From: Jiella sonneratiae
GTDB taxonomy: Bacteria; Pseudomonadota; Alphaproteobacteria; Rhizobiales; Rhizobiaceae
Length of the DNA: 64,000 bases
Direction: 5' to 3'
Assembly: GCF_017353515.1 (NCBI RefSeq)
Contig: NZ_JAFMPY010000005.1
Location: forward strand, 124,001 to 188,000
The notes under the pieces are model-generated. The model had not been told where the DNA came from, ran no database searches, and saw only the letters and a list, made by a program, of their open reading frames with translations. Below are positions 1 through 64,000 of the stretch, in pieces; positions within the stretch are counted from its first letter, which is position 1, and every line of letters begins with the position of its first letter. A program made the position numbers and the translations under genes.

Positions 1-891
1 CCCGGGCTGGAAAGGGTGTCGATCCTGAAGCCCGGCTATGCCATCGAATACGATCACGTCGATCCGCGCGAGCTCGACCGCTCGCTCGCCGTCCGCAAGG
101 CGCCGGGCCTGTTTCTCGCCGGCCAGATCAACGGCACCACCGGCTATGAGGAGGCGGCGGCCCAGGGGCTCGTCGCCGGGCTGAACGCCGCCCGGCTCGC
201 CGGCGGCGCCGCCCCGGTCGTCATCGGCCGAAGCGAGGCCTATGTCGGGGTGATGATCGACGACCTCACCCGCACCGGCGTCACCGAGCCCTATCGCATG
301 TTCACCTCGCGGGCCGAATTCCGCCTGTCGCTCAGGGCCGACAATGCCGACCGCCGGCTCACCCCGCTGGCGATCGCGCTCGGCATCGCCGACCCCTCGC
401 GCCGGCAGCGCTTCGAGGAAGGCGAGGCGGCCTTCTGCGCGGCCCGGACCGCGCTGGAAGCGGCGCGTGTGACGCCGGCCGAGGCCGCGCGCCACGGCAT
501 TGCCGTCAATCAGGACGGCCGCCGGCGGAGCGCCTGGCAGCTGCTCGCCCAGGGGGCGATCACCCGGGACGAGCTTGCCGGGCTCTGGCCGGAGCTTGCC
601 GCCATCGATGCGCCGACCTTCGGCCGGCTCGCCATCGAGGCGGCCTACGACGTCTATCTCGACCGCCAGAAGAAGGATCAGGACCGGCTGCGCCAGGACG
701 AGGCGCGGCGGATTCCGGCGGGTCTCGACTATGCCGCGATCCCGGGCCTTTCCAACGAGTTGCGGCAGAAGCTGACCGCCCGCCGGCCGCAGAGCGTCGC
801 CGAGGCGGAGCGCATCGACGGCATGACGCCGGCGGCGCTGGCTCTGCTGCTGGTGGCGCTGCGCCGCGGAAGCCTCGCCGATGCGGCGTGA
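1..891 (+). CDS. mnmG: tRNA uridine 5-carboxymethylaminomethyl modification enzyme MnmG (3' part)
   Basis: This is the C-terminal 296 residues of MnmG (GidA). With MnmE, this FAD enzyme modifies the wobble uridine of several tRNAs in the cytoplasm. The frame is open to the first base of the window, so the start and the N-terminal FAD fold lie upstream. Recognisable segments are the [14 protein letters not shown] stretch, the [13 protein letters not shown] stretch, the [19 protein letters not shown] block, and the C-terminal helical domain with [16 protein letters not shown]. rsmG begins a few bases after the stop, the usual order in alphaproteobacteria. Identification is firm; only the 5' end is missing. 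Confidence 0.96.
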
Positions 892-897
892 GGACCG

Positions 898-1788
898 GTG
901 ATGGCGCAGCGTGACGGCGGCGGCCGACGCAGCGGCGGCGCGGGTGCGGCCGGGGGCAGCGCACGACGCGGCAGTGCGCAGCGCGGCAGCGTCCGACCGG
1001 GGTCCGGGCCCGATTTGAAGCGCAGCGCCGCCGCGGCGCCGCAGACCGGGGCAAGCGCAGGTGAAGGACCGCCGGGGAGGGGACCGCCGGGGAGGGGGAC
1101 AACCTGGTCGCCGAGGCCGGGCGGGGCCTTAAAGGCGCTGGACCATGCGGCGATCGCCGCGCAGCAGGCCGAGGGGCGCGCCTGGTTCGTCGACGAGTTC
1201 GCGGTTTCACGTGAAACGCTGGCGCGTCTCGATACATATGTCGCCCTCCTCACCGAATGGCAACAGTGCATGAACCTCGTCGCGCCCTCGACGCTCGGCG
1301 ACGTCTGGCGGCGCCACGTCGCCGATTCGCTCGGGCTCGAAGCCCTGCTTCCGGCTGCCGGGTCGATCGTCGATCTCGGCTCGGGCGGCGGGTTGCCGGC
1401 CCTCGTCGTTGCCGCCTGCCGGCCGGAGACGCCGGTAGAAATGATCGAATCGAGCCAGAAGAAATGCGCCTTCCTCGCTGCCTCGGCGGCGGCGATGCGG
1501 GTCGAGGCGCGGCCGCATCCGCTCCGCATCGAAAACGCCGGCGCCGTCGTCGCCGGTGCCGGGATCGTCACGGCCCGGGCGCTCGCGTCGCTCGACACGC
1601 TGCTGCGGCTCGTCGCGCCGCGGGTTTCACGTGAAACGCGGTGCTTTTTCCAGAAGGGCCGCACTCATGAACAGGAAATTGCCGAAGCGGCTGCCCATTG
1701 GCGATTCACCATGATAATTCATGCTTCCAGGCTCGAAGCTGATTCGGTCGTCTTGGAAATCGCCGACATCGCGCCCCGGGCGAGCTGA
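898..1788 (+). CDS. rsmG: 16S rRNA (guanine527-N7)-methyltransferase RsmG, with N-terminal extension
   Basis: RsmG (GidB) is a SAM-dependent methyltransferase that modifies G527 of 16S rRNA. The family core runs from about residue 98 to the end: a LVAPSTLGDVWRRHVADSL stretch, the SAM-binding IVDLGSGGGLPALVVA stretch and the TARALASLDTLL segment. The 296-residue frame exceeds the usual 205-215 because about 85 residues of Gly/Arg/Pro-rich low-complexity sequence precede the core. The only later ATG/GTG/TTG seen before the core is TTG at 1015, so some extension persists with any start. Two perfect parS palindromes lie inside the gene, each encoding V-S-R-E-T. It sits between mnmG and parA, the classic partition-locus order. 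The start is uncertain. Confidence 0.9.
   Translation: MMAQRDGGGRRSGGAGAAGGSARRGSAQRGSVRPGSGPDLKRSAAAAPQTGASAGEGPPGRGPPGRGTTWSPRPGGALKALDHAAIAAQQAEGRAWFVDEFAVSRETLARLDTYVALLTEWQQCMNLVAPSTLGDVWRRHVADSLGLEALLPAAGSIVDLGSGGGLPALVVAACRPETPVEMIESSQKKCAFLAASAAAMRVEARPHPLRIENAGAVVAGAGIVTARALASLDTLLRLVAPRVSRETRCFFQKGRTHEQEIAEAAAHWRFTMIIHASRLEADSVVLEIADIAPRAS
1203..1218. promoter_or_regulatory. parS: parS centromere-like site 1
   Basis: Bases 1204-1217 are the perfect palindrome GTTTCACGTGAAAC, the conserved core of chromosomal parS bound by ParB. The site lies inside rsmG, about 1.6 kb upstream of parB, where parS is commonly found. Confidence 0.93.
1623..1638. promoter_or_regulatory. parS: parS centromere-like site 2
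   Basis: A second perfect GTTTCACGTGAAAC core occupies 1624-1637, 420 bp after the first and also inside rsmG. Paired parS sites next to parAB fit ParB nucleation and spreading near the chromosome origin. Confidence 0.93.
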
Positions 1789-1891
1789 CGGGGCGCCGGG
1801 AGCCGGCGGCGGAAGGGCGGCTTCGCGCCGTCGACGCGGCGGCGAAACCGGCAGGCGGAAGGCCCGAACCGACGCCGAAACGTTGGAAGAC

Positions 1892-2716
<825 letters not shown>

Positions 2717-2798
2717 CCGGGGCGGATCGGGGATGAGGGCGGAACGCGAGGAGTGGCGGGGCGGCGATGCAACCGACGATGCGGATGAGGACCGGACG

Positions 2799-3785
2799 AT
2801 GACCGAAGACAGATCTCGCCAGCGGCTGGGCCGGGGCCTCGCCTCGCTGATCGGCGCCGGCGCCGCCGGCCCGTCGCGCCCGGTGCCGGGCTTCGAGACC
2901 CAGCCCGCCGCGCCGACGATCGCCGCCGAGCGCTCGATCCCCGTCGGCCGGATCACCCCGAACCCGCACAATCCGCGCCGCACCTTCCGGCGGGAAGAGC
3001 TCGACGAGCTCGCCGCCTCGATCCGCCAGCACGGCGTCGTCCAGCCGCTCTTGGTGCGGCCCGTCGCCGGCGAGCCGTCGCGCTACGAGCTCGTCGCCGG
3101 CGAAAGGCGGCTGCGCGCCGCGATCCTCGCCGGCCTCGCCGAAGTGCCGGTGGTCACCCGCGAGATCAACGACCGCCAGTCGCTCGAGATCGCGATCATC
3201 GAGAACGTCCAGCGGACCGACCTCAACGCCATCGAGGAGGCGCTCGGCTACCAGGCGCTGATCGACGAGCACGGCTACACCCAGGCCGATCTCGCCGAGA
3301 TCCTCGCCAAGAGCCGCAGCCACGTGGCGAACACCCTGCGGCTCCTGAAGCTGCCGCAGGAGGTCCGCGCCATGGTCGAGAACGGCTCGCTCTCGGCGGG
3401 CGCCGCGCGCACCGCCGTCACCGCGGAGGATCCGCTGTCGCTCGCCCGCCGCATCGTCGCGGAAAACCTTTCGGTACGCGAGGCCGAAGCGCTCGCCCGC
3501 GACCCGGCGGCGATCGAGGAGCCGGCGCTGCGGGGCCCGGTCCGCGGCGGCCGCGCCCGCCGGGGCCGGGACACCGCCCCGGAAGACAAAAGCGACGCGA
3601 TCATCGCCTATGAGCGGCGCCTGCGCGAGGCGACCGGCTTCGAGGTGACGATCGAGCTTCAGGCCGGGCGGCCGGTGGTCTCGCTCGTCCTCGACCGCGA
3701 GAGCGATCTCGACGGGCTGATCGAGCGGCTCGACCAGCGCGGCTACGCGCCCGCCTTCGCCGGGCCGCGCCTGCGCTCGCTCTGA
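2799..3785 (+). CDS. parB: Chromosome partitioning protein ParB
   Basis: ParB is the CTP-dependent clamp that loads at parS and spreads along the origin region. At 328 residues it has the N-terminal RQRLGRGLASLIG ParA-interacting start, the ParB/Srx CTPase block (IPVGRITPNPHNPRRTF, ELVAGERRLRAAILAG, IIENVQRTDLNAIEEA), a helix-turn-helix (TQADLAEILAKSRSHVANTL) and a C-terminal dimerisation domain. The ATG at 2799 gives the normal N-terminus; the open frame before it has no family similarity. Its targets, two perfect parS sites, are inside rsmG. Confidence 0.95.
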   Translation: MTEDRSRQRLGRGLASLIGAGAAGPSRPVPGFETQPAAPTIAAERSIPVGRITPNPHNPRRTFRREELDELAASIRQHGVVQPLLVRPVAGEPSRYELVAGERRLRAAILAGLAEVPVVTREINDRQSLEIAIIENVQRTDLNAIEEALGYQALIDEHGYTQADLAEILAKSRSHVANTLRLLKLPQEVRAMVENGSLSAGAARTAVTAEDPLSLARRIVAENLSVREAEALARDPAAIEEPALRGPVRGGRARRGRDTAPEDKSDAIIAYERRLREATGFEVTIELQAGRPVVSLVLDRESDLDGLIERLDQRGYAPAFAGPRLRSL

Positions 3786-3795
3786 GACCGGCGGC

Positions 3796-4842
3796 ATGGC
3801 CCAGAAGAAGGCCGGCGAGGTCGAAGCCTTCCTGGCACGGCCGGATTTCGCCTATTCGCTGGTTCTCGTCTACGGCCCGGACGTCGGCCTCGTCGCGGAG
3901 CGCTCGGCGAAGCTTGCCGCGACCTTCGGCGTCGACCCCGCCGATCCCTTCGCCGCCGTCACCCTTGCGGCCGACGAGATCGAGAAGGACATCGGCCGGC
4001 TCTACGACGAGGCGAAGACGCTGTCGCTGCTCGGCGGCCGGCGGCTCGTGCGGGTGCGCGGCGCCGGCGCCGGCCGGGCGCTGTCGGACGCCGTCGGCGA
4101 TCTCGGCGGCGAAAGGCTGCCGGAGACGCTCATCCTCGTCGAGGCGGGAGACCTGAAGAAGAGCGCGGGTCTGCGCCTCAATGCCGAGCGCGGGCGGCAC
4201 GCGATGGCGCTGCCCTGCTATCAGGACGAGGGCAGGGCGCTCGACCAGATGATCGACGAGGAGCTGACGGCCGCCGGGCTCTCCATGGACCGGGAGGCGC
4301 GCGAGGCGCTGAAGGCGCGGCTCGGGGCCGACCGTATCGCCTCGCGCGGCGAAGTGAAGAAGCTCTGCCTCTACGCCCTCGGCGCCCCGACGGTGACCGA
4401 GGAGGATGTCGCGGCGATCGTCGGCGACGTCTCGGCCGATGCCCTCGAAGAGGCGATCGACGCGGCGGCGGCGGGCGAGGTGAAGCGGCTGCCGCATCTG
4501 ATCGACCGGCTGGCGACGGCGGGCACGCCGACTTTCCAGCTGCATCAGAACCTCCTGCGCTATTTCCAGCAGCTCGAAGCGCTGCGCGAAGGCGTCGAGC
4601 GGCGGGGAGAGCCGGTGGCGCGGGCGGTCGAGCGGCGCAGGCCGCATTTTCGCCGGCGCCCGGCGCTGGAGGCGGCGCTGTCGGCCTGGACGCTGGCGGC
4701 GATCGACCGGCGCCTGCAGGCGATCGAGGCCGACATCCTGGCGAGCCGCAAGGAGGCAGGGCTCGCCCTGACGATCACCCACCGCACGCTGATGGAGACA
4801 GCCGTCGAGGCCGCCCGGCTGCGGGCCCGCGGCCGGGGCTGA
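3796..4842 (+). CDS. holA: DNA polymerase III subunit delta
   Basis: HolA is the clamp-loader delta subunit that opens the sliding clamp. The 348-residue sequence shows the start MAQKKAGEVEAFLARP, the SLVLVYGPDVGLVAERS strand, the KTLSLLGGRRLVRVR stretch and a C-terminal collar region (TPTFQLHQNLLRYFQQLEAL). It starts 10 bp after parB and is probably co-transcribed with it. In many relatives lptE lies next to holA; here the next recognisable gene is a glycosyltransferase about 450 bp away on the same strand. Confidence 0.92.
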   Translation: MAQKKAGEVEAFLARPDFAYSLVLVYGPDVGLVAERSAKLAATFGVDPADPFAAVTLAADEIEKDIGRLYDEAKTLSLLGGRRLVRVRGAGAGRALSDAVGDLGGERLPETLILVEAGDLKKSAGLRLNAERGRHAMALPCYQDEGRALDQMIDEELTAAGLSMDREAREALKARLGADRIASRGEVKKLCLYALGAPTVTEEDVAAIVGDVSADALEEAIDAAAAGEVKRLPHLIDRLATAGTPTFQLHQNLLRYFQQLEALREGVERRGEPVARAVERRRPHFRRRPALEAALSAWTLAAIDRRLQAIEADILASRKEAGLALTITHRTLMETAVEAARLRARGRG

Positions 4843-5290
4843 GGCGGCCGGCACCAGGCCGCCAAGCCGACCAGAGCCCCGCGGATCTGGAAGACCGCAC
4901 GGGCGGCGGCGGTGCCGTCGGGCGAGGCGTACGATGACAGGAACCATCGCCGACGCTTTGATCTCCCCGTGCGCGGCGAGGGCGATGCCCGGCAGTGCCG
5001 AGGGGGTGCCGCGTGCGGCGACGAATGGAGCGAGGTGCCGCTCGCTCTCGCCGAAGCCGGACGCGGTGTGGACAAGACGACGCTCGCGGTGCGGGGGCTC
5101 GAACCGAGATGGCCAGCCCCCGCCTCGCGTGACAGAGTGGACGAGGGGCGGACTCGAATCGGCGGCGCCCCGACCTTCGTCGCGGCTGCGGCACGGCCGC
5201 CGGTCGTCGCCACCGCAGGCGTTGTTTCGGGCGCCTCGGCACTCCGGTGCAGGGTGGCCCGCCCGCAGCTTCACGGATTGGGTCGGCCAT
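4843..5290. other. Gene-poor stretch between holA and the glycosyltransferase
   Basis: No convincing gene was found in these 448 bp. The long reading frames on both strands are Arg/Pro/Ala-rich, resemble no family I know, and look like high-GC artefacts. The one clear structure is a hairpin at 5091-5123, listed separately. The stretch probably holds the end of the par-holA transcript and the promoter of the next gene. Confidence 0.6.
5091..5123. terminator. Hairpin, possible terminator after holA
   Basis: GCGGGGGCT at 5091-5099 is perfectly complementary to AGCCCCCGC at 5115-5123, with a 15-nt loop. No T-tract follows, so termination is only one possible role. The loop contains a CGAACC motif that superficially recalls a tRNA arm, but no tRNA fold could be built around it. 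Confidence 0.35.
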
Positions 5291-6490
5291 ATGTGGTCTT
5301 CGTCTCGCGCGCTCATGCGTCCCCGATTGCTGTCGCGCCTCACGCGCCAAAGCCGTGCCGGAAAAGGCGGCGGTGGATCGGGACGCCATGTCCTCGGAAC
5401 CGTGACCGAGCGCGAAGCCGCCCTTATCCGGCAGGACGTGCCCGCACCTGACCCCGGCGTCGCCGTCTACGAGAACTGCTTCGTACCGCCGGCCCGGATC
5501 GACGCGATGGCGCCGCTGACGATGGCTGCGGGCGCATATCGGGCGGACGGCACGATGATTGCGGGAACCGGCCTGCAACGGCCCCACGGCGGCGCGATCC
5601 GGGAGACCGTTCTGAGCTACGACGAGCTGCAGGTGAATGGCGAAGAATACGCCGAGGCCGTCTATGGCGGCTACATCCTTCCCCATTTCGGGCATTTCAT
5701 GATCGAGAGCGCCGCGCGGCTCTGGTGGGTGGCGCGCAACCGATATCAGGGCCCGGTGATCTTCCAGACGGTCCTGCCGAAGTTCCCGGACTATGCGCAG
5801 CGCTTCTTTTCCCTGCTCGGCGTCAGCCCCGTCGTCCTCGACGGGGCCGAGGGCGTCCGCGTCCGCTCGCTGATCGTCCCGGATGCCGCGGCCATGGAAC
5901 GGGGCGGAGTGCATCGCAGCTTCCTTCTGCCCTTCCAGCAGATCGCCGAAGCATCGGCGCAAAAGACCGGCCCGGAAAGGCTCTTCGTGTCGCGAGGCCG
6001 GGGCGTCGGGGTCGTCTTCGGCGAGGCCACGGTGCAGAAGGCGTTGCGCAAGGAGGGCTTCGCGGTGCTGGACCCGACCCGGGCAACGCTGCCCGAACAG
6101 ATCGCGGCCTTCGCCAACGCCCGGGAAATCGTCGGCTGTACCGGTTCGGCAATGCACAACGTCCTTTACTCCCGCCAAGCCGCCAGGGTGGCCTTCCTCT
6201 GCCGGAGCGGATCGATCGCACCGACTTTCCCGGCAATCGACCAGGCACTCGAATCCTACGAGAGCTTTTACATCTACGCGGCGCTGAACCCGCTGCCCAC
6301 CACCAGCGGCCTGATGAGCCCGCGTCTCATCGATTCCGAGGCCTGTTGCCGCCATCTCTTCGAGGCCGGCTTCCTGTCGAGGCTTCCGAAAATCGATCCG
6401 CGCGATCTCGTCGAGGAGCGCGATCTCTACATGCGCGAATGGCGGCGCCTGCATGATGCGAAGACGCCGCCCAAGGGTCGCGCGCCGTGA
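5291..6490 (+). CDS. Glycosyltransferase family 61-like protein
   Basis: This probable glycosyltransferase of the GT61 (DUF563) type would act in surface polysaccharide synthesis. Supporting segments are YGGYILPHFGHFMIESAARL (the family's H-x-x-H-F-x-x-E/D region), RLFVSRGRG in the middle, and EQIAAFANAREIVGCTGSAM near the end, which corresponds to the family's conserved G-A/S-x-x-x-N region. With ATG 5291 the protein has 399 residues; ATG 5315 is another option, and the homologous part begins only around 5400. No signal peptide or membrane helix is evident. It stands alone, with no polysaccharide genes nearby. The acceptor and sugar cannot be told. Confidence 0.72.
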   Translation: MWSSSRALMRPRLLSRLTRQSRAGKGGGGSGRHVLGTVTEREAALIRQDVPAPDPGVAVYENCFVPPARIDAMAPLTMAAGAYRADGTMIAGTGLQRPHGGAIRETVLSYDELQVNGEEYAEAVYGGYILPHFGHFMIESAARLWWVARNRYQGPVIFQTVLPKFPDYAQRFFSLLGVSPVVLDGAEGVRVRSLIVPDAAAMERGGVHRSFLLPFQQIAEASAQKTGPERLFVSRGRGVGVVFGEATVQKALRKEGFAVLDPTRATLPEQIAAFANAREIVGCTGSAMHNVLYSRQAARVAFLCRSGSIAPTFPAIDQALESYESFYIYAALNPLPTTSGLMSPRLIDSEACCRHLFEAGFLSRLPKIDPRDLVEERDLYMREWRRLHDAKTPPKGRAP

Positions 6491-6583
6491 CGACGGCCGG
6501 GCAGCGACGGGGCGGCGCTCCTCGCGAAGCCGTCCGGCGCCGATCCCTCGGCGAACCTGTGACGGCGTCCGGCGATGCTCGAA

Positions 6584-8713
6584 TTACTCGGTCAGTCCCA
6601 TCAGCCTGAGCGCGAAGGCGTGGATGTAGGCGACCTCCTCCAGCTTGGAGAAGCGGCCGGAGGCGCCGGCATGGCCGGAATCCATGTTGGTGCGCAGGAG
6701 CACCGGATTGTCGTCGGTCTTCATCTCGCGCAGCCGCGCCACCCATTTGGCCGGTTCCCAATAGGTGACGCGCGGATCGGTCAGGCCGGCGAGCACGAGG
6801 ATCGGCGGATAGGCCTGGCGCTTGACGTTGTCGTAGGGGCTGTAGGAGGCGATCACCGCGTAGTCCTCGCCCGACAGCACCGGGTTGCCCCATTCGGGCC
6901 ATTCCGGCGGGGTCAGCGGCAGCGTCTCGTCGAGCATCGTGTTGAGGACGTCGACGAAGGGGACGACGGCGACGATGCCGCCGAACTTTTCCGGCGCCAT
7001 GTTGGCGACGGCCCCCATCAGCATGCCGCCGGCCGAGCCGCCCTCGGCGATGATGAGCCGGTGCGTGGTGAAGCCCTCGGCGACGAGATGGTCGGCGGCG
7101 GCGATGAAGTCGGTGAAGGTGTTGGCCTTGTTGCGGCGGCGGCCGGCATCGTACCAGCGGAAGCCCTTGTCCTTGCCGCCGCGGATGTGGGCGATGGCGT
7201 AGACGAAGCCGCGATCGACCAGCGACAGGATGTTGGCGTTGAAGCTCGCCGGAATGGTGATGCCGTAGGAGCCGTAGCCGTAGAGGAGGGCGGGCGCCGA
7301 GCCGTCGAGCGGCGTGTCGCGGCGGTAGAGCAGCGACACCGGCACGGTCTCGCCGTCCTTGGCCGGGGCGAAGATGCGGCGGGTGACATAGGCGTGCGGA
7401 TCGTGGCCGGAGGGGATCTCCTGCGTCTTCAGGAGCTTCCGTTCGCGGCTTTCGACGTCGTACTCGAAGGTCTGGGTCGGCGTGGTCAGCGAGGAATAGG
7501 TGAAGCGGATCGCCGTCGTGTCGAACTCGTAGGTGCCCGACAGGCCGAGGGAATAGGCCTCTTCGGCGAAGGCGACCGCGTGTTCGGCGCCGTCCGAGAG
7601 CCGCTTGACGACGATGCGCGGCAGGCCCTCGCGGCGCTCCAGCCAGATCAGGTGGTTTGAAAGCACGAAGTGGTCGAGGATCAGCCGGCCGTCCTCGTGC
7701 GGCACGTAGTCGGTCCATTCCCGCCGGCCGACGGCGTCGACCGGCGCGGTGACGATCTTGAAGTCCTGCGCGCCGTCGGCATTGGTGCGGATGTAGAGGG
7801 TGCCGCCGCCCTCGTCGACGTCGTATTCGACGCCGGTCTCGCGCTCGGCGAGGAGCCGCGGCTCGGCGGCGGGGTTGGCCGCCGGGATCAGCCAGCATTC
7901 CGAGGTCTCGTGGTCGTGGATGTCGATCACCACGAACTCGTCGGACTGGGTCTTGCCGACGCCCATGAAGAAGCCGGCGTCGGTCTCCTCGTAGATCAGC
8001 GCGTCGTTGGCCGGATGGTCGCCGAGCCGGTGGTAGAAGACCCGGCTCGGACGGTGGTTGGAATCGAGCCGGGTGTAGAACAGGCCGTTGCAGCGCGCCG
8101 ACCAGACGCCGCCGCCGCCGGTGTCCTCGACGATGTCGGCGGTGTCCTCGCCGGTCTCGAGGTCGCGGATGCGCAGGGTGTAGAATTCCGAGCCCTTGTC
8201 GTCATAGGCCCAGGCGAGCAAGCGATGGTCGCCGGAATGGCTGGCGCCGCCGAGCGAGAAATACGGCCGGCCCTCGGCCTCCTTGACCGCGTCGATCAGC
8301 ACCTTGGCCTCGCCGCCCGCGCGCGGCGTGCGCACGAAGCGCGGATATTCGGCGCCGGCCTCGTAGGCGATGCCGTAGGCGAACGGTCCGTCGGGAGCGG
8401 GAACGGAGGAATCGTCCTCCTTGATGCGGCCGCGCATCTCCTTCACCAGCGCCTCGCGCAGCGCCTCGGTGCCGGCCATGACGCTTTTCTGGTAGGCGTT
8501 CTCGGCCTCGAGATGGGTGCGGATCGCCGGGTCGAGCAGTCCGGCGTCCTTGAACACCTCCTGCCAGTTCTCCGCCCGCAGCCAGGCATAGGGGTCGACG
8601 CGTTCGCGGCCGTGGCGGATGTCCGACATGACGCGCTGCTCGGGCAGCGGCGGCTTGGGAAGGTCGGCGGGAACGGCGAATCGGTTCGTCACGGGCAGGT
8701 CTTCCGGGCTCAT
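6584..8713 (-). CDS. ptrB: Oligopeptidase B (S9 family serine peptidase)
   Basis: This cytoplasmic serine peptidase of the prolyl oligopeptidase family would cleave short peptides after basic residues. It has 709 residues, close to the family norm of about 690-700. The N-terminal beta-propeller starts after VDPYAWLRAENWQEV. The C-terminal alpha/beta-hydrolase domain holds the nucleophile in EGGSAGGMLMG (Ser about 560), the acid in AGLTDPRVTYW and the histidine in MDSGHAGASG. The start at 8713 (MSPEDLPVTNRF) is preferred because the 60 extra residues upstream are not family-like. It is transcribed away from the mrp operon. Oligopeptidase B rather than prolyl oligopeptidase fits the length and the early DPYAWLR segment. 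Confidence 0.93.
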   Translation of the reverse strand: MSPEDLPVTNRFAVPADLPKPPLPEQRVMSDIRHGRERVDPYAWLRAENWQEVFKDAGLLDPAIRTHLEAENAYQKSVMAGTEALREALVKEMRGRIKEDDSSVPAPDGPFAYGIAYEAGAEYPRFVRTPRAGGEAKVLIDAVKEAEGRPYFSLGGASHSGDHRLLAWAYDDKGSEFYTLRIRDLETGEDTADIVEDTGGGGVWSARCNGLFYTRLDSNHRPSRVFYHRLGDHPANDALIYEETDAGFFMGVGKTQSDEFVVIDIHDHETSECWLIPAANPAAEPRLLAERETGVEYDVDEGGGTLYIRTNADGAQDFKIVTAPVDAVGRREWTDYVPHEDGRLILDHFVLSNHLIWLERREGLPRIVVKRLSDGAEHAVAFAEEAYSLGLSGTYEFDTTAIRFTYSSLTTPTQTFEYDVESRERKLLKTQEIPSGHDPHAYVTRRIFAPAKDGETVPVSLLYRRDTPLDGSAPALLYGYGSYGITIPASFNANILSLVDRGFVYAIAHIRGGKDKGFRWYDAGRRRNKANTFTDFIAAADHLVAEGFTTHRLIIAEGGSAGGMLMGAVANMAPEKFGGIVAVVPFVDVLNTMLDETLPLTPPEWPEWGNPVLSGEDYAVIASYSPYDNVKRQAYPPILVLAGLTDPRVTYWEPAKWVARLREMKTDDNPVLLRTNMDSGHAGASGRFSKLEEVAYIHAFALRLMGLTE

Positions 8714-9050
8714 CGTCGAAGGGGCGGATGGCTCTTGGCGCGATTTCAGCCCAATCCGCCGACAATTGCCACCTCTCGACGCCCGTCGGCGGCATGGCGC
8801 CCACGGAATGGTAACGGAAGTGTTGACCAACTGCCGGTAAATCGGCGCACCGAGATCTGCGCCGCAGGTAAGTCCTCGCCGCCGGCTGTGCAAGCCTCGT
8901 CACGGGGGAGCGGACGTCGCGCCGCGGAAATTGCCGCAGGTCCCGCCGGCGACCCACGTCCTTGCTCCCGGACGTGCCGGTTCTTATAGAACGGTGACTG
9001 GCATGCCGTTCCGGCGGCAGGCCTTCCGGGGGAAACGGCAGGGACGGCGG
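8714..9050. other. Divergent intergenic region between ptrB and mrpA
   Basis: The 337 bp separate two divergently transcribed genes and must hold both promoters. A candidate mrp promoter is listed at 8962-8990. No further gene, repeat or RNA was recognised. Confidence 0.6.
8962..8990 (+). promoter_or_regulatory. Candidate sigma-70-type promoter of the mrp operon
   Basis: TTGCTC at 8962-8967 and TATAGA at 8985-8990 are separated by 17 bp, a near-consensus housekeeping promoter. It lies about 60 bp upstream of the preferred mrpA start. This is a match by eye only. Confidence 0.45.
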
Positions 9051-11411
9051 ATGGCGGAAATCGAGGCGACGACCGGTGGAACCCTGGCCCTTGCCCTGCC
9101 ATTCATCGCCGCAGCGCTCGCGCCGCTCCTGAAGCGGATCTTCGGCTCCGCCGCGGCCTGGATCCTGGCGCTGGCACCCGCCGCCGCCTTCGTCATCCTC
9201 GCGGGCTTCCTGCCGACCGTCGCGCACGGCGGCGTCGTTTCCTTCGGCTACGACTGGATCCCCGCCTTCGACGTCCGCTTCTCCTTCCGCATCGACGGCC
9301 TCGCCTCGACCTTCGCGCTCTTGATCACCGGCATCGGCACGCTGATCGTGCTCTATTCGGGGGGCTATCTGAAGGGCCACCGCGACCAGGGCCGGTTCTT
9401 CTCCTTCATCCTGATGTTCATGGGCTCGATGCTCGGCCTCGTCCTTGCCGACGACCTGATGACGCTGTTCGTCTACTGGGAGCTGACCTCGATCACCTCC
9501 TTCCTTCTGATCGGCTTCGACCACGAGCGGGAGAGGGCGCGGCGCGGGGCGATCCAGGCGCTGGCGATCACCGGCGGCGGCGGGCTGGCGTTGCTCGCCG
9601 GCTTCATCGTGATCCGCGAACTCGCGGGGCTGAACTCGATGAGCGACATCCTCGCCGCGGGCGACGCGCTGAGGGCGAGTCCGGCCTATGTGACGATCCT
9701 GATCCTCGTCCTCTGCGGCGCCTTCACCAAGTCGGCGCAGATGCCGTTCCACGTCTGGCTGCCCAACGCCATGGAGGCGCCGACGCCGGTCTCGGCCTAT
9801 CTCCATTCCGCGACCATGGTGAAGGCCGGCGTCTACCTGCTCCTGCGCATGCAGCCGGCGCTCGGCGGCACCGAGCTCTGGACCACCGTCTTGCCGCTGT
9901 TCGGCGCGGTCACCCTCGTCATGGGCGCGCTGCTCGCGGTGCGCGCCACCGACATCAAGATCACCCTCGCCTATACGACGGTCTCCTCGCTCGGCCTCCT
10001 CGTCATGCTGATCGGCGTCGGCACCGAAGGCGCGCTGATCGGCGCGGTGCTCTATCTGATCGCCCATTCGCTGTTCAAGGGCGGGCTGTTCATGGTCGCC
10101 GGCTCGGTCGATCACGGCGCCCATACCCGCGAAATCGAAAGGCTCGGCGGCCTCGCCCGGCCGATGCCGATCACCTTCGCGGCGGCGCTTCTCTGCGCGC
10201 TGTCGATGGGCGGGATATCGCCCTTCGTCGGCTTCCTCGCCAAGGAGGAGATCTACCACGCGCTCGAACAAGGCGACGCCTGGCACGTCTTCCTGATCGG
10301 CGCGGCGATCCTCGGCAACGCGCTGATGTTCGCCGCCGCCTTCATCGTCGCGCTGAAGCCCTTCCTCGGCAGGCTGCCCGAGACCATCCACCACCCGCAC
10401 GAGGGCGGCGTGACGATCTGGTTCGGCCCGCTTATCCTCGGCGTCCTGTCGCTTCTCGGGGCGCTGTTCTTCGAGACCTACCACGCGCTGCTTTCCGGCC
10501 CGATGGCGAGCGCGGCGATCGGCGCGCCGGTCCGGATCGACATCTCATGGGTGCCGCATCTCAATCTCGCCTTCGCCCTGTCGCTGGCGACGATCGCGCT
10601 CGGCATCTGCATCTATCTCGCCTCGAGCCGCCTGCGCACGGCGACCGCCGCGACGCTGGAGCGGATCGGCTGGGGCCCCGACGTCGGCTTCGACCAGGCG
10701 ATGCGCGGGCTGCTGCACGTTTCCGTCTTCGTCACGCGGCGCCTGCAGTCCGGCCGGCTCGACTACTACATGACGGTCACGGTGATGGCGATCACCGCGG
10801 CGCTGTTCGTGCCGATGATCCTCACCGGCACGCTGCCGGCCGAGCCGCAGATGCCGGATCTGCGTTTCTACGAGTGGATCGTGATCCTGCTCATCCTGGT
10901 CGGCATCGTCGCGGTGGTCATCGCCAAGAACCGGCTGACGGCGATCGTCTCGCTCGGCATCCAGGGTTTCGGCACGGCGCTGATCTTCATGCTGCTCGGG
11001 GCGCCGGACCTTTCCTTCACGCAATTCATGGTCGAGACGCTGTCGGTCGTCATCCTCGCCCTCGTGATGACCCGGCTGAAGCTTTCGCCGGCCGACCACC
11101 GGCCGTGGCGCGAAAAGCTGCCCGACGCGCTTCTGGCTGCCGGCGGCGGAGCCGGCTTCGGCGTCTTCCTGCTCGCCATCGCCCAGCGGCCCTTCGACCC
11201 GGTGCTGTCCGACTTCTTCGAGCGCTATTCCTATGCGATCGCCCACGGCCACAACATCGTCAACGTCATCATCGTCGACTTCCGCGGCGTCGACACGATG
11301 GGCGAGATCGCCGTGGTGATGACCACCGGCCTCGCCATCCTCGCCTTGATCCGCATCCGCGTCGGCCGCAAGGGAACCGCCGAGCCAGACCCGACGGAGA
11401 CGACGCCATGA
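9051..11411 (+). CDS. mrpA: Na+/H+ antiporter subunit A (MrpA/MnhA)
   Basis: MrpA is the largest membrane subunit of the multi-subunit Mrp antiporter and is related to NuoL of complex I. The 786-residue chain has about 20 hydrophobic segments. Conserved stretches are [36 protein letters not shown], the [20 protein letters not shown] block, [15 protein letters not shown] and, in the C-terminal MbhD/E-like part, [19 protein letters not shown]. The start at 9051 follows an AGGGA motif; an upstream ATG at 9003 adds 16 basic residues. It overlaps mrpB by four bases. The length matches stand-alone MrpA rather than the fused A-B form described in some rhizobia. Confidence 0.95.
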
Positions 11412-11827
11412 GAACCGTGATCTTCCGCTTCACCGCGCCGTATCTGACCGCGCTGATGGTGCTGTTCTCGATCTTCGTGCTCCTGCGCGGCCACAACGAC
11501 CCGGGCGGCGGCTTCATCGGCGGGCTGATCGCCGCCTCGGCCCTGGCCATCTACGGCATCGCCTGCGGCGTCGGGCCGGTGCGCCGGGCGCTCTACTTCC
11601 ATCCGATGGCGATCTCGGCCGCCGGGCTCGTCGCCGCTGTCGTCGCCGGCATCTTCTCGGTCTTCGCCGGCACCGGCTTCATGACCGGGCTTTGGGTGTT
11701 TCCGACGCTGTTCGGCACCGAGGTCGCGCTGTCGACGCCGATGCTCTTCGACATCGGCGTCTATCTCGTCGTCGTCGGCGGCATCTCCTCGATCGCGCTC
11801 GCCCTCGAAGAAAGAGAATCCGACTGA
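11408..11827 (+). CDS. mrpB: Na+/H+ antiporter subunit B (MrpB/MnhB)
   Basis: MrpB is a small membrane subunit (139 residues, four predicted helices) of the Mrp complex. The stretch [19 protein letters not shown] is the family hallmark, followed by the [20 protein letters not shown] segment. The ATG sits inside the end of mrpA (four-base overlap), and the TGA stop shares a base with the ATG of mrpC, which implies translational coupling. Confidence 0.95.
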
Positions 11828-12204
11828 TGGAAGCGACCCTCAGCCTCGTCGTCGGCTGCCTCTTCGCCGTCGCCCTCTACCTCATCCTGTCGAAGCACAT
11901 CATCCGCATGCTGCTCGGCGTCGTGCTGCTCTCCAACGCCGTCAACATCCTGATCTTCACCGCCGGCCGCGTCGCCTCCGTCGCGCCGCCGCTGGTGCCG
12001 GAAGGCGCCGGGGCGCCGCTGTCGGCGGTCGCCAACCCGCTGCCTCAGGCGCTGATCCTGACGGCGATCGTGATCTCCTTCTCCTTCTTCGCCTTCCTGC
12101 TGGTGCTCGCCTACCGGGCCTATCAGGACCTCGGCACCGACGACACCGACCGGATGCGCGTCGCCGAGCCCGAGAACGACGGCTTGCCGCCGCTGGGATA
12201 TTAG
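11827..12204 (+). CDS. mrpC: Na+/H+ antiporter subunit C (MrpC/MnhC)
   Basis: MrpC is a NuoK-like subunit of 125 residues with three helices. Typical segments are LFAVALYLILSKHIIRMLLG, LLSNAVNILIF and the ANPLPQALILTAIVISFSFF stretch shared with NuoK proteins. The start codon overlaps the mrpB stop by one base; mrpD follows after three bases. Confidence 0.95.
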   Translation: MEATLSLVVGCLFAVALYLILSKHIIRMLLGVVLLSNAVNILIFTAGRVASVAPPLVPEGAGAPLSAVANPLPQALILTAIVISFSFFAFLLVLAYRAYQDLGTDDTDRMRVAEPENDGLPPLGY

Positions 12205-12207
12205 AGC

Positions 12208-13914
12208 ATGGCCGCATCTTCCTCCGAGACCGCGATGCTGAAGGCCGAGGCGATGGTCCACGGCGCCTTCTCGCCGGCGGACTTCCTGGTGATCGCGCCG
12301 GTCGCCGTGTGCTTCCTGTTCGGGGCGGTGCTGCTGATGGCGCGCAAGCGCGTCGAGTGGCATCCCTTCGTGGCGATCCCGGGCTTCGCCCTCGTCCTCG
12401 GCATCGACGTCGCCCTGCTCCTGAAGGTCGCGGCCGACGGGCCGCAGACGATGATGATGGGCAACTGGCGGCCGCCCTTCGGCATCGCCTTCACCGTCGA
12501 CATGCTGGGCGCGCTGTTCGCCGCGACGGCGGGCTTCGTGGCGCTCTGCGCGGCGATCTACGCGACCTTCTCGATGAGCCGCACCGAGAGGCGCTACGGC
12601 TTCTTCCCCTTCCTGTTCCTGATGATGGGCGGCGTCTCGGGCGCCTTCCTCACCGGCGACATCTTCAATCTCTACGTCTGGTTCGAGGTGCTTCTGATCG
12701 GCTCCTTCGGCCTCCTGATCCTCGGCTCGGAACACGAACAGCTCGACGGCGCGACGAAATACAGCTTCCTCAACCTCGTGGCGACGACGCTGTTTCTCAT
12801 CACCACCGGCTATCTCTACGGCCTGTTCGGCACGCTCAACATGGCCGACATCGCCCAGAAGGCCGGCAGATTCGAAAACGACGGCGCGCTTTTGACGATC
12901 GCGCTGCTCTATCTCGTCGCCTTCGGCATGAAGGCGGCGGCCTTCCCGCTGAACTTCTGGCTGCCGGCCTCCTATCACACGCCGCGCTTCGTCGTGTCGG
13001 CGCTGTTCGCCGGGCTGTTGACGAAGGTCGGCGTCTACGCGCTGATCCGCGTTCTCCTGATGCTGTTTCCGCCGCAGCATGCCGATCTCGCGACGCTGAT
13101 CTCCTGGGTGGCGATCCTGACCATGCTGGCCGGCGCCCTCGGCGCGCTGGCTCAGAGCGACCTGCGGCGGCTGCTCAACTATTTCGTCATCGCCGGCATC
13201 GGCACGATCTTCGCGGGCCTCGCCGTGACGGATCCGGGAAGCGGCGCCGCCCCGGCCGTCGTCGCGGGCGCCGCGCAGGCCGCCGGCACCATCACCGCGG
13301 CGACGGGGGATGCGGCAGCGGCGGCGCCGCTCCTCGCGCAGCATCCGGGCGCCATGGTCGTCGCGCTCTCGGGCGCCGTCTTCTACGCCCTCCACTCGAT
13401 CGTCGTGATGACCGCGCTCTATCTCGCCGGCGGCACGGCGGCGCGCCTTTCCGGCTCGTCCTCGCTGTTCGCGATGGGCGGCCTGTGGCGGCAGCGGCCG
13501 GGGCTCGCCGCCCTGATGCTCGTCTTCCTCCTGTCGGTCTCGGGCCTGCCGCCCTTTTCGGGCTTCTGGCCGAAGGTGATCCTGGTGCGCGGCGCATTCC
13601 AGGCGGGCCTGCCGCTGCTCGGCGCGGTCATCCTCCTCACCGGCTTCCTGATGACGGTCGCCAGCGCCAGGGTCTTCGCCTTCGCCTTCTGGCGGAACCC
13701 GCCGGAGCGGGGCGCAGGGACGGACGGCGCGAGCTTCCCGCCGCAGAAAGAGCCGGTGCCGCTCCTGTCGATGCTGCCGCTCTTGATGCTCGCCGTCTTC
13801 GTCGTCATCGCCGGCATCCTGCCGCAGTGGCTCGTCGGTCTCACGGACGTCGCGGCGCGGGGCGTCGTCGACCCCGCGGCCTATGTCGGTTCGGTCTTCG
13901 GAGGCGGCTCGTGA
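12208..13914 (+). CDS. mrpD: Na+/H+ antiporter subunit D (MrpD/MnhD)
   Basis: MrpD is a NuoM/N-like proton-channel subunit. The 568 residues form about 14 helices. Landmarks are [20 protein letters not shown], where the Glu of VWFEV is the conserved channel residue, [20 protein letters not shown] with its essential Lys, and [18 protein letters not shown] near the end. An Ala-rich insert lies around residues 350-375 ([20 protein letters not shown]). The gene overlaps mrpE by four bases. Confidence 0.95.
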
Positions 13915-14384
13915 TCCTGTTCCTGATCAACATCGTGCTGGCGCTGACCTGGACCGTCGTCAGCGGCTCCTTCACCTTCCTCAACCTGGTCTTCGGCTTC
14001 CTGCTCGGCGCCGCCTCGCTCTATCTGATCCGCCGCGAGATCGGCACGACCGGCTATGTCGACCGCTTCTTCCGGATCGGCTCGCTGTTCCTGCTCTTCG
14101 TCAAGGAACTGCTGCTGTCGGCCTGGCGGGTCGCGGTGGTCGTCCTGTCGCCGAAGATGGACCTCACCCCCGGCGTCTTCGCCTACCGCCTGAAGGTCGA
14201 CCGCGACTTCGAGATCACGCTGCTCGCCAATCTCATCACCCTGACGCCGGGAACGCTGTCGGTCGACGTCTCCGAGGACCGCTCGACGCTCTACGTCCAC
14301 GCCATCGACTGCTCCGACCCCGATTCGACCCGCGCCGACATCGCCTCGGGCTTCGAGCGCAAGATCCTCGAGGCCTTCCGATGA
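13911..14384 (+). CDS. mrpE: Na+/H+ antiporter subunit E (MrpE/MnhE)
   Basis: MrpE (157 residues, GTG start) is the accessory membrane subunit of the Mrp complex. It shows the N-terminal [20 protein letters not shown] helix region, [20 protein letters not shown], and the soluble tail with [20 protein letters not shown], a strong family signature. It overlaps both neighbours by four bases. Confidence 0.95.
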
Positions 14385-14770
14385 CCCTCAGCGACTTTTC
14401 CCGGACGTTTCTCGAGGTCTGCGTCGATCTCTCGCTGGCGCTGCTCGGCATCGCCTTCTTCCTGACCATCGCCCGGATCGTCCTCGGCCCGACGCTGCCC
14501 GACCGCGTGCTCGGCCTCGACATGCTCACCTCGGTCGCCATCGGCTTCATCGCGGTGATCGGCATCGACACCGGCTTCGTGCTCTATGTCGACATCGCCA
14601 TCGCCCTCGGCCTCGTCGGCTTCCTGGCGACGGTGGCCTTCGCCCGTTTCATCCTCGCCAGGGGCAAGACCGGCGACGATTCCGAGCGCCAGGACCTGCG
14701 CGACATGGACGACGACCCCTTCGCCGGCAAGGGCGGCGGCAACCGCACGGTGACGGAGGACGGACGATGA
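14381..14770 (+). CDS. mrpF: Na+/H+ antiporter subunit F (MrpF/MnhF)
   Basis: MrpF has 129 residues and three helices. The segment [20 protein letters not shown] is the family hallmark, with the conserved Asp in the third helix ([20 protein letters not shown]). The C-terminal 35 residues are hydrophilic and Asp-rich. It overlaps mrpE and mrpG by four bases each. Confidence 0.94.
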
Positions 14771-15207
14771 TCGACGCGGTGCTCTCGATCCTCGCGGGGC
14801 TGCTGATCCTCGCGGGCTCGCTGTTTGCGGCCGTCGCCGCCTTCGGCATGCTGCGCCTGCCGGATCTCTATACGCGCATGCACGCCGCCTCGAAGGCCGG
14901 CTCGGTCGGCTCGGGCATGGCGCTCATGGCCCTCGCCCTCGTCTCCCATTCCGGGCCCGAGGCGCTGCGGGCGATCGCCGCCATCGCCTTCTTCCTTTTG
15001 ACGGCGCCGCTCTCGGCACATCTTCTCGCCAAGGCGGCCTATGCGGTGGGATACCGGATGTGGCCGGGCTCGGTGCTCGACGAGATGCCGAAGCTTGCGG
15101 TGACGACCCGCCAGTCCGACACGCCCGGCTCGGACCGGCCCGGCCCGGAAAGGCCCGCCCCGGATCGGCGCGCCCCGGCCGCGCCGGAACGGCGGGAGGG
15201 AGACTGA
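14767..15207 (+). CDS. mrpG: Na+/H+ antiporter subunit G (MrpG/MnhG)
   Basis: MrpG is the last Mrp subunit: 146 residues, three helices. The segments [20 protein letters not shown] and [20 protein letters not shown] are diagnostic. The last 35 residues form a Pro/Arg/Asp-rich tail built from imperfect repeats of a D/E-R-P-x-P type. The tail is not part of the family core and is probably a low-complexity extension. A DUF423 gene begins five bases after its stop. Confidence 0.94.
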
Positions 15208-15211
15208 ACCG

Positions 15212-15670
15212 ATGTCCGGTGCCGGAACGCGCGTTCTCTCGGGCCTCCTCGTGGTCTTTGCCGGGCTGTTCGGTGCGGCGGGCGTCGCGGGGGCCGCCGT
15301 CGCGGCCCATGTCGCGGCCAACGACCGGCTGGTCGCCATCGCCGCGTCGATGGCGCTGATCCATGCGCCGGCGCTTCTCGGCCTCGCCGCGATCCTGCCG
15401 CGGGCGCCGCGCCTCCTCGGGCTCGCCGGCGTCGCGACGGTGGTCGGCGTTGTCCTGTTCTCGGGCGATCTCGCCATGCGGACGGCGAGCGGCGCCGCGC
15501 TGTTCGAAAATGCCGCGCCGACCGGCGGCACCATGCTGATCGCCGGCTGGCTCCTCGTTGCCGTCGCCGGCCTTTTCGCCATGTTCCGCAAGGGCGCGCG
15601 AGGCGAAAGCGCGAAGGCCAGCGCTCAGGCACCGGCGCGGGCGCCGTCGATCGATGGAGTGACCAGATGA
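15212..15670 (+). CDS. DUF423 family membrane protein
   Basis: This small inner-membrane protein of unknown function has 152 residues and four predicted helices. DUF423 features are the early GLFGAAGVAGAAVAAHVAA, VVGVVLFSGDLAMRT in helix three, and the NAAPTGGTMLIAGWLLVAVA end, corresponding to the family's P-x-G-G-x-x-x-x-x-G-W motif. It lies five bases after mrpG and overlaps the next SDR gene by four bases, so it may share the mrp transcript. Confidence 0.85.
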   Translation: MSGAGTRVLSGLLVVFAGLFGAAGVAGAAVAAHVAANDRLVAIAASMALIHAPALLGLAAILPRAPRLLGLAGVATVVGVVLFSGDLAMRTASGAALFENAAPTGGTMLIAGWLLVAVAGLFAMFRKGARGESAKASAQAPARAPSIDGVTR

Positions 15671-16467
15671 CCGGCTTCGATCCGCAACTCTTCGCCGGAA
15701 GGACCGTCGTCGTCACCGGCGCCGGCCGGGGCATCGGCGCGGCGGTCGCGAGGGAGTTCCTCGCCACCGGCGCGGCGGTCGTCGCCCATGCCGGCCGGAC
15801 GCTGGAGCATGCCGAAGCCGACCTCCTTGCAGGCCTTGGCGAAGCGGCGAGGGCGCGCCTCGTCCTCGTCACCGGCGATCTCAGCCGGCGCGGTGGCGGC
15901 GAGAGCCTCGCGGCCGCCGTCGTCGAAAAGCTCGGCGGCAAGGCCCTCGACGTCCTCGTCAACAATGCCGGAACGATGGTCGGCCGCATCCCGGCCGGCG
16001 CGGTCGACGACGCAGCCTTCGACGCCGTGGTCGATCTCAACGTCCGCTCGGTCGTCGCGCTGACGACGGCGCTGCTGCCGGCGTTGAAGCGAGGCGGAGA
16101 AGCCGAAGGCGGCGCGGCGATCGTCAACACCTCGTCGATCTCGGCGACCGTCGGCGGCTCGCCCGGCTCCTCGCTCTATTCCGCCTCCAAGGCCTTCGTC
16201 TCGACCTGGACGCGGGCGCTCGCGCGCGAGCTCGCACCCGACCGGATCCGCGTCAACGCCGTCTCGCCCGGCACCATCATGACGGACTTCCACCGCCGCT
16301 ACTCGTCGCCCGAAAAGCTCGAGGCCACCGCCGCCTCGATCCCGATGAAGCGGCTCGGCACCGCCGAGGACTGCGCCCCGGCCTATCTGTTCCTCGCCAG
16401 CCCGCGGCTCTCGGGATACCTGACCGGGCAGGTGATCGAGGTGAATGGCGGCCAGTTCATGGGGTGA
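15667..16467 (+). CDS. SDR family NAD(P)-dependent oxidoreductase
   Basis: This classical short-chain dehydrogenase of 266 residues resembles 3-oxoacyl-ACP reductases. It has the cofactor motif VVTGAGRGIGAAVA near residues 15-28, the LVNNAGTMVG element, the catalytic Ser in NTSSISATVG and the YSASK pair. The end (YLTGQVIEVNGGQFMG) is the family C-terminus. The substrate cannot be deduced. It overlaps the DUF423 gene by four bases; a transcriptional link to mrp does not prove a functional one. Confidence 0.88.
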   Translation: MTGFDPQLFAGRTVVVTGAGRGIGAAVAREFLATGAAVVAHAGRTLEHAEADLLAGLGEAARARLVLVTGDLSRRGGGESLAAAVVEKLGGKALDVLVNNAGTMVGRIPAGAVDDAAFDAVVDLNVRSVVALTTALLPALKRGGEAEGGAAIVNTSSISATVGGSPGSSLYSASKAFVSTWTRALARELAPDRIRVNAVSPGTIMTDFHRRYSSPEKLEATAASIPMKRLGTAEDCAPAYLFLASPRLSGYLTGQVIEVNGGQFMG

Positions 16468-16586
16468 GGGCCGGCGCGCCGGCGTCGCCGCCCGCACCCC
16501 GTCCCGGCCGCGCGGCGAGCGTGCAGAAAGGCCACGAAGCGTTTGAAATCATAACTCTGCCGTTTCATTGGCCGGCATGAACGCCT

Positions 16587-18344
16587 ATGACGGGAGGGTC
16601 GGTGCGTTCTTCTCGCGGCGACCCGGGGCACGGCGGTGAATTGAAGAAGCGGATCATTTCGGTGGTGGTTTTCTCACTGGCGGCGGCCATCGGCCTGTCG
16701 CTGGCGGGACAGCTCCGGATTTCGCGCGAGGACGCCGACCACCGCAGGTTCGAGCAGTTTTCCGACGATGCCCTCAGCCGCGTCGAATCGCGCCTCGAGC
16801 TCCACCTCTCGCTGCTCTATGCGACGCGCGCCTTCCTCGCCGTCGAGGGCACCGACCTGCCGGTCGGGGATTTCCGCCGCTACGTCGCGGGTATCGACAT
16901 CGCCGAGCGTTACGCCGGCATCCAGGGGATCGGCTATGCCCCCATCGCCGCGGCCGGCAACGACGCGGCGACGAGCGACGCGCTGGCGGCCCGCTACGGC
17001 CGCACGGTGAAGGTCTGGCCGGAGACGACCGACCAGGCGCAGCGCACGCCGATCACGCTGCTCGAGCCGCAGGACGAGCGCAACAAGGCCGCGCTCGGCT
17101 ACGACATGTTCTCCGACCCGGTGCGGCGCGCGGCGATGGAGGCCGCCGCCAAGAGCGGCAAGCCCGTCGCCTCGGGGCCGGTGCGGCTCGTCCAGGAGAT
17201 CGACGAGAACCGCCAGTTCGGCTTCCTCGTCTATCTGCCCGTCGCGCCGGCCGGCGCCGATGCCAGTGCCGACCCTGGGGCCGATGCCGGTGCCGGCCCT
17301 GGGGCCGACGCCGCGACGGGAACGGCGCCCGGCCGGCCGCAGGGCTTCGTCTATGCGGCCTTCCGCATCGGCGACATGCTGACGGCCGCCTTGTTCGAAC
17401 GGCCGCTGCTGCCGATCCACGTCGAGGTCTTCGACGGCGCGGCCCGGCCGGAGAACATGATCTTCGATTCCGACGAAAGCGTCTCGACAAACGGCCCGGA
17501 CTACGTCGCCGAGCGGCGCATCGACGTCGCGGGCCGCAGCTGGCTCTTGCGGATCAGCCCGACCGCCCGGTTCGAGCGCTGGAGCTCGGGCCACCAGTCC
17601 GCGCTGCTCTCGGCCCTCGTGCTGGTGCTCGCTCTGGCGCTGGCGCTGCTGACGCTGGTCCAGGCGCGGCGGCTCGAGGCCGTCGCCGCGCTGAACCGCG
17701 AGGGCGAGCGCAGCCTCGCGCAGAAGGACCTGCTGCTGCGCGAGATGAACCACCGGATCAAGAACTCGATCGCGCGCGTGCTCTCGATCGCCCGCCAGAC
17801 GGCGCGTCGCTCGACCGATCTCGACGACTTCGTCGAGCGCTATTCGGCGCGGCTGCAGGCGATGAGCGCCGCGCAGGAGATGCTGACGCGGTCGAAATGG
17901 AGCCGGGCGGAGCTGCGCGAGCTCCTCGCCGCCGAACTCGACCAGGTGTTCGGCGAGGACCGGCACGACTACACGCTCGACGGTCCCGCCCTCGAGGTGG
18001 ACGAGACGGCGGCGCAGGCGCTCGGCCTGACCTTCCACGAGATCGCCACCAATGCGATGAAATACGGCGCGCTGTCGGATCCGGACGGGTCGCTCTCCGT
18101 CAAGTGGCGCAAGGAGGCGGACGACGTCGTCATCGACTGGCGCGAGACCGGCGGAACCAAGCCGGACCTTGCCGCGGCGCGGCCCGGATTCGGCACCCGG
18201 CTGATCGACATGACGATCCGCGGCGAGCTGCGCGGCTCGATCGAGCGGATGGTCGAGGGCGATCTCTTCGCCATCCTGATCCGCTTTCCCTTCGTCGACC
18301 GGCCGCAGCAGCGGCCGCAGCCTGTGCCCGGCGCACGCCTCTGA
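16587..18344 (+). CDS. CHASE-domain HWE-type sensor histidine kinase
   Basis: This membrane sensor kinase has 585 residues. A first transmembrane helix lies near residues 22-40. A periplasmic CHASE ligand-binding domain (RFEQFSDDALSRVESRL, FLAVEGTDL, IQGIGYAP) follows, then a second helix (ALLSALVLVLALALALLTLV). The cytoplasmic kinase of the HWE/HisKA_2 class has phospho-accepting His389 in LLREMNHRIKNSIARVLS, an N-box GLTFHEIATNAMKYG and the W-x-E element in IDWRETGG. Such kinases often act in general stress signalling with PhyR-type regulators, but no response regulator is adjacent. The CHASE region carries a 24-bp tandem repeat (17256-17312) encoding Ala/Asp/Gly/Pro. Confidence 0.9.
   Translation: MTGGSVRSSRGDPGHGGELKKRIISVVVFSLAAAIGLSLAGQLRISREDADHRRFEQFSDDALSRVESRLELHLSLLYATRAFLAVEGTDLPVGDFRRYVAGIDIAERYAGIQGIGYAPIAAAGNDAATSDALAARYGRTVKVWPETTDQAQRTPITLLEPQDERNKAALGYDMFSDPVRRAAMEAAAKSGKPVASGPVRLVQEIDENRQFGFLVYLPVAPAGADASADPGADAGAGPGADAATGTAPGRPQGFVYAAFRIGDMLTAALFERPLLPIHVEVFDGAARPENMIFDSDESVSTNGPDYVAERRIDVAGRSWLLRISPTARFERWSSGHQSALLSALVLVLALALALLTLVQARRLEAVAALNREGERSLAQKDLLLREMNHRIKNSIARVLSIARQTARRSTDLDDFVERYSARLQAMSAAQEMLTRSKWSRAELRELLAAELDQVFGEDRHDYTLDGPALEVDETAAQALGLTFHEIATNAMKYGALSDPDGSLSVKWRKEADDVVIDWRETGGTKPDLAAARPGFGTRLIDMTIRGELRGSIERMVEGDLFAILIRFPFVDRPQQRPQPVPGARL
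17256..17312 (+). repeat. 24-bp tandem repeat, 2.4 copies, within the CHASE kinase gene
   Basis: Units at 17256-17279 and 17280-17303 differ at two positions, and a partial third unit ends at 17312. The unit length keeps the frame and encodes an eight-residue A-D-A-x-A-x-P-G motif inside the periplasmic domain, probably a surface loop. Confidence 0.85.
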
Positions 18345-18414
18345 TACGAATGAGGTTGCCGTTCCGGCGAGTGGTCCGGTGACTGGCCCGGCGACTGGCC
18401 CGGCGACCCGCAGG

Positions 18415-18867
18415 TCACTCCGGCGGCCCGAGGCGCGGCGTCTCGTCCTCGCCCTCGCGGAACTTCAGCCCGGCGGTCCAGCCGGCGCGGCGCGCTTCCT
18501 CCACCGCCTCCTCGCGGGCGGTGATCTCGTCCTCCAGCCGCTCGCGCATCTGGCGCTGCCGGCGCATGACGAGGCCGATGAGTAGCATCGCCGCCATCGA
18601 CAGCACCGCGAAGGCCTGGCGCTTGTCGAGCTCGGCGACGGGGTCGGCGCCGATCAGCGCGGCGACGGCGATGAAGCCGAGAACGAAGACGAGGAGCACC
18701 GACCCGCGCGACAGGACCAGCGCGACGAGAAACACCAGGAGCACGGCCGCAGCCAGCGCCGCATGGGCCCGCGCCGCGACGACGAGGTCGCCGGACAGTG
18801 CGCCGAGAAGGACGAGGAGGTTCCACAACAGCCGCCCGGGGATTGCGACGATGTCGTCGACGCTCAT
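18415..18867 (-). CDS. Small membrane protein of unknown function, downstream of the NAGGN genes
   Basis: The 150-residue protein begins MSVDDIVAIPGRLLWNLLVL and has about four hydrophobic helices up to residue 105 (AALAAAVLLVFLVALVLS, VLLVFVLGFIAVAALIGA, AVLSMAAMLLIGLVM). A basic and acidic helix follows (RQRQMRERLEDEITAREEAV), then a soluble tail. I do not recognise a family. It follows the M42 peptidase gene by about 50 bp on the same strand, so it may belong to the osmoprotectant operon. No signal peptidase site or catalytic motif is visible. Confidence 0.65.
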   Translation of the reverse strand: MSVDDIVAIPGRLLWNLLVLLGALSGDLVVAARAHAALAAAVLLVFLVALVLSRGSVLLVFVLGFIAVAALIGADPVAELDKRQAFAVLSMAAMLLIGLVMRRQRQMRERLEDEITAREEAVEEARRAGWTAGLKFREGEDETPRLGPPE

Positions 18868-18916
18868 GGGAGGGGAGGGCCTCTTCGTGTCGTTGCCGCG
18901 GCGGGGCTATGCGCGG

Positions 18917-20071
18917 CTATTCGGCGGGGTCGGTGTCGCTGGCGAGTTCCTGCGCCGCCTCGACGTCGGGCTGGCGGGTGAAGCCCTTCAGCCCGGCGTG
19001 GAAATTGCGGTCGCGCTCGATCTCCACCGGCGAGGTGAGATAGGCGGTGATCAGCTCGGCGAGCGAGCGCAGCGCGTGGACGTGGATGCGCTCGTAGCCG
19101 TGCGAGGCGTCGACGCCGAAGGTGATCAGCGCGGTGCGCACGTCGTGGCCGGCCTCGATCGCCGAGGCGGAGTCGGAACGGTAGTAGCGGAAGACGTCCT
19201 TCTGGTAGCGGATGTCCTCGTCCTGGCAGAGCCGCACCAGCTTCTTGGTCAGGTGATAGTCGAACGGCCCGGTCTGGTCGGCCATCGCGACGGTGACGCC
19301 GAATTCCGCCGAGTTCTGGCCCGGGGCAGAGGTGCCGTTGTCGACGGCGATCATCGAGGCGATGTCGGGGGTGAGGATCGAGGCCGCGCCGACGCCCACC
19401 TCCTCGGCGATGGTGAACAGCCAGTGGGTGTCGACGGGCGTCGACGTGCCGGCATCCTCCATCGCCTTGATCGCGGCGAGCATGACGGCGACGCCCGCCT
19501 TGTTGTCGAGATGGCGCGAGACGACGTAGCCGTTGTCGAGGAATTCCGGCTGCGGATCGATCGCCACCGTGTCGCCGACCTCGATGCCGAGCTTGGTCAG
19601 TTCCGTCAGGTCGCGCGACAGCGCGTCGACCCTCAGCTCGACATAGCCCCAGCCGACGGGAAGCGTGTCGATCTCCTCGTTGTAGGTGTGGCCGGAGGCC
19701 TTCAGCGGCAGGATCGTGCCGCGATAGGTGCCGGCGTCGGAAAACACCATGCAGCGGGCACCCTCGGCGAAACGCGCCGACCAGTGGCCGATCGGCACGA
19801 GCTCCAGCCGGCCGTTCTCCTTCAGCCGCTTCACCTGGGCGCCGAGCGTGTCGAGGTGGCTGACCACGGCCCGCGCCGAAGCCCGGCGGGAGCCCTGGCG
19901 CAGCGCCGAGATCGCGCCGCGCCGGGTGAGCTCGACCTTGAGGCCGAGCCGCTCCAGTTCCTGCGCGACGTGGCGCACCACGGTATCGGTGTAGCCGGTG
20001 GGACTTGGAATTCTCAGGAGCGCCTTCAGCTGCTCGGTCAGATACTCGGTATCGATCGTAAGCCTCGGCAC
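18917..20071 (-). CDS. NAGGN-system M42 family peptidase
   Basis: This metallo-aminopeptidase-like protein (384 residues, GTG start) is of the M42 type regularly found with N-acetylglutaminylglutamine amide genes. Metal-ligand segments can be seen: AVVSHLDTLG (first His/Asp), NKAGVAVMLAA with the preceding RHLDN Asp, FTIAEEVGVG (Glu pair) and the FGVDASHGYERIH end. Its exact role in NAGGN turnover is not established; degradation or trimming of the dipeptide is an inference. The start codon lies directly against the ngg stop, implying translational coupling. Confidence 0.88.
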   Translation of the reverse strand: MPRLTIDTEYLTEQLKALLRIPSPTGYTDTVVRHVAQELERLGLKVELTRRGAISALRQGSRRASARAVVSHLDTLGAQVKRLKENGRLELVPIGHWSARFAEGARCMVFSDAGTYRGTILPLKASGHTYNEEIDTLPVGWGYVELRVDALSRDLTELTKLGIEVGDTVAIDPQPEFLDNGYVVSRHLDNKAGVAVMLAAIKAMEDAGTSTPVDTHWLFTIAEEVGVGAASILTPDIASMIAVDNGTSAPGQNSAEFGVTVAMADQTGPFDYHLTKKLVRLCQDEDIRYQKDVFRYYRSDSASAIEAGHDVRTALITFGVDASHGYERIHVHALRSLAELITAYLTSPVEIERDRNFHAGLKGFTRQPDVEAAQELASDTDPAE

Positions 20072-21880
20072 TCAGTCCTCCCTTCGCGACCTCTGCTGCT
20101 GCGAGCGCGCCGCCCGCACCGAAAATGGCACCGACAGCGGGAACAGAAGGTCGACGAACCGTTCCGCAGTCGGCTGCGGCTCGTGATTGGCAAGGCCCGG
20201 CCGCTCGTTCGCCTCGATGAACACGTAGTCCGGCAGGGCCGGCGACTTGATCATCAGGTCGATGCCGGTCACCGGTATCTCAATTGCCCGCGCCGCCGCA
20301 ACCGCCGCTTCGACGAGCGCCGGGTGGATGTCGCCGGTGACGTCGTGAATTGTGCCGCCGGTGTGGAGGTTCGCGGTCTTGCGGACGGTGATCCGCTCGC
20401 CCTCTTCCGGCACGTCGTCCATGCCGTGGCCGGACTGTCTGACGCAGCGCTCGGTCTCGGCGTCCATCGGCACCTTGCTCTCGCCGCCGGTCGCGGCCGA
20501 GCGCCGGCGCGACAGGTGCTCGATGAGCTCCCTGATGCTCGAACGGCCGTCGCCGGTGATCACCGGCGGCTTGCGCAGCGCCGCGGCGACGAGGCGGTAG
20601 TCGATGACGATCAGCCTGAGATCGTCGCCCTGGAAGCACGCCTCCAAAAGGACCGTCTCGGAATGCTTGCGGGCCGCCTCGATCGCCGCCTTCGCGTCTT
20701 CCAGACTCTCGATGCCGACCGAGATGCCGCGGCCCTGCTCGCCGCGCGCCGGCTTGACGACGATCTGGCCGTGCTTCTCGATGAAGGCGGCGACGGCTTC
20801 GTCGTCGCTGCCGGCCGGGATCTGTTCGGGCACCCGGACGCCCGCCGCCTCGACCAGACGCCGCGTCACCGTCTTGTCGTCGCAGATCGACATGGCGACG
20901 GCGGTGGTCAGTTCCGAGAGGCTCTCGCGGCAGAGCACCGTCCGCCCGCCATGGGTCAGGCGGAAGAAGCCGCCGGCGGCGTCCACCACTTCGGTGTGGA
21001 TGCCGCGCCGCCGCGCCTCGTCGACGATGATCCGGGCATAGGGGTTCAGCCCCTCGTAGTCGTCGTTCGGGCCGGTGAAGAGCTTCTCGTTGATCTCGTT
21101 CTTGCGCTTGATCGTGAAGTAGGAGACCCGGACGAAGCCGAGCTTCTCGTAGAGCGCGATGGCCTTGTCGTTGTCGTGCATGACCGACAGGTCCATGAAG
21201 GCGCAGCCGCGCGCCTGGAAGTGCTCGGCGAGCCGGCGCACCAGGCTCTCGCCGATGCCGGGATGGGTCGCCTGCGGATCGACGGCGAGGCACCACAGCG
21301 ACGAGCCGTTCTCCGGATCGCCGAAGGCGCGCTTGCCGTGGACGCCGGTGACGGTGCCGAGGATCGCGCCGGTGGTCTCGTCCTCGGCGACGAAATAGGT
21401 CAGCGCCCGGTTGTCGCGGTTCGACCAGAAGAACGCCGGATGCACCTGCACCATGCCGCGGGACTGGTAGATGCGGTTGACTTCGGTGGCGTCCTCCTCG
21501 GAGGCGAGGCGGCGGATGAAGAAGCCGCGCGGCCGGCGGTTGCCCTGCTTGTAGGTTGAAAGGTCGAGCCGGTAGGTGTGGGACGGATCGAGGAACAACT
21601 CCTGCGGCGCGTGGCTGAGGAGGACGTGCGGATCCTTGACGTAGAAGGCGATGTCGCGCCGGTCCGGCCCCTCCTCGCGCAGCGAATTGGCGAGCTCGCG
21701 CGGATCGGCGAAGGTCTGGCCGAAGACGAGGCGCCCCCAGCCGCAATCGAGGATGGCGTTCTGCCTCAGACCGTCCGAATCGGCCCTGGCGCGCACCGCC
21801 GAGCCGTTGGGCCCCGAGGCGCGCAGCTTCTCGAGCCGGTGGTCCCTGCGCGGGCGGTCGGCCTGCCTCTCGCCTGCCAT
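20072..21880 (-). CDS. ngg: N-acetylglutaminylglutamine synthetase (GNAT/ATP-grasp fusion)
   Basis: Ngg is a two-domain enzyme. An N-terminal GNAT acetyltransferase (about residues 90-290; GSSLWCLAVDPQATHPGIGE is the acetyl-CoA site) acetylates glutamine. A C-terminal ATP-grasp ligase (about 300-590; KPARGEQGRGISVGI, VFIEANERPGLANHEPQPTA) joins it to a second glutamine. The 602-residue length is normal for the family. It sits four bases downstream of asnO and directly upstream of the M42 peptidase, the order known for the NAGGN osmoprotectant pathway of rhizobia and pseudomonads. Expression is probably induced by osmotic stress; no specific operator was recognised. Confidence 0.93.
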   Translation of the reverse strand: MAGERQADRPRRDHRLEKLRASGPNGSAVRARADSDGLRQNAILDCGWGRLVFGQTFADPRELANSLREEGPDRRDIAFYVKDPHVLLSHAPQELFLDPSHTYRLDLSTYKQGNRRPRGFFIRRLASEEDATEVNRIYQSRGMVQVHPAFFWSNRDNRALTYFVAEDETTGAILGTVTGVHGKRAFGDPENGSSLWCLAVDPQATHPGIGESLVRRLAEHFQARGCAFMDLSVMHDNDKAIALYEKLGFVRVSYFTIKRKNEINEKLFTGPNDDYEGLNPYARIIVDEARRRGIHTEVVDAAGGFFRLTHGGRTVLCRESLSELTTAVAMSICDDKTVTRRLVEAAGVRVPEQIPAGSDDEAVAAFIEKHGQIVVKPARGEQGRGISVGIESLEDAKAAIEAARKHSETVLLEACFQGDDLRLIVIDYRLVAAALRKPPVITGDGRSSIRELIEHLSRRRSAATGGESKVPMDAETERCVRQSGHGMDDVPEEGERITVRKTANLHTGGTIHDVTGDIHPALVEAAVAAARAIEIPVTGIDLMIKSPALPDYVFIEANERPGLANHEPQPTAERFVDLLFPLSVPFSVRAARSQQQRSRRED

Positions 21881-21884
21881 GAAA

Positions 21885-23660
21885 TCAGACCCCCTGTTCC
21901 TGCAGCCAGAGTTCGAGGAGCGCGACCTGCCAGAGTTCCGAGCCGCGCAGCGGGGTGATGTGGTCGGCGGGATTGGCGAAGAGCTCGTCGAGATAGCTCT
22001 TCTGGAACAGCCCGCGGGAGGTCGCGGCCTGGCTGGTCAGCGTGTCGCGGACCATGTCGAGATAGGGCCCGGAGATGTATTTCAGCTGCGGCACCGGGAA
22101 GTAGCCCTTCTTGCGGTCGATGACTTCCGAGGGAACGACCTGCCGCGCGACCTCCTTGAGGACGCCCTTGCCCTCCTGCTTCAGCTTCTCCTCGGCCGGC
22201 ACCCTGGCCGCGAGCTCGACGAGTTCGTGATCAAGGAAGGGCACCCGCGCCTCGAGGCCCCAGGCCATGGTCATGTTGTCGACGCGCTTGACCGGATCGT
22301 CGACCAGCATGACGTGGGCGTCGACCCTCAGCGCCTTGTCGACCGGGTTCTCGGCGCCGGCCATGGCGAAGTGCTTCGCCACGAAGTCGCGGGAGACGTC
22401 TTCCTCGGTCATCCACTCGGGGGCGATCTGGCCCTTCAGCGTCGCGTGGCTGCGGTCGAAGAACGCCCTCGAATAGGCGGCGAGCGGATCGTTGGCGCCG
22501 ACCATCTTCGGATACCAGTGATAGCCGCCGAAGACCTCGTCGGCCCCCTGGCCGGACTGCACCACCTTGATGTGCTTGGAGACCTCGCGCGAGAGCAGGT
22601 AGAAGCCGACATTGTCGTAGGAGACCATCGGCTCGGACATCGCCCGGATGGTGCCCGGCAGATGCTCCATCAGCTCCGAGCCCGGCACGAAGATCTTGTG
22701 ATGCTCGGTGCCGTAGTGTTTGGCGATGATGTCGGAGAACTCGAATTCGTTGCCGACCTCGCCATTGGCGTCCTCGAAGCCGATCGAGAAGGTGTTGAGG
22801 TCCTTCTGCCCGGCTTCCGCGAGAAGCCCGACGATCAGCGAGGAGTCGACGCCGCCCGATAGGAGCACGCCGACCGGCACGTCGGCGACCATGCGCCGGT
22901 CGACGGCGAGCTTCAGCGCATCCATGACGAGATCGCGCCAGTCGGTCGGCGACAGCTTCTCGTCGCCGGGGCGCGGCGCAAAGTCCGGCGCCCAGTAGAC
23001 CTGGTCGTCGAAGGAACCGTCCGGCTCGATCATCCGCGTCGTCGCCGGGGGCAGTTTGCGGATGCCCTTGACGATGGTCAGCGGCGGCGGGACCACAGCG
23101 TGGAAGGTCATGTAATGGTGCAGCGCCGCGCGGTCGATCGAGCGGTCGACGTCGCCCGTCGCAAGGATCGCCGGCAGCGAGGAAGCGAGATAGAGCCGCT
23201 TGTCGTTTTGCGAGAGATAGAGCGGCTTGATGCCGAAGCGGTCGCGCGCCAGCATCACCCGGCCGCTCTCCCGCTCGGCGATGGCGAAGGCGAACATGCC
23301 GTGGAAGCGCTTCACGCAGTCGCGGCCCCAGGCGTGATAGGCCTTGACGATGACTTCCGTGTCGCCGGTCGAGAAGAAGCGGTAGCCCTTGCCCTCCAGC
23401 TCCTGCCTGAGTTCGGGATAATTGTAGATGCAGCCGTTGAAGGCGATGGTCAGCCCCAGCTCGGGGTCGACCATCGGCTGCTGCGCCTTTTCGGAAAGAT
23501 CGATGATCTTCAGCCGGCGATGGCCGAGGCCGATCGGTCCGCGCAGCACCTGCCCCGCCCCGTCGGGGCCGCGCGGGGCGAGACAGTCTCCCATGCGCTG
23601 CAGCCGTTCGCCCGAGGCCGTCGTTCCGTCGAAGCGAATCTCACCGCATATCCCGCACAT
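21885..23660 (-). CDS. asnO: N-acetylglutaminylglutamine amidotransferase (asparagine synthase family)
   Basis: AsnO is an AsnB-like glutamine-dependent amidotransferase that converts the C-terminal carboxylate of N-acetylglutaminylglutamine to the amide. Cys2 (MCGICGEIRF) is the glutaminase nucleophile, which fixes the start at 23660; a longer frame to 23756 would bury it. The glutaminase domain covers residues 1-210. The synthetase domain contains the PP-loop GVLLSGGVDSSLIVG and continues to residue 591. It is the first gene of the minus-strand asnO-ngg-M42 operon. Neighbouring ngg makes the NAGGN assignment much more likely than plain asparagine synthetase. Confidence 0.93.
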   Translation of the reverse strand: MCGICGEIRFDGTTASGERLQRMGDCLAPRGPDGAGQVLRGPIGLGHRRLKIIDLSEKAQQPMVDPELGLTIAFNGCIYNYPELRQELEGKGYRFFSTGDTEVIVKAYHAWGRDCVKRFHGMFAFAIAERESGRVMLARDRFGIKPLYLSQNDKRLYLASSLPAILATGDVDRSIDRAALHHYMTFHAVVPPPLTIVKGIRKLPPATTRMIEPDGSFDDQVYWAPDFAPRPGDEKLSPTDWRDLVMDALKLAVDRRMVADVPVGVLLSGGVDSSLIVGLLAEAGQKDLNTFSIGFEDANGEVGNEFEFSDIIAKHYGTEHHKIFVPGSELMEHLPGTIRAMSEPMVSYDNVGFYLLSREVSKHIKVVQSGQGADEVFGGYHWYPKMVGANDPLAAYSRAFFDRSHATLKGQIAPEWMTEEDVSRDFVAKHFAMAGAENPVDKALRVDAHVMLVDDPVKRVDNMTMAWGLEARVPFLDHELVELAARVPAEEKLKQEGKGVLKEVARQVVPSEVIDRKKGYFPVPQLKYISGPYLDMVRDTLTSQAATSRGLFQKSYLDELFANPADHITPLRGSELWQVALLELWLQEQGV

Positions 23661-23889
23661 GAAGCCACTGTCTCCCGTCGATCCGTCAAACTCACCATGA
23701 TGTCGATCGGGGGAGATATAGAGCCGCTGCGCAAACGAGAACCGTCGCGGCGGCATGTTTTTGCGCTGCGGTAGCGCCGGAGGCCGCCGCGGCCGCGGTC
23801 GGCCGGACGGTCATGCGGCGGTCATGGGCGGGGAAGGCGAGGGCGGAGGGCGGCGGGAGGGCGGGGCGGCGCGCCTTCGCGCCGCGGCG

Positions 23890-25671
23890 TCAGGCGCTGC
23901 GCAGGGCGAGGCCCTGCGGCCGGTGCCAGATGCGTTCGATGACGTCCGCCGGCTCCGGCTTCGAGAACAGAAAGCCCTGTCCCTCGATGCCCGCCTCGCG
24001 GGCGACGACGGCCCGCTGCTCCTCGGTCTCGATGCCTTCCGCGACGACGTCGAGGTTCAGCTTCTTCGCCAGCGAGATCAGCGCGGTGACGATCGTCAGA
24101 TCGTCGGGCTTGCGGATCATGTCGGCGATGAAGGACCGGTCGATCTTGATGCAGGAGACGGGGTAGCTGCGGAGCGCCGAGAGCGACGCGAAGCCGGTGC
24201 CGAAGTCGTCGAAGGCGATCCCGACGCCCATCTCGCGGAGCTGGCGGACCTGGGCGAAGATCTTCGGATCGTCGCCGAGGAAGATCCGCTCGGTCATTTC
24301 GAGCCGCAGCGCCTGCGGCGGCAGGCGATGCCGCGACAGCGCCTCGCGCACCCGCATGACCAGCGTCCCCGGCCGGAACTGCAGCTCGAACAGATTGACG
24401 GCGATGGAGAACTCGGGATCGAAGCGCCCTCGCCACAGGGCCGCCTGCCGGCACGCCTCGTCGATGACCCAGGCGCCGAGATCGACGGCGAGATGGCTCT
24501 TCTCGAGCACCGGCAGGAACAGCGCCGGCGACAGCACGCCGCGATAGGGATAGTTCCAGCGCAGGAGCGCCTCGGCGCCGGTCCAGCGGCCGTCGGCGAG
24601 CCGCACGATCGGCTGGTAGTAGAGCTGGAAGGCGCCGTCTTCCCAGGCGTCCTGCATTTCGAGGACGACGTCGCCGCGGTCGCGGGCGACGTTGCGCATG
24701 CTGCGGGTGAACAGCCGGTGGCAGTTCCGTCCGTCCTGCTTGGCCCGGTACATGGCGAGATCGGCATTGCCGACGAGCTGCATCGCCTCGGTCTCGTAGG
24801 AGCGCAGCACGACGCCGACGCTGGCGCCGAAATTGACGACGTGGCCCTGCAGGGTGATCGCCTCGCCGAGCCGCGCGACGACGGCCTCGGCGAGCCGCGT
24901 CACCTCGATCGGGTCGGCGGTGCCGTCGACGAACACGACGAACTCGTCGCCGCCGAGCCGCGCGATGGTCCGGTCGTCGCGGGCAAATTCCCTGAGCCGG
25001 CCGGCGACGAGGGCCAGCGCTTCGTCGCCGCAGCCATGGCCGAGCGAATCGTTGATCTGCTTGAAGCCGTCGAGGTCGATGAGAAGCACCGAGGACGCCC
25101 GGTCGGCCTCGAGCGAGGCCTTGATCGTCTCCACCAGGAAGCCGCGGTTGCGCAGGCCGGTGAGCGGGTCGTATTTCGCCTCGTCGACGACCGAGACGAG
25201 CTCCATGTGTTCGACGGCGAGCGCCGCGAGATCGGCGAGAAGCTCGCCGTCACGGGCGCTGAACTTGCGCGGGCGGGTATCGAGCAGGCAGAGCGCGCCG
25301 ATCGCATGGCCGCAGGGCGTGACCAGCGGCGCGCCGGCGTAAAAGCGCAGATGCGGCTTGCCGGCGACCACCGGATGGTCCGTGAAGCGCGCGTCCTTCG
25401 ACAGGTCGTGGACGACCATGAGCTCGTGGCTGGCGACGGGATAGCGGCAGAAAGTCTCCTCGCGCCGCCGGTCCTGGCCGTACCGGCCCACGTGCACGTG
25501 ACAGACCTGCATCTCGTCGTGATGGGTGGTGAGGTTGACGTGGGCGAAGCCGAAGATCGTGGACGCCAGCTTGACGACGCGCTCGAGCTTTTCCCCGAAC
25601 AGCGCGCCGCTGCGCCGATAGCGCTCGACGGCCGCGCGCCGGGCGATTTCCTCAGGGTCGATCGTGGTCAT
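23890..25671 (-). CDS. GAF-GGDEF-EAL cyclic-di-GMP signalling protein
   Basis: This cytoplasmic protein of 593 residues has three domains. A GAF sensor (about 30-170; FCRYPVASHELMVVHDL, HAIGALCLLDTRPR) comes first. A diguanylate cyclase domain (about 175-340) has an intact GGDEF in RLGGDEFVVFV. A phosphodiesterase domain (about 350-580) has EALLRW, DDFGTGFASLSAL and AEGIETEEQ. Both catalytic signatures look complete, so it may be bifunctional. The start at 25671 (MTTIDPEEIARRA) is chosen because the frame upstream is unlike any domain. It is divergent from the cobalamin riboswitch and is not linked to it functionally. Confidence 0.92.
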   Translation of the reverse strand: MTTIDPEEIARRAAVERYRRSGALFGEKLERVVKLASTIFGFAHVNLTTHHDEMQVCHVHVGRYGQDRRREETFCRYPVASHELMVVHDLSKDARFTDHPVVAGKPHLRFYAGAPLVTPCGHAIGALCLLDTRPRKFSARDGELLADLAALAVEHMELVSVVDEAKYDPLTGLRNRGFLVETIKASLEADRASSVLLIDLDGFKQINDSLGHGCGDEALALVAGRLREFARDDRTIARLGGDEFVVFVDGTADPIEVTRLAEAVVARLGEAITLQGHVVNFGASVGVVLRSYETEAMQLVGNADLAMYRAKQDGRNCHRLFTRSMRNVARDRGDVVLEMQDAWEDGAFQLYYQPIVRLADGRWTGAEALLRWNYPYRGVLSPALFLPVLEKSHLAVDLGAWVIDEACRQAALWRGRFDPEFSIAVNLFELQFRPGTLVMRVREALSRHRLPPQALRLEMTERIFLGDDPKIFAQVRQLREMGVGIAFDDFGTGFASLSALRSYPVSCIKIDRSFIADMIRKPDDLTIVTALISLAKKLNLDVVAEGIETEEQRAVVAREAGIEGQGFLFSKPEPADVIERIWHRPQGLALRSA

Positions 25672-25884
25672 CGTTCCGGTGCTCCGGCAGGGATTCGAGG
25701 CGATGCGGTGCCGAAGCGGAAGTCTGCGCCGAAGGGGTTGAGATTTCCTTTGGCCACTGATTGTTTCAGATGCAGTGAACACAACCGGAGGAAGAGGGAG
25801 GCGCCGTCCTGCCCCGGATTGCGCCGCCGGGAGCGCGGATGCTACTCTCTCGAGGCTCCGGTTCGGCGCGGCACTGCGCCGCAG

Positions 25885-26125
25885 CGATCCGGACGAAGGA
25901 CGGTTCCCCTCCCGTTGGCGCGGGCTGGGGCGAAGAGGGAATGCGACGGGCCGACCCAATCCGGGGGCCTTCATCGCAGCCGACCCCGCGACTGTAGAGC
26001 GGCGAGAGATGCGTCACCGGCCCGGCATGCGCGACCAGCGTTCCGGTGTCCGGAAAGCCACTGGAGGCGACTCCGGGAAGGCGAGACGGATGTCGACGAC
26101 CCGCGAGCCAGGAGACCTGCCGGCC
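25885..26125 (+). ncRNA. Cobalamin (B12) riboswitch upstream of the cob operon
   Basis: The leader carries the conserved series of the AdoCbl riboswitch: GGTTCCCCT at 25902, AAGAGGGAATGCG, a CCCGCGACTGTA block, AAGCCACTGG, CCGGGAAGGCG, and the B12 box AGCCAGGAGACCTGCC at 26106-26121. The boundaries are approximate. B12 binding normally represses the downstream genes, here cobU, cobW, cobN and cobO. No clear intrinsic terminator follows, so control of translation initiation is more likely than attenuation; that last point is inference. Confidence 0.93.
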
Positions 26126-26177
26126 TTTTTGAAACGCCGACCCGCTTCGGGCGGCCGTCACGGAGGTTGATACGACC

Positions 26178-26279
26178 ATGACGACGCACATCCTCGATCG
26201 CCCGGCCGCGCCGCGCTGCCGCCGCGCCGCGCCGTGCCTCGGGCGGGACCGGTTCCCGGCCGCCGGGCCCGGCCGCTGA
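26178..26279 (+). CDS. Possible 33-residue leader ORF after the riboswitch
   Basis: ATG at 26178 is preceded by GGAGG and opens a 33-codon frame (start [20 protein letters not shown]) ending in TGA at 26279. It is the first plausible initiation site after the riboswitch, 54 bp before the cobU start. Composition is Arg/Pro/Ala-rich and no family is recognised. It could be a translated leader through which the riboswitch acts, or chance. Confidence 0.25.
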
Positions 26280-26332
26280 CCGCGACGGTCGCCGGACGAG
26301 AGCCCGCCCCGGCAATCCGCGCAAGGCCCGTC

Positions 26333-26851
26333 GTGCCTCCCGGCATCAGCTTCGTTCTCGGCGGCGCGCGTTCCGGCAAGAGCGCCTTTGCCGAACGCCT
26401 CGTTTCGGCGAGCGGTCTCGCGCCGGTCTATATCGCCACCGGCCGCGCCTTCGACGCCGAGATGGACGTGCGTATCGCGCTCCACCGCCAACGACGCGGC
26501 GGGGACTGGCGCACGGTTGAGGCGCCGATCGACCTTGCCGGCGCGCTCGCAAGCGAGGCCGGGCCCGGGCGGATGGTCCTCGTCGACTGCCTGACGCTCT
26601 GGGTGACCAACCTGATGCTGGAGGAGCACGACGTCGAGGCGGATGCCGCGGCGCTCTTCGAGCGGCTGGCGGCAGGCCTTGCCGGGCCGGTGGTCTTCGT
26701 CGCCAGCGAGGTCGGCCTCGGCATCGTGCCGGACAATGCGATGGCGCGCCGCTTCCGCGACCATGCGGGCCTCGTCAACCAGCGTGTCGCGGCGCTGGCC
26801 GACGCGGTCCATTTCGTCGCCGCCGGCCTGTCGATGCAGCTGAAGGGGTGA
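26333..26851 (+). CDS. cobU: Adenosylcobinamide kinase / adenosylcobinamide-phosphate guanylyltransferase
   Basis: CobU (CobP in the aerobic nomenclature) phosphorylates adenosylcobinamide and transfers GMP to it during nucleotide-loop assembly of B12. The P-loop [17 protein letters not shown] is at residues 7-23, followed by the [19 protein letters not shown] guanylyl-acceptor region, [14 protein letters not shown] and [19 protein letters not shown] start at 26333 gives the usual 172 residues; the frame is open for 33 more codons upstream without family similarity. It is the first recognised gene under the cobalamin riboswitch. Confidence 0.93.
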
Positions 26852-26954
26852 GCGCCGACGCCGCTCGCGCCGCACCAGGACTTGAACAGATGAAACCGCG
26901 GCGGCGGCGGCCCCTCGGCCGGACCGTCGCGCCGAAAAAACCCAGGAGGCAACC

Positions 26955-28064
26955 ATGCCCGCCCAGAAGATCCCCGCCACCGTCATCACCGGCTTCCTCG
27001 GAGCCGGCAAGACGACGCTGATCCGCAACCTGCTCGAAAATGCCGGCGGCCGGAAGATCGCCCTGATCATCAACGAATTCGGCGATCTCGGCGTCGACGG
27101 CGGCATCCTCAAGGGCTGCGGCATCGAGACCTGCGGCGAAGACGACGTCGTCGAGCTGAACAACGGCTGCATCTGCTGCACCGTCGCCGACGACTTCATC
27201 CCGGCGATGGAAAAGCTGCTGCGGCGCGAGACGCCGCCCGACCACATCGTCATCGAGACCTCGGGCCTGGCGCTGCCGCAGCCGCTGGTCGCCGCCTTCA
27301 ACTGGCCGCAGGTCAAGACGCAGGTGACGGTCGACGGCGTCGTCACGGTGATCGACGCCGCCGCAGTCGCCGCCGGGCGCTTCGCCGAGGACGAGGCGAA
27401 GGTCGCGGCGCAGCGCGCCGCCGATGAAAGCCTCGACCACGACAACCCGCTCGAGGAACTCTTCGAGGACCAGATCCGCGCCGCCGATCTCGTCGTCCTC
27501 AACAAGGCCGATCTCATCGACCGGGACACGCTGGAAAAGGTCCGCAAGGAGACCGCCGCGGCCACCGACCGCACGGTGAAGACCGTCGCCGCCGAGAACG
27601 GCAAGCTGCCGGCCGACGTGCTCCTCGGCATCGCCGCCGGCACCGAGGCGCTGATTTCCGGACGCAGGTCGCATCACGAGATCGAGCACGAAGGCGGCGC
27701 CGAGCACGATCACGACGAGTTCGAGAGCTTCGTCGCCGCGGCCGGACCGCTCGCCGACCAGAAGGCCTTCGTCGAGGGCCTGAAGGCGCTGATCGGCGCC
27801 CACGACATCCTGAGGCTGAAGGGCTTCGCCGACGTTCCCGGCAAGCCGATGCGCCTCGTCGTCCAGGCCGTCGGCCAGCGCATCGAGACCTATTTCGACC
27901 GGCCCTGGGGCAAGGACGAGACGCGGGCGACGAAGCTCGTCGTGATCGGCCTCCATGACGGTCTCGACCAGGCGACCACGGCGGCGATCGCCGGCCGCAT
28001 CGAAGCGCTCGCGGCGGGGGAAGCCGGCGAGGCGCCGGCGATGCCCTCGACGGCGGCCGAATAG
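26955..28064 (+). CDS. cobW: Cobalamin biosynthesis GTPase CobW
   Basis: CobW is a COG0523 GTPase thought to deliver cobalt for corrin synthesis. At 369 residues it has the P-loop TGFLGAGKTTLIRN at about 11-24, the metal-binding NNGCICCTVADDF (C-x-C-C), NKADLIDRDTLEKV as the guanine-specificity loop, and a His/Asp/Glu-rich stretch (HHEIEHEGGAEHDHDEFESF) consistent with metal handling. The ATG is preceded by CAGGAGG. It directly precedes cobN, the classic cobWN order. Confidence 0.94.
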   Translation: MPAQKIPATVITGFLGAGKTTLIRNLLENAGGRKIALIINEFGDLGVDGGILKGCGIETCGEDDVVELNNGCICCTVADDFIPAMEKLLRRETPPDHIVIETSGLALPQPLVAAFNWPQVKTQVTVDGVVTVIDAAAVAAGRFAEDEAKVAAQRAADESLDHDNPLEELFEDQIRAADLVVLNKADLIDRDTLEKVRKETAAATDRTVKTVAAENGKLPADVLLGIAAGTEALISGRRSHHEIEHEGGAEHDHDEFESFVAAAGPLADQKAFVEGLKALIGAHDILRLKGFADVPGKPMRLVVQAVGQRIETYFDRPWGKDETRATKLVVIGLHDGLDQATTAAIAGRIEALAAGEAGEAPAMPSTAAE

Positions 28065-28074
28065 GGAGCCCCGC

Positions 28075-31000
28075 TTGCATCTCCTCCTCGCCCAGAAGGG
28101 TGCGATCGACGACGGCGGCGAGGCGGTGGATCTCGGCCAGTCGCCCGGCGCGATCGTGTTTCTCTCCGCCGCCGACACCGAGATCGCGGCGCTCGCCGCG
28201 GCGGCGCATCGGCTCGGCTTCGGACCTTCCGATCTGCGCCTCGCCAATCTCCTGCGTCTCAAACACCCGATGTCCGTCGACACCTATGTGGCACGGACGC
28301 TCTGCCGGGCGAAGCTGGTGGTGGTGCGGCTCCTCGGCGGCGCCGCCTACTGGCCCTACGGCCTCGACGCCCTGCTGGCGAACGCCCAGGCGACCGGCGG
28401 CAGGCTGGCGGCGATCCCCGGCGACGACAAGCCGGACCAGGGCCTCGACGCCTTCACGACGATCCCTGTCGAAGAGCGCGACCGGCTCTGGCGCTATCTG
28501 GTCGAGGGCGGCCCTGCCAATGCCGAGGGCTTCCTGCTCGCTTGCCGGGCCTTTCTCGGGGAAGGGGATTGGCCGGGCGATGCGACACCGCTGCTGAAGG
28601 CGGGGGTGATCGGGTTTGCAGGAGACGGCGGCGCGGGGCGCCCCCCTCTGGCTTGCAAGCCATCTCCCCCGCAAGGGGGGAGATCAGGCCGCGGCACGGA
28701 AGGCGCCCCTAACGATCGGGCCACTCTTCACCCTGACCCGGCAAACAAGGATGCCGCGGGCGAACGAGGTCCGATCTCCCCCCTTGCGGGGGAGATGTCC
28801 GGCAGGACAGAGGGGGGTGGAGGCGACGTTGATCGCAGCGGTAACGGTTTGGAACGGATCCCGGGTCAAGCCCGGGATGACGAGACTGAGGCCCGGGACG
28901 CCGACGCTGGCGGGAAGCCCCTCGCCGCCATCGTCTGCTATCGCGCGCTGGTGCAGAGCGGCCAGACGGGGCCCGTCGAGGCGCTGGCGGAGGCGATGGC
29001 CGGGCGCGGCCTCGACGTGCTGCCGGTTTATGTCTCCAGCCTGAAGGACCCGGTCTCGGTCGCAACCCTGCGGGAACTGTTCGCCCGCCGCCGGCCCGCC
29101 GTCGTCGTCAACCTCACCGGCTTTGCCGTTTCCTCGCCGGCCACGGGGCCGGGTGCCGCGCGAAAGCCGACGGTGCTCGAAGAACACGGCGCCGTCGTCA
29201 TCCAGGCGGTGCTGGCGAGCGGCTCGGAAGCGGCGTGGCGGCAATCCAGTCAGGGCCTGTCGGCGCGCGACCTCGCCATGAGCGTCGCCCTGCCGGAACT
29301 CGACGGGCGGGTTCTCTCCCGCGCCGTCGCCTTCAAGTCGGCCGGGACCTGGGACGCTCTGACCGAGACCGACATCGTCGCCCATCGCGCCGTGCCGGAC
29401 CGGGTGGGGTTCGTCGCCGAGCTCGCGGCCCGCTGGGCGCGGCTGCGGACGAAGCCGAATGCCGACAAGCGCATCGCCGTCCTTCTCGCCAACTATCCGA
29501 ACCGCGACGGGCGGCTCGGCAACGGCGTCGGCCTCGACACGCCGGCGGGGACCGTCGAGGTCCTGAAGGCAATGCGGGCGGCCGGCTATCCGGTCTTTGG
29601 GGTGCCGGAGACCGGCAACGCGCTGATCGACCATCTGATGGCCGGGCCCACCAATGCGGGACTGGCGGCACGCGAGATCCGCGAGGTCATGCCGGTCGAC
29701 GCCTACCGGGCCTTCCTCGCCGGCCTGCCGGCCGCCCTGCGGCAGGCCGTGAACGAACGTTGGGGGTCGCCCGAGCGTGATCCTTTCCTCGTCGAAGCAA
29801 ATGGTAAGCCGGCTTTTGCGCTGCCGCTGGCGCGGTTCGGCGCGGCGCTGGTCGGCATCCAGCCGGCGCGCGGCTACAATGTCGATCCGAAGGAGACCTA
29901 CCACTCTCCGGATCTCGTGCCGCCGCACAACTATCTGGCGCTCTACGCCTTCCTGCGCGAGGTCGCCGATGTCGACGCGGTGATCCACATGGGCAAGCAC
30001 GGCAATCTCGAATGGCTGCCGGGCAAGGCGCTGGCGCTGTCAGAGACGTGTTTTCCCGAGGCGGTGTTCGGCCCGCTGCCGCATCTCTACCCCTTCATCG
30101 TCAACGATCCCGGCGAGGGGACGCAGGCCAAGCGCCGGACCGCGGCCGTCATCGTCGACCATCTGACGCCGCCGCTGACCCGGGCCGAGACCTACGGGCC
30201 GCTGAAGGACCTCGAGGCGCTCGTCGACGAATACTACCAGGCGGCGGGGGGCGATCCGCGGCGGCTGGCGCTTCTGAAGACGGGGATCCTCGATCTCGTC
30301 CGCGACATCGGCCTCGACGCCGATGCGGGGATCGGCAGGGGCGAGGAGGACGACGCCGCGCTGACCAAGATCGACGCCTATCTCTGCGATCTGAAGGAGA
30401 TGCAGATCCGCGACGGGCTGCACGTCTTCGGCGTCGCGCCCGAGGGCCGGCTTCTCACCGACCTCGTCGTCGCGCTGGCGCGCCTGCCGCGCGGCAGCGA
30501 ACCGGGCGACGCCTCGCTCACCCGGGCGCTCGCGGCGGATCTGGGGCTGTGTGGGGCCGCTGCGGTTGAACGGGGCGGGGATTTGCACTCTTCCAACATT
30601 GGCGCCGGGCACCCCCCTCTGTCCTGCCGCACATCTCCCCCACAAGGGGGGAGATCAGGCGGTGTTGACGGTGGCTCGCTTCCTGATCCGTTGGGTGTAT
30701 CAGCCTCTGAAGCAAAGGGCGCCGGTCTCGAACGAGGTTCTATCTCCCCCCTTGTGGGGGAGATGCCCGGCAGGGCAGAGGGGGGTGCAGCCGCCGCCCA
30801 AGTGTCAGCCGAGCGGTACGCCGCAGCCGCAAAACCATTTGACGCCCTCGACTGCGACATGGCGGCACCGTGGGAGGGGCCGCGTCCACAGGTTCTCGCG
30901 CGCCTGTCCACAGACCCGTGGCGCACCGCCGGCGACACGGTGGAGCGGCTCGAAGCCCTCGCGGCAAACCTCGTCGCGGGCGAATTCCCGCCGGATGTCC

Positions 31001-32367
31001 GCTGGCAATCCACAGCCGCCGTCCTCGGCGCGGTGGAATCGCGGCTGAAGCCGGCCGTCGCCGCCTCCGGCCGCGCGGAGATCGCCGGCCTGCTCGAAGG
31101 GCTCGCCGGCCGCTTCGTCGCGCCCGGCCCGTCCGGCGCGCCGACGAGGGGCCGGCCGGACGTGCTGCCGACCGGCCGGAACTTCTATTCCGTCGACACC
31201 CGGGCGGTGCCGACCGAGACCGCCTGGCAACTCGGCAGGAAGTCGGCCGAGCTTCTCGTCACCCGCCACCTGCAGGATCACGGCGAGTGGCCGACTTCCC
31301 TCGGCCTGACCGCCTGGGGCACCTCCAACATGCGGACCGGCGGCGACGACGTCGCGCAGGCGCTGGCGCTGATCGGGGCGAAACCGGTCTGGGACCGTGC
31401 GTCGCGCCGGGTGACGGGCTACGAGATCGTCACGCTTGCCGAATTGGGGCGGCCGCGCGTCGACGTGACCCTGCGCATCTCCGGCTTCTTCCGCGACGCC
31501 TTTCAGGACCAGATCGCGCTGTTCGACCGGGCGGTCCGCGCCGTCGGCGCACTCGACGAGGAGGCGGCGGACAATCCTCTCGCCGCGCGGATGCGCCTGG
31601 AGAAGGCGGCGCTGGTCGAGGCCGGGGCGAGCGAAGCCGAGGCGGAAAAGCGCGCCGGCTTCCGGGTCTTCGGTTCGAAGCCCGGGGCCTATGGCGCCGG
31701 GCTGCAGGCGCTGATCGACGAAAAGGGCTGGACGGACAGGGCCGACCTCGCGACGAGCTATCTCGTCTGGGGCTCCTATGCCTATGGCGCCGATGCGGAG
31801 GGCGAGGCGGAGCGGCAGACCTTCGAGCAGCGGCTCTCGGGCATCGAGGCGGTCGTCCAGAACCAGGACAACCGCGAGCACGACCTGCTCGATTCCGACG
31901 ACTACTACCAGTTCGAGGGCGGCATGACCGCGGCGGTCGAACATCTCTCCGGCGCCCGCCCGGCCGTCTATCACAACGACCATTCGCGGCCGGAGCGGCC
32001 GGTGGTCCGCACGCTGGAGGAGGAGATCGGCCGGGTGGTGCGGGGCCGGGTGGTCAATCCGAAATGGATCGCCGGCGTCATGCGCCACGGCTACAAGGGC
32101 GCCTTCGAGATCGCCGCGACGGTCGACTACATGTTTGCCTTCGCCGCGACGACGGGGGCGGTGCGCGACCATCATTTCGAGGCGGCCTGGAACGCCTTCG
32201 TCGCCGACGAGCGGGTCGCCGGCTTCCTCGCGGAGAACAACCCCGCGGCGCTCGCCGAGATTCGCGAGCGCTTCGCCGAGGCGGTGGAGCGGGGCCTGTG
32301 GACGCCGCGCTCGAACTCCGCCCTTTCCGACCTCGCCGGGATGCGCCGACGCGCCGCCGGGGCTTGA
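28075..32367 (+). CDS. cobN: Cobaltochelatase subunit CobN with two in-frame repeat insertions
   Basis: CobN is the large subunit of the aerobic cobaltochelatase that inserts Co into hydrogenobyrinic acid a,c-diamide with CobS and CobT. The TTG at 28075 gives the normal start (L/M)HLLLAQKGAIDD; family segments include LRLKHPMSVDTYVARTLCRA, FYSVDTRAVPTETAWQLGRK and TSYLVWGSYAYGADAEGEAE. The length is 1430 residues, against about 1250-1275 usually. The excess is two copies of a palindromic repeat translated in frame, at about residues 189-248 and 846-905. Both give PPQGGRSG ... SPL-x-GEM-x-GR-x-EGG and lie at domain linkers rather than in the core. The conserved blocks either side are intact, so function is plausible but untested. 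Confidence 0.93.
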   Translation: MHLLLAQKGAIDDGGEAVDLGQSPGAIVFLSAADTEIAALAAAAHRLGFGPSDLRLANLLRLKHPMSVDTYVARTLCRAKLVVVRLLGGAAYWPYGLDALLANAQATGGRLAAIPGDDKPDQGLDAFTTIPVEERDRLWRYLVEGGPANAEGFLLACRAFLGEGDWPGDATPLLKAGVIGFAGDGGAGRPPLACKPSPPQGGRSGRGTEGAPNDRATLHPDPANKDAAGERGPISPLAGEMSGRTEGGGGDVDRSGNGLERIPGQARDDETEARDADAGGKPLAAIVCYRALVQSGQTGPVEALAEAMAGRGLDVLPVYVSSLKDPVSVATLRELFARRRPAVVVNLTGFAVSSPATGPGAARKPTVLEEHGAVVIQAVLASGSEAAWRQSSQGLSARDLAMSVALPELDGRVLSRAVAFKSAGTWDALTETDIVAHRAVPDRVGFVAELAARWARLRTKPNADKRIAVLLANYPNRDGRLGNGVGLDTPAGTVEVLKAMRAAGYPVFGVPETGNALIDHLMAGPTNAGLAAREIREVMPVDAYRAFLAGLPAALRQAVNERWGSPERDPFLVEANGKPAFALPLARFGAALVGIQPARGYNVDPKETYHSPDLVPPHNYLALYAFLREVADVDAVIHMGKHGNLEWLPGKALALSETCFPEAVFGPLPHLYPFIVNDPGEGTQAKRRTAAVIVDHLTPPLTRAETYGPLKDLEALVDEYYQAAGGDPRRLALLKTGILDLVRDIGLDADAGIGRGEEDDAALTKIDAYLCDLKEMQIRDGLHVFGVAPEGRLLTDLVVALARLPRGSEPGDASLTRALAADLGLCGAAAVERGGDLHSSNIGAGHPPLSCRTSPPQGGRSGGVDGGSLPDPLGVSASEAKGAGLERGSISPLVGEMPGRAEGGAAAAQVSAERYAAAAKPFDALDCDMAAPWEGPRPQVLARLSTDPWRTAGDTVERLEALAANLVAGEFPPDVRWQSTAAVLGAVESRLKPAVAASGRAEIAGLLEGLAGRFVAPGPSGAPTRGRPDVLPTGRNFYSVDTRAVPTETAWQLGRKSAELLVTRHLQDHGEWPTSLGLTAWGTSNMRTGGDDVAQALALIGAKPVWDRASRRVTGYEIVTLAELGRPRVDVTLRISGFFRDAFQDQIALFDRAVRAVGALDEEAADNPLAARMRLEKAALVEAGASEAEAEKRAGFRVFGSKPGAYGAGLQALIDEKGWTDRADLATSYLVWGSYAYGADAEGEAERQTFEQRLSGIEAVVQNQDNREHDLLDSDDYYQFEGGMTAAVEHLSGARPAVYHNDHSRPERPVVRTLEEEIGRVVRGRVVNPKWIAGVMRHGYKGAFEIAATVDYMFAFAATTGAVRDHHFEAAWNAFVADERVAGFLAENNPAALAEIRERFAEAVERGLWTPRSNSALSDLAGMRRRAAGA
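28641..28818 (+). repeat. Palindromic element, copy A, in frame inside cobN
   Basis: Two arms in inverted orientation, 28641-28685 and 28773-28818, flank about 87 bp. Each arm contains its own hairpin (ATCTCCCCC / GGGGGAGAT around a 4-5-nt loop) and ends in a C6 or G6 run next to CTCTG/CAGAG. There are no stops in the cobN frame. It shares its arms with copies B, C and D. Confidence 0.92.
28858..28878. repeat. Second, unrelated palindrome inside cobN
   Basis: ATCCCGGG at 28858-28865 and CCCGGGAT at 28871-28878 form a perfect hairpin with loop TCAAG, followed by GACGAG. It lies 40 bp after copy A, still in the cobN frame (IPGQARDDE). A diverged relative is at 48775-48809, between genes. Confidence 0.8.
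30611..30786 (+). repeat. Palindromic element, copy B, in frame inside cobN
   Basis: Arms at 30611-30656 and 30741-30786 match those of copy A, in the same orientation and the same reading frame relative to cobN. The internal sequence is diverged from copy A apart from the CGAACGAGGT just before the second arm. It encodes HPPLSCRTSPPQGGRSG and SPLVGEMPGRAEGG. Confidence 0.92.
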
Positions 32368-32398
32368 AGCGATGCCGCCGCCGCTCCATGACGCTGTC

Positions 32399-32854
32399 AT
32401 GACGCCGACCATCCACCGCCTCGACCTTCCGGAGACCGCGCATCGCGCCCGCATCGTCGCACCGCTCGCCGAGCACGCCACCGCCGGGAACTTCGCCTTC
32501 GCGCCGCGCTTCCTCACGCTGGCGCTTCAGGACGACGCCGGCATCGACGGCGGGCTGATCGCCCAGATCTACTGGAACTGGATGTGGATCGAGATCCTCG
32601 CCGTGCCGGAGCGCTGGCGCGGCCGCGGCCTCGGCCGGGCGCTGATCGAACGCGCCGAGAGCGTGGCGCGCGAGGCGGGCTGCGCCGGCATCTGGGTCGA
32701 CACCTATTCCTTCCAGTCGCCGGGCTTCTACGAGCGGCTCGGCTACCGGCCCTTCGGCCGGCTTCCCGACTATCCCGCCGGCGAGAGCCGCATCTTCTTC
32801 GCCAAGCTGCTGGCCGAAGACGACGAACCCACACGACCGGAGAAGGCTGCATGA
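32399..32854 (+). CDS. GNAT family N-acetyltransferase
   Basis: This GCN5-related acetyltransferase of 151 residues has the acetyl-CoA pyrophosphate loop in VPERWRGRGLGRALIERAE and the C-terminal SPGFYERLGYRPFGRLPDY strand. An upstream in-frame ATG at 32372 would add nine residues. It sits between cobN and cobO, 31 bp after the first and overlapping the second by four bases, so it is part of the B12-repressed transcript. A role in cobalamin synthesis is not known; the substrate is open. Confidence 0.87.
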   Translation: MTPTIHRLDLPETAHRARIVAPLAEHATAGNFAFAPRFLTLALQDDAGIDGGLIAQIYWNWMWIEILAVPERWRGRGLGRALIERAESVAREAGCAGIWVDTYSFQSPGFYERLGYRPFGRLPDYPAGESRIFFAKLLAEDDEPTRPEKAA

Positions 32855-33501
32855 ACGACGCGCCGGCGACACGCCCGAAGGCCACGGACGGCATGAGCGA
32901 AGAGGAGCTCGACGCCCGCCACGCCGAGAAGATGAAGAAAAAGAAGGCGGCGCGCGACAAGATCCTCGCGACCAAGACGATCGAGAAGGGCCTCCTCATC
33001 GTCCACACCGGCAAGGGCAAGGGCAAGTCGACGGCGGCCTTCGGTCTGGTCTTCAGGGCGCTGGGCAACGGCATGAAGGTCGGCATCGTGCAGTTCGTCA
33101 AGGGCAAGTGGGAGACCGGCGAGCGCCACGCCCTCGAGCGGTTTCCCGGCGAGGTGACGATCACCGCGATGGGCGACGGCTTCACCTGGGAGACCCAGGA
33201 CCGCCAGCGCGACATCCAGGCGGCGCGGGCCGCCTGGGAGCGGGCGAAGGCGATGATCATCGACGAGGAGCACGACATGGTGCTGCTCGACGAGATGAAC
33301 ATCGTGCTTCGCTACGACTATCTCGACATCGCCGAGGTGGTGGACTTCCTGAAGGGACGGCCCGACAGGAAGCATGTCGTCGTCACCGGCCGCAACGCCA
33401 AGGACGAGCTGATCGAGCTCGCCGACCTCGTCACCGAGATGGAGATGGTCAAGCATCCGTTCCGCGCCGGGGTGAAGGCGCAGAAGGGCATCGAGTTCTG
33501 A
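32851..33501 (+). CDS. cobO: Cob(I)yrinic acid a,c-diamide adenosyltransferase CobO
   Basis: CobO (CobA-type) transfers the adenosyl group from ATP to reduced corrinoid. At 216 residues it has the P-loop LIVHTGKGKGKSTAAFGL near residues 49-66, GIVQFVKGKWETGER, the MVLLDEMNIVLRYDYLD segment, and the KAQKGIEF C-terminus typical of the family. ATG 32851 overlaps the GNAT stop. It is the last gene of the plus-strand cob operon; hairpins at 33605-33681 follow. Confidence 0.95.
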   Translation: MNDAPATRPKATDGMSEEELDARHAEKMKKKKAARDKILATKTIEKGLLIVHTGKGKGKSTAAFGLVFRALGNGMKVGIVQFVKGKWETGERHALERFPGEVTITAMGDGFTWETQDRQRDIQAARAAWERAKAMIIDEEHDMVLLDEMNIVLRYDYLDIAEVVDFLKGRPDRKHVVVTGRNAKDELIELADLVTEMEMVKHPFRAGVKAQKGIEF

Positions 33502-33604
33502 GCCGGGCCCGCCCCGCGCCGGGCCGGGCGTCCGATGTCGCCGCCGCGGCGCGGTCCATACCGACGGGCGAAGACGCTGTCCGCGTCCGCCCGTCGAACA
33601 CATG

Positions 33605-33644
33605 TGGATTTTCAATGCGAAGCCAAAGGCTTGGTGAAAATCCA
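33605..33644. terminator. Hairpin between convergent cobO and pcaB
   Basis: TGGATTTTCA at 33605-33614 pairs with TGAAAATCCA at 33635-33644, and AGCC/GGCT pair within the loop. The position, about 100 bp after cobO and 40 bp before the end of convergent pcaB, suits a bidirectional transcription end. No long T-run follows. Confidence 0.45.
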
Positions 33645-33652
33645 GTTAAGGA

Positions 33653-33681
33653 ACCAAGAGCCATTTCCAATGCCTCTTGGT
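33653..33681. terminator. Second hairpin at the pcaB 3' end
   Basis: ACCAAGAG at 33653-33660 pairs with CTCTTGGT at 33674-33681, immediately before the pcaB stop codon on the minus strand. It may end the cob transcript; evidence is the palindrome only. Confidence 0.35.
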
Positions 33682-33682
33682 A

Positions 33683-34741
33683 TCAGCCCCCGGCCAGCGA
33701 CAGCTTGCCGAGAAGCTCCTGCGCCGTGCGGGTGGCGGCGCCCGCCGCCATCGCCATCTGCGGCAGGATCATCCATTCCAGCGTCCAGGCGGCGCCCGAG
33801 CGCTCGTTCTCGTGGACCAGCGCCTGGTGCATGCCGGAGACCAGGGTGGCGTTGAAGCGGGCGAGCGCGACGAGGATCTCGGCCCCGACCGGATTGTTCT
33901 TGTGGGGCATGGCCGAGGAGCCACCGCCGCCGGAAAGCTCAAGTTCCCCGACCTCGCTCTGCAGCGACAGCGCCGCGTCCTGGCCGAACTTGCCGAGCGC
34001 GCCGGTGATCAGCGAGAACCAGCCGGCGAGTTCGGCGATGCCGTCGCGTTCGCAATGCAGCGAGGCAGGCGCCGGATGGAGCCCGAGGCGTGTCGCGACG
34101 CCGGCCGCCACCGCCTCGGCGGCATCGCCGAAGCCGCGCCGGTCGCCGACGGCGCCGCCGATCCGGAGCGCGAAGGCGCGCGGCGCGATCTCCTCGCGCC
34201 GCAGGCGGCAGCGCAGCAGCGGATCGGTCCAGGCGGCGATCTTGCGGGAAAAGCGCGTCTCCTTCGCCGCCTGCATGCGGGTATGGGCCATCACCGGCCG
34301 GTCGCCGTCAGCCAGGTTCCACCGCGTGAAACCGTCGCAGAGGACGGCGAGACGCCGGTCGAGCGCGAGCGAGACGCCCTGCATGCGCATGGCGAGCGAT
34401 GCGTCGATCGCGTCCTGGCTGGTCGCCCCGAGATGCAGGGCCTTGCCGGCGTCTTCGCCGAGCCCCGCGCGAAGCTCGGCGAGAAGCCCCGGCACCACGA
34501 CGCCGTCGCGGGCGGTCGCCTGCCCGAGCGCCGCAAGATCCGGCGCGTAGGCCGCCGTGCGGCTGCGGATCGCCGCGACATCGTCTTGCGAGACGAGGCC
34601 GGCCTCCTGCTGCGCCGCGGCCAGCGCCAGCTCGAAATCCACCATCGCCGCGATGTCGGCGGCGGCGGTGAAGTAGCTCGCGATCTCCTCGTCGCCGAGG
34701 AGCGGGCCGAGGAAGGGGTGCCCGAAGACGCAGGCGCTCAC
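33683..34741 (-). CDS. pcaB: 3-carboxy-cis,cis-muconate cycloisomerase
   Basis: PcaB cyclises 3-carboxy-cis,cis-muconate in the protocatechuate branch of the beta-ketoadipate pathway. It belongs to the fumarase/aspartase superfamily: LHLGATSQDAIDAS, ARTRMQAA-type HTRMQAAKETRF, and the signature GGGGSSAMPHKNNPVGAEIL with the catalytic Ser. The 352 residues match short alphaproteobacterial PcaB proteins. It overlaps the pcaD stop by four bases, so the two are co-translated. No pcaGH, pcaC or regulator pcaQ lies near. Confidence 0.93.
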   Translation of the reverse strand: MSACVFGHPFLGPLLGDEEIASYFTAAADIAAMVDFELALAAAQQEAGLVSQDDVAAIRSRTAAYAPDLAALGQATARDGVVVPGLLAELRAGLGEDAGKALHLGATSQDAIDASLAMRMQGVSLALDRRLAVLCDGFTRWNLADGDRPVMAHTRMQAAKETRFSRKIAAWTDPLLRCRLRREEIAPRAFALRIGGAVGDRRGFGDAAEAVAAGVATRLGLHPAPASLHCERDGIAELAGWFSLITGALGKFGQDAALSLQSEVGELELSGGGGSSAMPHKNNPVGAEILVALARFNATLVSGMHQALVHENERSGAAWTLEWMILPQMAMAAGAATRTAQELLGKLSLAGG

Positions 34742-35547
34742 GCGGCGGCCTTTGCGCCGAACACCGCGTCGGCGAAGCCGCCGACCAGCCGGACCGTCGC
34801 CTCCGGCTGTTCGATCGGCGGCAGGTGGCCGGCGCCCGCCACCACTTCGAATCGCGACCCTGCGACGAGGTCGGCGCAGGATTTCACGAGATCCGGCGGC
34901 GTCGAGCCGTCCTGATCGCCGACCATCAGGAGGGTCGGGATCGCGAGCTTCCTCGCGGTTTCGGTGTAGTCGGCGTCGCGCAGCGCCGCGCAGGAGCCGA
35001 GATAGCCGGGAAGGGGCGAATTCAGCAGCATGTTGGAATAGCCGGTGAAGGCAGGATTGTCCGGCGTGCGGAAGCCGGGCGTGAACCAGCGCGAAAGGAT
35101 CTGCGGGGCGATCGCGCCGATCCCGTCCTTCTCGATCGCGGCGATGCGGGCGTCCCAGCTCTCGGCGTCGCCGATCTTGTGGGCGGTGTCCATCAGGACG
35201 AGGCCGGCGAGGCGGGTCTCGTCGAGCGCGGCGAGGCCGAGCGCGATCTCGCCGCCGATCGAGAGGCCGACGACGAGGCAGCTCGGGACGAGGTGATGGT
35301 CGAGCAGCGCCAGGAGATCGGCGGCGTGGTCCTCCATGCGGTAGGGCGGCGGCGGGACCTCCGAGAGCCCGTGGCCGCGCTTGTCGTAGCGGATGATCCG
35401 GTAGCGGCCGGAAAACGCCGCGGCGACGTCGTTCCAGATCCTGAAGTCGGTGCCGAGCGAATTGACGAGGACGATCGTCGGCGCGCCGCTCTCCGGCCCC
35501 TCGACCTGGTGATGGATGACGATGCCGTTGATGCGGTCGAAGGGCAT
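34738..35547 (-). CDS. pcaD: 3-oxoadipate enol-lactonase
   Basis: PcaD, an alpha/beta hydrolase, opens beta-ketoadipate enol-lactone. The 269-residue protein has the start MPFDRINGIVIHHQVEG, the oxyanion-side LVNSLGTDFRIWNDV, the nucleophile elbow VVGLSIGGEIALGLA (Ser) and a catalytic His in AGAGHLPPIEQPE. The start at 35547 is supported by family alignment; the frame upstream is not family-like. Pairing with pcaB makes lactonase much likelier than a generic hydrolase. Confidence 0.92.
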   Translation of the reverse strand: MPFDRINGIVIHHQVEGPESGAPTIVLVNSLGTDFRIWNDVAAAFSGRYRIIRYDKRGHGLSEVPPPPYRMEDHAADLLALLDHHLVPSCLVVGLSIGGEIALGLAALDETRLAGLVLMDTAHKIGDAESWDARIAAIEKDGIGAIAPQILSRWFTPGFRTPDNPAFTGYSNMLLNSPLPGYLGSCAALRDADYTETARKLAIPTLLMVGDQDGSTPPDLVKSCADLVAGSRFEVVAGAGHLPPIEQPEATVRLVGGFADAVFGAKAAA

Positions 35548-35701
35548 GGCGGGTTCCGGTTGCGATGGATTGTTTCCGGGATGATAGGAACCGGCGAAGG
35601 CGAAGGAACCCCTCGCGGCAGCCGACGGCTCTTTTCGGGACGGGACAATTTTGCTAGCGGCTTCGGCAGCGTCCGGGCGAACCGGAAGGGGAGAGCCGCG
35701 A

Positions 35702-36652
35702 ATGTTCCTGAGCTGCGGAGATTGCCTGTTCGATCTGTTTGCCGTGCCGACGGAGGACGTCGCCACGGTGGCCCTGTCCGGCCGGATCGGCGGCTCGCCT
35801 CTCAACGTCGCCCTCGGCCTCGCACGGCTCGGCCACCATGCGGGCTATTTCACCAAGATGTCGGGCGATCTGTTCGGCGAGAAGATCCGCGCCTTCATGG
35901 AGCGCGAGGCGATCGACCAGCGCTTCCTGATCCCGACCGACCGGCAGACGACGCTCGCCATGGTGTCGCTGTCGGCCGAGGGCTCGGCGAGCTACGCCTT
36001 CTACATCGAGGGGACGGCCGACCGCTCGATCGAGCCCGACGAGGTGCCGCAGAGCTTCCCACCGGAGGTCGAGGCGATCCACGTCGCGTCCTATTCGACG
36101 GTGACGGAGCCGACCGGCGCGGCGCTGGCGCGGCTGGTGCGCCAGGAGGCGCCGAGCCGCTTCATCTCCTACGACCCGAACATCCGTTCCTCGATCGAGC
36201 CGGACCTCGACGTCTGGCGGGCCAAGGTCGCCGAACTCGTCCCCTTCGCCGGCCTCGTCAAGGCGAGCGAGGAGGACATCGCCCAGCTCTATCCCGGCCG
36301 CGCCGTCGACACCGTGGTCGGCGAGTGGCTGGCGGCGGGCGCGGGAATGGCCGTCGTCACCCTCGGCGAGCACGGCGCGATCGGCGAGACCAGCGGCGGC
36401 GTCGCCGTGAAGGTTCCCGGCCGGGCCATCCGGGTCGAGGACACGGTCGGCGCCGGCGACACCTTCCAGGCGGCCATGCTCGCCGGGCTGAAGGAGCGCG
36501 GCGCCCTGTCGCGGTCGGCGATCGCCGGCTTTACCCGGACGGATGCCGAGGGTCTTCTGGCCTTCGCGGTCGAGGCCGCGGCGATCACCTGCACGCGCAA
36601 GGGCGCCGACCTGCCACGCCGGGAGGATCTCGGGCTGCCGCCGCTCGCCTGA
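35702..36652 (+). CDS. PfkB family carbohydrate kinase (fructokinase-like)
   Basis: This ribokinase-family sugar kinase has 316 residues. The N-terminal GGSPLNVALGLARLGHHAGY and the C-terminal signature VEDTVGAGDTFQAAMLAGL (catalytic Asp in GAGD) are both intact, as is SYDPNIRSS in the middle. The closest type by sequence feel is fructokinase, which would make fructose 6-phosphate. It is divergent from pcaBD, and no sugar transporter adjoins it. A strong terminator follows at 36699. Confidence 0.87.
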   Translation: MFLSCGDCLFDLFAVPTEDVATVALSGRIGGSPLNVALGLARLGHHAGYFTKMSGDLFGEKIRAFMEREAIDQRFLIPTDRQTTLAMVSLSAEGSASYAFYIEGTADRSIEPDEVPQSFPPEVEAIHVASYSTVTEPTGAALARLVRQEAPSRFISYDPNIRSSIEPDLDVWRAKVAELVPFAGLVKASEEDIAQLYPGRAVDTVVGEWLAAGAGMAVVTLGEHGAIGETSGGVAVKVPGRAIRVEDTVGAGDTFQAAMLAGLKERGALSRSAIAGFTRTDAEGLLAFAVEAAAITCTRKGADLPRREDLGLPPLA

Positions 36653-36698
36653 CCTGCGCGTAACGGGCTCGCCCGTCTGAAGACACACCCGCAAACGC

Positions 36699-36733
36699 AA
36701 GAATGCCGGCGGAGGGGCTCCGCCGGCATTCTT
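36699..36733. terminator. Strong intrinsic-type terminator hairpin
   Basis: A perfect 16-bp stem (36699-36714 with 36718-36733) encloses a GGG loop. Its arms begin AAGAATGCC and end GGCATTCTT, so it can act on both strands, for the sugar kinase (plus) and the porin (minus). Confidence 0.8.
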
Positions 36734-36784
36734 CCTCATATCAGACGGCCGAGGGGGTGGGGCCGTCCGATCCGATCGGTGCGC

Positions 36785-36805
36785 ACCGGCCCCGCCGGGG
36801 CCGGT
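36785..36805. terminator. GC-rich hairpin downstream of the porin gene
   Basis: ACCGGCCC and GGGCCGGT form an 8-bp stem with a CGCCG loop, about 40 bp after the minus-strand stop of the outer-membrane protein. It may end that transcript together with the 36699 hairpin. Confidence 0.4.
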
Positions 36806-36841
36806 ACAGTCGCCCGAGCCCCGCCGCAGGCGGCGGAGCGA

Positions 36842-37630
36842 TCAGTTGAAGTGATACGCCGCCTTGGCCCAGACCGTGTGGAAGTCGAGGTCCTTGTCGT
36901 CGTTGCTCTTGAACTCGACGCTGTTGACGCCGTTGCTGCCGCTGACCGTCGCCGAGTTCTTGCCGAGGTTGGTGTAGAGATATTCGACGCCGAAGGAGAG
37001 GTTCTGCGTCGCCATCACGTCGACGCCGCCGCCGACCGTGTAGCCGACCTTGGAGCTGTCGGTGCTGGTATCGAAGTTGTAGCCGGCAAATTCCGAACCC
37101 GCCGCCGTCGACGGCGTCGAGACGTCGGTCTTCACGTCGGCATAGGCAAGACCGCCCGAACCGTAGACGAGGACGTTGTCGAAGGCGTAGCCGAGCCGGC
37201 CGCGCACCGTGCCGAGATAGTCGAGCTTGGTCTGCGACGAGATGTCGGTGCCGCCCGGCGTCGAGTAGGTCGTGTCCTTCTCGCGGTCGATGTAGTTGAA
37301 GTCGGCGGTGGCGCCGAGGACGACGTTGTTGCCGAACTGGTAGTCGTAGCCGATGTTGGCGCCGCCGATGAAGTTGCCGTCCAGGTCGTAGTTGCTGGCG
37401 CCGCCGCCGAGCGTCGCGCTGGTGCCCGGATCGAAATTCGCCTCGCCCTCGTCACCGCCGAAGACGCCGCCGGCCTGCACGCCGAGGCTGAGGCCGGTCC
37501 AGGTCGTGGTCTGGGCGACCGGTTCGATGGCGATCGGGGCGGGTGCCGGCGGCTCCGGCGCAATGATGTCGGCAGCCATCGCCGGGGTTGCGAAGGCGGC
37601 GGTGGCGAGAAGCAGTGCAAAACGCTTCAT
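36842..37630 (-). CDS. Outer-membrane beta-barrel protein, Omp25/Omp31 family
   Basis: This porin-like barrel protein has 262 residues. A cleavable signal peptide (MKRFALLLATAAFATPAMA, cut before ADIIAPEP) precedes a Pro-rich spacer and an eight-strand barrel with alternating aromatic residues (GGANIGYDYQFGNNVVLGAT, RGRLGYAFDNVLVYGSGGLA, FGVEYLYTNLGKNSATVSG), ending in AAYHFN. A clear AAGGAG ribosome-binding site precedes the ATG. Such proteins are abundant structural components of Hyphomicrobiales outer membranes. The 5' region is long and AT-rich, consistent with strong, regulated expression. Confidence 0.9.
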   Translation of the reverse strand: MKRFALLLATAAFATPAMAADIIAPEPPAPAPIAIEPVAQTTTWTGLSLGVQAGGVFGGDEGEANFDPGTSATLGGGASNYDLDGNFIGGANIGYDYQFGNNVVLGATADFNYIDREKDTTYSTPGGTDISSQTKLDYLGTVRGRLGYAFDNVLVYGSGGLAYADVKTDVSTPSTAAGSEFAGYNFDTSTDSSKVGYTVGGGVDVMATQNLSFGVEYLYTNLGKNSATVSGSNGVNSVEFKSNDDKDLDFHTVWAKAAYHFN

Positions 37631-37840
37631 GGGTACTCTCCTTTGTCGCATCTGCGACGACTGGGCAGGGGTGAGACCGCCTGCTCGTGACGGATTCGGA
37701 AGGCTCTGGTCCGAATTCGGCGACGATCCCTGATCAGTTCGGGTGGCTGAATGATGGCAGGAATACGGTCATATTTTCACTGTTGCCCTTTGGCCTCACT
37801 TGGCGCCCGGTCGCGCCGGGAATGGCCGATTCCTCGCCCC

Positions 37841-37884
37841 TAACCCTTCATATTTTCATAAAATTTTTGGTGAATGAAGGATTA
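37841..37884. repeat. AT-rich imperfect palindrome upstream of the porin gene
   Basis: TAACCCTTCAT (37841-37851) pairs with ATGAAGGATTA (37874-37884) with one mismatch around a T/A-rich 22-nt loop. It could be a regulator site or the stem of a small RNA. Confidence 0.45.
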
Positions 37885-38083
37885 AACGAGGAGTTTCATG
37901 GGTTTACGACTATGGCAGAAATGTGGGGACTAAATTCCCATGCGTAAGAGTTAATGCATTGCGGCGATCGACCTTGACGGCCGTGCCGGCGGCCTGTGAA
38001 GGCCGGCAAGCCCCGCGGCGGCGGGGCAGCGGAGCGGCGCGGGGTGCGTTCGCCCGGCACATTGGATTCGTTCGAAACTCTGA

Positions 38084-38113
38084 TTGCCAAGCCGGGGCTT
38101 CGCCCAATATGGT
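38084..38113 (+). promoter_or_regulatory. Candidate promoter of the cytochrome c gene
   Basis: TTGCCA at 38084 and TATGGT at 38108 are 18 bp apart, ending about 55 bp before the ATG. It is a by-eye sigma-70-type match. Confidence 0.35.
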
Positions 38114-38167
38114 CGTCCCAGTGGGTGCTGGACCAACCTCTCCAACATCACACGAAAGGGAGGACAC

Positions 38168-38614
38168 ATGCGTAAGGTCAGTCTCGTCATCGCCGGCACG
38201 GCGCTGCTTTTCGCCGCCGGGGCGGCATCGGCTCAGGACATGGGTGATCCTGCGGCCGGCGAGAAGGTTTTCAACAAGTGCAAGGCCTGCCACGCCATCG
38301 GCGAGGGCGCCAAGAACAAGATCGGCCCCGAACTCAACGGCATCGTCGGCGACAAGCCGGGCGCCGGCCGCGGCGGCTACAGCTTCTCCAAGCCGTTCCA
38401 GGAATGGGCCTCCGACAAGAAGGCCTGGAACGAGGAACTGCTGACGACGTGGATTTCCGATCCGCGCGGCACCGTCAAGGGCACCAAGATGGCCTTTGCC
38501 GGTCTCAAGAAGCCCGACGAGTTGAAGAACGTCATCGCCTATCTGGCGAGCTTCGACGAGCAGGGCGGCAAGCAGGATCCCGTTGAGGCCCTGAAGGCTG
38601 CCGCGGCGAGGTGA
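38168..38614 (+). CDS. Periplasmic class I cytochrome c
   Basis: This small soluble electron carrier has 148 residues. A signal peptide (MRKVSLVIAGTALLFAAGAA, cut after ASA) is followed by a single haem site CKACH, the ENKIGPELNGIVGDKPG-like segment seen here as KNKIGPELNGIVGDK, and an axial Met in KGTKMAFAGLKK. It is of the cytochrome c2/c550 type. Its partner oxidase or dehydrogenase is not in the window. A GGGAGG ribosome-binding site precedes the ATG and a terminator follows. Confidence 0.92.
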   Translation: MRKVSLVIAGTALLFAAGAASAQDMGDPAAGEKVFNKCKACHAIGEGAKNKIGPELNGIVGDKPGAGRGGYSFSKPFQEWASDKKAWNEELLTTWISDPRGTVKGTKMAFAGLKKPDELKNVIAYLASFDEQGGKQDPVEALKAAAAR

Positions 38615-38655
38615 CCGAAGGCCCGGGGCGAACCAGCCGCCGGGCAGCTTTTTAA

Positions 38656-38691
38656 AAAAGGGCGGGCCGCCGGGGGGCGGGCCGCCCTTTT
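38656..38691 (+). terminator. Intrinsic terminator after the cytochrome c gene
   Basis: AAAAGGGCGG pairs with CCGCCCTTTT, with an extended GC-rich inner stem (one mismatch) and a closing T-run. It lies about 40 bp after the stop. Confidence 0.8.
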
Positions 38692-38773
38692 CAATGTCCG
38701 CTCGCCGTCGACGGGTCGGGCGGCCGGGACTTCCGGCGCCGTTCCGCGCCGGCGCCATCCCGTTCGCCGGGCG

Positions 38774-39718
38774 TCAGACGACGCGGCTGATCAGCGGCTC
38801 GCCGCGCAGATGGGCGACGAGGTTGCGCACCACCAGACGGCCCATGGCCGCGCGGGTCTTGTGGGTCGCCGAGCCCTGATGCGGCAGGAGCACGACGTTT
38901 TCGAGGGCGCGCAGGCGCTCCGGCACCTTCGGCTCCTCGGCGAAGACGTCGAGGGCGGCGCCGCCGAGGCCGCCGGTCTCGAGAAGCTCGATCATCGCCG
39001 GTTCGTCGACCAGCGAGCCGCGCGCGACGTTGACGAGCTTGCCCTTCGGCCCGAGCGCCGTCAGCACGGCGCGGTCGACGAGACCCTTGGTCTCGGCCGA
39101 GCCCGGCGCGATCACCACCAGCCAGTCGACGGCGGCGGCCATTTCGGCAAGGTCCGGATAGTGCGGAAAGGGGACGTGCTCCTGCCGCGTGCGGCCGTGA
39201 TAGACCACCTCCATGTGAAAGGCCTGGGCGAGCCGGGCGATCGCCTTGCCGATCCGGCCGAGGCCGAGGATGCCGACGCGGCTGCCGGTGAGTTCGTCGG
39301 TCAGCGCGAACGGCCCTTCCGCCTCCCAGCGCCCCTGCCGCACGTAGCGGTCGGCCTGGGGCAGGCGGTGGGCGAGCGCCAGCATCAGGCCGAGCGTCAC
39401 CTCGGCGACGCAGTCGTTGAGGACGTCGGGCGTATTGGTGACGGCGACGCCGTGCTCCTTCGCCGCCTCGACGTCGACCGCGTCGTAGCCGACGCCGAAG
39501 GAGGCGATCAGCTCCAGCTTCGGCAGCGCCGCGATCATCTCGCGCGAGGCGCCGTGATGGCCGCCCGTCGCGACGAAGCGCGTGGTCGGGGCGAGGCTTT
39601 CAAGCAGCGCCGGCTTGTCCTTCGCCTCGAAATAGCGGTGCAGGGTGAACTCCTTCTCCAGCGCCGCGGTGACGGGCTCGGCGTAGGGGCAGACCTGCAG
39701 GAGATCGGGTTTGGCCAT
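38774..39718 (-). CDS. D-isomer-specific 2-hydroxyacid dehydrogenase
   Basis: This NAD(P)-dependent 2-hydroxyacid dehydrogenase of 314 residues is close to glyoxylate/hydroxypyruvate reductases. The Rossmann motif is VGILGLGRIGKAIARL, the catalytic Arg is in LVNVARGSLVDEP, the Glu in VFAEEPKVP and the His in LLPHQGSATHKTR. It is the last gene of the minus-strand tct unit, 110 bp after tctA. It could reduce glyoxylate or hydroxypyruvate produced by this island, or act in a C1 pathway; which one is not decided by sequence. Confidence 0.9.
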   Translation of the reverse strand: MAKPDLLQVCPYAEPVTAALEKEFTLHRYFEAKDKPALLESLAPTTRFVATGGHHGASREMIAALPKLELIASFGVGYDAVDVEAAKEHGVAVTNTPDVLNDCVAEVTLGLMLALAHRLPQADRYVRQGRWEAEGPFALTDELTGSRVGILGLGRIGKAIARLAQAFHMEVVYHGRTRQEHVPFPHYPDLAEMAAAVDWLVVIAPGSAETKGLVDRAVLTALGPKGKLVNVARGSLVDEPAMIELLETGGLGGAALDVFAEEPKVPERLRALENVVLLPHQGSATHKTRAAMGRLVVRNLVAHLRGEPLISRVV

Positions 39719-39828
39719 GAAAAGACGGTTCCTTCGTGGTTCGGGCGAGCGATCCGGCGGGCCCGCGACGGGCGAGGGCGCTCCGCCGGCCGGCGCCGGA
39801 CGGTGCGGGCACTGCCCTGGACGGCTTG

Positions 39829-41331
39829 TCACGCCGCGGGCACGGCGCCCGGCCGGCCACGGCGAATCGCCAGCATGATAAGCGGGATCGACCAGATGGC
39901 GATGGTGAAGATCCCGAGACCGGCGGCGATCGGCCGTTCGAAGAAGGCGAGGAAGCTGCCGTCGGCCTTGATCATCGAGGTGACGAAGTTCTGCTCCAGC
40001 ATCGGGCCGAGGACGAGGCCGAGGATCGCCGGGGCGATCGGAATGTCGTTCTCCTCCATCAGGAAGCCGACGATGCCGAAGACCAGCATCAGGACGATGC
40101 CGAAGGGCGAGTTGTTGATGGCGAAGGAGCCGACGATGCAGAACATCAGGATGATCGGCATCAGCACGCGGGCCGGAATCGACAGGATGGTGCGGGCGGC
40201 CTTGATCGCCACCCAGCCGAAGGGCAGCATGATGAGATTGGCGAGAAAGAAGACGATGAACACCGCATAGATCAGCTGTGGCTGGTTGATGAAGATCGTC
40301 GGTCCCGGATTGAGGCCCTTCACATAGAGGACACCGATGACGATGGCGGTGATCGAATCCCCGGGAATGCCGAAGACGAGGGCGGGGATCCAGGCGCCGC
40401 TGACGGCGCCGTTGTTCGAGGCGCCCGCCTCGACGATGCCCTCGACGTGGCCGGTGCCGAACTTCTCCTTCTGGCGGGAGAACTTCTTGGAGATCGCATA
40501 GGAAATCCATGCGGCGATGTCGGCGCCCGCACCCGGCAGCGCGCCGATCGCCGTGCCGGTGATGCTGCCGCGCAGCGCCTGCAGCGGATAGCGCCGCATG
40601 TTGTCGAGCTGGCGGGTGAAGATGCCGGCGCGGCCGCCCTTTTCCACCGCCGGCATGTCGGCGCCGGCGGCGACCGAGCGCAGCACCTCGGAAATGGCGA
40701 AGAGGCCGATCATCGCCGGGATGAACTGGATGCCGGCGAGCAGCTCGACATTGCCGAAGGTGTAGCGCGGCTGGCCGGCCGGATTGTCGATGCCGACGGT
40801 GGCGGCGAAGAGGCCGATGATCAGCGAGATCATGCCGCGCGGCACCGAGCCCGGCGAGACGAAGATCGCGCAGGAGAGGCCGAGCACCACCAGCCAGAAA
40901 TATTCGAAGGACGAGAATTTCAGCGCGATGTCGGCGAGGATCGGCGAGGCGGTGACGAGGACGATGGTGCCGAAGATGCCGCCGATCGCCGAAAACACCA
41001 GCGAGGCGCCGAGCGCTTCCTCCGAGCGGCCCGAGCGGGTCATCCGGTAGGCGTCCTCGACATAGGCGGCGCTCGCCGGCGTGCCGGGCATTCTGAGGAG
41101 CGAGCCCGGAATGTCGCCGGCGAAGATCGCCATCGCCGTCGCCGTGACGATCGCGGCGATCGCCGGCACCGGCTCCATGAAGAAGGTGACCGGCACGAGC
41201 AGCGCCGTCGCCATCGTCGCCGTGAGGCCGGGAATCGCCCCGACGAACATGCCGAAGGCCGCCGAGGCGGCGATGACCATCAGCACATAGGGCTGGAAGA
41301 CGAGGGCGAAGGCTTCGGAGACGACGGACAT
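39829..41331 (-). CDS. tctA: Tripartite tricarboxylate transporter, large permease TctA
   Basis: TctA is the large inner-membrane subunit (500 residues, about 11-12 helices) of a secondary transporter that uses a periplasmic binding protein. Family marks are GAIPGLTATMATALLVPVTF, IFAGDIPGSLLRMPGTPASA and the repeated GALPGAGADIAAWISYAISK half. It lies eight bases after tctB and is co-transcribed. The substrate is a carboxylate, probably a sugar acid given the surrounding enzymes. Confidence 0.94.
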   Translation of the reverse strand: MSVVSEAFALVFQPYVLMVIAASAAFGMFVGAIPGLTATMATALLVPVTFFMEPVPAIAAIVTATAMAIFAGDIPGSLLRMPGTPASAAYVEDAYRMTRSGRSEEALGASLVFSAIGGIFGTIVLVTASPILADIALKFSSFEYFWLVVLGLSCAIFVSPGSVPRGMISLIIGLFAATVGIDNPAGQPRYTFGNVELLAGIQFIPAMIGLFAISEVLRSVAAGADMPAVEKGGRAGIFTRQLDNMRRYPLQALRGSITGTAIGALPGAGADIAAWISYAISKKFSRQKEKFGTGHVEGIVEAGASNNGAVSGAWIPALVFGIPGDSITAIVIGVLYVKGLNPGPTIFINQPQLIYAVFIVFFLANLIMLPFGWVAIKAARTILSIPARVLMPIILMFCIVGSFAINNSPFGIVLMLVFGIVGFLMEENDIPIAPAILGLVLGPMLEQNFVTSMIKADGSFLAFFERPIAAGLGIFTIAIWSIPLIMLAIRRGRPGAVPAA

Positions 41332-41339
41332 CGATCGGC

Positions 41340-41813
41340 CTACCAGAGGAAACCGAGGAATTCGCTGCGCGGCAGCGGCACCAAAAGCAGTCGGCCGAAG
41401 GCCTGCTGGATGACGACGCAGGCGACGACCGAGACGAGGAGGGCGGTCAGCGGCCGGGTGCGCAGCGTCAGCATCAGGACGACCATGACGACCAGCGAGG
41501 CCGGCACGAAGCCGATCGCCGGCGCCGCGACGATGTAGAAGACGATCAGCGCCAGCGCCACGGCGACCGAGACAAGCGACCGCCGCGAGCGGACCCAGGC
41601 GGCGAGTTCGAGCCGCGGCATGCGCGTCCCGGCGATCGCTGCCTTGGCGATCATGAACAGGCCGAGGCAGCCGGCGAAGATTGCGATCGCCCGGGGCATC
41701 GTCCCGGCACCGTAGGACTGGCCGGGGATGTCGGTGAAGCCGAGGGCCGACACCCAGATCGCGACGCCGCCGCAAAACACCAGCAGGCCGAGGAGGAGAT
41801 CGTTGAATTTCAT
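41340..41813 (-). CDS. tctB: Tripartite tricarboxylate transporter, small permease TctB
   Basis: TctB is the small four-helix permease subunit, 157 residues. The chain starts MKFNDLLLGLLVFCGGVAIW and has hydrophobic segments at about 7-27, 42-60, 80-100 and 105-140. TctB sequences are poorly conserved; the assignment rests on size, topology and position between tctC and tctA. A palindromic repeat separates it from tctC. Confidence 0.87.
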   Translation of the reverse strand: MKFNDLLLGLLVFCGGVAIWVSALGFTDIPGQSYGAGTMPRAIAIFAGCLGLFMIAKAAIAGTRMPRLELAAWVRSRRSLVSVAVALALIVFYIVAAPAIGFVPASLVVMVVLMLTLRTRPLTALLVSVVACVVIQQAFGRLLLVPLPRSEFLGFLW

Positions 41814-42123
41814 CGGATTTCGTCCGTGGCTGCGGCGTGATCGACAAGCTCGCTCAGGAGGTCTCGGCGAGGCACCCCCTCTGCCTGCCGGAATCTCCCC
41901 CGCAAGGGGAGAGATCAGTCGCTCGATCGAAGCCAGCGCCCCGGAATCGAGCTATTCCGGTCTCGATGCGACGTCGAACCATCGGCGAGACGCAGGCGAA
42001 AGAGTCGATCTCCCCCCTTGCGGGGGAGATGTCCGGCAGGACGAAGGGGGGTGCCTGTCGCAATCGCCCGAGACGACCGCCGGAAAAGCGAGGCGCCCGA
42101 AGGCGCCCCGCCGCATCGGCCCT
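41814..42123. other. Intergenic region tctB-tctC occupied by a palindromic element
   Basis: The 310 bp between tctC and tctB hold repeat copy C (41874-42052) and nothing else recognisable. Since both genes are needed for one transporter, the element probably sits within the transcript and could form a strong structure in the mRNA. Confidence 0.7.
41874..42052. repeat. Palindromic element, copy C
   Basis: Arms at 41874-41916 and 42007-42052 are inverted relative to each other and match copies A, B and D. The inner 90 bp are unrelated to the other copies apart from short stretches near the arms. Confidence 0.92.
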
Positions 42124-43110
42124 CTACTGCTTGGCGAGCCCGGCCTTCTGCATGACCTCGCCGAGCGACTTGTCGTCCTCGGCGACGATCTTCGTCGCCT
42201 CGTCGCCGGCCGCCCAGCGCACGCCGAAGCCGCGCTCCTTCATGAAGCTCTGATACTCTTCGGAATCATAGGCCTTCTTGACGGCGTCCTCGAGCTTGGC
42301 CCTGACGTCGTCCGGCAGCCCGTCCGGCGCGACCACCGCCCGCCAGACCGCCAGCGTCCAGTCCGAGCCGGTTGCTTCCTTGAGGGTCGGAACGTCGGGG
42401 AACAGCGCCTGGCGGTCGTCGGACATCGAGGCGAGGGGACGGACCTTGTCCGCCTCGATCATCGAGCGGCCCTCGGCGAGCGAGGAGGGCACGATGTCGA
42501 CCCCGCCCGCGACCATGTCGGTGATGCCGGCGGCAGCGCCCTGGCTCGGCACGAAGGTGACCTGGTCCGGCGGCAGGCCTTCCGAAAGCATCCAGCCGGC
42601 GAGGCCGAGATGCCAGATGCCGCCCTGGCCGGTGCCCGACGCCTTGAAGGTGCCCTTCGGCTCGGACTTGATCTTCTCGAGCAGCTGCTTGGCGGTCTCG
42701 TAGTCGGAATCGGCCGAGACCATCACGCCGCCCGGATCGGCATTGACCAAGGCGAGGATGTCGTAGTCCTTGTAGGTGAGGTCGGTCAGGCCCTGCCAGT
42801 GCATCATGTCGATCTCGATCGTCATGATGCCGAGGGTGTAGCCGTCCGGCTCGGCATTGGCGATGGCGCTGTGGCCGACGACGCCCGACCCGCCGGTCCG
42901 GTTGACGACGTTCACCGGCTGGCCGAGCACCTCCTGCAGCTGCGAGGCGATGACGCGGCCCACCGCATCGGTGCCGCCGCCCGCGCCCCAGGGCACGATC
43001 ATCTGGATCGGCCGGCTCGGATAGTCGTCGGCGGCCCGGGCCGGCGCCGCGAACGCGGCGGCGGCGAGGGCGAGCGCCGCGCTGGCGGCAAGAAGCGAAC
43101 GTCTGTGCAT
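42124..43110 (-). CDS. tctC: Tripartite tricarboxylate transporter substrate-binding protein TctC
   Basis: This periplasmic solute-binding protein of the TctC/Bug family has 328 residues. A signal peptide (MHRRSLLAASAALALAAAAF, cut near ARA) leads to DDYPSRPIQMIVPWGAGGGT, the family's N-terminal motif with its carboxylate-binding loop. The VNRTGGSGVVGHSAIANAEP segment and the conserved Asp loop follow. It is first in the tctC-tctB-tctA order. A GTATAC palindrome about 150 bp upstream is a likely operator. Confidence 0.93.
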   Translation of the reverse strand: MHRRSLLAASAALALAAAAFAAPARAADDYPSRPIQMIVPWGAGGGTDAVGRVIASQLQEVLGQPVNVVNRTGGSGVVGHSAIANAEPDGYTLGIMTIEIDMMHWQGLTDLTYKDYDILALVNADPGGVMVSADSDYETAKQLLEKIKSEPKGTFKASGTGQGGIWHLGLAGWMLSEGLPPDQVTFVPSQGAAAGITDMVAGGVDIVPSSLAEGRSMIEADKVRPLASMSDDRQALFPDVPTLKEATGSDWTLAVWRAVVAPDGLPDDVRAKLEDAVKKAYDSEEYQSFMKERGFGVRWAAGDEATKIVAEDDKSLGEVMQKAGLAKQ

Positions 43111-43258
43111 GATGCGGTTTCCTCCCGATGGTGGCCGATCGCCGCCCCGAGCGACCTTGGTCCCTGCGGTGACCCCCGCGCCTCCCAGCGGCGGGCGCCC
43201 GGCCGAAGCCGGCGACGATGCAATTCCGCCGGCACTATTCCGGCCGGGACCTGAACTG

Positions 43259-43274
43259 TCAACGTATACGTCTC
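43259..43274. promoter_or_regulatory. Candidate GntR operator upstream of tctC
   Basis: The palindrome ACGTATACGT at 43262-43271 lies in TCAACGTATACGTCTC. It is almost identical to the site at 45443-45458 and shares GTATACGTC with the one at 51636-51651. GTATAC-centred sites are typical of GntR/FCD regulators, and one is encoded at 45491-46294. Confidence 0.7.
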
Positions 43275-43398
43275 AAATCACTCGCTGTGACTTATCGTTC
43301 GCGACGCTTGCGACCGGACAGTTCCGGCAATCGCGACAGGGCGTCCGAAGGCGCCGCGTCGTTGATGCATCGGCCGGCCGTCGGCCGGGGCGGGACCG

Positions 43399-44247
43399 TC
43401 ACGGCCGGGCGGCGACGACCGTCTGCTTCTGTTCGCCGAGCCCGTCGATGCCGAGGGTCATGACGTCGCCGACCTTCAGATATTGCGGCGGCTTCATGCC
43501 CATGCCGACGCCCGGGGGCGTGCCGGTGGTGATGACGTCGCCCGGCATCAGCGTCATGTACTGCGAGACGTAGGAGACGAGATGCGGCAGGTTGAAGATC
43601 AGCGTCGAGGAATTGCCGGTCTGGCGGCGCTCACCGTTGACGTCGAGCCACATGCCGAGATCGTGCGGATCGGCGACCTCGTCGCGGGTCACCAGCCAGG
43701 GGCCGAGCGGCCCGAAGGTGTCGTGGCTCTTGCCCTTGGTCCACTGGCCCTGGCGCTTGGTCTGGAAGGTCCGCTCGGAAACGTCGTTCATCACCGCAAA
43801 GCCGGCGACGTAGTCCATCGCCTCGGACTGCGAGACGTATTTCGCCCGCGAGCCGACGATCACCGCAAGCTCGACCTCCCAGTCGAGGGCGTCGGAGCCG
43901 CGCGGCTGCTCGACGTCGTCGTTCGGCCCGCAGAGCGCGTTGATCTGCTTGGTGAAGATGATCGGCTCGGTCGGCGGCTGGGCGCCGGTCTCGGCCGCAT
44001 GGTCGGAATAGTTGAGGCCGATGCACAGGATCTTCGAGACGCCGGCGACCGGCGCGCCGTAGCGCGGATTTCCCTCGACCAGCGGCAGCGAGGCCGGGTC
44101 GATCGCCTTCAGCGCCTGCAGGCCCTTCGGCGAGAGGACGTCGCCTGAAATGTCGGCGACATGGCCGGAGAGATCGCGGATCCTGCCTTCGGCATCGATC
44201 ATGCCGGGCTTTTCCTGGCCGAGCGGGCCGGTGCGTACGAGTTTCAT
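43399..44247 (-). CDS. Fumarylacetoacetate hydrolase family protein, probable diketo-acid hydrolase
   Basis: This FAH-fold enzyme of 282 residues has the core motifs ILCIGLNYSDHAAETG, IIFTKQINALCGPNDDVEQP, DWEVELAVIVGSRAKYVS (metal-binding Glu pair), KSHDTFGPLGPWLVT and PGDVITTGTPPGVGMGMKPP. Family members in sugar-acid routes hydrolyse 2,4-diketo-3-deoxy acids to pyruvate plus a 2-hydroxyacid; others are annotated as ureidoglycolate lyase. The flanking SDR and IlvD dehydratase favour the diketo-acid role. It follows the SDR at 44599 on the same strand, about 350 bp away with a long inverted repeat between. Confidence 0.88.
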   Translation of the reverse strand: MKLVRTGPLGQEKPGMIDAEGRIRDLSGHVADISGDVLSPKGLQALKAIDPASLPLVEGNPRYGAPVAGVSKILCIGLNYSDHAAETGAQPPTEPIIFTKQINALCGPNDDVEQPRGSDALDWEVELAVIVGSRAKYVSQSEAMDYVAGFAVMNDVSERTFQTKRQGQWTKGKSHDTFGPLGPWLVTRDEVADPHDLGMWLDVNGERRQTGNSSTLIFNLPHLVSYVSQYMTLMPGDVITTGTPPGVGMGMKPPQYLKVGDVMTLGIDGLGEQKQTVVAARP

Positions 44248-44598
44248 GGTGTCCTTTCGGGGGTGATGGGTTGGGGGAAGTGTCGGTCAGGATGCACTTG
44301 CGCGTGGGTGAGGGGGGTGAGCGTGAAGCGTCGTCATTCTCGGGCCCCGTCCCGAGAATCCAGGGGCGGTTGCCGCAGCATTCACCGCTTCCGCTCCCTG
44401 CTGCTGGAGCCGATCGTGCCCGACGATCTCTGGATTCTCGGGACGGGGCCCGAGAATGACGAAGCGTTGAGGCTGACGCCTCGCTTTTCTGCGCCTCGCT
44501 GGGTCGAAACAGGCATCTGCGCCATCGCGCTGCGGCGGGGCCTTGTCCTCCGACCCCACGGTCTGAACGACGCTCTCCGCCACGACGCAACCATCGCC
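44248..44598. other. Intergenic region carrying a long perfect inverted repeat
   Basis: These 351 bp separate the FAH gene from the SDR upstream of it on the same strand. Apart from the inverted repeat at 44331-44461 nothing coding was found. Confidence 0.65.
44331..44461. repeat. Perfect 32-bp inverted repeat, REP-like pair
   Basis: Bases 44331-44362 and 44430-44461 are exact reverse complements, separated by 67 bp. Complementarity extends a few bases further outward with one mismatch. Each arm is itself a palindrome (ATTCTCGGG / CCCGAGAAT). The outer CTTCGTCAT resembles the end of the repeat at 48775, suggesting a related family. Confidence 0.9.
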
Positions 44599-45357
44599 TC
44601 AATACACCGCGCGGCCGCCGGAAATGTCGAAGACGGCGCCGGTCGAGAACGAGCAGTCCTCCGAGGCGAGCCAGGCGATCATCGCCGCGACCTCCCGCGG
44701 CTCGAGGAACCGGTTCATCGGGATCTTCGACAGCATGTAGTCGATGTGCTCCTGGCTCATCTGGTCGAAGATCTGGGTGCGCGCCGCCGCCGGCGTGATG
44801 CAGTTGACGAGGACGTTCGAGCCGGCGAGCTCCTTGCCGAGCGACTTGGTGAGGCCGATCAGCCCGGCCTTCGAGGCGGAATAGTGCGAGGCGTTGGGAT
44901 TGCCCTCCTTGCCGGCGATCGAGGCGACGTTGACGATCCGCCCGTAGCCGGCCTCGATCATCGAGGGCACCAGGGCGCGGGCAGTCAGATAGGGCCCGAC
45001 GAGATTGACCTCGACGGTCTTGCGCCAGACGGAGGGATCGAGCTCCCAGGTCTTGCCGTTGCCGCCGGTGATCCCGGCATTGTTGACGAGGATGTCGACC
45101 GCACCGCCCGCGAGCGCCGCGACGGCGGCGGCGCCGACCGACGTCTCGTCGGTGAGTTCGACGACGGTGCCGAGGGCCTTGCCGCCTCCGGCGGTTTCGG
45201 CAAGGCCGGCGACCGCCTCCTCGATCGCCGCGGCGTCGACGTCCCAGAGGATCACCGAGGCGCCGCTTTCGATCAGCCGCTCGGCCGTCGCGAGGCCGAT
45301 GCCGCGGGCGCCGCCCGTGACGACGGCCCGCCGGCCGGAAAGATCGATCCGGTTCAT
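44599..45357 (-). CDS. SDR family oxidoreductase (2-keto-3-deoxy acid dehydrogenase-like)
   Basis: This classical SDR of 252 residues has the cofactor motif AVVTGGARGIGLATAERL, LVNNAGITGGNGKTWELD, the catalytic Ser in VNVASIAGKEGNPN and HYSASKAGLIGLTKSLGKEL. Its ending is SFSTGAVFDISGGRAVY. Position beside an FAH hydrolase fits oxidation of a 2-keto-3-deoxy sugar acid at C4, as in L-rhamnonate and L-fuconate routes, but this is inference. A GTATAC operator-like site lies about 90 bp upstream. Confidence 0.87.
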   Translation of the reverse strand: MNRIDLSGRRAVVTGGARGIGLATAERLIESGASVILWDVDAAAIEEAVAGLAETAGGGKALGTVVELTDETSVGAAAVAALAGGAVDILVNNAGITGGNGKTWELDPSVWRKTVEVNLVGPYLTARALVPSMIEAGYGRIVNVASIAGKEGNPNASHYSASKAGLIGLTKSLGKELAGSNVLVNCITPAAARTQIFDQMSQEHIDYMLSKIPMNRFLEPREVAAMIAWLASEDCSFSTGAVFDISGGRAVY

Positions 45358-45442
45358 CCTGTTGCTCTCCCTTCTCGTCGCTTTCGGCCCGGCATGATGG
45401 CCCGGGGCCCGTCGTCCGGCATCGCACAGGGCCGTCCGACAA

Positions 45443-45458
45443 TCAACGTATACGTCGC
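45443..45458. promoter_or_regulatory. Candidate GntR operator upstream of the SDR-FAH unit
   Basis: TCAACGTATACGTCGC contains the palindrome ACGTATACGT at 45446-45455. It matches the tctC site at 14 consecutive bases. It lies between the gntR 3' end and the SDR start. Confidence 0.7.
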
Positions 45459-45490
45459 GGTCATCCCGGTCCGCCCCACGCTGCCCGCAA

Positions 45491-46294
45491 TCAGCCGCCG
45501 GCGGGAAACCCGCCGGCCTGACGCCGCAGCAGGAACAGCGCCGTGCGGTCGGCGCGCTCGCGGTGCTGGGCGTGCAGATGGGTGGCGAGGCGCTCGTCGC
45601 GACCCCGGATCGCCTCGAAGATCGCCCGGTGCTCGCGGTCGGACTGGGTCGGCCGCGGCCTCAGCTTCACGATCGCCATGTGGGCGCGGTACTGCTGGTC
45701 CCAGCACAGTCTGAGCGCCCCCTGCAGCCGGCGATTGCCGCACAGGCCGACGAGTTCGGAATGGAAGACGTTGTCGAGATGCGACCACTGCACGATGTCG
45801 CCGCGCGCCGTCTCCCGCTCCATCTGGTCGAGCAGGCCGGCGAGGCGGCGGGTCTCGTCCTCGCCGAGGCCGCGCCGCGCCAGAAGCCCGGCGGCCTTGA
45901 CCTCGAGCGGCGACAGGACGTCGTAGATCTGGGCGAGATCGTCGAGCGACTGCGACTTGACGGTGATGCCGTGGCGCGGCCGCACCTCGACGAGGTCCTC
46001 TTCCTCGAGCCTTATCAGCGCCTCGCGCACCGGCGTGCGCGACAGGCTGAGAAGCGAGGCGACCTCGGCCTCCAGCAGCTTGGTTCCCGGCGGCAGGCGG
46101 CCTTCGAGAATGCGGAACTTCAGGTCGTGATAGGCCCGGTCGCGGGCCGGCATGCGGGCGACGCCGGCGAGCGTCGGCCGCGGCCGCGAACCGCCCGGCG
46201 CCGGCTGCTGCCGGCGCTGGCGCGCCCCGTCCGCGGCGCCATCGTCGCGCGGGGCGGCCGCCTCGTCGCGATCTCCGGGCTTCATCTCCGACAT
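45491..46294 (-). CDS. GntR family transcriptional regulator with FCD domain
   Basis: This DNA-binding repressor or activator of the FadR subgroup has 267 residues. After an Arg/Pro-rich N-terminal 45 residues comes the winged helix (AYHDLKFRILEGRLPPGTKL, LLSLSRTPVREALIRLEEED). The all-helical FCD domain with its metal or ligand site (HLDNVFHSELVGLCGN, DREHRAIFEAIRGRDERLAT) follows. FCD regulators usually sense a pathway carboxylate. It is embedded in the sugar-acid island, and three near-identical GTATAC sites nearby are its obvious candidate targets. Confidence 0.92.
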   Translation of the reverse strand: MSEMKPGDRDEAAAPRDDGAADGARQRRQQPAPGGSRPRPTLAGVARMPARDRAYHDLKFRILEGRLPPGTKLLEAEVASLLSLSRTPVREALIRLEEEDLVEVRPRHGITVKSQSLDDLAQIYDVLSPLEVKAAGLLARRGLGEDETRRLAGLLDQMERETARGDIVQWSHLDNVFHSELVGLCGNRRLQGALRLCWDQQYRAHMAIVKLRPRPTQSDREHRAIFEAIRGRDERLATHLHAQHRERADRTALFLLRRQAGGFPAGG

Positions 46295-46346
46295 GGTGCC
46301 ATCACGCCCGCATTCCCGCGGTCTCCCTGCCCCTCGCGTCCCGCCT

Positions 46347-47243
46347 CTACGCCTTGCCCCGCCCGACGCCGTTCAGTTCCGCGACGATGTCGGCGAGGGT
46401 CGGCAGGTAGCCGCTGCCGTGGCCGGTCGCCTCGGCCGTCGCCAGCGTGTTCTTGACCACCGACGAGACGTTGCTCGCGATGCCGCTCTCGTTGGCGAGC
46501 GACACCAGATAGCGCATGTCCTTGTGGGCGTTTCTCAGGGTGAACTTGTGGGCGTTCGGATCGCCGCCGACGACGTAGTTCATGAAGGTCTGGTAGAAGC
46601 CGCAGTCCATCCGCCCGCCGCCGATCACCGAATGGAAGACCTCCGCCGAGACGCCGCCCTTTGCGCCGATGGCGAGCGCCTCGGAATAGATCGCGGCATA
46701 GCCGAGCGAGAGGAAGTTGTTGAGGAGCTTCATGGTGTGGCCGGCGCCGGTCTCGCCGACCCTGACCACCTTGCCGCCGATGACGTCGAGAAGCGGCTTC
46801 ACCTTTTCGAACACCGCCTCGCTCGCCCCCACCATGACGTCGAGATTGCCGTCCCAGGCCTCCTTCGGCGTGCGCGACAGCGGCGCGTCGACGAGGCTGA
46901 TGCCGCTCGCATGGCAGCGCTCGGCAAGGCTGCGGGTCGAGACCGGATTGGCGGTGGAGGTGTCGACGATGGTCGCGACCGGTCCCTTTGCCGAGAGGAT
47001 CTGCCCGACCACCTCTTCGACCTCGGGACTGCCGGGCAGGCAAAGGAAGACGATCTTCGCGGTGGAAGCGATGGCCGCGACGCCGTCCGCCTCGGATGCT
47101 CCACGTGAAACAAGGTCGTCGATCGGCTCGCGGTTGCGATGGGCGAGGACGCTCAGCGGGTAGCCGGCCTCGACGAGGTTCTTCGCCATGCCGTGGCCCA
47201 TCAGGCCGGCGCCGATGAATCCGATCCGGGGTTTGTCGGTCAT
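46347..47243 (-). CDS. NAD(P)-dependent oxidoreductase, 3-hydroxyisobutyrate/6PGDH family
   Basis: This beta-hydroxyacid dehydrogenase of 298 residues has the cofactor motif IGFIGAGLMGHGMAKNLVEA, the substrate loop LVDAPLSRTPKEAWDG and the catalytic Lys in GAGHTMKLLNNFLSLG. Related enzymes act on threonate, tartronate semialdehyde or 3-hydroxyisobutyrate. Next to a DenD-like gene, a sugar-acid role such as L-threonate oxidation is plausible. The separate mmsB at 54451 makes a second valine-pathway enzyme less likely. A degenerate parS-like sequence lies in its codons. Confidence 0.88.
   Translation of the reverse strand: MTDKPRIGFIGAGLMGHGMAKNLVEAGYPLSVLAHRNREPIDDLVSRGASEADGVAAIASTAKIVFLCLPGSPEVEEVVGQILSAKGPVATIVDTSTANPVSTRSLAERCHASGISLVDAPLSRTPKEAWDGNLDVMVGASEAVFEKVKPLLDVIGGKVVRVGETGAGHTMKLLNNFLSLGYAAIYSEALAIGAKGGVSAEVFHSVIGGGRMDCGFYQTFMNYVVGGDPNAHKFTLRNAHKDMRYLVSLANESGIASNVSSVVKNTLATAEATGHGSGYLPTLADIVAELNGVGRGKA
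47097..47112. promoter_or_regulatory. Degenerate parS-like sequence
   Basis: TGCTCCACGTGAAACA matches the 16-bp parS consensus at 14 positions, with both mismatches in the left half. It lies about 45 kb from parAB, inside a coding sequence. It may be a weak ParB site or chance. Confidence 0.35.
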
Positions 47244-47567
47244 GGGGTGGCTCTCCGGTGGTTGCTTCTTGTGCTTGCTTCTCGTCGATCGACAATCCTG
47301 CGTCCGACTTCGAAAGGTCGTGCGAGGCACCCCCCTCTGCCTGCCGGCATCTCCCCCACAAGGGGGAGATCGGTGTGAGGAAGGCTAGCGCCCTATTTGT
47401 CGAACGTCTGTGCATATCGCGGTTCATGACAGGCGAGGGTGAACGCAACCGCAGGATCGATCTCCCCCCTTGTGGGGGAGATGTCCGGCAGGACAGAGGG
47501 GGGTAACCCGGCGCGATGCCTGCCCGGAAAGGCGCGGCGGCGCGCGCGCCGGCTGACGTCCGTCCGC
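47244..47567. other. Intergenic region holding palindromic copy D
   Basis: The 324 bp between the DenD-like gene and the 6PGDH-family gene are mostly repeat copy D (47329-47504). No gene or operator-like GTATAC site was seen, consistent with the two genes sharing one transcript. Confidence 0.65.
47329..47504. repeat. Palindromic element, copy D
   Basis: Arms at 47329-47371 and 47459-47504 are inverted and match copies A-C, with the CACAAG/CTTGTG loop variant also found in copy B. Confidence 0.92.
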
Positions 47568-48551
47568 TCAAGCACCCCGTCCCCGCCCTGCCTCGTCGGC
47601 GATGTGGGCGCGGACGATGTCGGCGAAGCTCGCATCGGCCGAGAAGCCGACGCTTTCGGCGCGGCTCGCATCGAAGGTCCGCGGCCAGCCGGCGACGATC
47701 TTCTCGATTACCGCGTCGGGCTCGCGGCGGATGCGTGCCGCCACCTCGTCGCCGGCGACCTCGCGCAGCGCCTCGATCATCTCGGCGATGGTCACCGACA
47801 GGCCCGGCATGGTCAGGCAGCGGCGCGACCCGAGCACGTCGGTGTCCATGGTCGCGGCATGCATTAGGAAGCCGACCGCCGAGGCCGGGCTCGCCACCCA
47901 GTGCCGCACGTCGTCGGCGACCGGCAGGATCGCCTCCTCGCCGGCGAGCGGCTCGCGGATGATGCCCGAGAAGAAGCTCGAGGCGGCCTTGTTCGGCTTG
48001 CCGGGCCTGACGACGATGGTCGGCAGGCGGATGCCGACGCCGTCGACGAAGCCCTTGCGGCTGTAGTCGTTGAGAAGCAGCTCCGAGATCGCCTTCTGGG
48101 TGCCGTAGCTGGTCAGCGGCGCCGAGAGGAAGGTCTCGCCGATCGGCTCCTCGAAGGGCGCGCCGAAGACCGCGATCGAGGAGGTGAAGACGAGGCGCGG
48201 GCGATAGTTGTCGCCCTGGCTGCGGATCGCCTCGAGCAGGTTGGTCATGCCGCCCTGATTGATGCGGTAGCCCTTGTCGAAATCCGCCTCGGCCTCGCCG
48301 GAGACGATCGCCGCGAGGTGGAAGATCATGTCCGGACGCCGGGCGACGAGCGCCTCGACCGTCGCCTCGTCGGAAATGTCGCCGGCCTCAGCCGTCAGCG
48401 CGATGGTCTCCGGAGCGGCGATCGCCGGCTCGACGACGTCGAAGGCGTCGATCGCGGTGATCGTCTCGCCAGCGATCTTTCGTTCCGCGACGAGCCGGTC
48501 GATCAGCCGCCGCCCCACCATGCCGGCCGCGCCGAGCACCAGTATCCGCAT
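47568..48551 (-). CDS. NAD-dependent epimerase/dehydratase family protein, D-erythronate dehydrogenase-like
   Basis: This extended SDR of 327 residues has the cofactor motif ILVLGAAGMVGRRLIDRLVA, DMIFHLAAIVSGEAEADFDK, the SSIAVFG Ser and the YGTQKAISELLLNDYSRKG active-site pair. Sequence features match DenD-type D-erythronate dehydrogenases. The usual partners of DenD, a DUF1537 sugar-acid kinase and an isomerase, are absent, so the natural substrate may be a different sugar acid. Confidence 0.85.
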   Translation of the reverse strand: MRILVLGAAGMVGRRLIDRLVAERKIAGETITAIDAFDVVEPAIAAPETIALTAEAGDISDEATVEALVARRPDMIFHLAAIVSGEAEADFDKGYRINQGGMTNLLEAIRSQGDNYRPRLVFTSSIAVFGAPFEEPIGETFLSAPLTSYGTQKAISELLLNDYSRKGFVDGVGIRLPTIVVRPGKPNKAASSFFSGIIREPLAGEEAILPVADDVRHWVASPASAVGFLMHAATMDTDVLGSRRCLTMPGLSVTIAEMIEALREVAGDEVAARIRREPDAVIEKIVAGWPRTFDASRAESVGFSADASFADIVRAHIADEAGRGRGA

Positions 48552-48631
48552 GTCGTTCCTCCCTTCTCGTGACGCTCATCTCCCCCGAAGGGATCCATGG
48601 CGTCTATGAACCGCGCAAGAGGTGCGCCGCT

Positions 48632-48675
48632 ATCCCCTCTGGGCTGCCGCCCATCTCCCCCGCAAGGGGGAAGAT
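48632..48675. repeat. Palindromic element, single arm (copy E)
   Basis: One arm with the inner ATCTCCCCC-GCAA-GGGGGAAGAT hairpin and the CCCCTCTGGG edge is present. The partner arm is missing, so this is a decayed or partial element. Confidence 0.8.
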
Positions 48676-48774
48676 CCGATCGCGTTCGTCATCGTCGCCT
48701 CGTCGGCTGCGACGACGACGCTCCGGCAGCCGTCTCAACGCCTGGCCTTTCCGGAAAAGGAAACGGCCCCAACG

Positions 48775-48809
48775 CTTCGTCATCCCAGGTCAAGCCCGGG
48801 ACGACGAAG
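48775..48809. repeat. Hairpin repeat related to the second cobN palindrome
   Basis: CTTCGTC at 48775-48781 pairs with GACGAAG at 48803-48809. The inner part (ATCCCAGGTCAAGCCCGGGA) is a one-base variant of the 28858-28878 palindrome. Confidence 0.75.
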
Positions 48810-48902
48810 GTGAGGGGCCTTCGTCCAATCCGGAAAGTCCGATCATCCTCCTCGAACTGTCGAGACCTCATCCGGCCCCTTCAGGCCCACAAAAATACCG
48901 TC

Positions 48903-49655
48903 CTACAGCGACCACCCGCCGTCGATGAGCTGCGTCGTCCCCGTCGTGAAGGCGCTCTCGTCGGACGCGAGATAGACCGCGAGATGGGCGATCTCGGCGG
49001 CCCGGCCGATGCGGCCCATGGGCTGGCGCTCGACGAACATCGCGCGCGCCTTGTCGGCGCCGCCGACGCTCTTGCCGAGTTCGGCGATGCGCCCGTCGAG
49101 CGACGGCGATTCGATCGTGCCGGGGCAGATGGCGTTGCAGCGGATGCCCCGGCTGATGAAGTCGACGGCGACGGAGCGGGTGAGGCCGATGACGGCCGCC
49201 TTGGTCGCCATGTAGACGTAGCGGTTCGGCGCCGCTTTGATCGAGGATGCGGCGGACGACATGTTGATGATCGAGCCGCCGCCCTTTTCCAGCATGCGCG
49301 GCAGAAGCGCCGAGATCGTCCGGTGCATCGCCTTGACGTTCAGCTCGAAGGAGAAGTCCCAGGCCTTCTCGTCGCAGTCGAGAACGGTGCCGTGATGGAC
49401 GTAGCCGGCGCAGTTGAACAGGATGTCGGGCGTCTCGATGCCGGCGAGATAGCTCTCGACGGCGGCGGTGTCGGTGACGTCGAGGGCGGCGAGGCTGGCC
49501 TTGCCGGCGTGGTCGAGGCCGGTCAGCTTCTGGGCGTCGAGGTCGGTGGCGTAGACCGTCGCGCCCTCGGCGAGGAAGGCTTCGGCGACCGCCCGGCCGA
49601 TGCCCTGTCCGGCGGCGGTGCACAGGGCGATCTTGCCTTCGAGGCGTCCTGTCAT
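48903..49655 (-). CDS. SDR family oxidoreductase, BDH2/2-keto-3-deoxy-L-fuconate dehydrogenase-like
   Basis: This SDR of 250 residues resembles the DHRS6/BDH2 group and bacterial 2-keto-3-deoxy-L-fuconate 4-dehydrogenases. Key segments are ALCTAAGQGIGRAVAEAFLA, the shared LFNCAGYVHHGTVLDCDEKA, INMSSAASSIKAAPNRYVYM, the Y-x3-K in YMATK, and the ESAFTTGTTQLIDGGWSL end. It lies about 100 bp downstream of the IlvD dehydratase on the same strand. Oxidation of the dehydratase product at C4 is the natural inference. Confidence 0.9.
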   Translation of the reverse strand: MTGRLEGKIALCTAAGQGIGRAVAEAFLAEGATVYATDLDAQKLTGLDHAGKASLAALDVTDTAAVESYLAGIETPDILFNCAGYVHHGTVLDCDEKAWDFSFELNVKAMHRTISALLPRMLEKGGGSIINMSSAASSIKAAPNRYVYMATKAAVIGLTRSVAVDFISRGIRCNAICPGTIESPSLDGRIAELGKSVGGADKARAMFVERQPMGRIGRAAEIAHLAVYLASDESAFTTGTTQLIDGGWSL

Positions 49656-49758
49656 TGCGGCATTCCTTCACTCTCGTTGGCGCCGGCGCCGGCCCTGCGG
49701 CGGGCCTGCCCGGACGCCCGGTGGCGGCGTGTGCCGCCCGATCGGCCGGAGGATCCGG

Positions 49759-51579
49759 TCAGTGGTTGTCGCGCGGCACCTTCGGCATGTCGCCATGGGC
49801 GCCGCCCTGGGCGAGGCGCTGGTAGGTGACGGCCGGCTGCAGCACCATGCCGGTCTCGAACTGCGAGACGATGCCGCGCTGGATCTCCTGCCAGGGCGTC
49901 TGGTTGGCGGGGAAGTGGTAGCCGCCCCCGGCCTCCAGCGCGCTCCGGCGCGATTTCAGCTCGTCCTCGGAAATCAGGATGTCGGCGGTGCCGCGGCCGA
50001 TGTCGATACGCACCTTGTCGCCGGTCCGGAGCAGCGCCAGGCCGCCGCCTGCCGCCGCCTCCGGCGAGGCGTTGAGGATCGAGGGCGAACCCGACGTGCC
50101 GGACTGACGGCCGTCGCCGATGCAGGGCAGCTCGGTGATGCCGCGCTTGATGAGGTAATCGGGCGCGCGCATGTTCACCACCTCGGCCCCGCCCGGATAG
50201 CCGATCGGCCCGGCGCCGCGCATGAACAGCACCGAGTTCTCGTCGATTTCGAGCGCCGGATCGTCGATGCGGTGGTGATAGTCCTCCGGCCCGTCGAAGA
50301 CGATCGCCTTGCCCTCGAAGGCCATCGGATCGGCGGGGTTCTCCAGATAGCGCTTGCGAAAACCCGGCGAGACCACCGACAGCTTCATGATCGCCGAGGA
50401 GAAGAGGTTGCCCTTCAGCACCCGGAAGCCGGCATGGGGCTTCAGCGGATTGTCGAAGCGCCGGATGACGTTCTCGTCCTCGATGACGGCGCCGCGATAG
50501 TTCTCGCCGACGGTCCGGCCGTTGACGGTCATCGCGGCTTCGTGGATCAGGCCCTTCTCGATCAGCTGGCCCATCACCGCCGGCACGCCGCCGGCATGGT
50601 AGTAGTCCTCGCCGAGATATTCGCCGGCCGGCTGCAGATTGACCAGAAGGGGGATCTCCTCGCCATAGGTCTGCCAGTCGTCGATCGTGAGCTCGACGCC
50701 GACGTGGCGGGCCAGCGCGTTGAGATGGATCGGCGCGTTGGTCGAACCGCCGATCGCCGAATTGACGCGGATGGCGTTGACGAAGGATTCGCGGGTGAGG
50801 ATGTCGGTCGGCTTGAGATCCTCGTGCACCATTTCGACGATGCGCTTGCCGGTGAGGTAGGAGATCTCCTGGCGGTCGCGATAGGGCGCGGGGATCGCCG
50901 CCGAGCCCGGCAGCTGCATGCCCAGCGCCTCGGCCAGCGAATTCATCGTCGAGGCCGTGCCCATGGTGTTGCAGTAGCCCGTCGAGGGCGCCGAGGAGGC
51001 GACCAGCTTGACGAAGCCCGGATAGTCGATCTCGCCGGCGGCCATCATCTCGCGGGCCTTCCAGACGATGGTGCCCGAGCCGGTGCGCTGGCCGCGGAAC
51101 CAGCCGTTCAGCATCGGGCCGACGGAGAGTGCGATGGCCGGGATGTTGACGGTCGCCGCCGCCATCAGGCAGGCCGGCGTCGTCTTGTCGCAGCCGATGG
51201 TCAGCACCACGCCGTCGAGCGGATAGCCGTAGAGCAGTTCGACAAGGCCGAGATAGGCGAGGTTGCGGTCGAGCGAGGCGGTCGGGCGCTTGCCGGTCTC
51301 CTGGATCGGATGCACCGGAAACTCGACCGCGATGCCGCCGGCCTCGCGGATACCCTCGCGTACGCGCTTCGCCAGCTCCAGATGGTGGCGGTTGCAGGGG
51401 GAGAGGTCGGAGCCGGTCTGGGCGATGCCGATGATCGGCTTGCCGGACTGCAGCTCGTCCTGGCTGAGGCCGAAATTCAGATAGCGCTCCAGATACAGCG
51501 CCGTCATGTCGGGATTGTCGGGATTGTCGAACCACGCGCGCGATCGGAGCGGGGTTTTCAGCGAAGTGCGATCGGTCAT
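49759..51579 (-). CDS. IlvD/Edd family sugar-acid dehydratase
   Basis: This iron-sulfur aldonate dehydratase of 606 residues converts a sugar acid to its 2-keto-3-deoxy derivative. Candidate cluster cysteines are in [26 protein letters not shown] and [32 protein letters not shown] is the C-terminal family block. Length and motifs place it with arabonate/xylonate-type dehydratases rather than IlvD of branched-chain synthesis. The start at 51579 ([11 protein letters not shown]) is chosen; 23 upstream codons are unlike the family. An operator-like GTATAC site lies about 60 bp upstream. It opens the largest unit of the sugar-acid island. Confidence 0.92.
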
Positions 51580-51635
51580 TGCGGCTCCCGGCCCGTCTGC
51601 CCTCTCGGTGGGCGACGGCCTTCTCTTGTCTCGAA

Positions 51636-51651
51636 ACGACGTATACAATAA
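51636..51651. promoter_or_regulatory. Candidate GntR operator upstream of the sugar-acid dehydratase gene
   Basis: On the minus strand this reads TTATTGTATACGTC; it shares GTATACGTC with the sites before tctC and before the SDR. It lies about 60 bp before the start codon, where a repressor would block transcription. Confidence 0.65.
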
Positions 51652-51864
51652 CCGCCGGGCAGCGCAAAGCCTTCCGCGCGTCCAGGCGCCGCGTCGGGCC
51701 CGCAGCGGCGCGGCGGCGGGCCGAACCCGCCTCCTGCGCGGGCGCTGCGGAGCGGGCCGCTCGCGCCCCCTGCCGTTGCAACCTGCGCATACGCAAGGAG
51801 CGGCCTTTCTTCGAGACGTGCCAAGAGCCGGGTCCGGATCGGCGTTTCCCCGAGGGATCGGACG

Positions 51865-52260
51865 TCACAGGCTGCCGAAGACGAGGCCCTGGCCGAGCAG
51901 CACGACCAGCCAGTGGCCGGCCTCGATGGCCGTCAGGTCCCAGCCGAAGCCGAGGAAGCGCTGGCTGACCGCCACGGTGGTCGCCACGAAGCCGAGCCAG
52001 AGGGCGAGTGCCGAGAGGACGGCGTCCGGCAGCGAGACGGTCGGAAAATGCGCGAGAAGCAAGGCGAAGACCGCCGCCATGACGAATTCGGACAGGGCGG
52101 CGAGGGCGATGTTGCCCGTCCGCGCGGCGGTGCCGTGATCTTCGGTACGGGCCGCGCGCTGCCAACTGCGGGCGAAGGCCGTATACCAGATCGTCCCCAC
52201 GATCATCGAGACCACCGTCGCCAGGACGATGGCGAAAACATCGATCGCCGCCAGCGACAT
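51865..52260 (-). CDS. DUF1761 family membrane protein
   Basis: The 131-residue protein has four hydrophobic helices. The IVGTIWYTAFARSWQRAARTE segment after helix one and the C-terminal GHWLVVLLGQGLVFGSL are typical of DUF1761. Function is unknown. It starts at 52260 (MSLAAIDVFAIVLATVV). It is not obviously co-transcribed with the neighbouring genes. Confidence 0.8.
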   Translation of the reverse strand: MSLAAIDVFAIVLATVVSMIVGTIWYTAFARSWQRAARTEDHGTAARTGNIALAALSEFVMAAVFALLLAHFPTVSLPDAVLSALALWLGFVATTVAVSQRFLGFGWDLTAIEAGHWLVVLLGQGLVFGSL

Positions 52261-52383
52261 CGGTCCCCGGTCCCCTCGCTGCCCCCGGATTCGACCATGC
52301 TGAAGCCATGCTCGTTCGTCAACCGAGCATGACCGTTTCGACATGCAATGCGAATGGCAGGCCCGCCATTGCCCGTGTCGGCG

Positions 52384-53064
52384 CTAGGCCGGCCGTCGCC
52401 AGCCCCAGACGTCGACCCGCTTGATCTCCTGGTCCTCCAGCGCCCGGCTGACGGCGACGCGATATTCGGCGCGGTGGACGAGATGCGGGCGCGGCAGATA
52501 GGCCCGGCCGGGATCGCCGAGGAGGATCTCGACGCCCGCGGCCGCGAGCCGGTCGAACCAGGGAATGAGCGCCGCGGCCATCGCGCGGTCGTAGAAGACG
52601 TCGCCGGCAAGCAGGATGTCGGCCTCGACCGGCCCGCCGACGAGATCGTCACCGACAAAATCGAGGCGTTCGGAGGCTGCCTCCGGCGCAAGGTTCAGCG
52701 CCGCGTTCAGCCGCAAAGCGGTGGCGGCGAAGGGATCGACGTCGGCGGCGGCGACCCGCGCGGCGCCGGCACGGAGCGCAGCGATGGCGACGAGGCCGGA
52801 GCCGGTGGCGAAATCGACGACGGCGCGGCCGGCGACCGCCTCGGGATGGTCGAGGACGTAGCGGGCGAGGCCCTGGCCGCCCGCCCAGGCGAAGGCCCAG
52901 AAGGGCGGCGGCAGGCCGAGGGCTTCGAGCTCCGCCTCGGTCTTCAGCCAGATGTCGTGGGCCTCCGAGGCGACGTGGAGGCGGATCTCCGGCACGTGCG
53001 GCGGCGCGGCGACGGCGGTGTTTTCGAGGATGAAGGCCTTTGCCCGCAGGGGATCGAGTGTCAT
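52384..53064 (-). CDS. Class I methyltransferase, ETF-beta lysine methyltransferase (METTL20) homologue
   Basis: This SAM-dependent methyltransferase of 226 residues has features of the METTL20/PrmA-related group: PPPFWAFAWAGGQGLARYVL, VVDFATGSGLVAIAA (SAM loop), ADVDPFAATALRLNAALN, LLAGDVFYDRAMA and EILLGDPGRAYLPRP. Characterised members in animals and alphaproteobacteria methylate lysines of the electron-transfer flavoprotein beta chain. No etfAB lies in the window, so the target is inferred from family only. Confidence 0.82.
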   Translation of the reverse strand: MTLDPLRAKAFILENTAVAAPPHVPEIRLHVASEAHDIWLKTEAELEALGLPPPFWAFAWAGGQGLARYVLDHPEAVAGRAVVDFATGSGLVAIAALRAGAARVAAADVDPFAATALRLNAALNLAPEAASERLDFVGDDLVGGPVEADILLAGDVFYDRAMAAALIPWFDRLAAAGVEILLGDPGRAYLPRPHLVHRAEYRVAVSRALEDQEIKRVDVWGWRRPA

Positions 53065-53301
53065 CGCGGTTTCATCCCTGCGGCGGCGCCCCGCCCTCTG
53101 TCGTCCTGCCGAAGCCGGCGGCCGGGCTTGCCGGAATCGGCCGTCGCGGCCGTCGCCCGGCGCGGCGCCGGCCGCCCCCGGGCAGCCTTACGGACCGGAT
53201 CGCCCCCCGGGGGCGCCCTTCCTATCGCCGCAAGCCTGCGGATGGACAAGCCCGGCGGCGGCGACATGTTGGCCGGAAGAGAGTGGAAGGAGCGGCCAAA
53301 A

Positions 53302-54384
53302 ATGAGCAGCGAAGCGGGAAAGCCCGGGCCGGAGGCAGGCGCCGCAGCTTCGGACCGGACGGTCGTTGCGCGAAAGGCGGGCCGGGCCGGGCGAATCACC
53401 CTGAACCGGCCGCAGGCGCTCAACGCCCTCGACCGCGACATGGCGCTCGCGATCCACGCCGCACTCGACGAATGGGCGGGCGACGAAGCGGTGAAGCTCG
53501 TCGTCATCGACGCTTCGGGGGAGAAGGCGTTTTCGGCCGGCGGCGACATCGCCGCGCTCTATCGCGAGGCGATCGCCGGCCGGCTCGATCCGGCGCGCCG
53601 CTTCTTTGCCGACGAATACCGGATGAACCGGGCGATCGCCCGCTATCCGAAACCCTATGTCGCCTTCATGGACGGCATCGTCATGGGCGGCGGCGTCGGG
53701 CTGTCGGCGCATGGCAGCCTGCGCGTCGTCACCGAGCGCTCGATGGTCGCCATGCCCGAATGCGCCATCGGCCTCGTTCCCGACGTCGGCAGCACGCTGG
53801 TGCTGGCGAGGGCGCCGGGACGGCTCGGCGAATATCTCGGCCTCACCGGCTTTAGGATGGGCGCGGGAGACGCGATCTTATCCGGCTTCGCCGACCGCTT
53901 CATGCCCGCCGCCGCGATCCCCGAGGCGGTCGCGCGGCTGCAGGAGAGCGGCGATCCGGGCGCCATCGATAATCTGTTCGCGGCGCCGCCTCCCGGCGAG
54001 CTGCACGGCCGCATGGCCGCGATCGACCGGTTCTTCGCCGAGCCGGACGCTCCCGCCATCCTGGCGGCGCTGGAGGCCGATGGCGGCGACTTCGCGCGCG
54101 CCACCGCCGCTGCGATCCGCCGCGGCTCGCCGCTGTCGGTGGCCGTGACGCTCGAGCTGGTGCGGGCCGCCCGCGCCGAGCCGGCGATCGAGGCGGCGCT
54201 GGCGCGGGAATACCGCTATACCCGTCGCGCCCAGTTGGAGGGCGACTTTCTCGAAGGCACCCGCGCGGCGGTGATCGACAAGGACCGCAATCCGCAGTGG
54301 CCGGCCGGCGGGCTGGAAGGCCTTTCGCGGGAACGGGTGGAGGCGATGCTCGCCCCGCTCGGTGCCGACGAGCTGGCCTTCTGA
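53302..54384 (+). CDS. 3-hydroxyisobutyryl-CoA hydrolase (enoyl-CoA hydratase family)
   Basis: This crotonase-fold enzyme of 360 residues probably hydrolyses 3-hydroxyisobutyryl-CoA in valine breakdown. Typical segments are ITLNRPQALNALDRDMALAI, KAFSAGGDIAALYREAI (oxyanion hole), DGIVMGGGVGLSAHG, MPECAIGLVPDVGST with the catalytic Glu, and the HIBCH-specific C-terminal extension (LEGDFLEGTRAAVIDKDRNP). The ATG is preceded by AAGGAG at about 15 bp. It lies 66 bp before mmsB, the next enzyme of the same pathway. Confidence 0.9.
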   Translation: MSSEAGKPGPEAGAAASDRTVVARKAGRAGRITLNRPQALNALDRDMALAIHAALDEWAGDEAVKLVVIDASGEKAFSAGGDIAALYREAIAGRLDPARRFFADEYRMNRAIARYPKPYVAFMDGIVMGGGVGLSAHGSLRVVTERSMVAMPECAIGLVPDVGSTLVLARAPGRLGEYLGLTGFRMGAGDAILSGFADRFMPAAAIPEAVARLQESGDPGAIDNLFAAPPPGELHGRMAAIDRFFAEPDAPAILAALEADGGDFARATAAAIRRGSPLSVAVTLELVRAARAEPAIEAALAREYRYTRRAQLEGDFLEGTRAAVIDKDRNPQWPAGGLEGLSRERVEAMLAPLGADELAF

Positions 54385-54450
54385 GGCGCCAATGAAGGCT
54401 GCGGGGCGGATGTCCCGACGCCGCGGAGAGACGAACACGGGAGGAAAGTC

Positions 54451-55311
54451 ATGAAGATCGGATTCATCGGCCTCGGCAACATGGGCGCGCCGATGGCGAA
54501 GAACCTGGCGGCGGCCGGCCACGCGGTCACCGGCTTCGACACGGCCGGGGTGACGGTCGAGGGCGTGACGCCCGCGGCGACGATGGAAGCGGCCGTGGCC
54601 GGGCAGGAGGTGATCGTCACCATGCTGCCGAACGGCGCGATCGTCAGAAAGGTGCATGAGGCCATCGTCGCTGCGGCCGATCCGGAGACGCTGATCATCG
54701 ACTGCTCGACCATCGACGTCGAGAGCGCCCGCGCAGTCCACGATCTGGCCGGGGAAAAGGGGCTGATGTCCCTCGACGCGCCGGTCTCGGGCGGCACCGG
54801 GGGCGCCGCCGCCGGCACGCTGACCTTCATGGTCGGCGGGTCCGAGGCTGCCTTCGCCAAGGGCCGGCCGCTGTTCGAGATCATGGGGGCGAAGGCCGTC
54901 CATTGCGGCGATGCCGGCGCCGGCCAGGCGGCGAAGATCTGCAACAACATGATCCTCGGAATCTCGATGATCGGCGTCTGCGAGGCGTTTCATCTCGCCG
55001 ACAGGCTCGGCCTCGACCGACAGGCGATGTTCGACGTCGCCTCGACCTCGTCCGGCTCCTGCTGGTCGCTCAACACCTATTGCCCGGCGCCGGGCGTCGG
55101 CCCGGAAAGCCCGGCCGACCGCGGCTACAGGCCGGGCTTTGCCGCCGAACTGATGCTGAAGGACCTCGACCTCTCCCAGACCGCCGCCGAGAAGAACGGC
55201 GCGTTCACCGAACTCGGCCGCCACGCCCGCGACGTCTACAAGGCCTTCGTCGAGGCCGGCGGCAAGGGCAAGGACTTTTCGGCGATCCTTGAGAAGCTGA
55301 GCGCGGGGTGA
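54451..55311 (+). CDS. mmsB: 3-hydroxyisobutyrate dehydrogenase
   Basis: MmsB oxidises 3-hydroxyisobutyrate to methylmalonate semialdehyde in valine catabolism. At 286 residues it has IGFIGLGNMGAPMAKNLAAA, LDAPVSGGTGGAAAGTLTFM, the catalytic Lys in AGAGQAAKICNNMILGI and the SCWSLNTYCPAPGVGPESPA segment distinctive of true 3-hydroxyisobutyrate dehydrogenases. It is clearly a better match to that activity than the related gene at 46347. GGGAGG precedes the ATG. Confidence 0.93.
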   Translation: MKIGFIGLGNMGAPMAKNLAAAGHAVTGFDTAGVTVEGVTPAATMEAAVAGQEVIVTMLPNGAIVRKVHEAIVAAADPETLIIDCSTIDVESARAVHDLAGEKGLMSLDAPVSGGTGGAAAGTLTFMVGGSEAAFAKGRPLFEIMGAKAVHCGDAGAGQAAKICNNMILGISMIGVCEAFHLADRLGLDRQAMFDVASTSSGSCWSLNTYCPAPGVGPESPADRGYRPGFAAELMLKDLDLSQTAAEKNGAFTELGRHARDVYKAFVEAGGKGKDFSAILEKLSAG

Positions 55312-55346
55312 GGCGGTCGGCGACGAGAGTCTCGCGCGCGGCACGA

Positions 55347-55385
55347 GGGGCGAGGCGCCGCGCAGCGCCCGGCGCCTCTCGCCCC
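55347..55385 (+). terminator. GC-rich hairpin after mmsB
   Basis: GGGGCGAGGCGCCG (55347-55360) pairs with CGGCGCCTCTCGCCCC (55370-55385) apart from a two-base bulge. It lies 35 bp after the mmsB stop. Confidence 0.45.
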
Positions 55386-55426
55386 CGGGCAACGGCCTGA
55401 ATGGGCCGCGTCGGGGCGACTGGTCT

Positions 55427-55552
55427 GATCTCCCCCCCTTCGGGGGACATGCCGGCAGGCAGACGGGAATTACCGCAACCGCGAATCTTTCAACGACGGC
55501 GCCGGCACCCCCCTCTGGGTTGCCACCCATCTCCCCCGCAAGGGGGGAGATC
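55427..55552. repeat. Palindromic element arms in reversed order (copy F)
   Basis: An arm of the right-hand type (55427-55467, degenerate) precedes an arm of the left-hand type (55507-55552). This is the opposite of copies A-D, so it reads as the junction of two elements that have each lost a partner arm, or as an inversion product. Confidence 0.75.
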
Positions 55553-55687
55553 GAAGCGTCGATGACGGCACTTGCTCCCTGCCGACCGTTTGACCACCGG
55601 CGCGAAATGCCGTTCCTTAAGGCAGAGGATCAGTCTCGCAGCATGGCGGCACAGCACCGGAGGCCGAGCAGTGCAAGGACCAAGGTC

Positions 55688-57055
55688 ATGACTCCCGAAC
55701 CGCTCAGGACCCTCCTCGCCGAGGCCTCGCCCGCCCGCTCCGGCGACTTCCTCGCCGGCGTCGCGGCGGAAAGCCAGGAGGCGCGGGTGAAGGCGCAGCG
55801 GCGGCTGGCCGACACCGGCCTCGCCGAGATCCTCGCCAGCCCGCTGATCGACCCCGAGACGGACGAGGTGCAGCGGCTGATCCTCGACCAGCATGACGCG
55901 GCGGCGTTTCGGCCGATCGCCGGCTTTTCCGTCGGCGAGTTCCGCGACTGGCTCCTGTCGGACGCGGCGACGGGCGAGGCGATCGCCGCGCTGAAATGGG
56001 CGCTGACGCCGGAAATGGTCGCCGCCGTTTCGAAGATCTGCCGCAACCAGGATCTGATCGCCATCGCCAGAAAGCGGCCGGTGGTGACGAAATTCCGCAC
56101 CACGGTGGGCCTTCCGGGGCGCCTTTCGGTGCGCATCCAGCCGAACCATCCGACGGACGATGCCCGGGGGGTGGCTGCCTCGATTCTCGATGGTCTCGCC
56201 TTCGGCTGCGGCGACGCGGTGATCGGCATCAATCCGGCGACCGACAGTCCCTCGGCGATGCGCCGGCTGCTCGAACTGATCGAGGAGCTGCGCCTGCGTC
56301 TCGACTGCCCGGTGCAGTCCTGCGTCCTCGCCCATGTAACGACGGCGATCGACGCGATGAACCGCGGCGCGCCGGTCGACCTCGTCTTCCAGTCGATCGC
56401 CGGGTCCGAAAAGGCCAACGCCTCCTTCGGCATCGACCTCGCCATGCTGCGGGAGGCGCATGACGCCGCAAAAGCGCTGCAGCGCGGCACGATCGGCGAC
56501 AACGTCATGTATTTCGAGACCGGCCAGGGCGCGGCGCTTTCCGCCGACGCCCATCACGGGATGGACCAGCAGACCATGGAGGCGCGGGCCTATGCCGTGG
56601 CGCGGGCCTTCGACCCGCTGCTCGTCAACACCGTCGTCGGCTTCATCGGCCCGGAATATCTCTATGACGGCAAGGAGATCATCCGTGCCGGGCTGGAGGA
56701 CCATTTCTGCGGCAAGCTGCTCGGCGTGCCGATGGGCGTCGACGTCTGCTACACCAACCATGCCGAGGCCGACCAGGACGACATGGACAACCTGTTGACG
56801 CTGCTCGCCGTCGCCGGGGTCAACTTCGTCATGGGCGTGCCGGGCTCCGACGACGTGATGCTGAACTACCAGTCGACCTCCTATCACGACGCCGCCTATG
56901 TGCGTCGGGCGCTCGGCCTGAAGCCGGCGCCGGAATTCGAGGCGTGGCTGAAGGATGTCGGCGTCTTCGACGAAAAGGGCTTCCTCCTGCCGGAGACCCG
57001 CAACGGCGACGCCGGCCTGATCGCCCGCTCGAAGCTGCTCGAGGCGGCGGAATAG
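55688..57055 (+). CDS. eutB: Ethanolamine ammonia-lyase large subunit
   Basis: EutB is the catalytic subunit of the adenosylcobalamin-dependent lyase that converts ethanolamine to acetaldehyde and ammonia. From ARSGDFLAGVAAESQEARV onward it aligns well with the family (CVLAHVTTAIDAMNRGAP, SADAHHGMDQQTMEARAY, GPEYLYDGKEIIRAGLEDHF). Normal EutB proteins begin with a beta-strand (G-x-x-Y-x-F type) before that point; it is missing here. ATG 55688 gives 455 residues, ATG 55643 gives 470, and neither restores it. A repeat arm ends about 90 bp upstream. No eutC follows, which is unusual because the small subunit is required and normally adjacent. Confidence 0.92.
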   Translation: MTPEPLRTLLAEASPARSGDFLAGVAAESQEARVKAQRRLADTGLAEILASPLIDPETDEVQRLILDQHDAAAFRPIAGFSVGEFRDWLLSDAATGEAIAALKWALTPEMVAAVSKICRNQDLIAIARKRPVVTKFRTTVGLPGRLSVRIQPNHPTDDARGVAASILDGLAFGCGDAVIGINPATDSPSAMRRLLELIEELRLRLDCPVQSCVLAHVTTAIDAMNRGAPVDLVFQSIAGSEKANASFGIDLAMLREAHDAAKALQRGTIGDNVMYFETGQGAALSADAHHGMDQQTMEARAYAVARAFDPLLVNTVVGFIGPEYLYDGKEIIRAGLEDHFCGKLLGVPMGVDVCYTNHAEADQDDMDNLLTLLAVAGVNFVMGVPGSDDVMLNYQSTSYHDAAYVRRALGLKPAPEFEAWLKDVGVFDEKGFLLPETRNGDAGLIARSKLLEAAE

Positions 57056-57382
57056 GGAAGAGCCCGAAAGGCCGGACCCGGTTTTCCAAAAGGATCATGC
57101 GCGCACGAGCGGGAGCGATCCGGATGGTGGGGGGAAACTCGCCTCGCCGCGCTCTCGCCGCCGGCCTGTAATGGCTGCCCTTTCGGCAAGTGGGGAGAGC
57201 CATCGGCACACTGCCGGAACGTCGCCGCGGCGGTGGCCCGCCTGACGCCCGGCCGCGACGCGGGCTTCGCGGCTTCATCCGAAGGAGTAGACCCGCCCCA
57301 CCGATCGGGCAGCAATTTCCATGCGACCGGCACTGGCCCGCTTTCGCCCCGCGATTATCGTCGCAAGCGGGAGGCGAAAACC
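57056..57382. other. Intergenic region eutB-ppc
   Basis: The 327 bp show no gene; in particular no trace of eutC was recognised in any frame. The stretch probably contains the ppc promoter. An AAGGAG at 57280 is too far from the ppc start to matter. Confidence 0.55.
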
Positions 57383-60247
<2,865 letters not shown>

Positions 60248-60261
60248 CGGAGGAATCGACC

Positions 60262-61560
60262 ATGGATATCAGAGTGCCGGCGCGGACGCGCTTCTTCACC
60301 GACCGGCTGGCGGATCGCGACCCGGACGTCTGGGCGACGATCACCCGCGAGTTCGGCCGCCAGCGCGACGAGATCGAGCTCATCGCCTCGGAAAACATCG
60401 CCAGCCGCGCCGTGATGGACGCGCAGGGCTCGGTGATGACCAACAAATACGCCGAGGGCTATCCGGGCCGGCGCTACTACGGCGGCTGCCAGTTCGTCGA
60501 CCAGGCCGAGGAACTCGCCCGCGACAGGCTGAAGACGCTCTTCGACTGCGCCTGGGTGAACGTCCAGCCGAATTCCGGCAGCCAGGCGAACCAGGCGGTG
60601 TTCCTGACGCTGATGAAGCCCGGCGACACCTTCATGGGCCTCAACCTCGCGGCCGGCGGCCATCTCACCCACGGCGCCAAGGTCAACATGTCCGGCAAGT
60701 GGTTCAACGCCGTGCATTACGGCGTCGACAAAGACACCGGGCTGATCGACATGGACGCGGTGGAGCGGCTGGCCGAGGAAACCAAGCCGGCGCTCATCAT
60801 CGCCGGCCATTCCGCCTATTCGCGCTTTCCCGACTTCCAGCGCTTCCGCGCAATCGCCGACAGGGTGGGGGCGAAGCTGATGGTCGACATGGCGCATTTT
60901 GCCGGTCTCGTCGCCGGCGGCGCCCATCCGAGCCCGCTGCCGCACGCCCATGTGGTCACCTCGACCACCCACAAGACGCTGCGCGGTCCGCGCGGCGGCA
61001 TCATCCTGTCGAACGACGAGGACCTCGGCAAGAAGCTCGATTCGGCGGTGTTTCCGGGGCTGCAGGGCGGCCCGCTGATGCATGTGATCGCGGCCAAGGC
61101 CGTCGCCTTCGGCGAGGCCCTGACGGAGGACTATCGCGATTACATCAGGGCCGTCGTCGCGAACGCCAAGGTTATGGCCGCAACGTTGCAGGAGGGCGGC
61201 GTCGACATCGTCTCGGGCGGCACCGATTCGCATCTGATGCTGGTGGATCTGAGGCCCAAGGGGCTGACCGGCAAGGCGGCGGAGGCCGCCCTCGGGCGCG
61301 CCCACATCACCTGCAACAAGAACGGCATCCCCTTCGATCCGGAAAAGCCGATGGTGACCTCCGGCATCCGCCTCGGCACGCCGGCGGTGACCACCCGCGG
61401 CCTCGGCGAGGCCGAGATCCGGACGGTGAGCCGGCTGATCCTGGAGGTGCTCGAAGGGCTGGCGAAAAACGGCGAGGAGCAGAATGCGCCCGTCGAGACG
61501 GCGGTGCGGGGCAAGGTCGGCGACCTGATGAAGGACTTCCCGATCTATCCGCAGGCGTGA
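60262..61560 (+). CDS. glyA: Serine hydroxymethyltransferase
   Basis: This PLP enzyme interconverts serine and glycine with tetrahydrofolate. At 432 residues it has [40 protein letters not shown], the PLP-binding lysine in [20 protein letters not shown], and the [18 protein letters not shown] end. The ATG is preceded by CGGAGG. Linkage to ppc here and to folD-ftfL 1-2 kb away is the arrangement expected for serine-cycle C1 assimilation, although each enzyme also has housekeeping roles. A second glyA elsewhere in the genome would support the specialised role. Confidence 0.95.
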
Positions 61561-61579
61561 CGGCAGCGATCTTTGCGTC

Positions 61580-61617
61580 ACGATCACGGCGCTCCCGGCT
61601 GGGGGCGCCGTGATCGT
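61580..61617 (+). terminator. Hairpin after glyA
   Basis: ACGATCACGGCGC (61580-61592) and GCGCCGTGATCGT (61605-61617) form a perfect 13-bp stem with a 12-nt loop, 20 bp after the glyA stop. No T-run follows, so efficiency is uncertain. Confidence 0.6.
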
Positions 61618-61797
61618 TCGCGTTCACCACTGACGATGCAGTGGCTGCGGCGCAGGGATGGCGGCCGATGTCCACCGGCGCATGGTCTTCAGGTGACCGA
61701 TCCTTCGCCATCGCAGAAATGGACGCCGATCATCGCCGCATGCACCAGACGCTGGATCCATGTTACGATCCACAACTCAAGGGCGTCGTGGAGAGGG

Positions 61798-62088
61798 GTG
61801 AGCAAGCTGTCGCGGTCATTTCGCCTTGCTTTCGACTTCGTCGTGCACCTTCTCGTCGGAGTCGTGATCTTCATCGCATTGGCGTCGGCCGCGTTCGGGA
61901 TCTGGGAGTTTACGGAGTGGATGAGGGGATTCCACGCGCCGGCGTGGCTCCTGTTCATATGCGATGGGGTCGCCTATCTCCTGTTTGCGACCGACGTTTT
62001 CTGCGCCACCTTCTTCATTCTCGTCGAGAGTTTGAAGTTCGTCCGCGCCGTCTGGAAAGCTTGGAAGATGGAGTTGCGGGATGGCTGA
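61798..62088 (+). CDS. Small two-helix membrane protein of unknown function
   Basis: A GTG start preceded by GAGAGG opens a 96-residue frame beginning VSKLSRSFRLAFDFVVHLLV. Two strongly hydrophobic segments (about 10-35 and 48-80: FVVHLLVGVVIFIALASAAF; LFICDGVAYLLFATDVFCAT) flank a short EFTEWMRGFHAP loop. A basic helix (SLKFVRAVWKAWKMELRDG) ends it. No family is recognised. Codon choice and base composition are less GC-biased than in neighbouring genes. It overlaps the next small gene by eight bases, suggesting a coupled pair. Confidence 0.65.
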   Translation: MSKLSRSFRLAFDFVVHLLVGVVIFIALASAAFGIWEFTEWMRGFHAPAWLLFICDGVAYLLFATDVFCATFFILVESLKFVRAVWKAWKMELRDG

Positions 62089-62299
62089 ACCCAAGAGTGA
62101 ACGCAGCGACTTTCTCGGTATGCTGCGAGCCGACGTCCACGAGTCGGTGGGCTTGTACTTTGCGCCGCTGAAGGCTGTCTTGCGGGAGTTCCGGAAGGCG
62201 ATCGCGACCGAGGGCTCGCAGACCGGATCGGCTGCGACGTCGTCGGGGGGGCGCGATACAGTCGCTACCGGTGAGCGCTTTCACGAGCTGCGCGAATAA
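62081..62299 (+). CDS. Small hydrophilic protein paired with the membrane protein
   Basis: The 72-residue frame starts MAEPKSERSDFLGMLRADVH inside the last codons of the upstream gene. The first half is predicted helical and amphipathic (SVGLYFAPLKAVLREFRKAI); the rest is Ser/Thr/Gly-rich and probably disordered. No family is recognised. The overlap with the membrane-protein gene is the main evidence that it is real. Confidence 0.5.
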   Translation: MAEPKSERSDFLGMLRADVHESVGLYFAPLKAVLREFRKAIATEGSQTGSAATSSGGRDTVATGERFHELRE

Positions 62300-62444
62300 T
62301 GGCCGGTCGAGGTGATGCCAGGTTCTGTGGCGCCGCATCATCAGGAATGCCACGATCTTTCCCACGGACGACATGCCGTCGACGGGCCGGGAACGCTTCG
62401 AACGTTCCCAGCCCGCCGGGTCTTCGCCTGGGAGGCGATCTCTG

Positions 62445-63338
62445 TCAGGCGGTGAGGCCCTCGGGTTCGGCAAGGCCGAGCTTGCGGCAGCAGGCGGTGA
62501 CCGTGTTGGCGAGGAGGCAGGCGATGGTCATCGGGCCGACGCCGCCGGGCACCGGGGTGATCGCGCCGGCGACCTTCGCCACGTCCTCGTAGTCGACGTC
62601 GCCGACGAGGCGGGTGCCGCCCTCCGGCTTCTCGATCCGGTTGATGCCGACGTCGATAACCGTCGCGCCGGGCTTGATCCACTCCGACGTCACCATGTTC
62701 GGCCGCCCGACAGCCGCGACGACGATGTCGGCGCGACGCACGACGCCGGGCAGGTCCCTGGTGCGCGAATGGGCGATCGTCACGGTGCAGCTGTCCTTCA
62801 GGAGAAGCTGCGCCATCGGCTTGCCGACGATGTTCGACCGGCCGATCACCACCGCCTCCATGCCCGAAAGGCTCCCGAGCTCCTCGCGCAGCATCATCAG
62901 GCAGCCGAGCGGCGTGCAGGGCACCATCGCCTTCTGCCCGGTGCCGAGCAGGCCGACATTGGAGATGTGGAAGCCGTCGACGTCCTTGGCCGGATCGATG
63001 GCGGCGAGCACCTTGTCGGCGTCGATGTGGTCGGGAACCGGCAGCTGGACGAGGATGCCGTGGATCGTCTCGTCGCGGTTGAGTTCGCCGATGAGCGCCA
63101 GGAGATCGGCCTCGGAGGTCGCCGCGTCGAGCTTGTGCTCGACCGACTTCATGCCCGCCTCCCTGGTCGCCTTGCCTTTCGAGCGGACATAGACCTCGCT
63201 CGCCGGATTCTCGCCGACGAGCACCACCGCGAGACCCGGCATGACGCCGTGTTCCTCGACGAGGCGCGTCACATGCGCCTTGACCCGCTCGCGGACCTTG
63301 GCGGCGAACGCCTTGCCGTCGATCACCGTTGCCGCCAT
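62445..63338 (-). CDS. folD: Methylenetetrahydrofolate dehydrogenase/cyclohydrolase FolD
   Basis: FolD is a bifunctional enzyme interconverting methylene-, methenyl- and formyl-tetrahydrofolate. At 297 residues it has the Tyr/Lys active site in [17 protein letters not shown], the [20 protein letters not shown] block, [20 protein letters not shown] for NADP and the [19 protein letters not shown] signature. ATG 63338 overlaps the ftfL stop by one base, so ftfL and folD form an operon. Confidence 0.95.
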
Positions 63339-64000
63339 CAGAACAGTCCCTCGATGTTGCCGTCCGCATTCAGGGTGATCGACTGCGCCGCCGGCACGCG
63401 CGGCAGTCCGGGCATGGTCATGATCTCCCCGCAGATCGCCACGACGAAGCCGGCGCCCGCCGACAGGCGCACCTCGCGCACGGGAAGCGAATGGCCGCTC
63501 GGCGCACCGCGCTGGTTCGGATCGGTGGTGAAGGAATATTGCGTCTTCGCCATGCAGACCGGCAGATTGCCGTAGCCGGCCTCCTCCCATTCCTTCAGCT
63601 GCCGGCGGATGCCCTGGTCGGCGACGACCTCGCCGGCCCGGTAGATGCGCCTGGCGATCGTCTCGATCTTCTCGAACAGCCCCATCGCGTCGGGATAGAG
63701 CGGCGCGAATTCCGCCTCGCCGCGATCGGCGAGGTCGGCAACGCGCGCCGCCAGCTCCTCGATCCCCGCGCTGCCCTGCGCCCAGTGCCTGCACAGCACC
63801 GCCTCGACGCCTGCGGCCGCGGCCGCCTGCTTCAGCGCCGCGATCTCGGCCTCGGTGTCGGTGACGAAGTGGTTGATCGCCACGATCACCGGCACGCCGA
63901 AGCCTTTGACGTTCTCGATGTGGCGGGCGAGATTGGCGCAGCCGGTGGTGAGCGCCTCGACGTTCTCGGCGCCGAGATCGGCCTTGGCGACGCCGCCGTT
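63338..64000 (-). CDS. ftfL: Formate-tetrahydrofolate ligase (3' part)
   Basis: This is the C-terminal 220 residues of formyltetrahydrofolate synthetase (Fhs/FtfL), which activates formate with ATP. The frame is open to the window edge. Recognised segments are [60 protein letters not shown], and the family ending [20 protein letters not shown] ... IEGLF. The start is beyond 64000. With folD it supplies C1 units at different oxidation states and fits the serine-cycle gene set here. Confidence 0.95.

Follow-up and report, generated by a model that had tools for sequence, protein, structure and literature searches.

According to our analysis, the three GTATAC sites that precede the transcription units of a sugar-acid island in Jiella sonneratiae are probably operators of the proposed FCD/GntR repressor encoded in the same island (Table 1), and they would share this role with a fourth operator, before ugpC, in a regulon predicted from sequence to be induced by a sugar acid. 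The fourth operator precedes an ABC importer; the interpretation given in the first-pass annotation is supported and extended, and the regulon would reach beyond the island. The evidence computed for this reading consists of the sites, their conservation, the promoter geometry, the linkage of gntR and its co-occurrence with the operator.

Predicted operator sites in the island and its relatives

The island lies on the minus strand of the window (the whole stretch of DNA that was analysed, 64,000 nucleotides) in the order ilvD, SDR2, denD, a 3-hydroxyisobutyrate-dehydrogenase-like gene and gntR, followed by two downstream units, namely SDR1 with the FAH hydrolase gene, and then tctC, tctB, tctA and a D-2-hydroxyacid dehydrogenase gene. 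Three similar sites at the heads of three minus-strand units, with a GntR/FCD gene within the island, had been described from the letters, and the coordinates, strands and Pfam matches agree with that description. The window holds three matches to GTATACGTC, at 43264 (+), 45448 (+) and 51638 (-), against 0.03 expected from 100 shuffles. The site of the tctC unit reads TCAACGTATACGTCTC, that of the SDR1-FAH unit TCAACGTATACGTCGC and that of the ilvD unit ACGACGTATACAATAA, with GTATACGTC there on the minus strand; the first two do have 14 bases in common (TCAACGTATACGTC), as the letters confirm.

Table 1. Predicted operators, promoters and genes of the island (positions in the window)
Feature	Position	Strand	Detail or basis
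tctC-unit operator (predicted)	43259..43274	-	GTATAC core 43264-43269
SDR1-FAH-unit operator (predicted)	45443..45458	-	core 45448-45453
ilvD-unit operator (predicted)	51636..51651	-	core 51641-51646
tctC promoter-like pair TTGACA-17-AATAGT	43234..43262	-	-35 overlaps operator; promoter scan
likely ilvD promoter TTGCGC-16-TATACG	51640..51667	-	-10 in operator; read by eye
IlvD/Edd-family sugar-acid dehydratase (ilvD)	49759..51579	-	sequence homology
SDR2, homologue of L-2-keto-3-deoxyfuconate 4-dehydrogenase	48903..49655	-	PDB relatives
denD, D-erythronate dehydrogenase family	47568..48551	-	NF043036, 395 bits (cut-off 325)
3-hydroxyisobutyrate / 2-hydroxy-3-oxopropionate dehydrogenase family	46347..47243	-	family profiles
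GntR-family regulator with FCD domain, proposed repressor	45491..46294	-	Pfam PF00392, PF07729
SDR1, short-chain dehydrogenase	44599..45357	-	family profiles
FAH-family hydrolase, near 2,4-diketo-3-deoxy-L-rhamnonate hydrolase	43399..44247	-	NF053535, 440.9 bits (below cut-off of 500); 8gsr
tctC, tripartite tricarboxylate transporter receptor	42124..43110	-	family profile
tctB	41340..41813	-	family profile
tctA	39829..41316	-	annotation
D-2-hydroxyacid dehydrogenase family	38774..39760	-	annotation, family profiles

GTATAC alone occurs four times in the window (0.57 expected). The fourth copy, at 52181, lies within the coding frame of a DUF1761 gene (51865-52344) and was rejected as an operator, and the statement that the intergenic DNA of the window has no fourth copy therefore stands. 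A chance origin of the sites was rejected on the basis of their excess over the shuffled expectation and of their conservation in relatives; an RNA element was rejected because nothing in 37000-53000 passed the Rfam gathering threshold.

The whole-genome search returned just four matches to GTATACGTC in 5.15 Mb (76 contigs), i.e., the three window sites and G000:C20:42002, and no flood of unrelated occurrences was seen. A looser search with AACGTATACGTC and up to two mismatches was not informative (154 matches, 76 for the reversed control). When a matrix was built from two promoter types, the held-out third came out at rank three or better among the hits across 64 kb in all three runs, a test that drew on 27 of the 36 island sites.

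Conservation was analyzed in 15 annotated islands: that of the window, nine loci (L056-L064) from seven Jiella and from one record each named Fulvimarina sp. and Aurantimonas sp., and five islands from other genera (L135, L136, L265-L267). Counting the noncoding DNA upstream of each gene, to a maximum of 300 bp, GTATAC was found before ilvD in 14/14, before tctC in 12/12 and before SDR1 in 10/14 of the loci holding the gene, and in 0/112 of the regions upstream of other island genes. The sites are thus preserved along with the island in the case of ilvD and tctC, but not fully in that of SDR1: L062 (J. flava), the island of which is also devoid of tctCBA, and L265-L267 lack the SDR1 site. The 36 island sites served as the training set of the full operator matrix, so their own scores are circular; the ugpC sites and the islands L331-L335 lie outside that set. 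In these five islands (99.5 kb), the 14 hits that reach 12 bits all precede ilvD, SDR1 or ugpC. A shared operator is kept across the relatives ahead of the same genes, as for a regulon of one factor.

DNA resembling GCGTATGCGC, 142-166 bp from the ilvD operator, recurs in the genus with scores of -5.1 to 9.2, and G488 and G531 have sites of 14.4 and 13.0 bits at 173 and 160 bp from it, respectively; as a second ilvD site, this is suggestive only. By hand count, the 10 genus genomes contain 26 other GTATACRTYG places without an evident assignment to the island or to ugpC, and 20 of the 26 were examined. One of them (L231) corresponds to the ilvD operator in G009, located on another contig, and three (L226, L240, L244) represent the xylA case. 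Eight (L228, L229, L232, L234, L235, L237, L239, L243) were rejected as a single coding stretch conserved in seven genomes. Two sites are confined to single genomes, before a DHDPS-family gene (L233) and before a gluconate 2-dehydrogenase subunit gene (L230), and are unproven as operators. The remaining examined places lie within called frames, some of which have uncertain starts.

A fourth predicted operator before ugpC

The C20 copy lies 190 bp ahead of a gene for a UgpC-type ABC-transporter ATPase, unlinked to the island. The ATPase gene is followed by those for a solute-binding protein and two permeases, which together represent an ABC sugar importer. Both the solute-binding gene and the operator before ugpC are retained in 10/10 genus genomes. 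In nine of these, GTATAC occurs 168-199 bp before ugpC in otherwise poorly conserved DNA, and in the tenth (G009) about 0.7 kb upstream.

A weaker second copy, most commonly CAAAGAATACGTTG, was found 16-33 bp before ugpC in the genus genomes; its score is at least 11 bits in six of these genomes and 2.4-7.6 in the remaining four. In the non-genus genomes G035, G064, G143, G174, G488 and G531, the start-proximal copy is the stronger of the pair, with scores of 16.3-20.2; for the same matrix, 16 bits or more was reached at 10 of 792,217 positions in unrelated loci. At the start-proximal copy, GTATAC is repeatedly replaced by GAATAC or GGATAC. The centres of the paired sites are 145, 146, 146, 150, 150, 151, 154, 157 and 179 bp apart, and about 700 bp apart in G009. 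Such pairs would be compatible with a tetramer bridging two operators; the distances are not all whole helical turns, and phasing gives looping no support.

Promoter geometry and co-occurrence with gntR

The tctC palindrome has the -35 element TTGACA as its right half, with AATAGT 17 bases on. This pair was the single match of the promoter scan of 43000-52000, with 0.6 expected in shuffles. A match so near expectation is weak alone, and the weight of the call therefore rests on the recurrence of both elements in relatives. At ilvD, the core supplies TATACG, preceded at a distance of 16 bases by a TTG element; this promoter was recognized by eye and does not appear in the scan listing of 43000-52000. 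The right half of the SDR1 palindrome, TTGATT, may be a -35 element. Because the sites overlap the ilvD -10, the tctC -35 and the -35-like element of SDR1, a bound protein would block the polymerase, and from this geometry repression by the island GntR appears likely.

An activator that adjoins the -35 element and aids the polymerase seems to us an unlikely role for GntR, even if the centre of the tctC palindrome is just upstream of TTGACA and the GTATAC copy at ugpC stands about 100 bp ahead of the promoter-like block, not on it. Such a role fits poorly with the ilvD operator, which covers the -10, and with the second ugpC copy, which directly follows that block and is stronger than the first in the six genomes listed above.

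Outside the genus, the solute-binding gene of the ABC operon is located within 10 kb of gntR in G035, G064, G143, G174, G443, G488 and G531; G532 has the two far apart on one contig, and G031 and G444 have them on separate contigs. Co-occurrence was assessed in 27 of the 44 non-genus genomes listed with the ABC operon. The 260 bp before ugpC (fewer in two genomes) were scored ahead of the gntR search, and a match of at least 57% identity was counted as a GntR orthologue. The best upstream scores were 13.0-22.1 bits in five genomes and at most 6.6 in the other 22; the orthologue was present in 5/5 genomes with the operator and in 2/22 without (G031 and G444). In these two, gntR neighbours ilvD, most of the rest of the island is missing, and the operator is present before ilvD and absent before ugpC. 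A prediction written beforehand, namely that a ugpC operator would go together with an encoded GntR orthologue, covered four positive and 11 negative genomes, and the other 10 negatives had also been scored earlier; G035 and G031, known beforehand, were excluded. In the resulting 25 genomes, gntR was found in 4/4 with the ugpC operator vs. 1/21 without it (Fisher p 0.0004, uncorrected for kinship, a value that is too small because the four positives are related, two of them within one genus). In the 27 genomes, therefore, the ugpC operator occurs only where the regulator is present, and linkage together with this co-occurrence supports the assignment of the sites to the island gntR.

More distant GntR homologues (43-50% identity) were found in nine loci (L137-L139, L268-L273), five of which (L268-L272) have no GTATAC at all. 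The other four have one each: 82 bp before an SDR2 homologue (L137), in a gap between other genes (L138), away from gntR (L139) and away from the gntR and ilvD homologues of the locus (L273). Most of these loci are without sites, and the footprint is therefore limited to close orthologues, of 57% identity and up.

Besides the island gene, 19 GntR/FCD-like matches occur in the genome, and the sites might serve another FCD/GntR regulator with the same core while the island gntR controls something else. We regard this as improbable. The locus L009 (C14), near one of these matches, does hold AATATCGTATACAATTTC with 16.6 bits, but scores around the other 18, within 1.5 kb, do not exceed 13.8; furthermore, all examined operator-bearing islands contain this gntR, and the ugpC operator accompanies its orthologue across genera. 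It is still less probable that the conserved GTATAC is a core promoter part kept for the polymerase alone: TATACG of ilvD and TTGACA of tctC do fit a -10 and a -35, but the palindrome varies in position between promoters, reaches past the hexamers on the other side and recurs off the promoter at ugpC, where its presence tracks gntR. Overall, the few genome-wide copies, their conservation with the island and the co-occurrence of gntR with the ugpC operator support the proposal that the three sites form a GntR regulon.

The proposed regulator, the candidate pathway and the probable extent of the regulon

The GntR protein belongs to the FCD (FadR-type) branch, with scores of 66.1 bits for PF00392 and 80.6 bits for PF07729, both over the cut-offs; no description of it was found in the open-licence literature searched. 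GTATAC is also contained in UxuR/ExuR sites. The best PDB relative is 6z74 (73.9 bits), which we take to be Atu1419 of Agrobacterium fabrum. Atu1419, a repressor of the FCD/VanR type, recognizes ATGTATACAT over -10 boxes, and its Arg45 reads the G; a degenerate site at a distance of 109 bp is used as well, and the tetramer is able to form a DNA loop between sites separated by 190 bp (PMC7797058). The two systems are alike in a short GTATAC-core palindrome over -10 boxes (here in predicted operators), in the role of a local catabolic repressor (here proposed) and in a degenerate second site. In a hand-counted alignment, Glu34, Arg45, Thr46 and Arg49 of Atu1419 correspond to Glu75, Arg86, Thr87 and Arg90, whereas Gly66, also a DNA contact, aligns with Arg107. 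The systems differ in the flanks of the core (AT...AT in Atu1419, CAAY...RTTG here) and in the genes controlled (hydroxycinnamic acid genes there, predicted sugar-acid genes here); tetramer and loop are demonstrated for Atu1419 and hypothetical here. For the FadR subfamily, the operator consensus is NyGTM-N0-1-KACNy (PMC4494728), a general one, which GTATAC of the conserved sites fits; the recognition-helix Arg that reads G in this subfamily would have its counterpart in Arg86, aligned with Arg45 of Atu1419.

For the dehydratase, the best PDB relative is 7m3k (1155 bits), an entry named galactonate dehydratase, followed by 5oyn; SDR2 is closest to 8y11/8xwk and the FAH hydrolase to 8gsr, an L-2,4-diketo-3-deoxyrhamnonate hydrolase. 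8y11/8xwk is described as an L-2-keto-3-deoxyfuconate 4-dehydrogenase that has D-2-keto-3-deoxypentonate as an additional substrate (PMC11199699), and in route III the corresponding dehydrogenase and hydrolase reactions yield pyruvate plus glycolate or lactate (PMC6336799). By sequence, the island encodes homologues of the three non-phosphorylative enzymes of route III, i.e., dehydratase, 4-dehydrogenase and diketo-acid hydrolase, and has homologues of the 4-dehydrogenase and FAH-type hydrolase in common with the published route (PMC11199699, PMC6336799). ABC importer and regulator genes are often found clustered with route III genes (PMC11199699, PMC6336799). Differences from the route as presented there are a dehydratase of the IlvD/Edd type, unlike the D-arabinonate dehydratase, and the addition of the tct transporter and denD (PMC6336799). 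No lactonase family was found among the island genes scanned. SDR1 could be the sugar dehydrogenase of the first steps, and the importers may bring in the sugar acid itself.

Taken together, we propose that a GntR dimer most likely binds the palindrome CAAYGTATACRTTG and would repress by covering the ilvD -10, the tctC -35 and the -35-like element of SDR1. It would also act at the fourth operator, before the distant ABC importer operon, which has the weaker copy near the operon start, mostly about 150 bp away. Presumably, a sugar-acid substrate or intermediate releases the repressor; two importers would then be produced jointly with the non-phosphorylative enzymes (IlvD dehydratase, SDR2 4-dehydrogenase and FAH hydrolase), with pyruvate plus a 2-hydroxy acid as the expected output. 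We infer binding, repression, inducer and substrate from sequence. A tentative extension, which we consider rather doubtful, is a tetrameric looping repressor that would use pairs of one strong and one weak operator, spaced by about 150 bp, at ugpC and perhaps at ilvD, and would join two importers (one unlinked in the genus), and possibly xylose isomerase, with the route III pathway.

The proposed regulon of this island and the ABC importer comprises a single regulator gene and a single operator consensus, with three promoters in the island and a fourth outside it. The proposed connection of the ABC importer with a sugar-acid pathway narrows the range of what both may handle. In relatives the importer lies beside the island, whereas in the genus it lies apart with its operator kept, which would represent a case, suited to study, of a transporter remaining under its old switch after leaving the cluster.

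Repeats and an unassigned frame in the window

Within the window, five intergenic positions carry the palindromic repeat ATCTCCCCCCTTGYGGGGGAGAT or a near variant, and a 36-nt inverted repeat with 97% complementarity has its two arms between the FAH hydrolase gene and SDR1. The frame behind the 2-hydroxyacid dehydrogenase gene matched nothing in Pfam and NCBIfam, and had no match of at least 45% identity among the other 14 annotated islands.

Features and sites with their coordinates
Feature	Position	Strand	Location
Palindromic repeat	window 28774, 30742, 42008, 47351, 47460		intergenic
282-aa frame	window 37910-38758	minus	behind 2-hydroxyacid dehydrogenase
36-nt inverted repeat	window 44328-44363, 44430-44465
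Near-palindrome	window 51780-51800		~146 bp upstream of ilvD operator
TTGACGTATACGTCAA	L174:4948 (G002:C4:44946)		J. flava
ugpC operator	L173:4963		G009
Xylose isomerase gene	G000:C2:37990 (L226:1491)		outside the window

Palindromes and operator spacing in the genus

Upstream of the proposed ilvD operator lies a near-palindrome resembling TGCGTATGCGC; similar DNA was found again in relatives from the genus, with low scores by the operator matrix. In J. flava, an SDR frame and an arginase-family frame are divergently oriented, and the region of their starts carries a perfect palindrome, TTGACGTATACGTCAA (24.0 bits); this palindrome as such was not found in the other genus genomes. In G009, ~0.7 kb separates the ugpC operator from its gene, a gap that looks like the result of an insertion.

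The xylose isomerase promoter

The xylose isomerase gene matches TIGR02630 at 669.9 bits, above the cut-off of 533. In seven of the 10 genus genomes, GTATAC lies 35-36 bp upstream of the start of this gene, and three of these sites scored 16.6-21.7 with the island matrix. The hexamer may be a mere -10 element; possibly, the xylose isomerase gene is instead a fifth target of the regulon.
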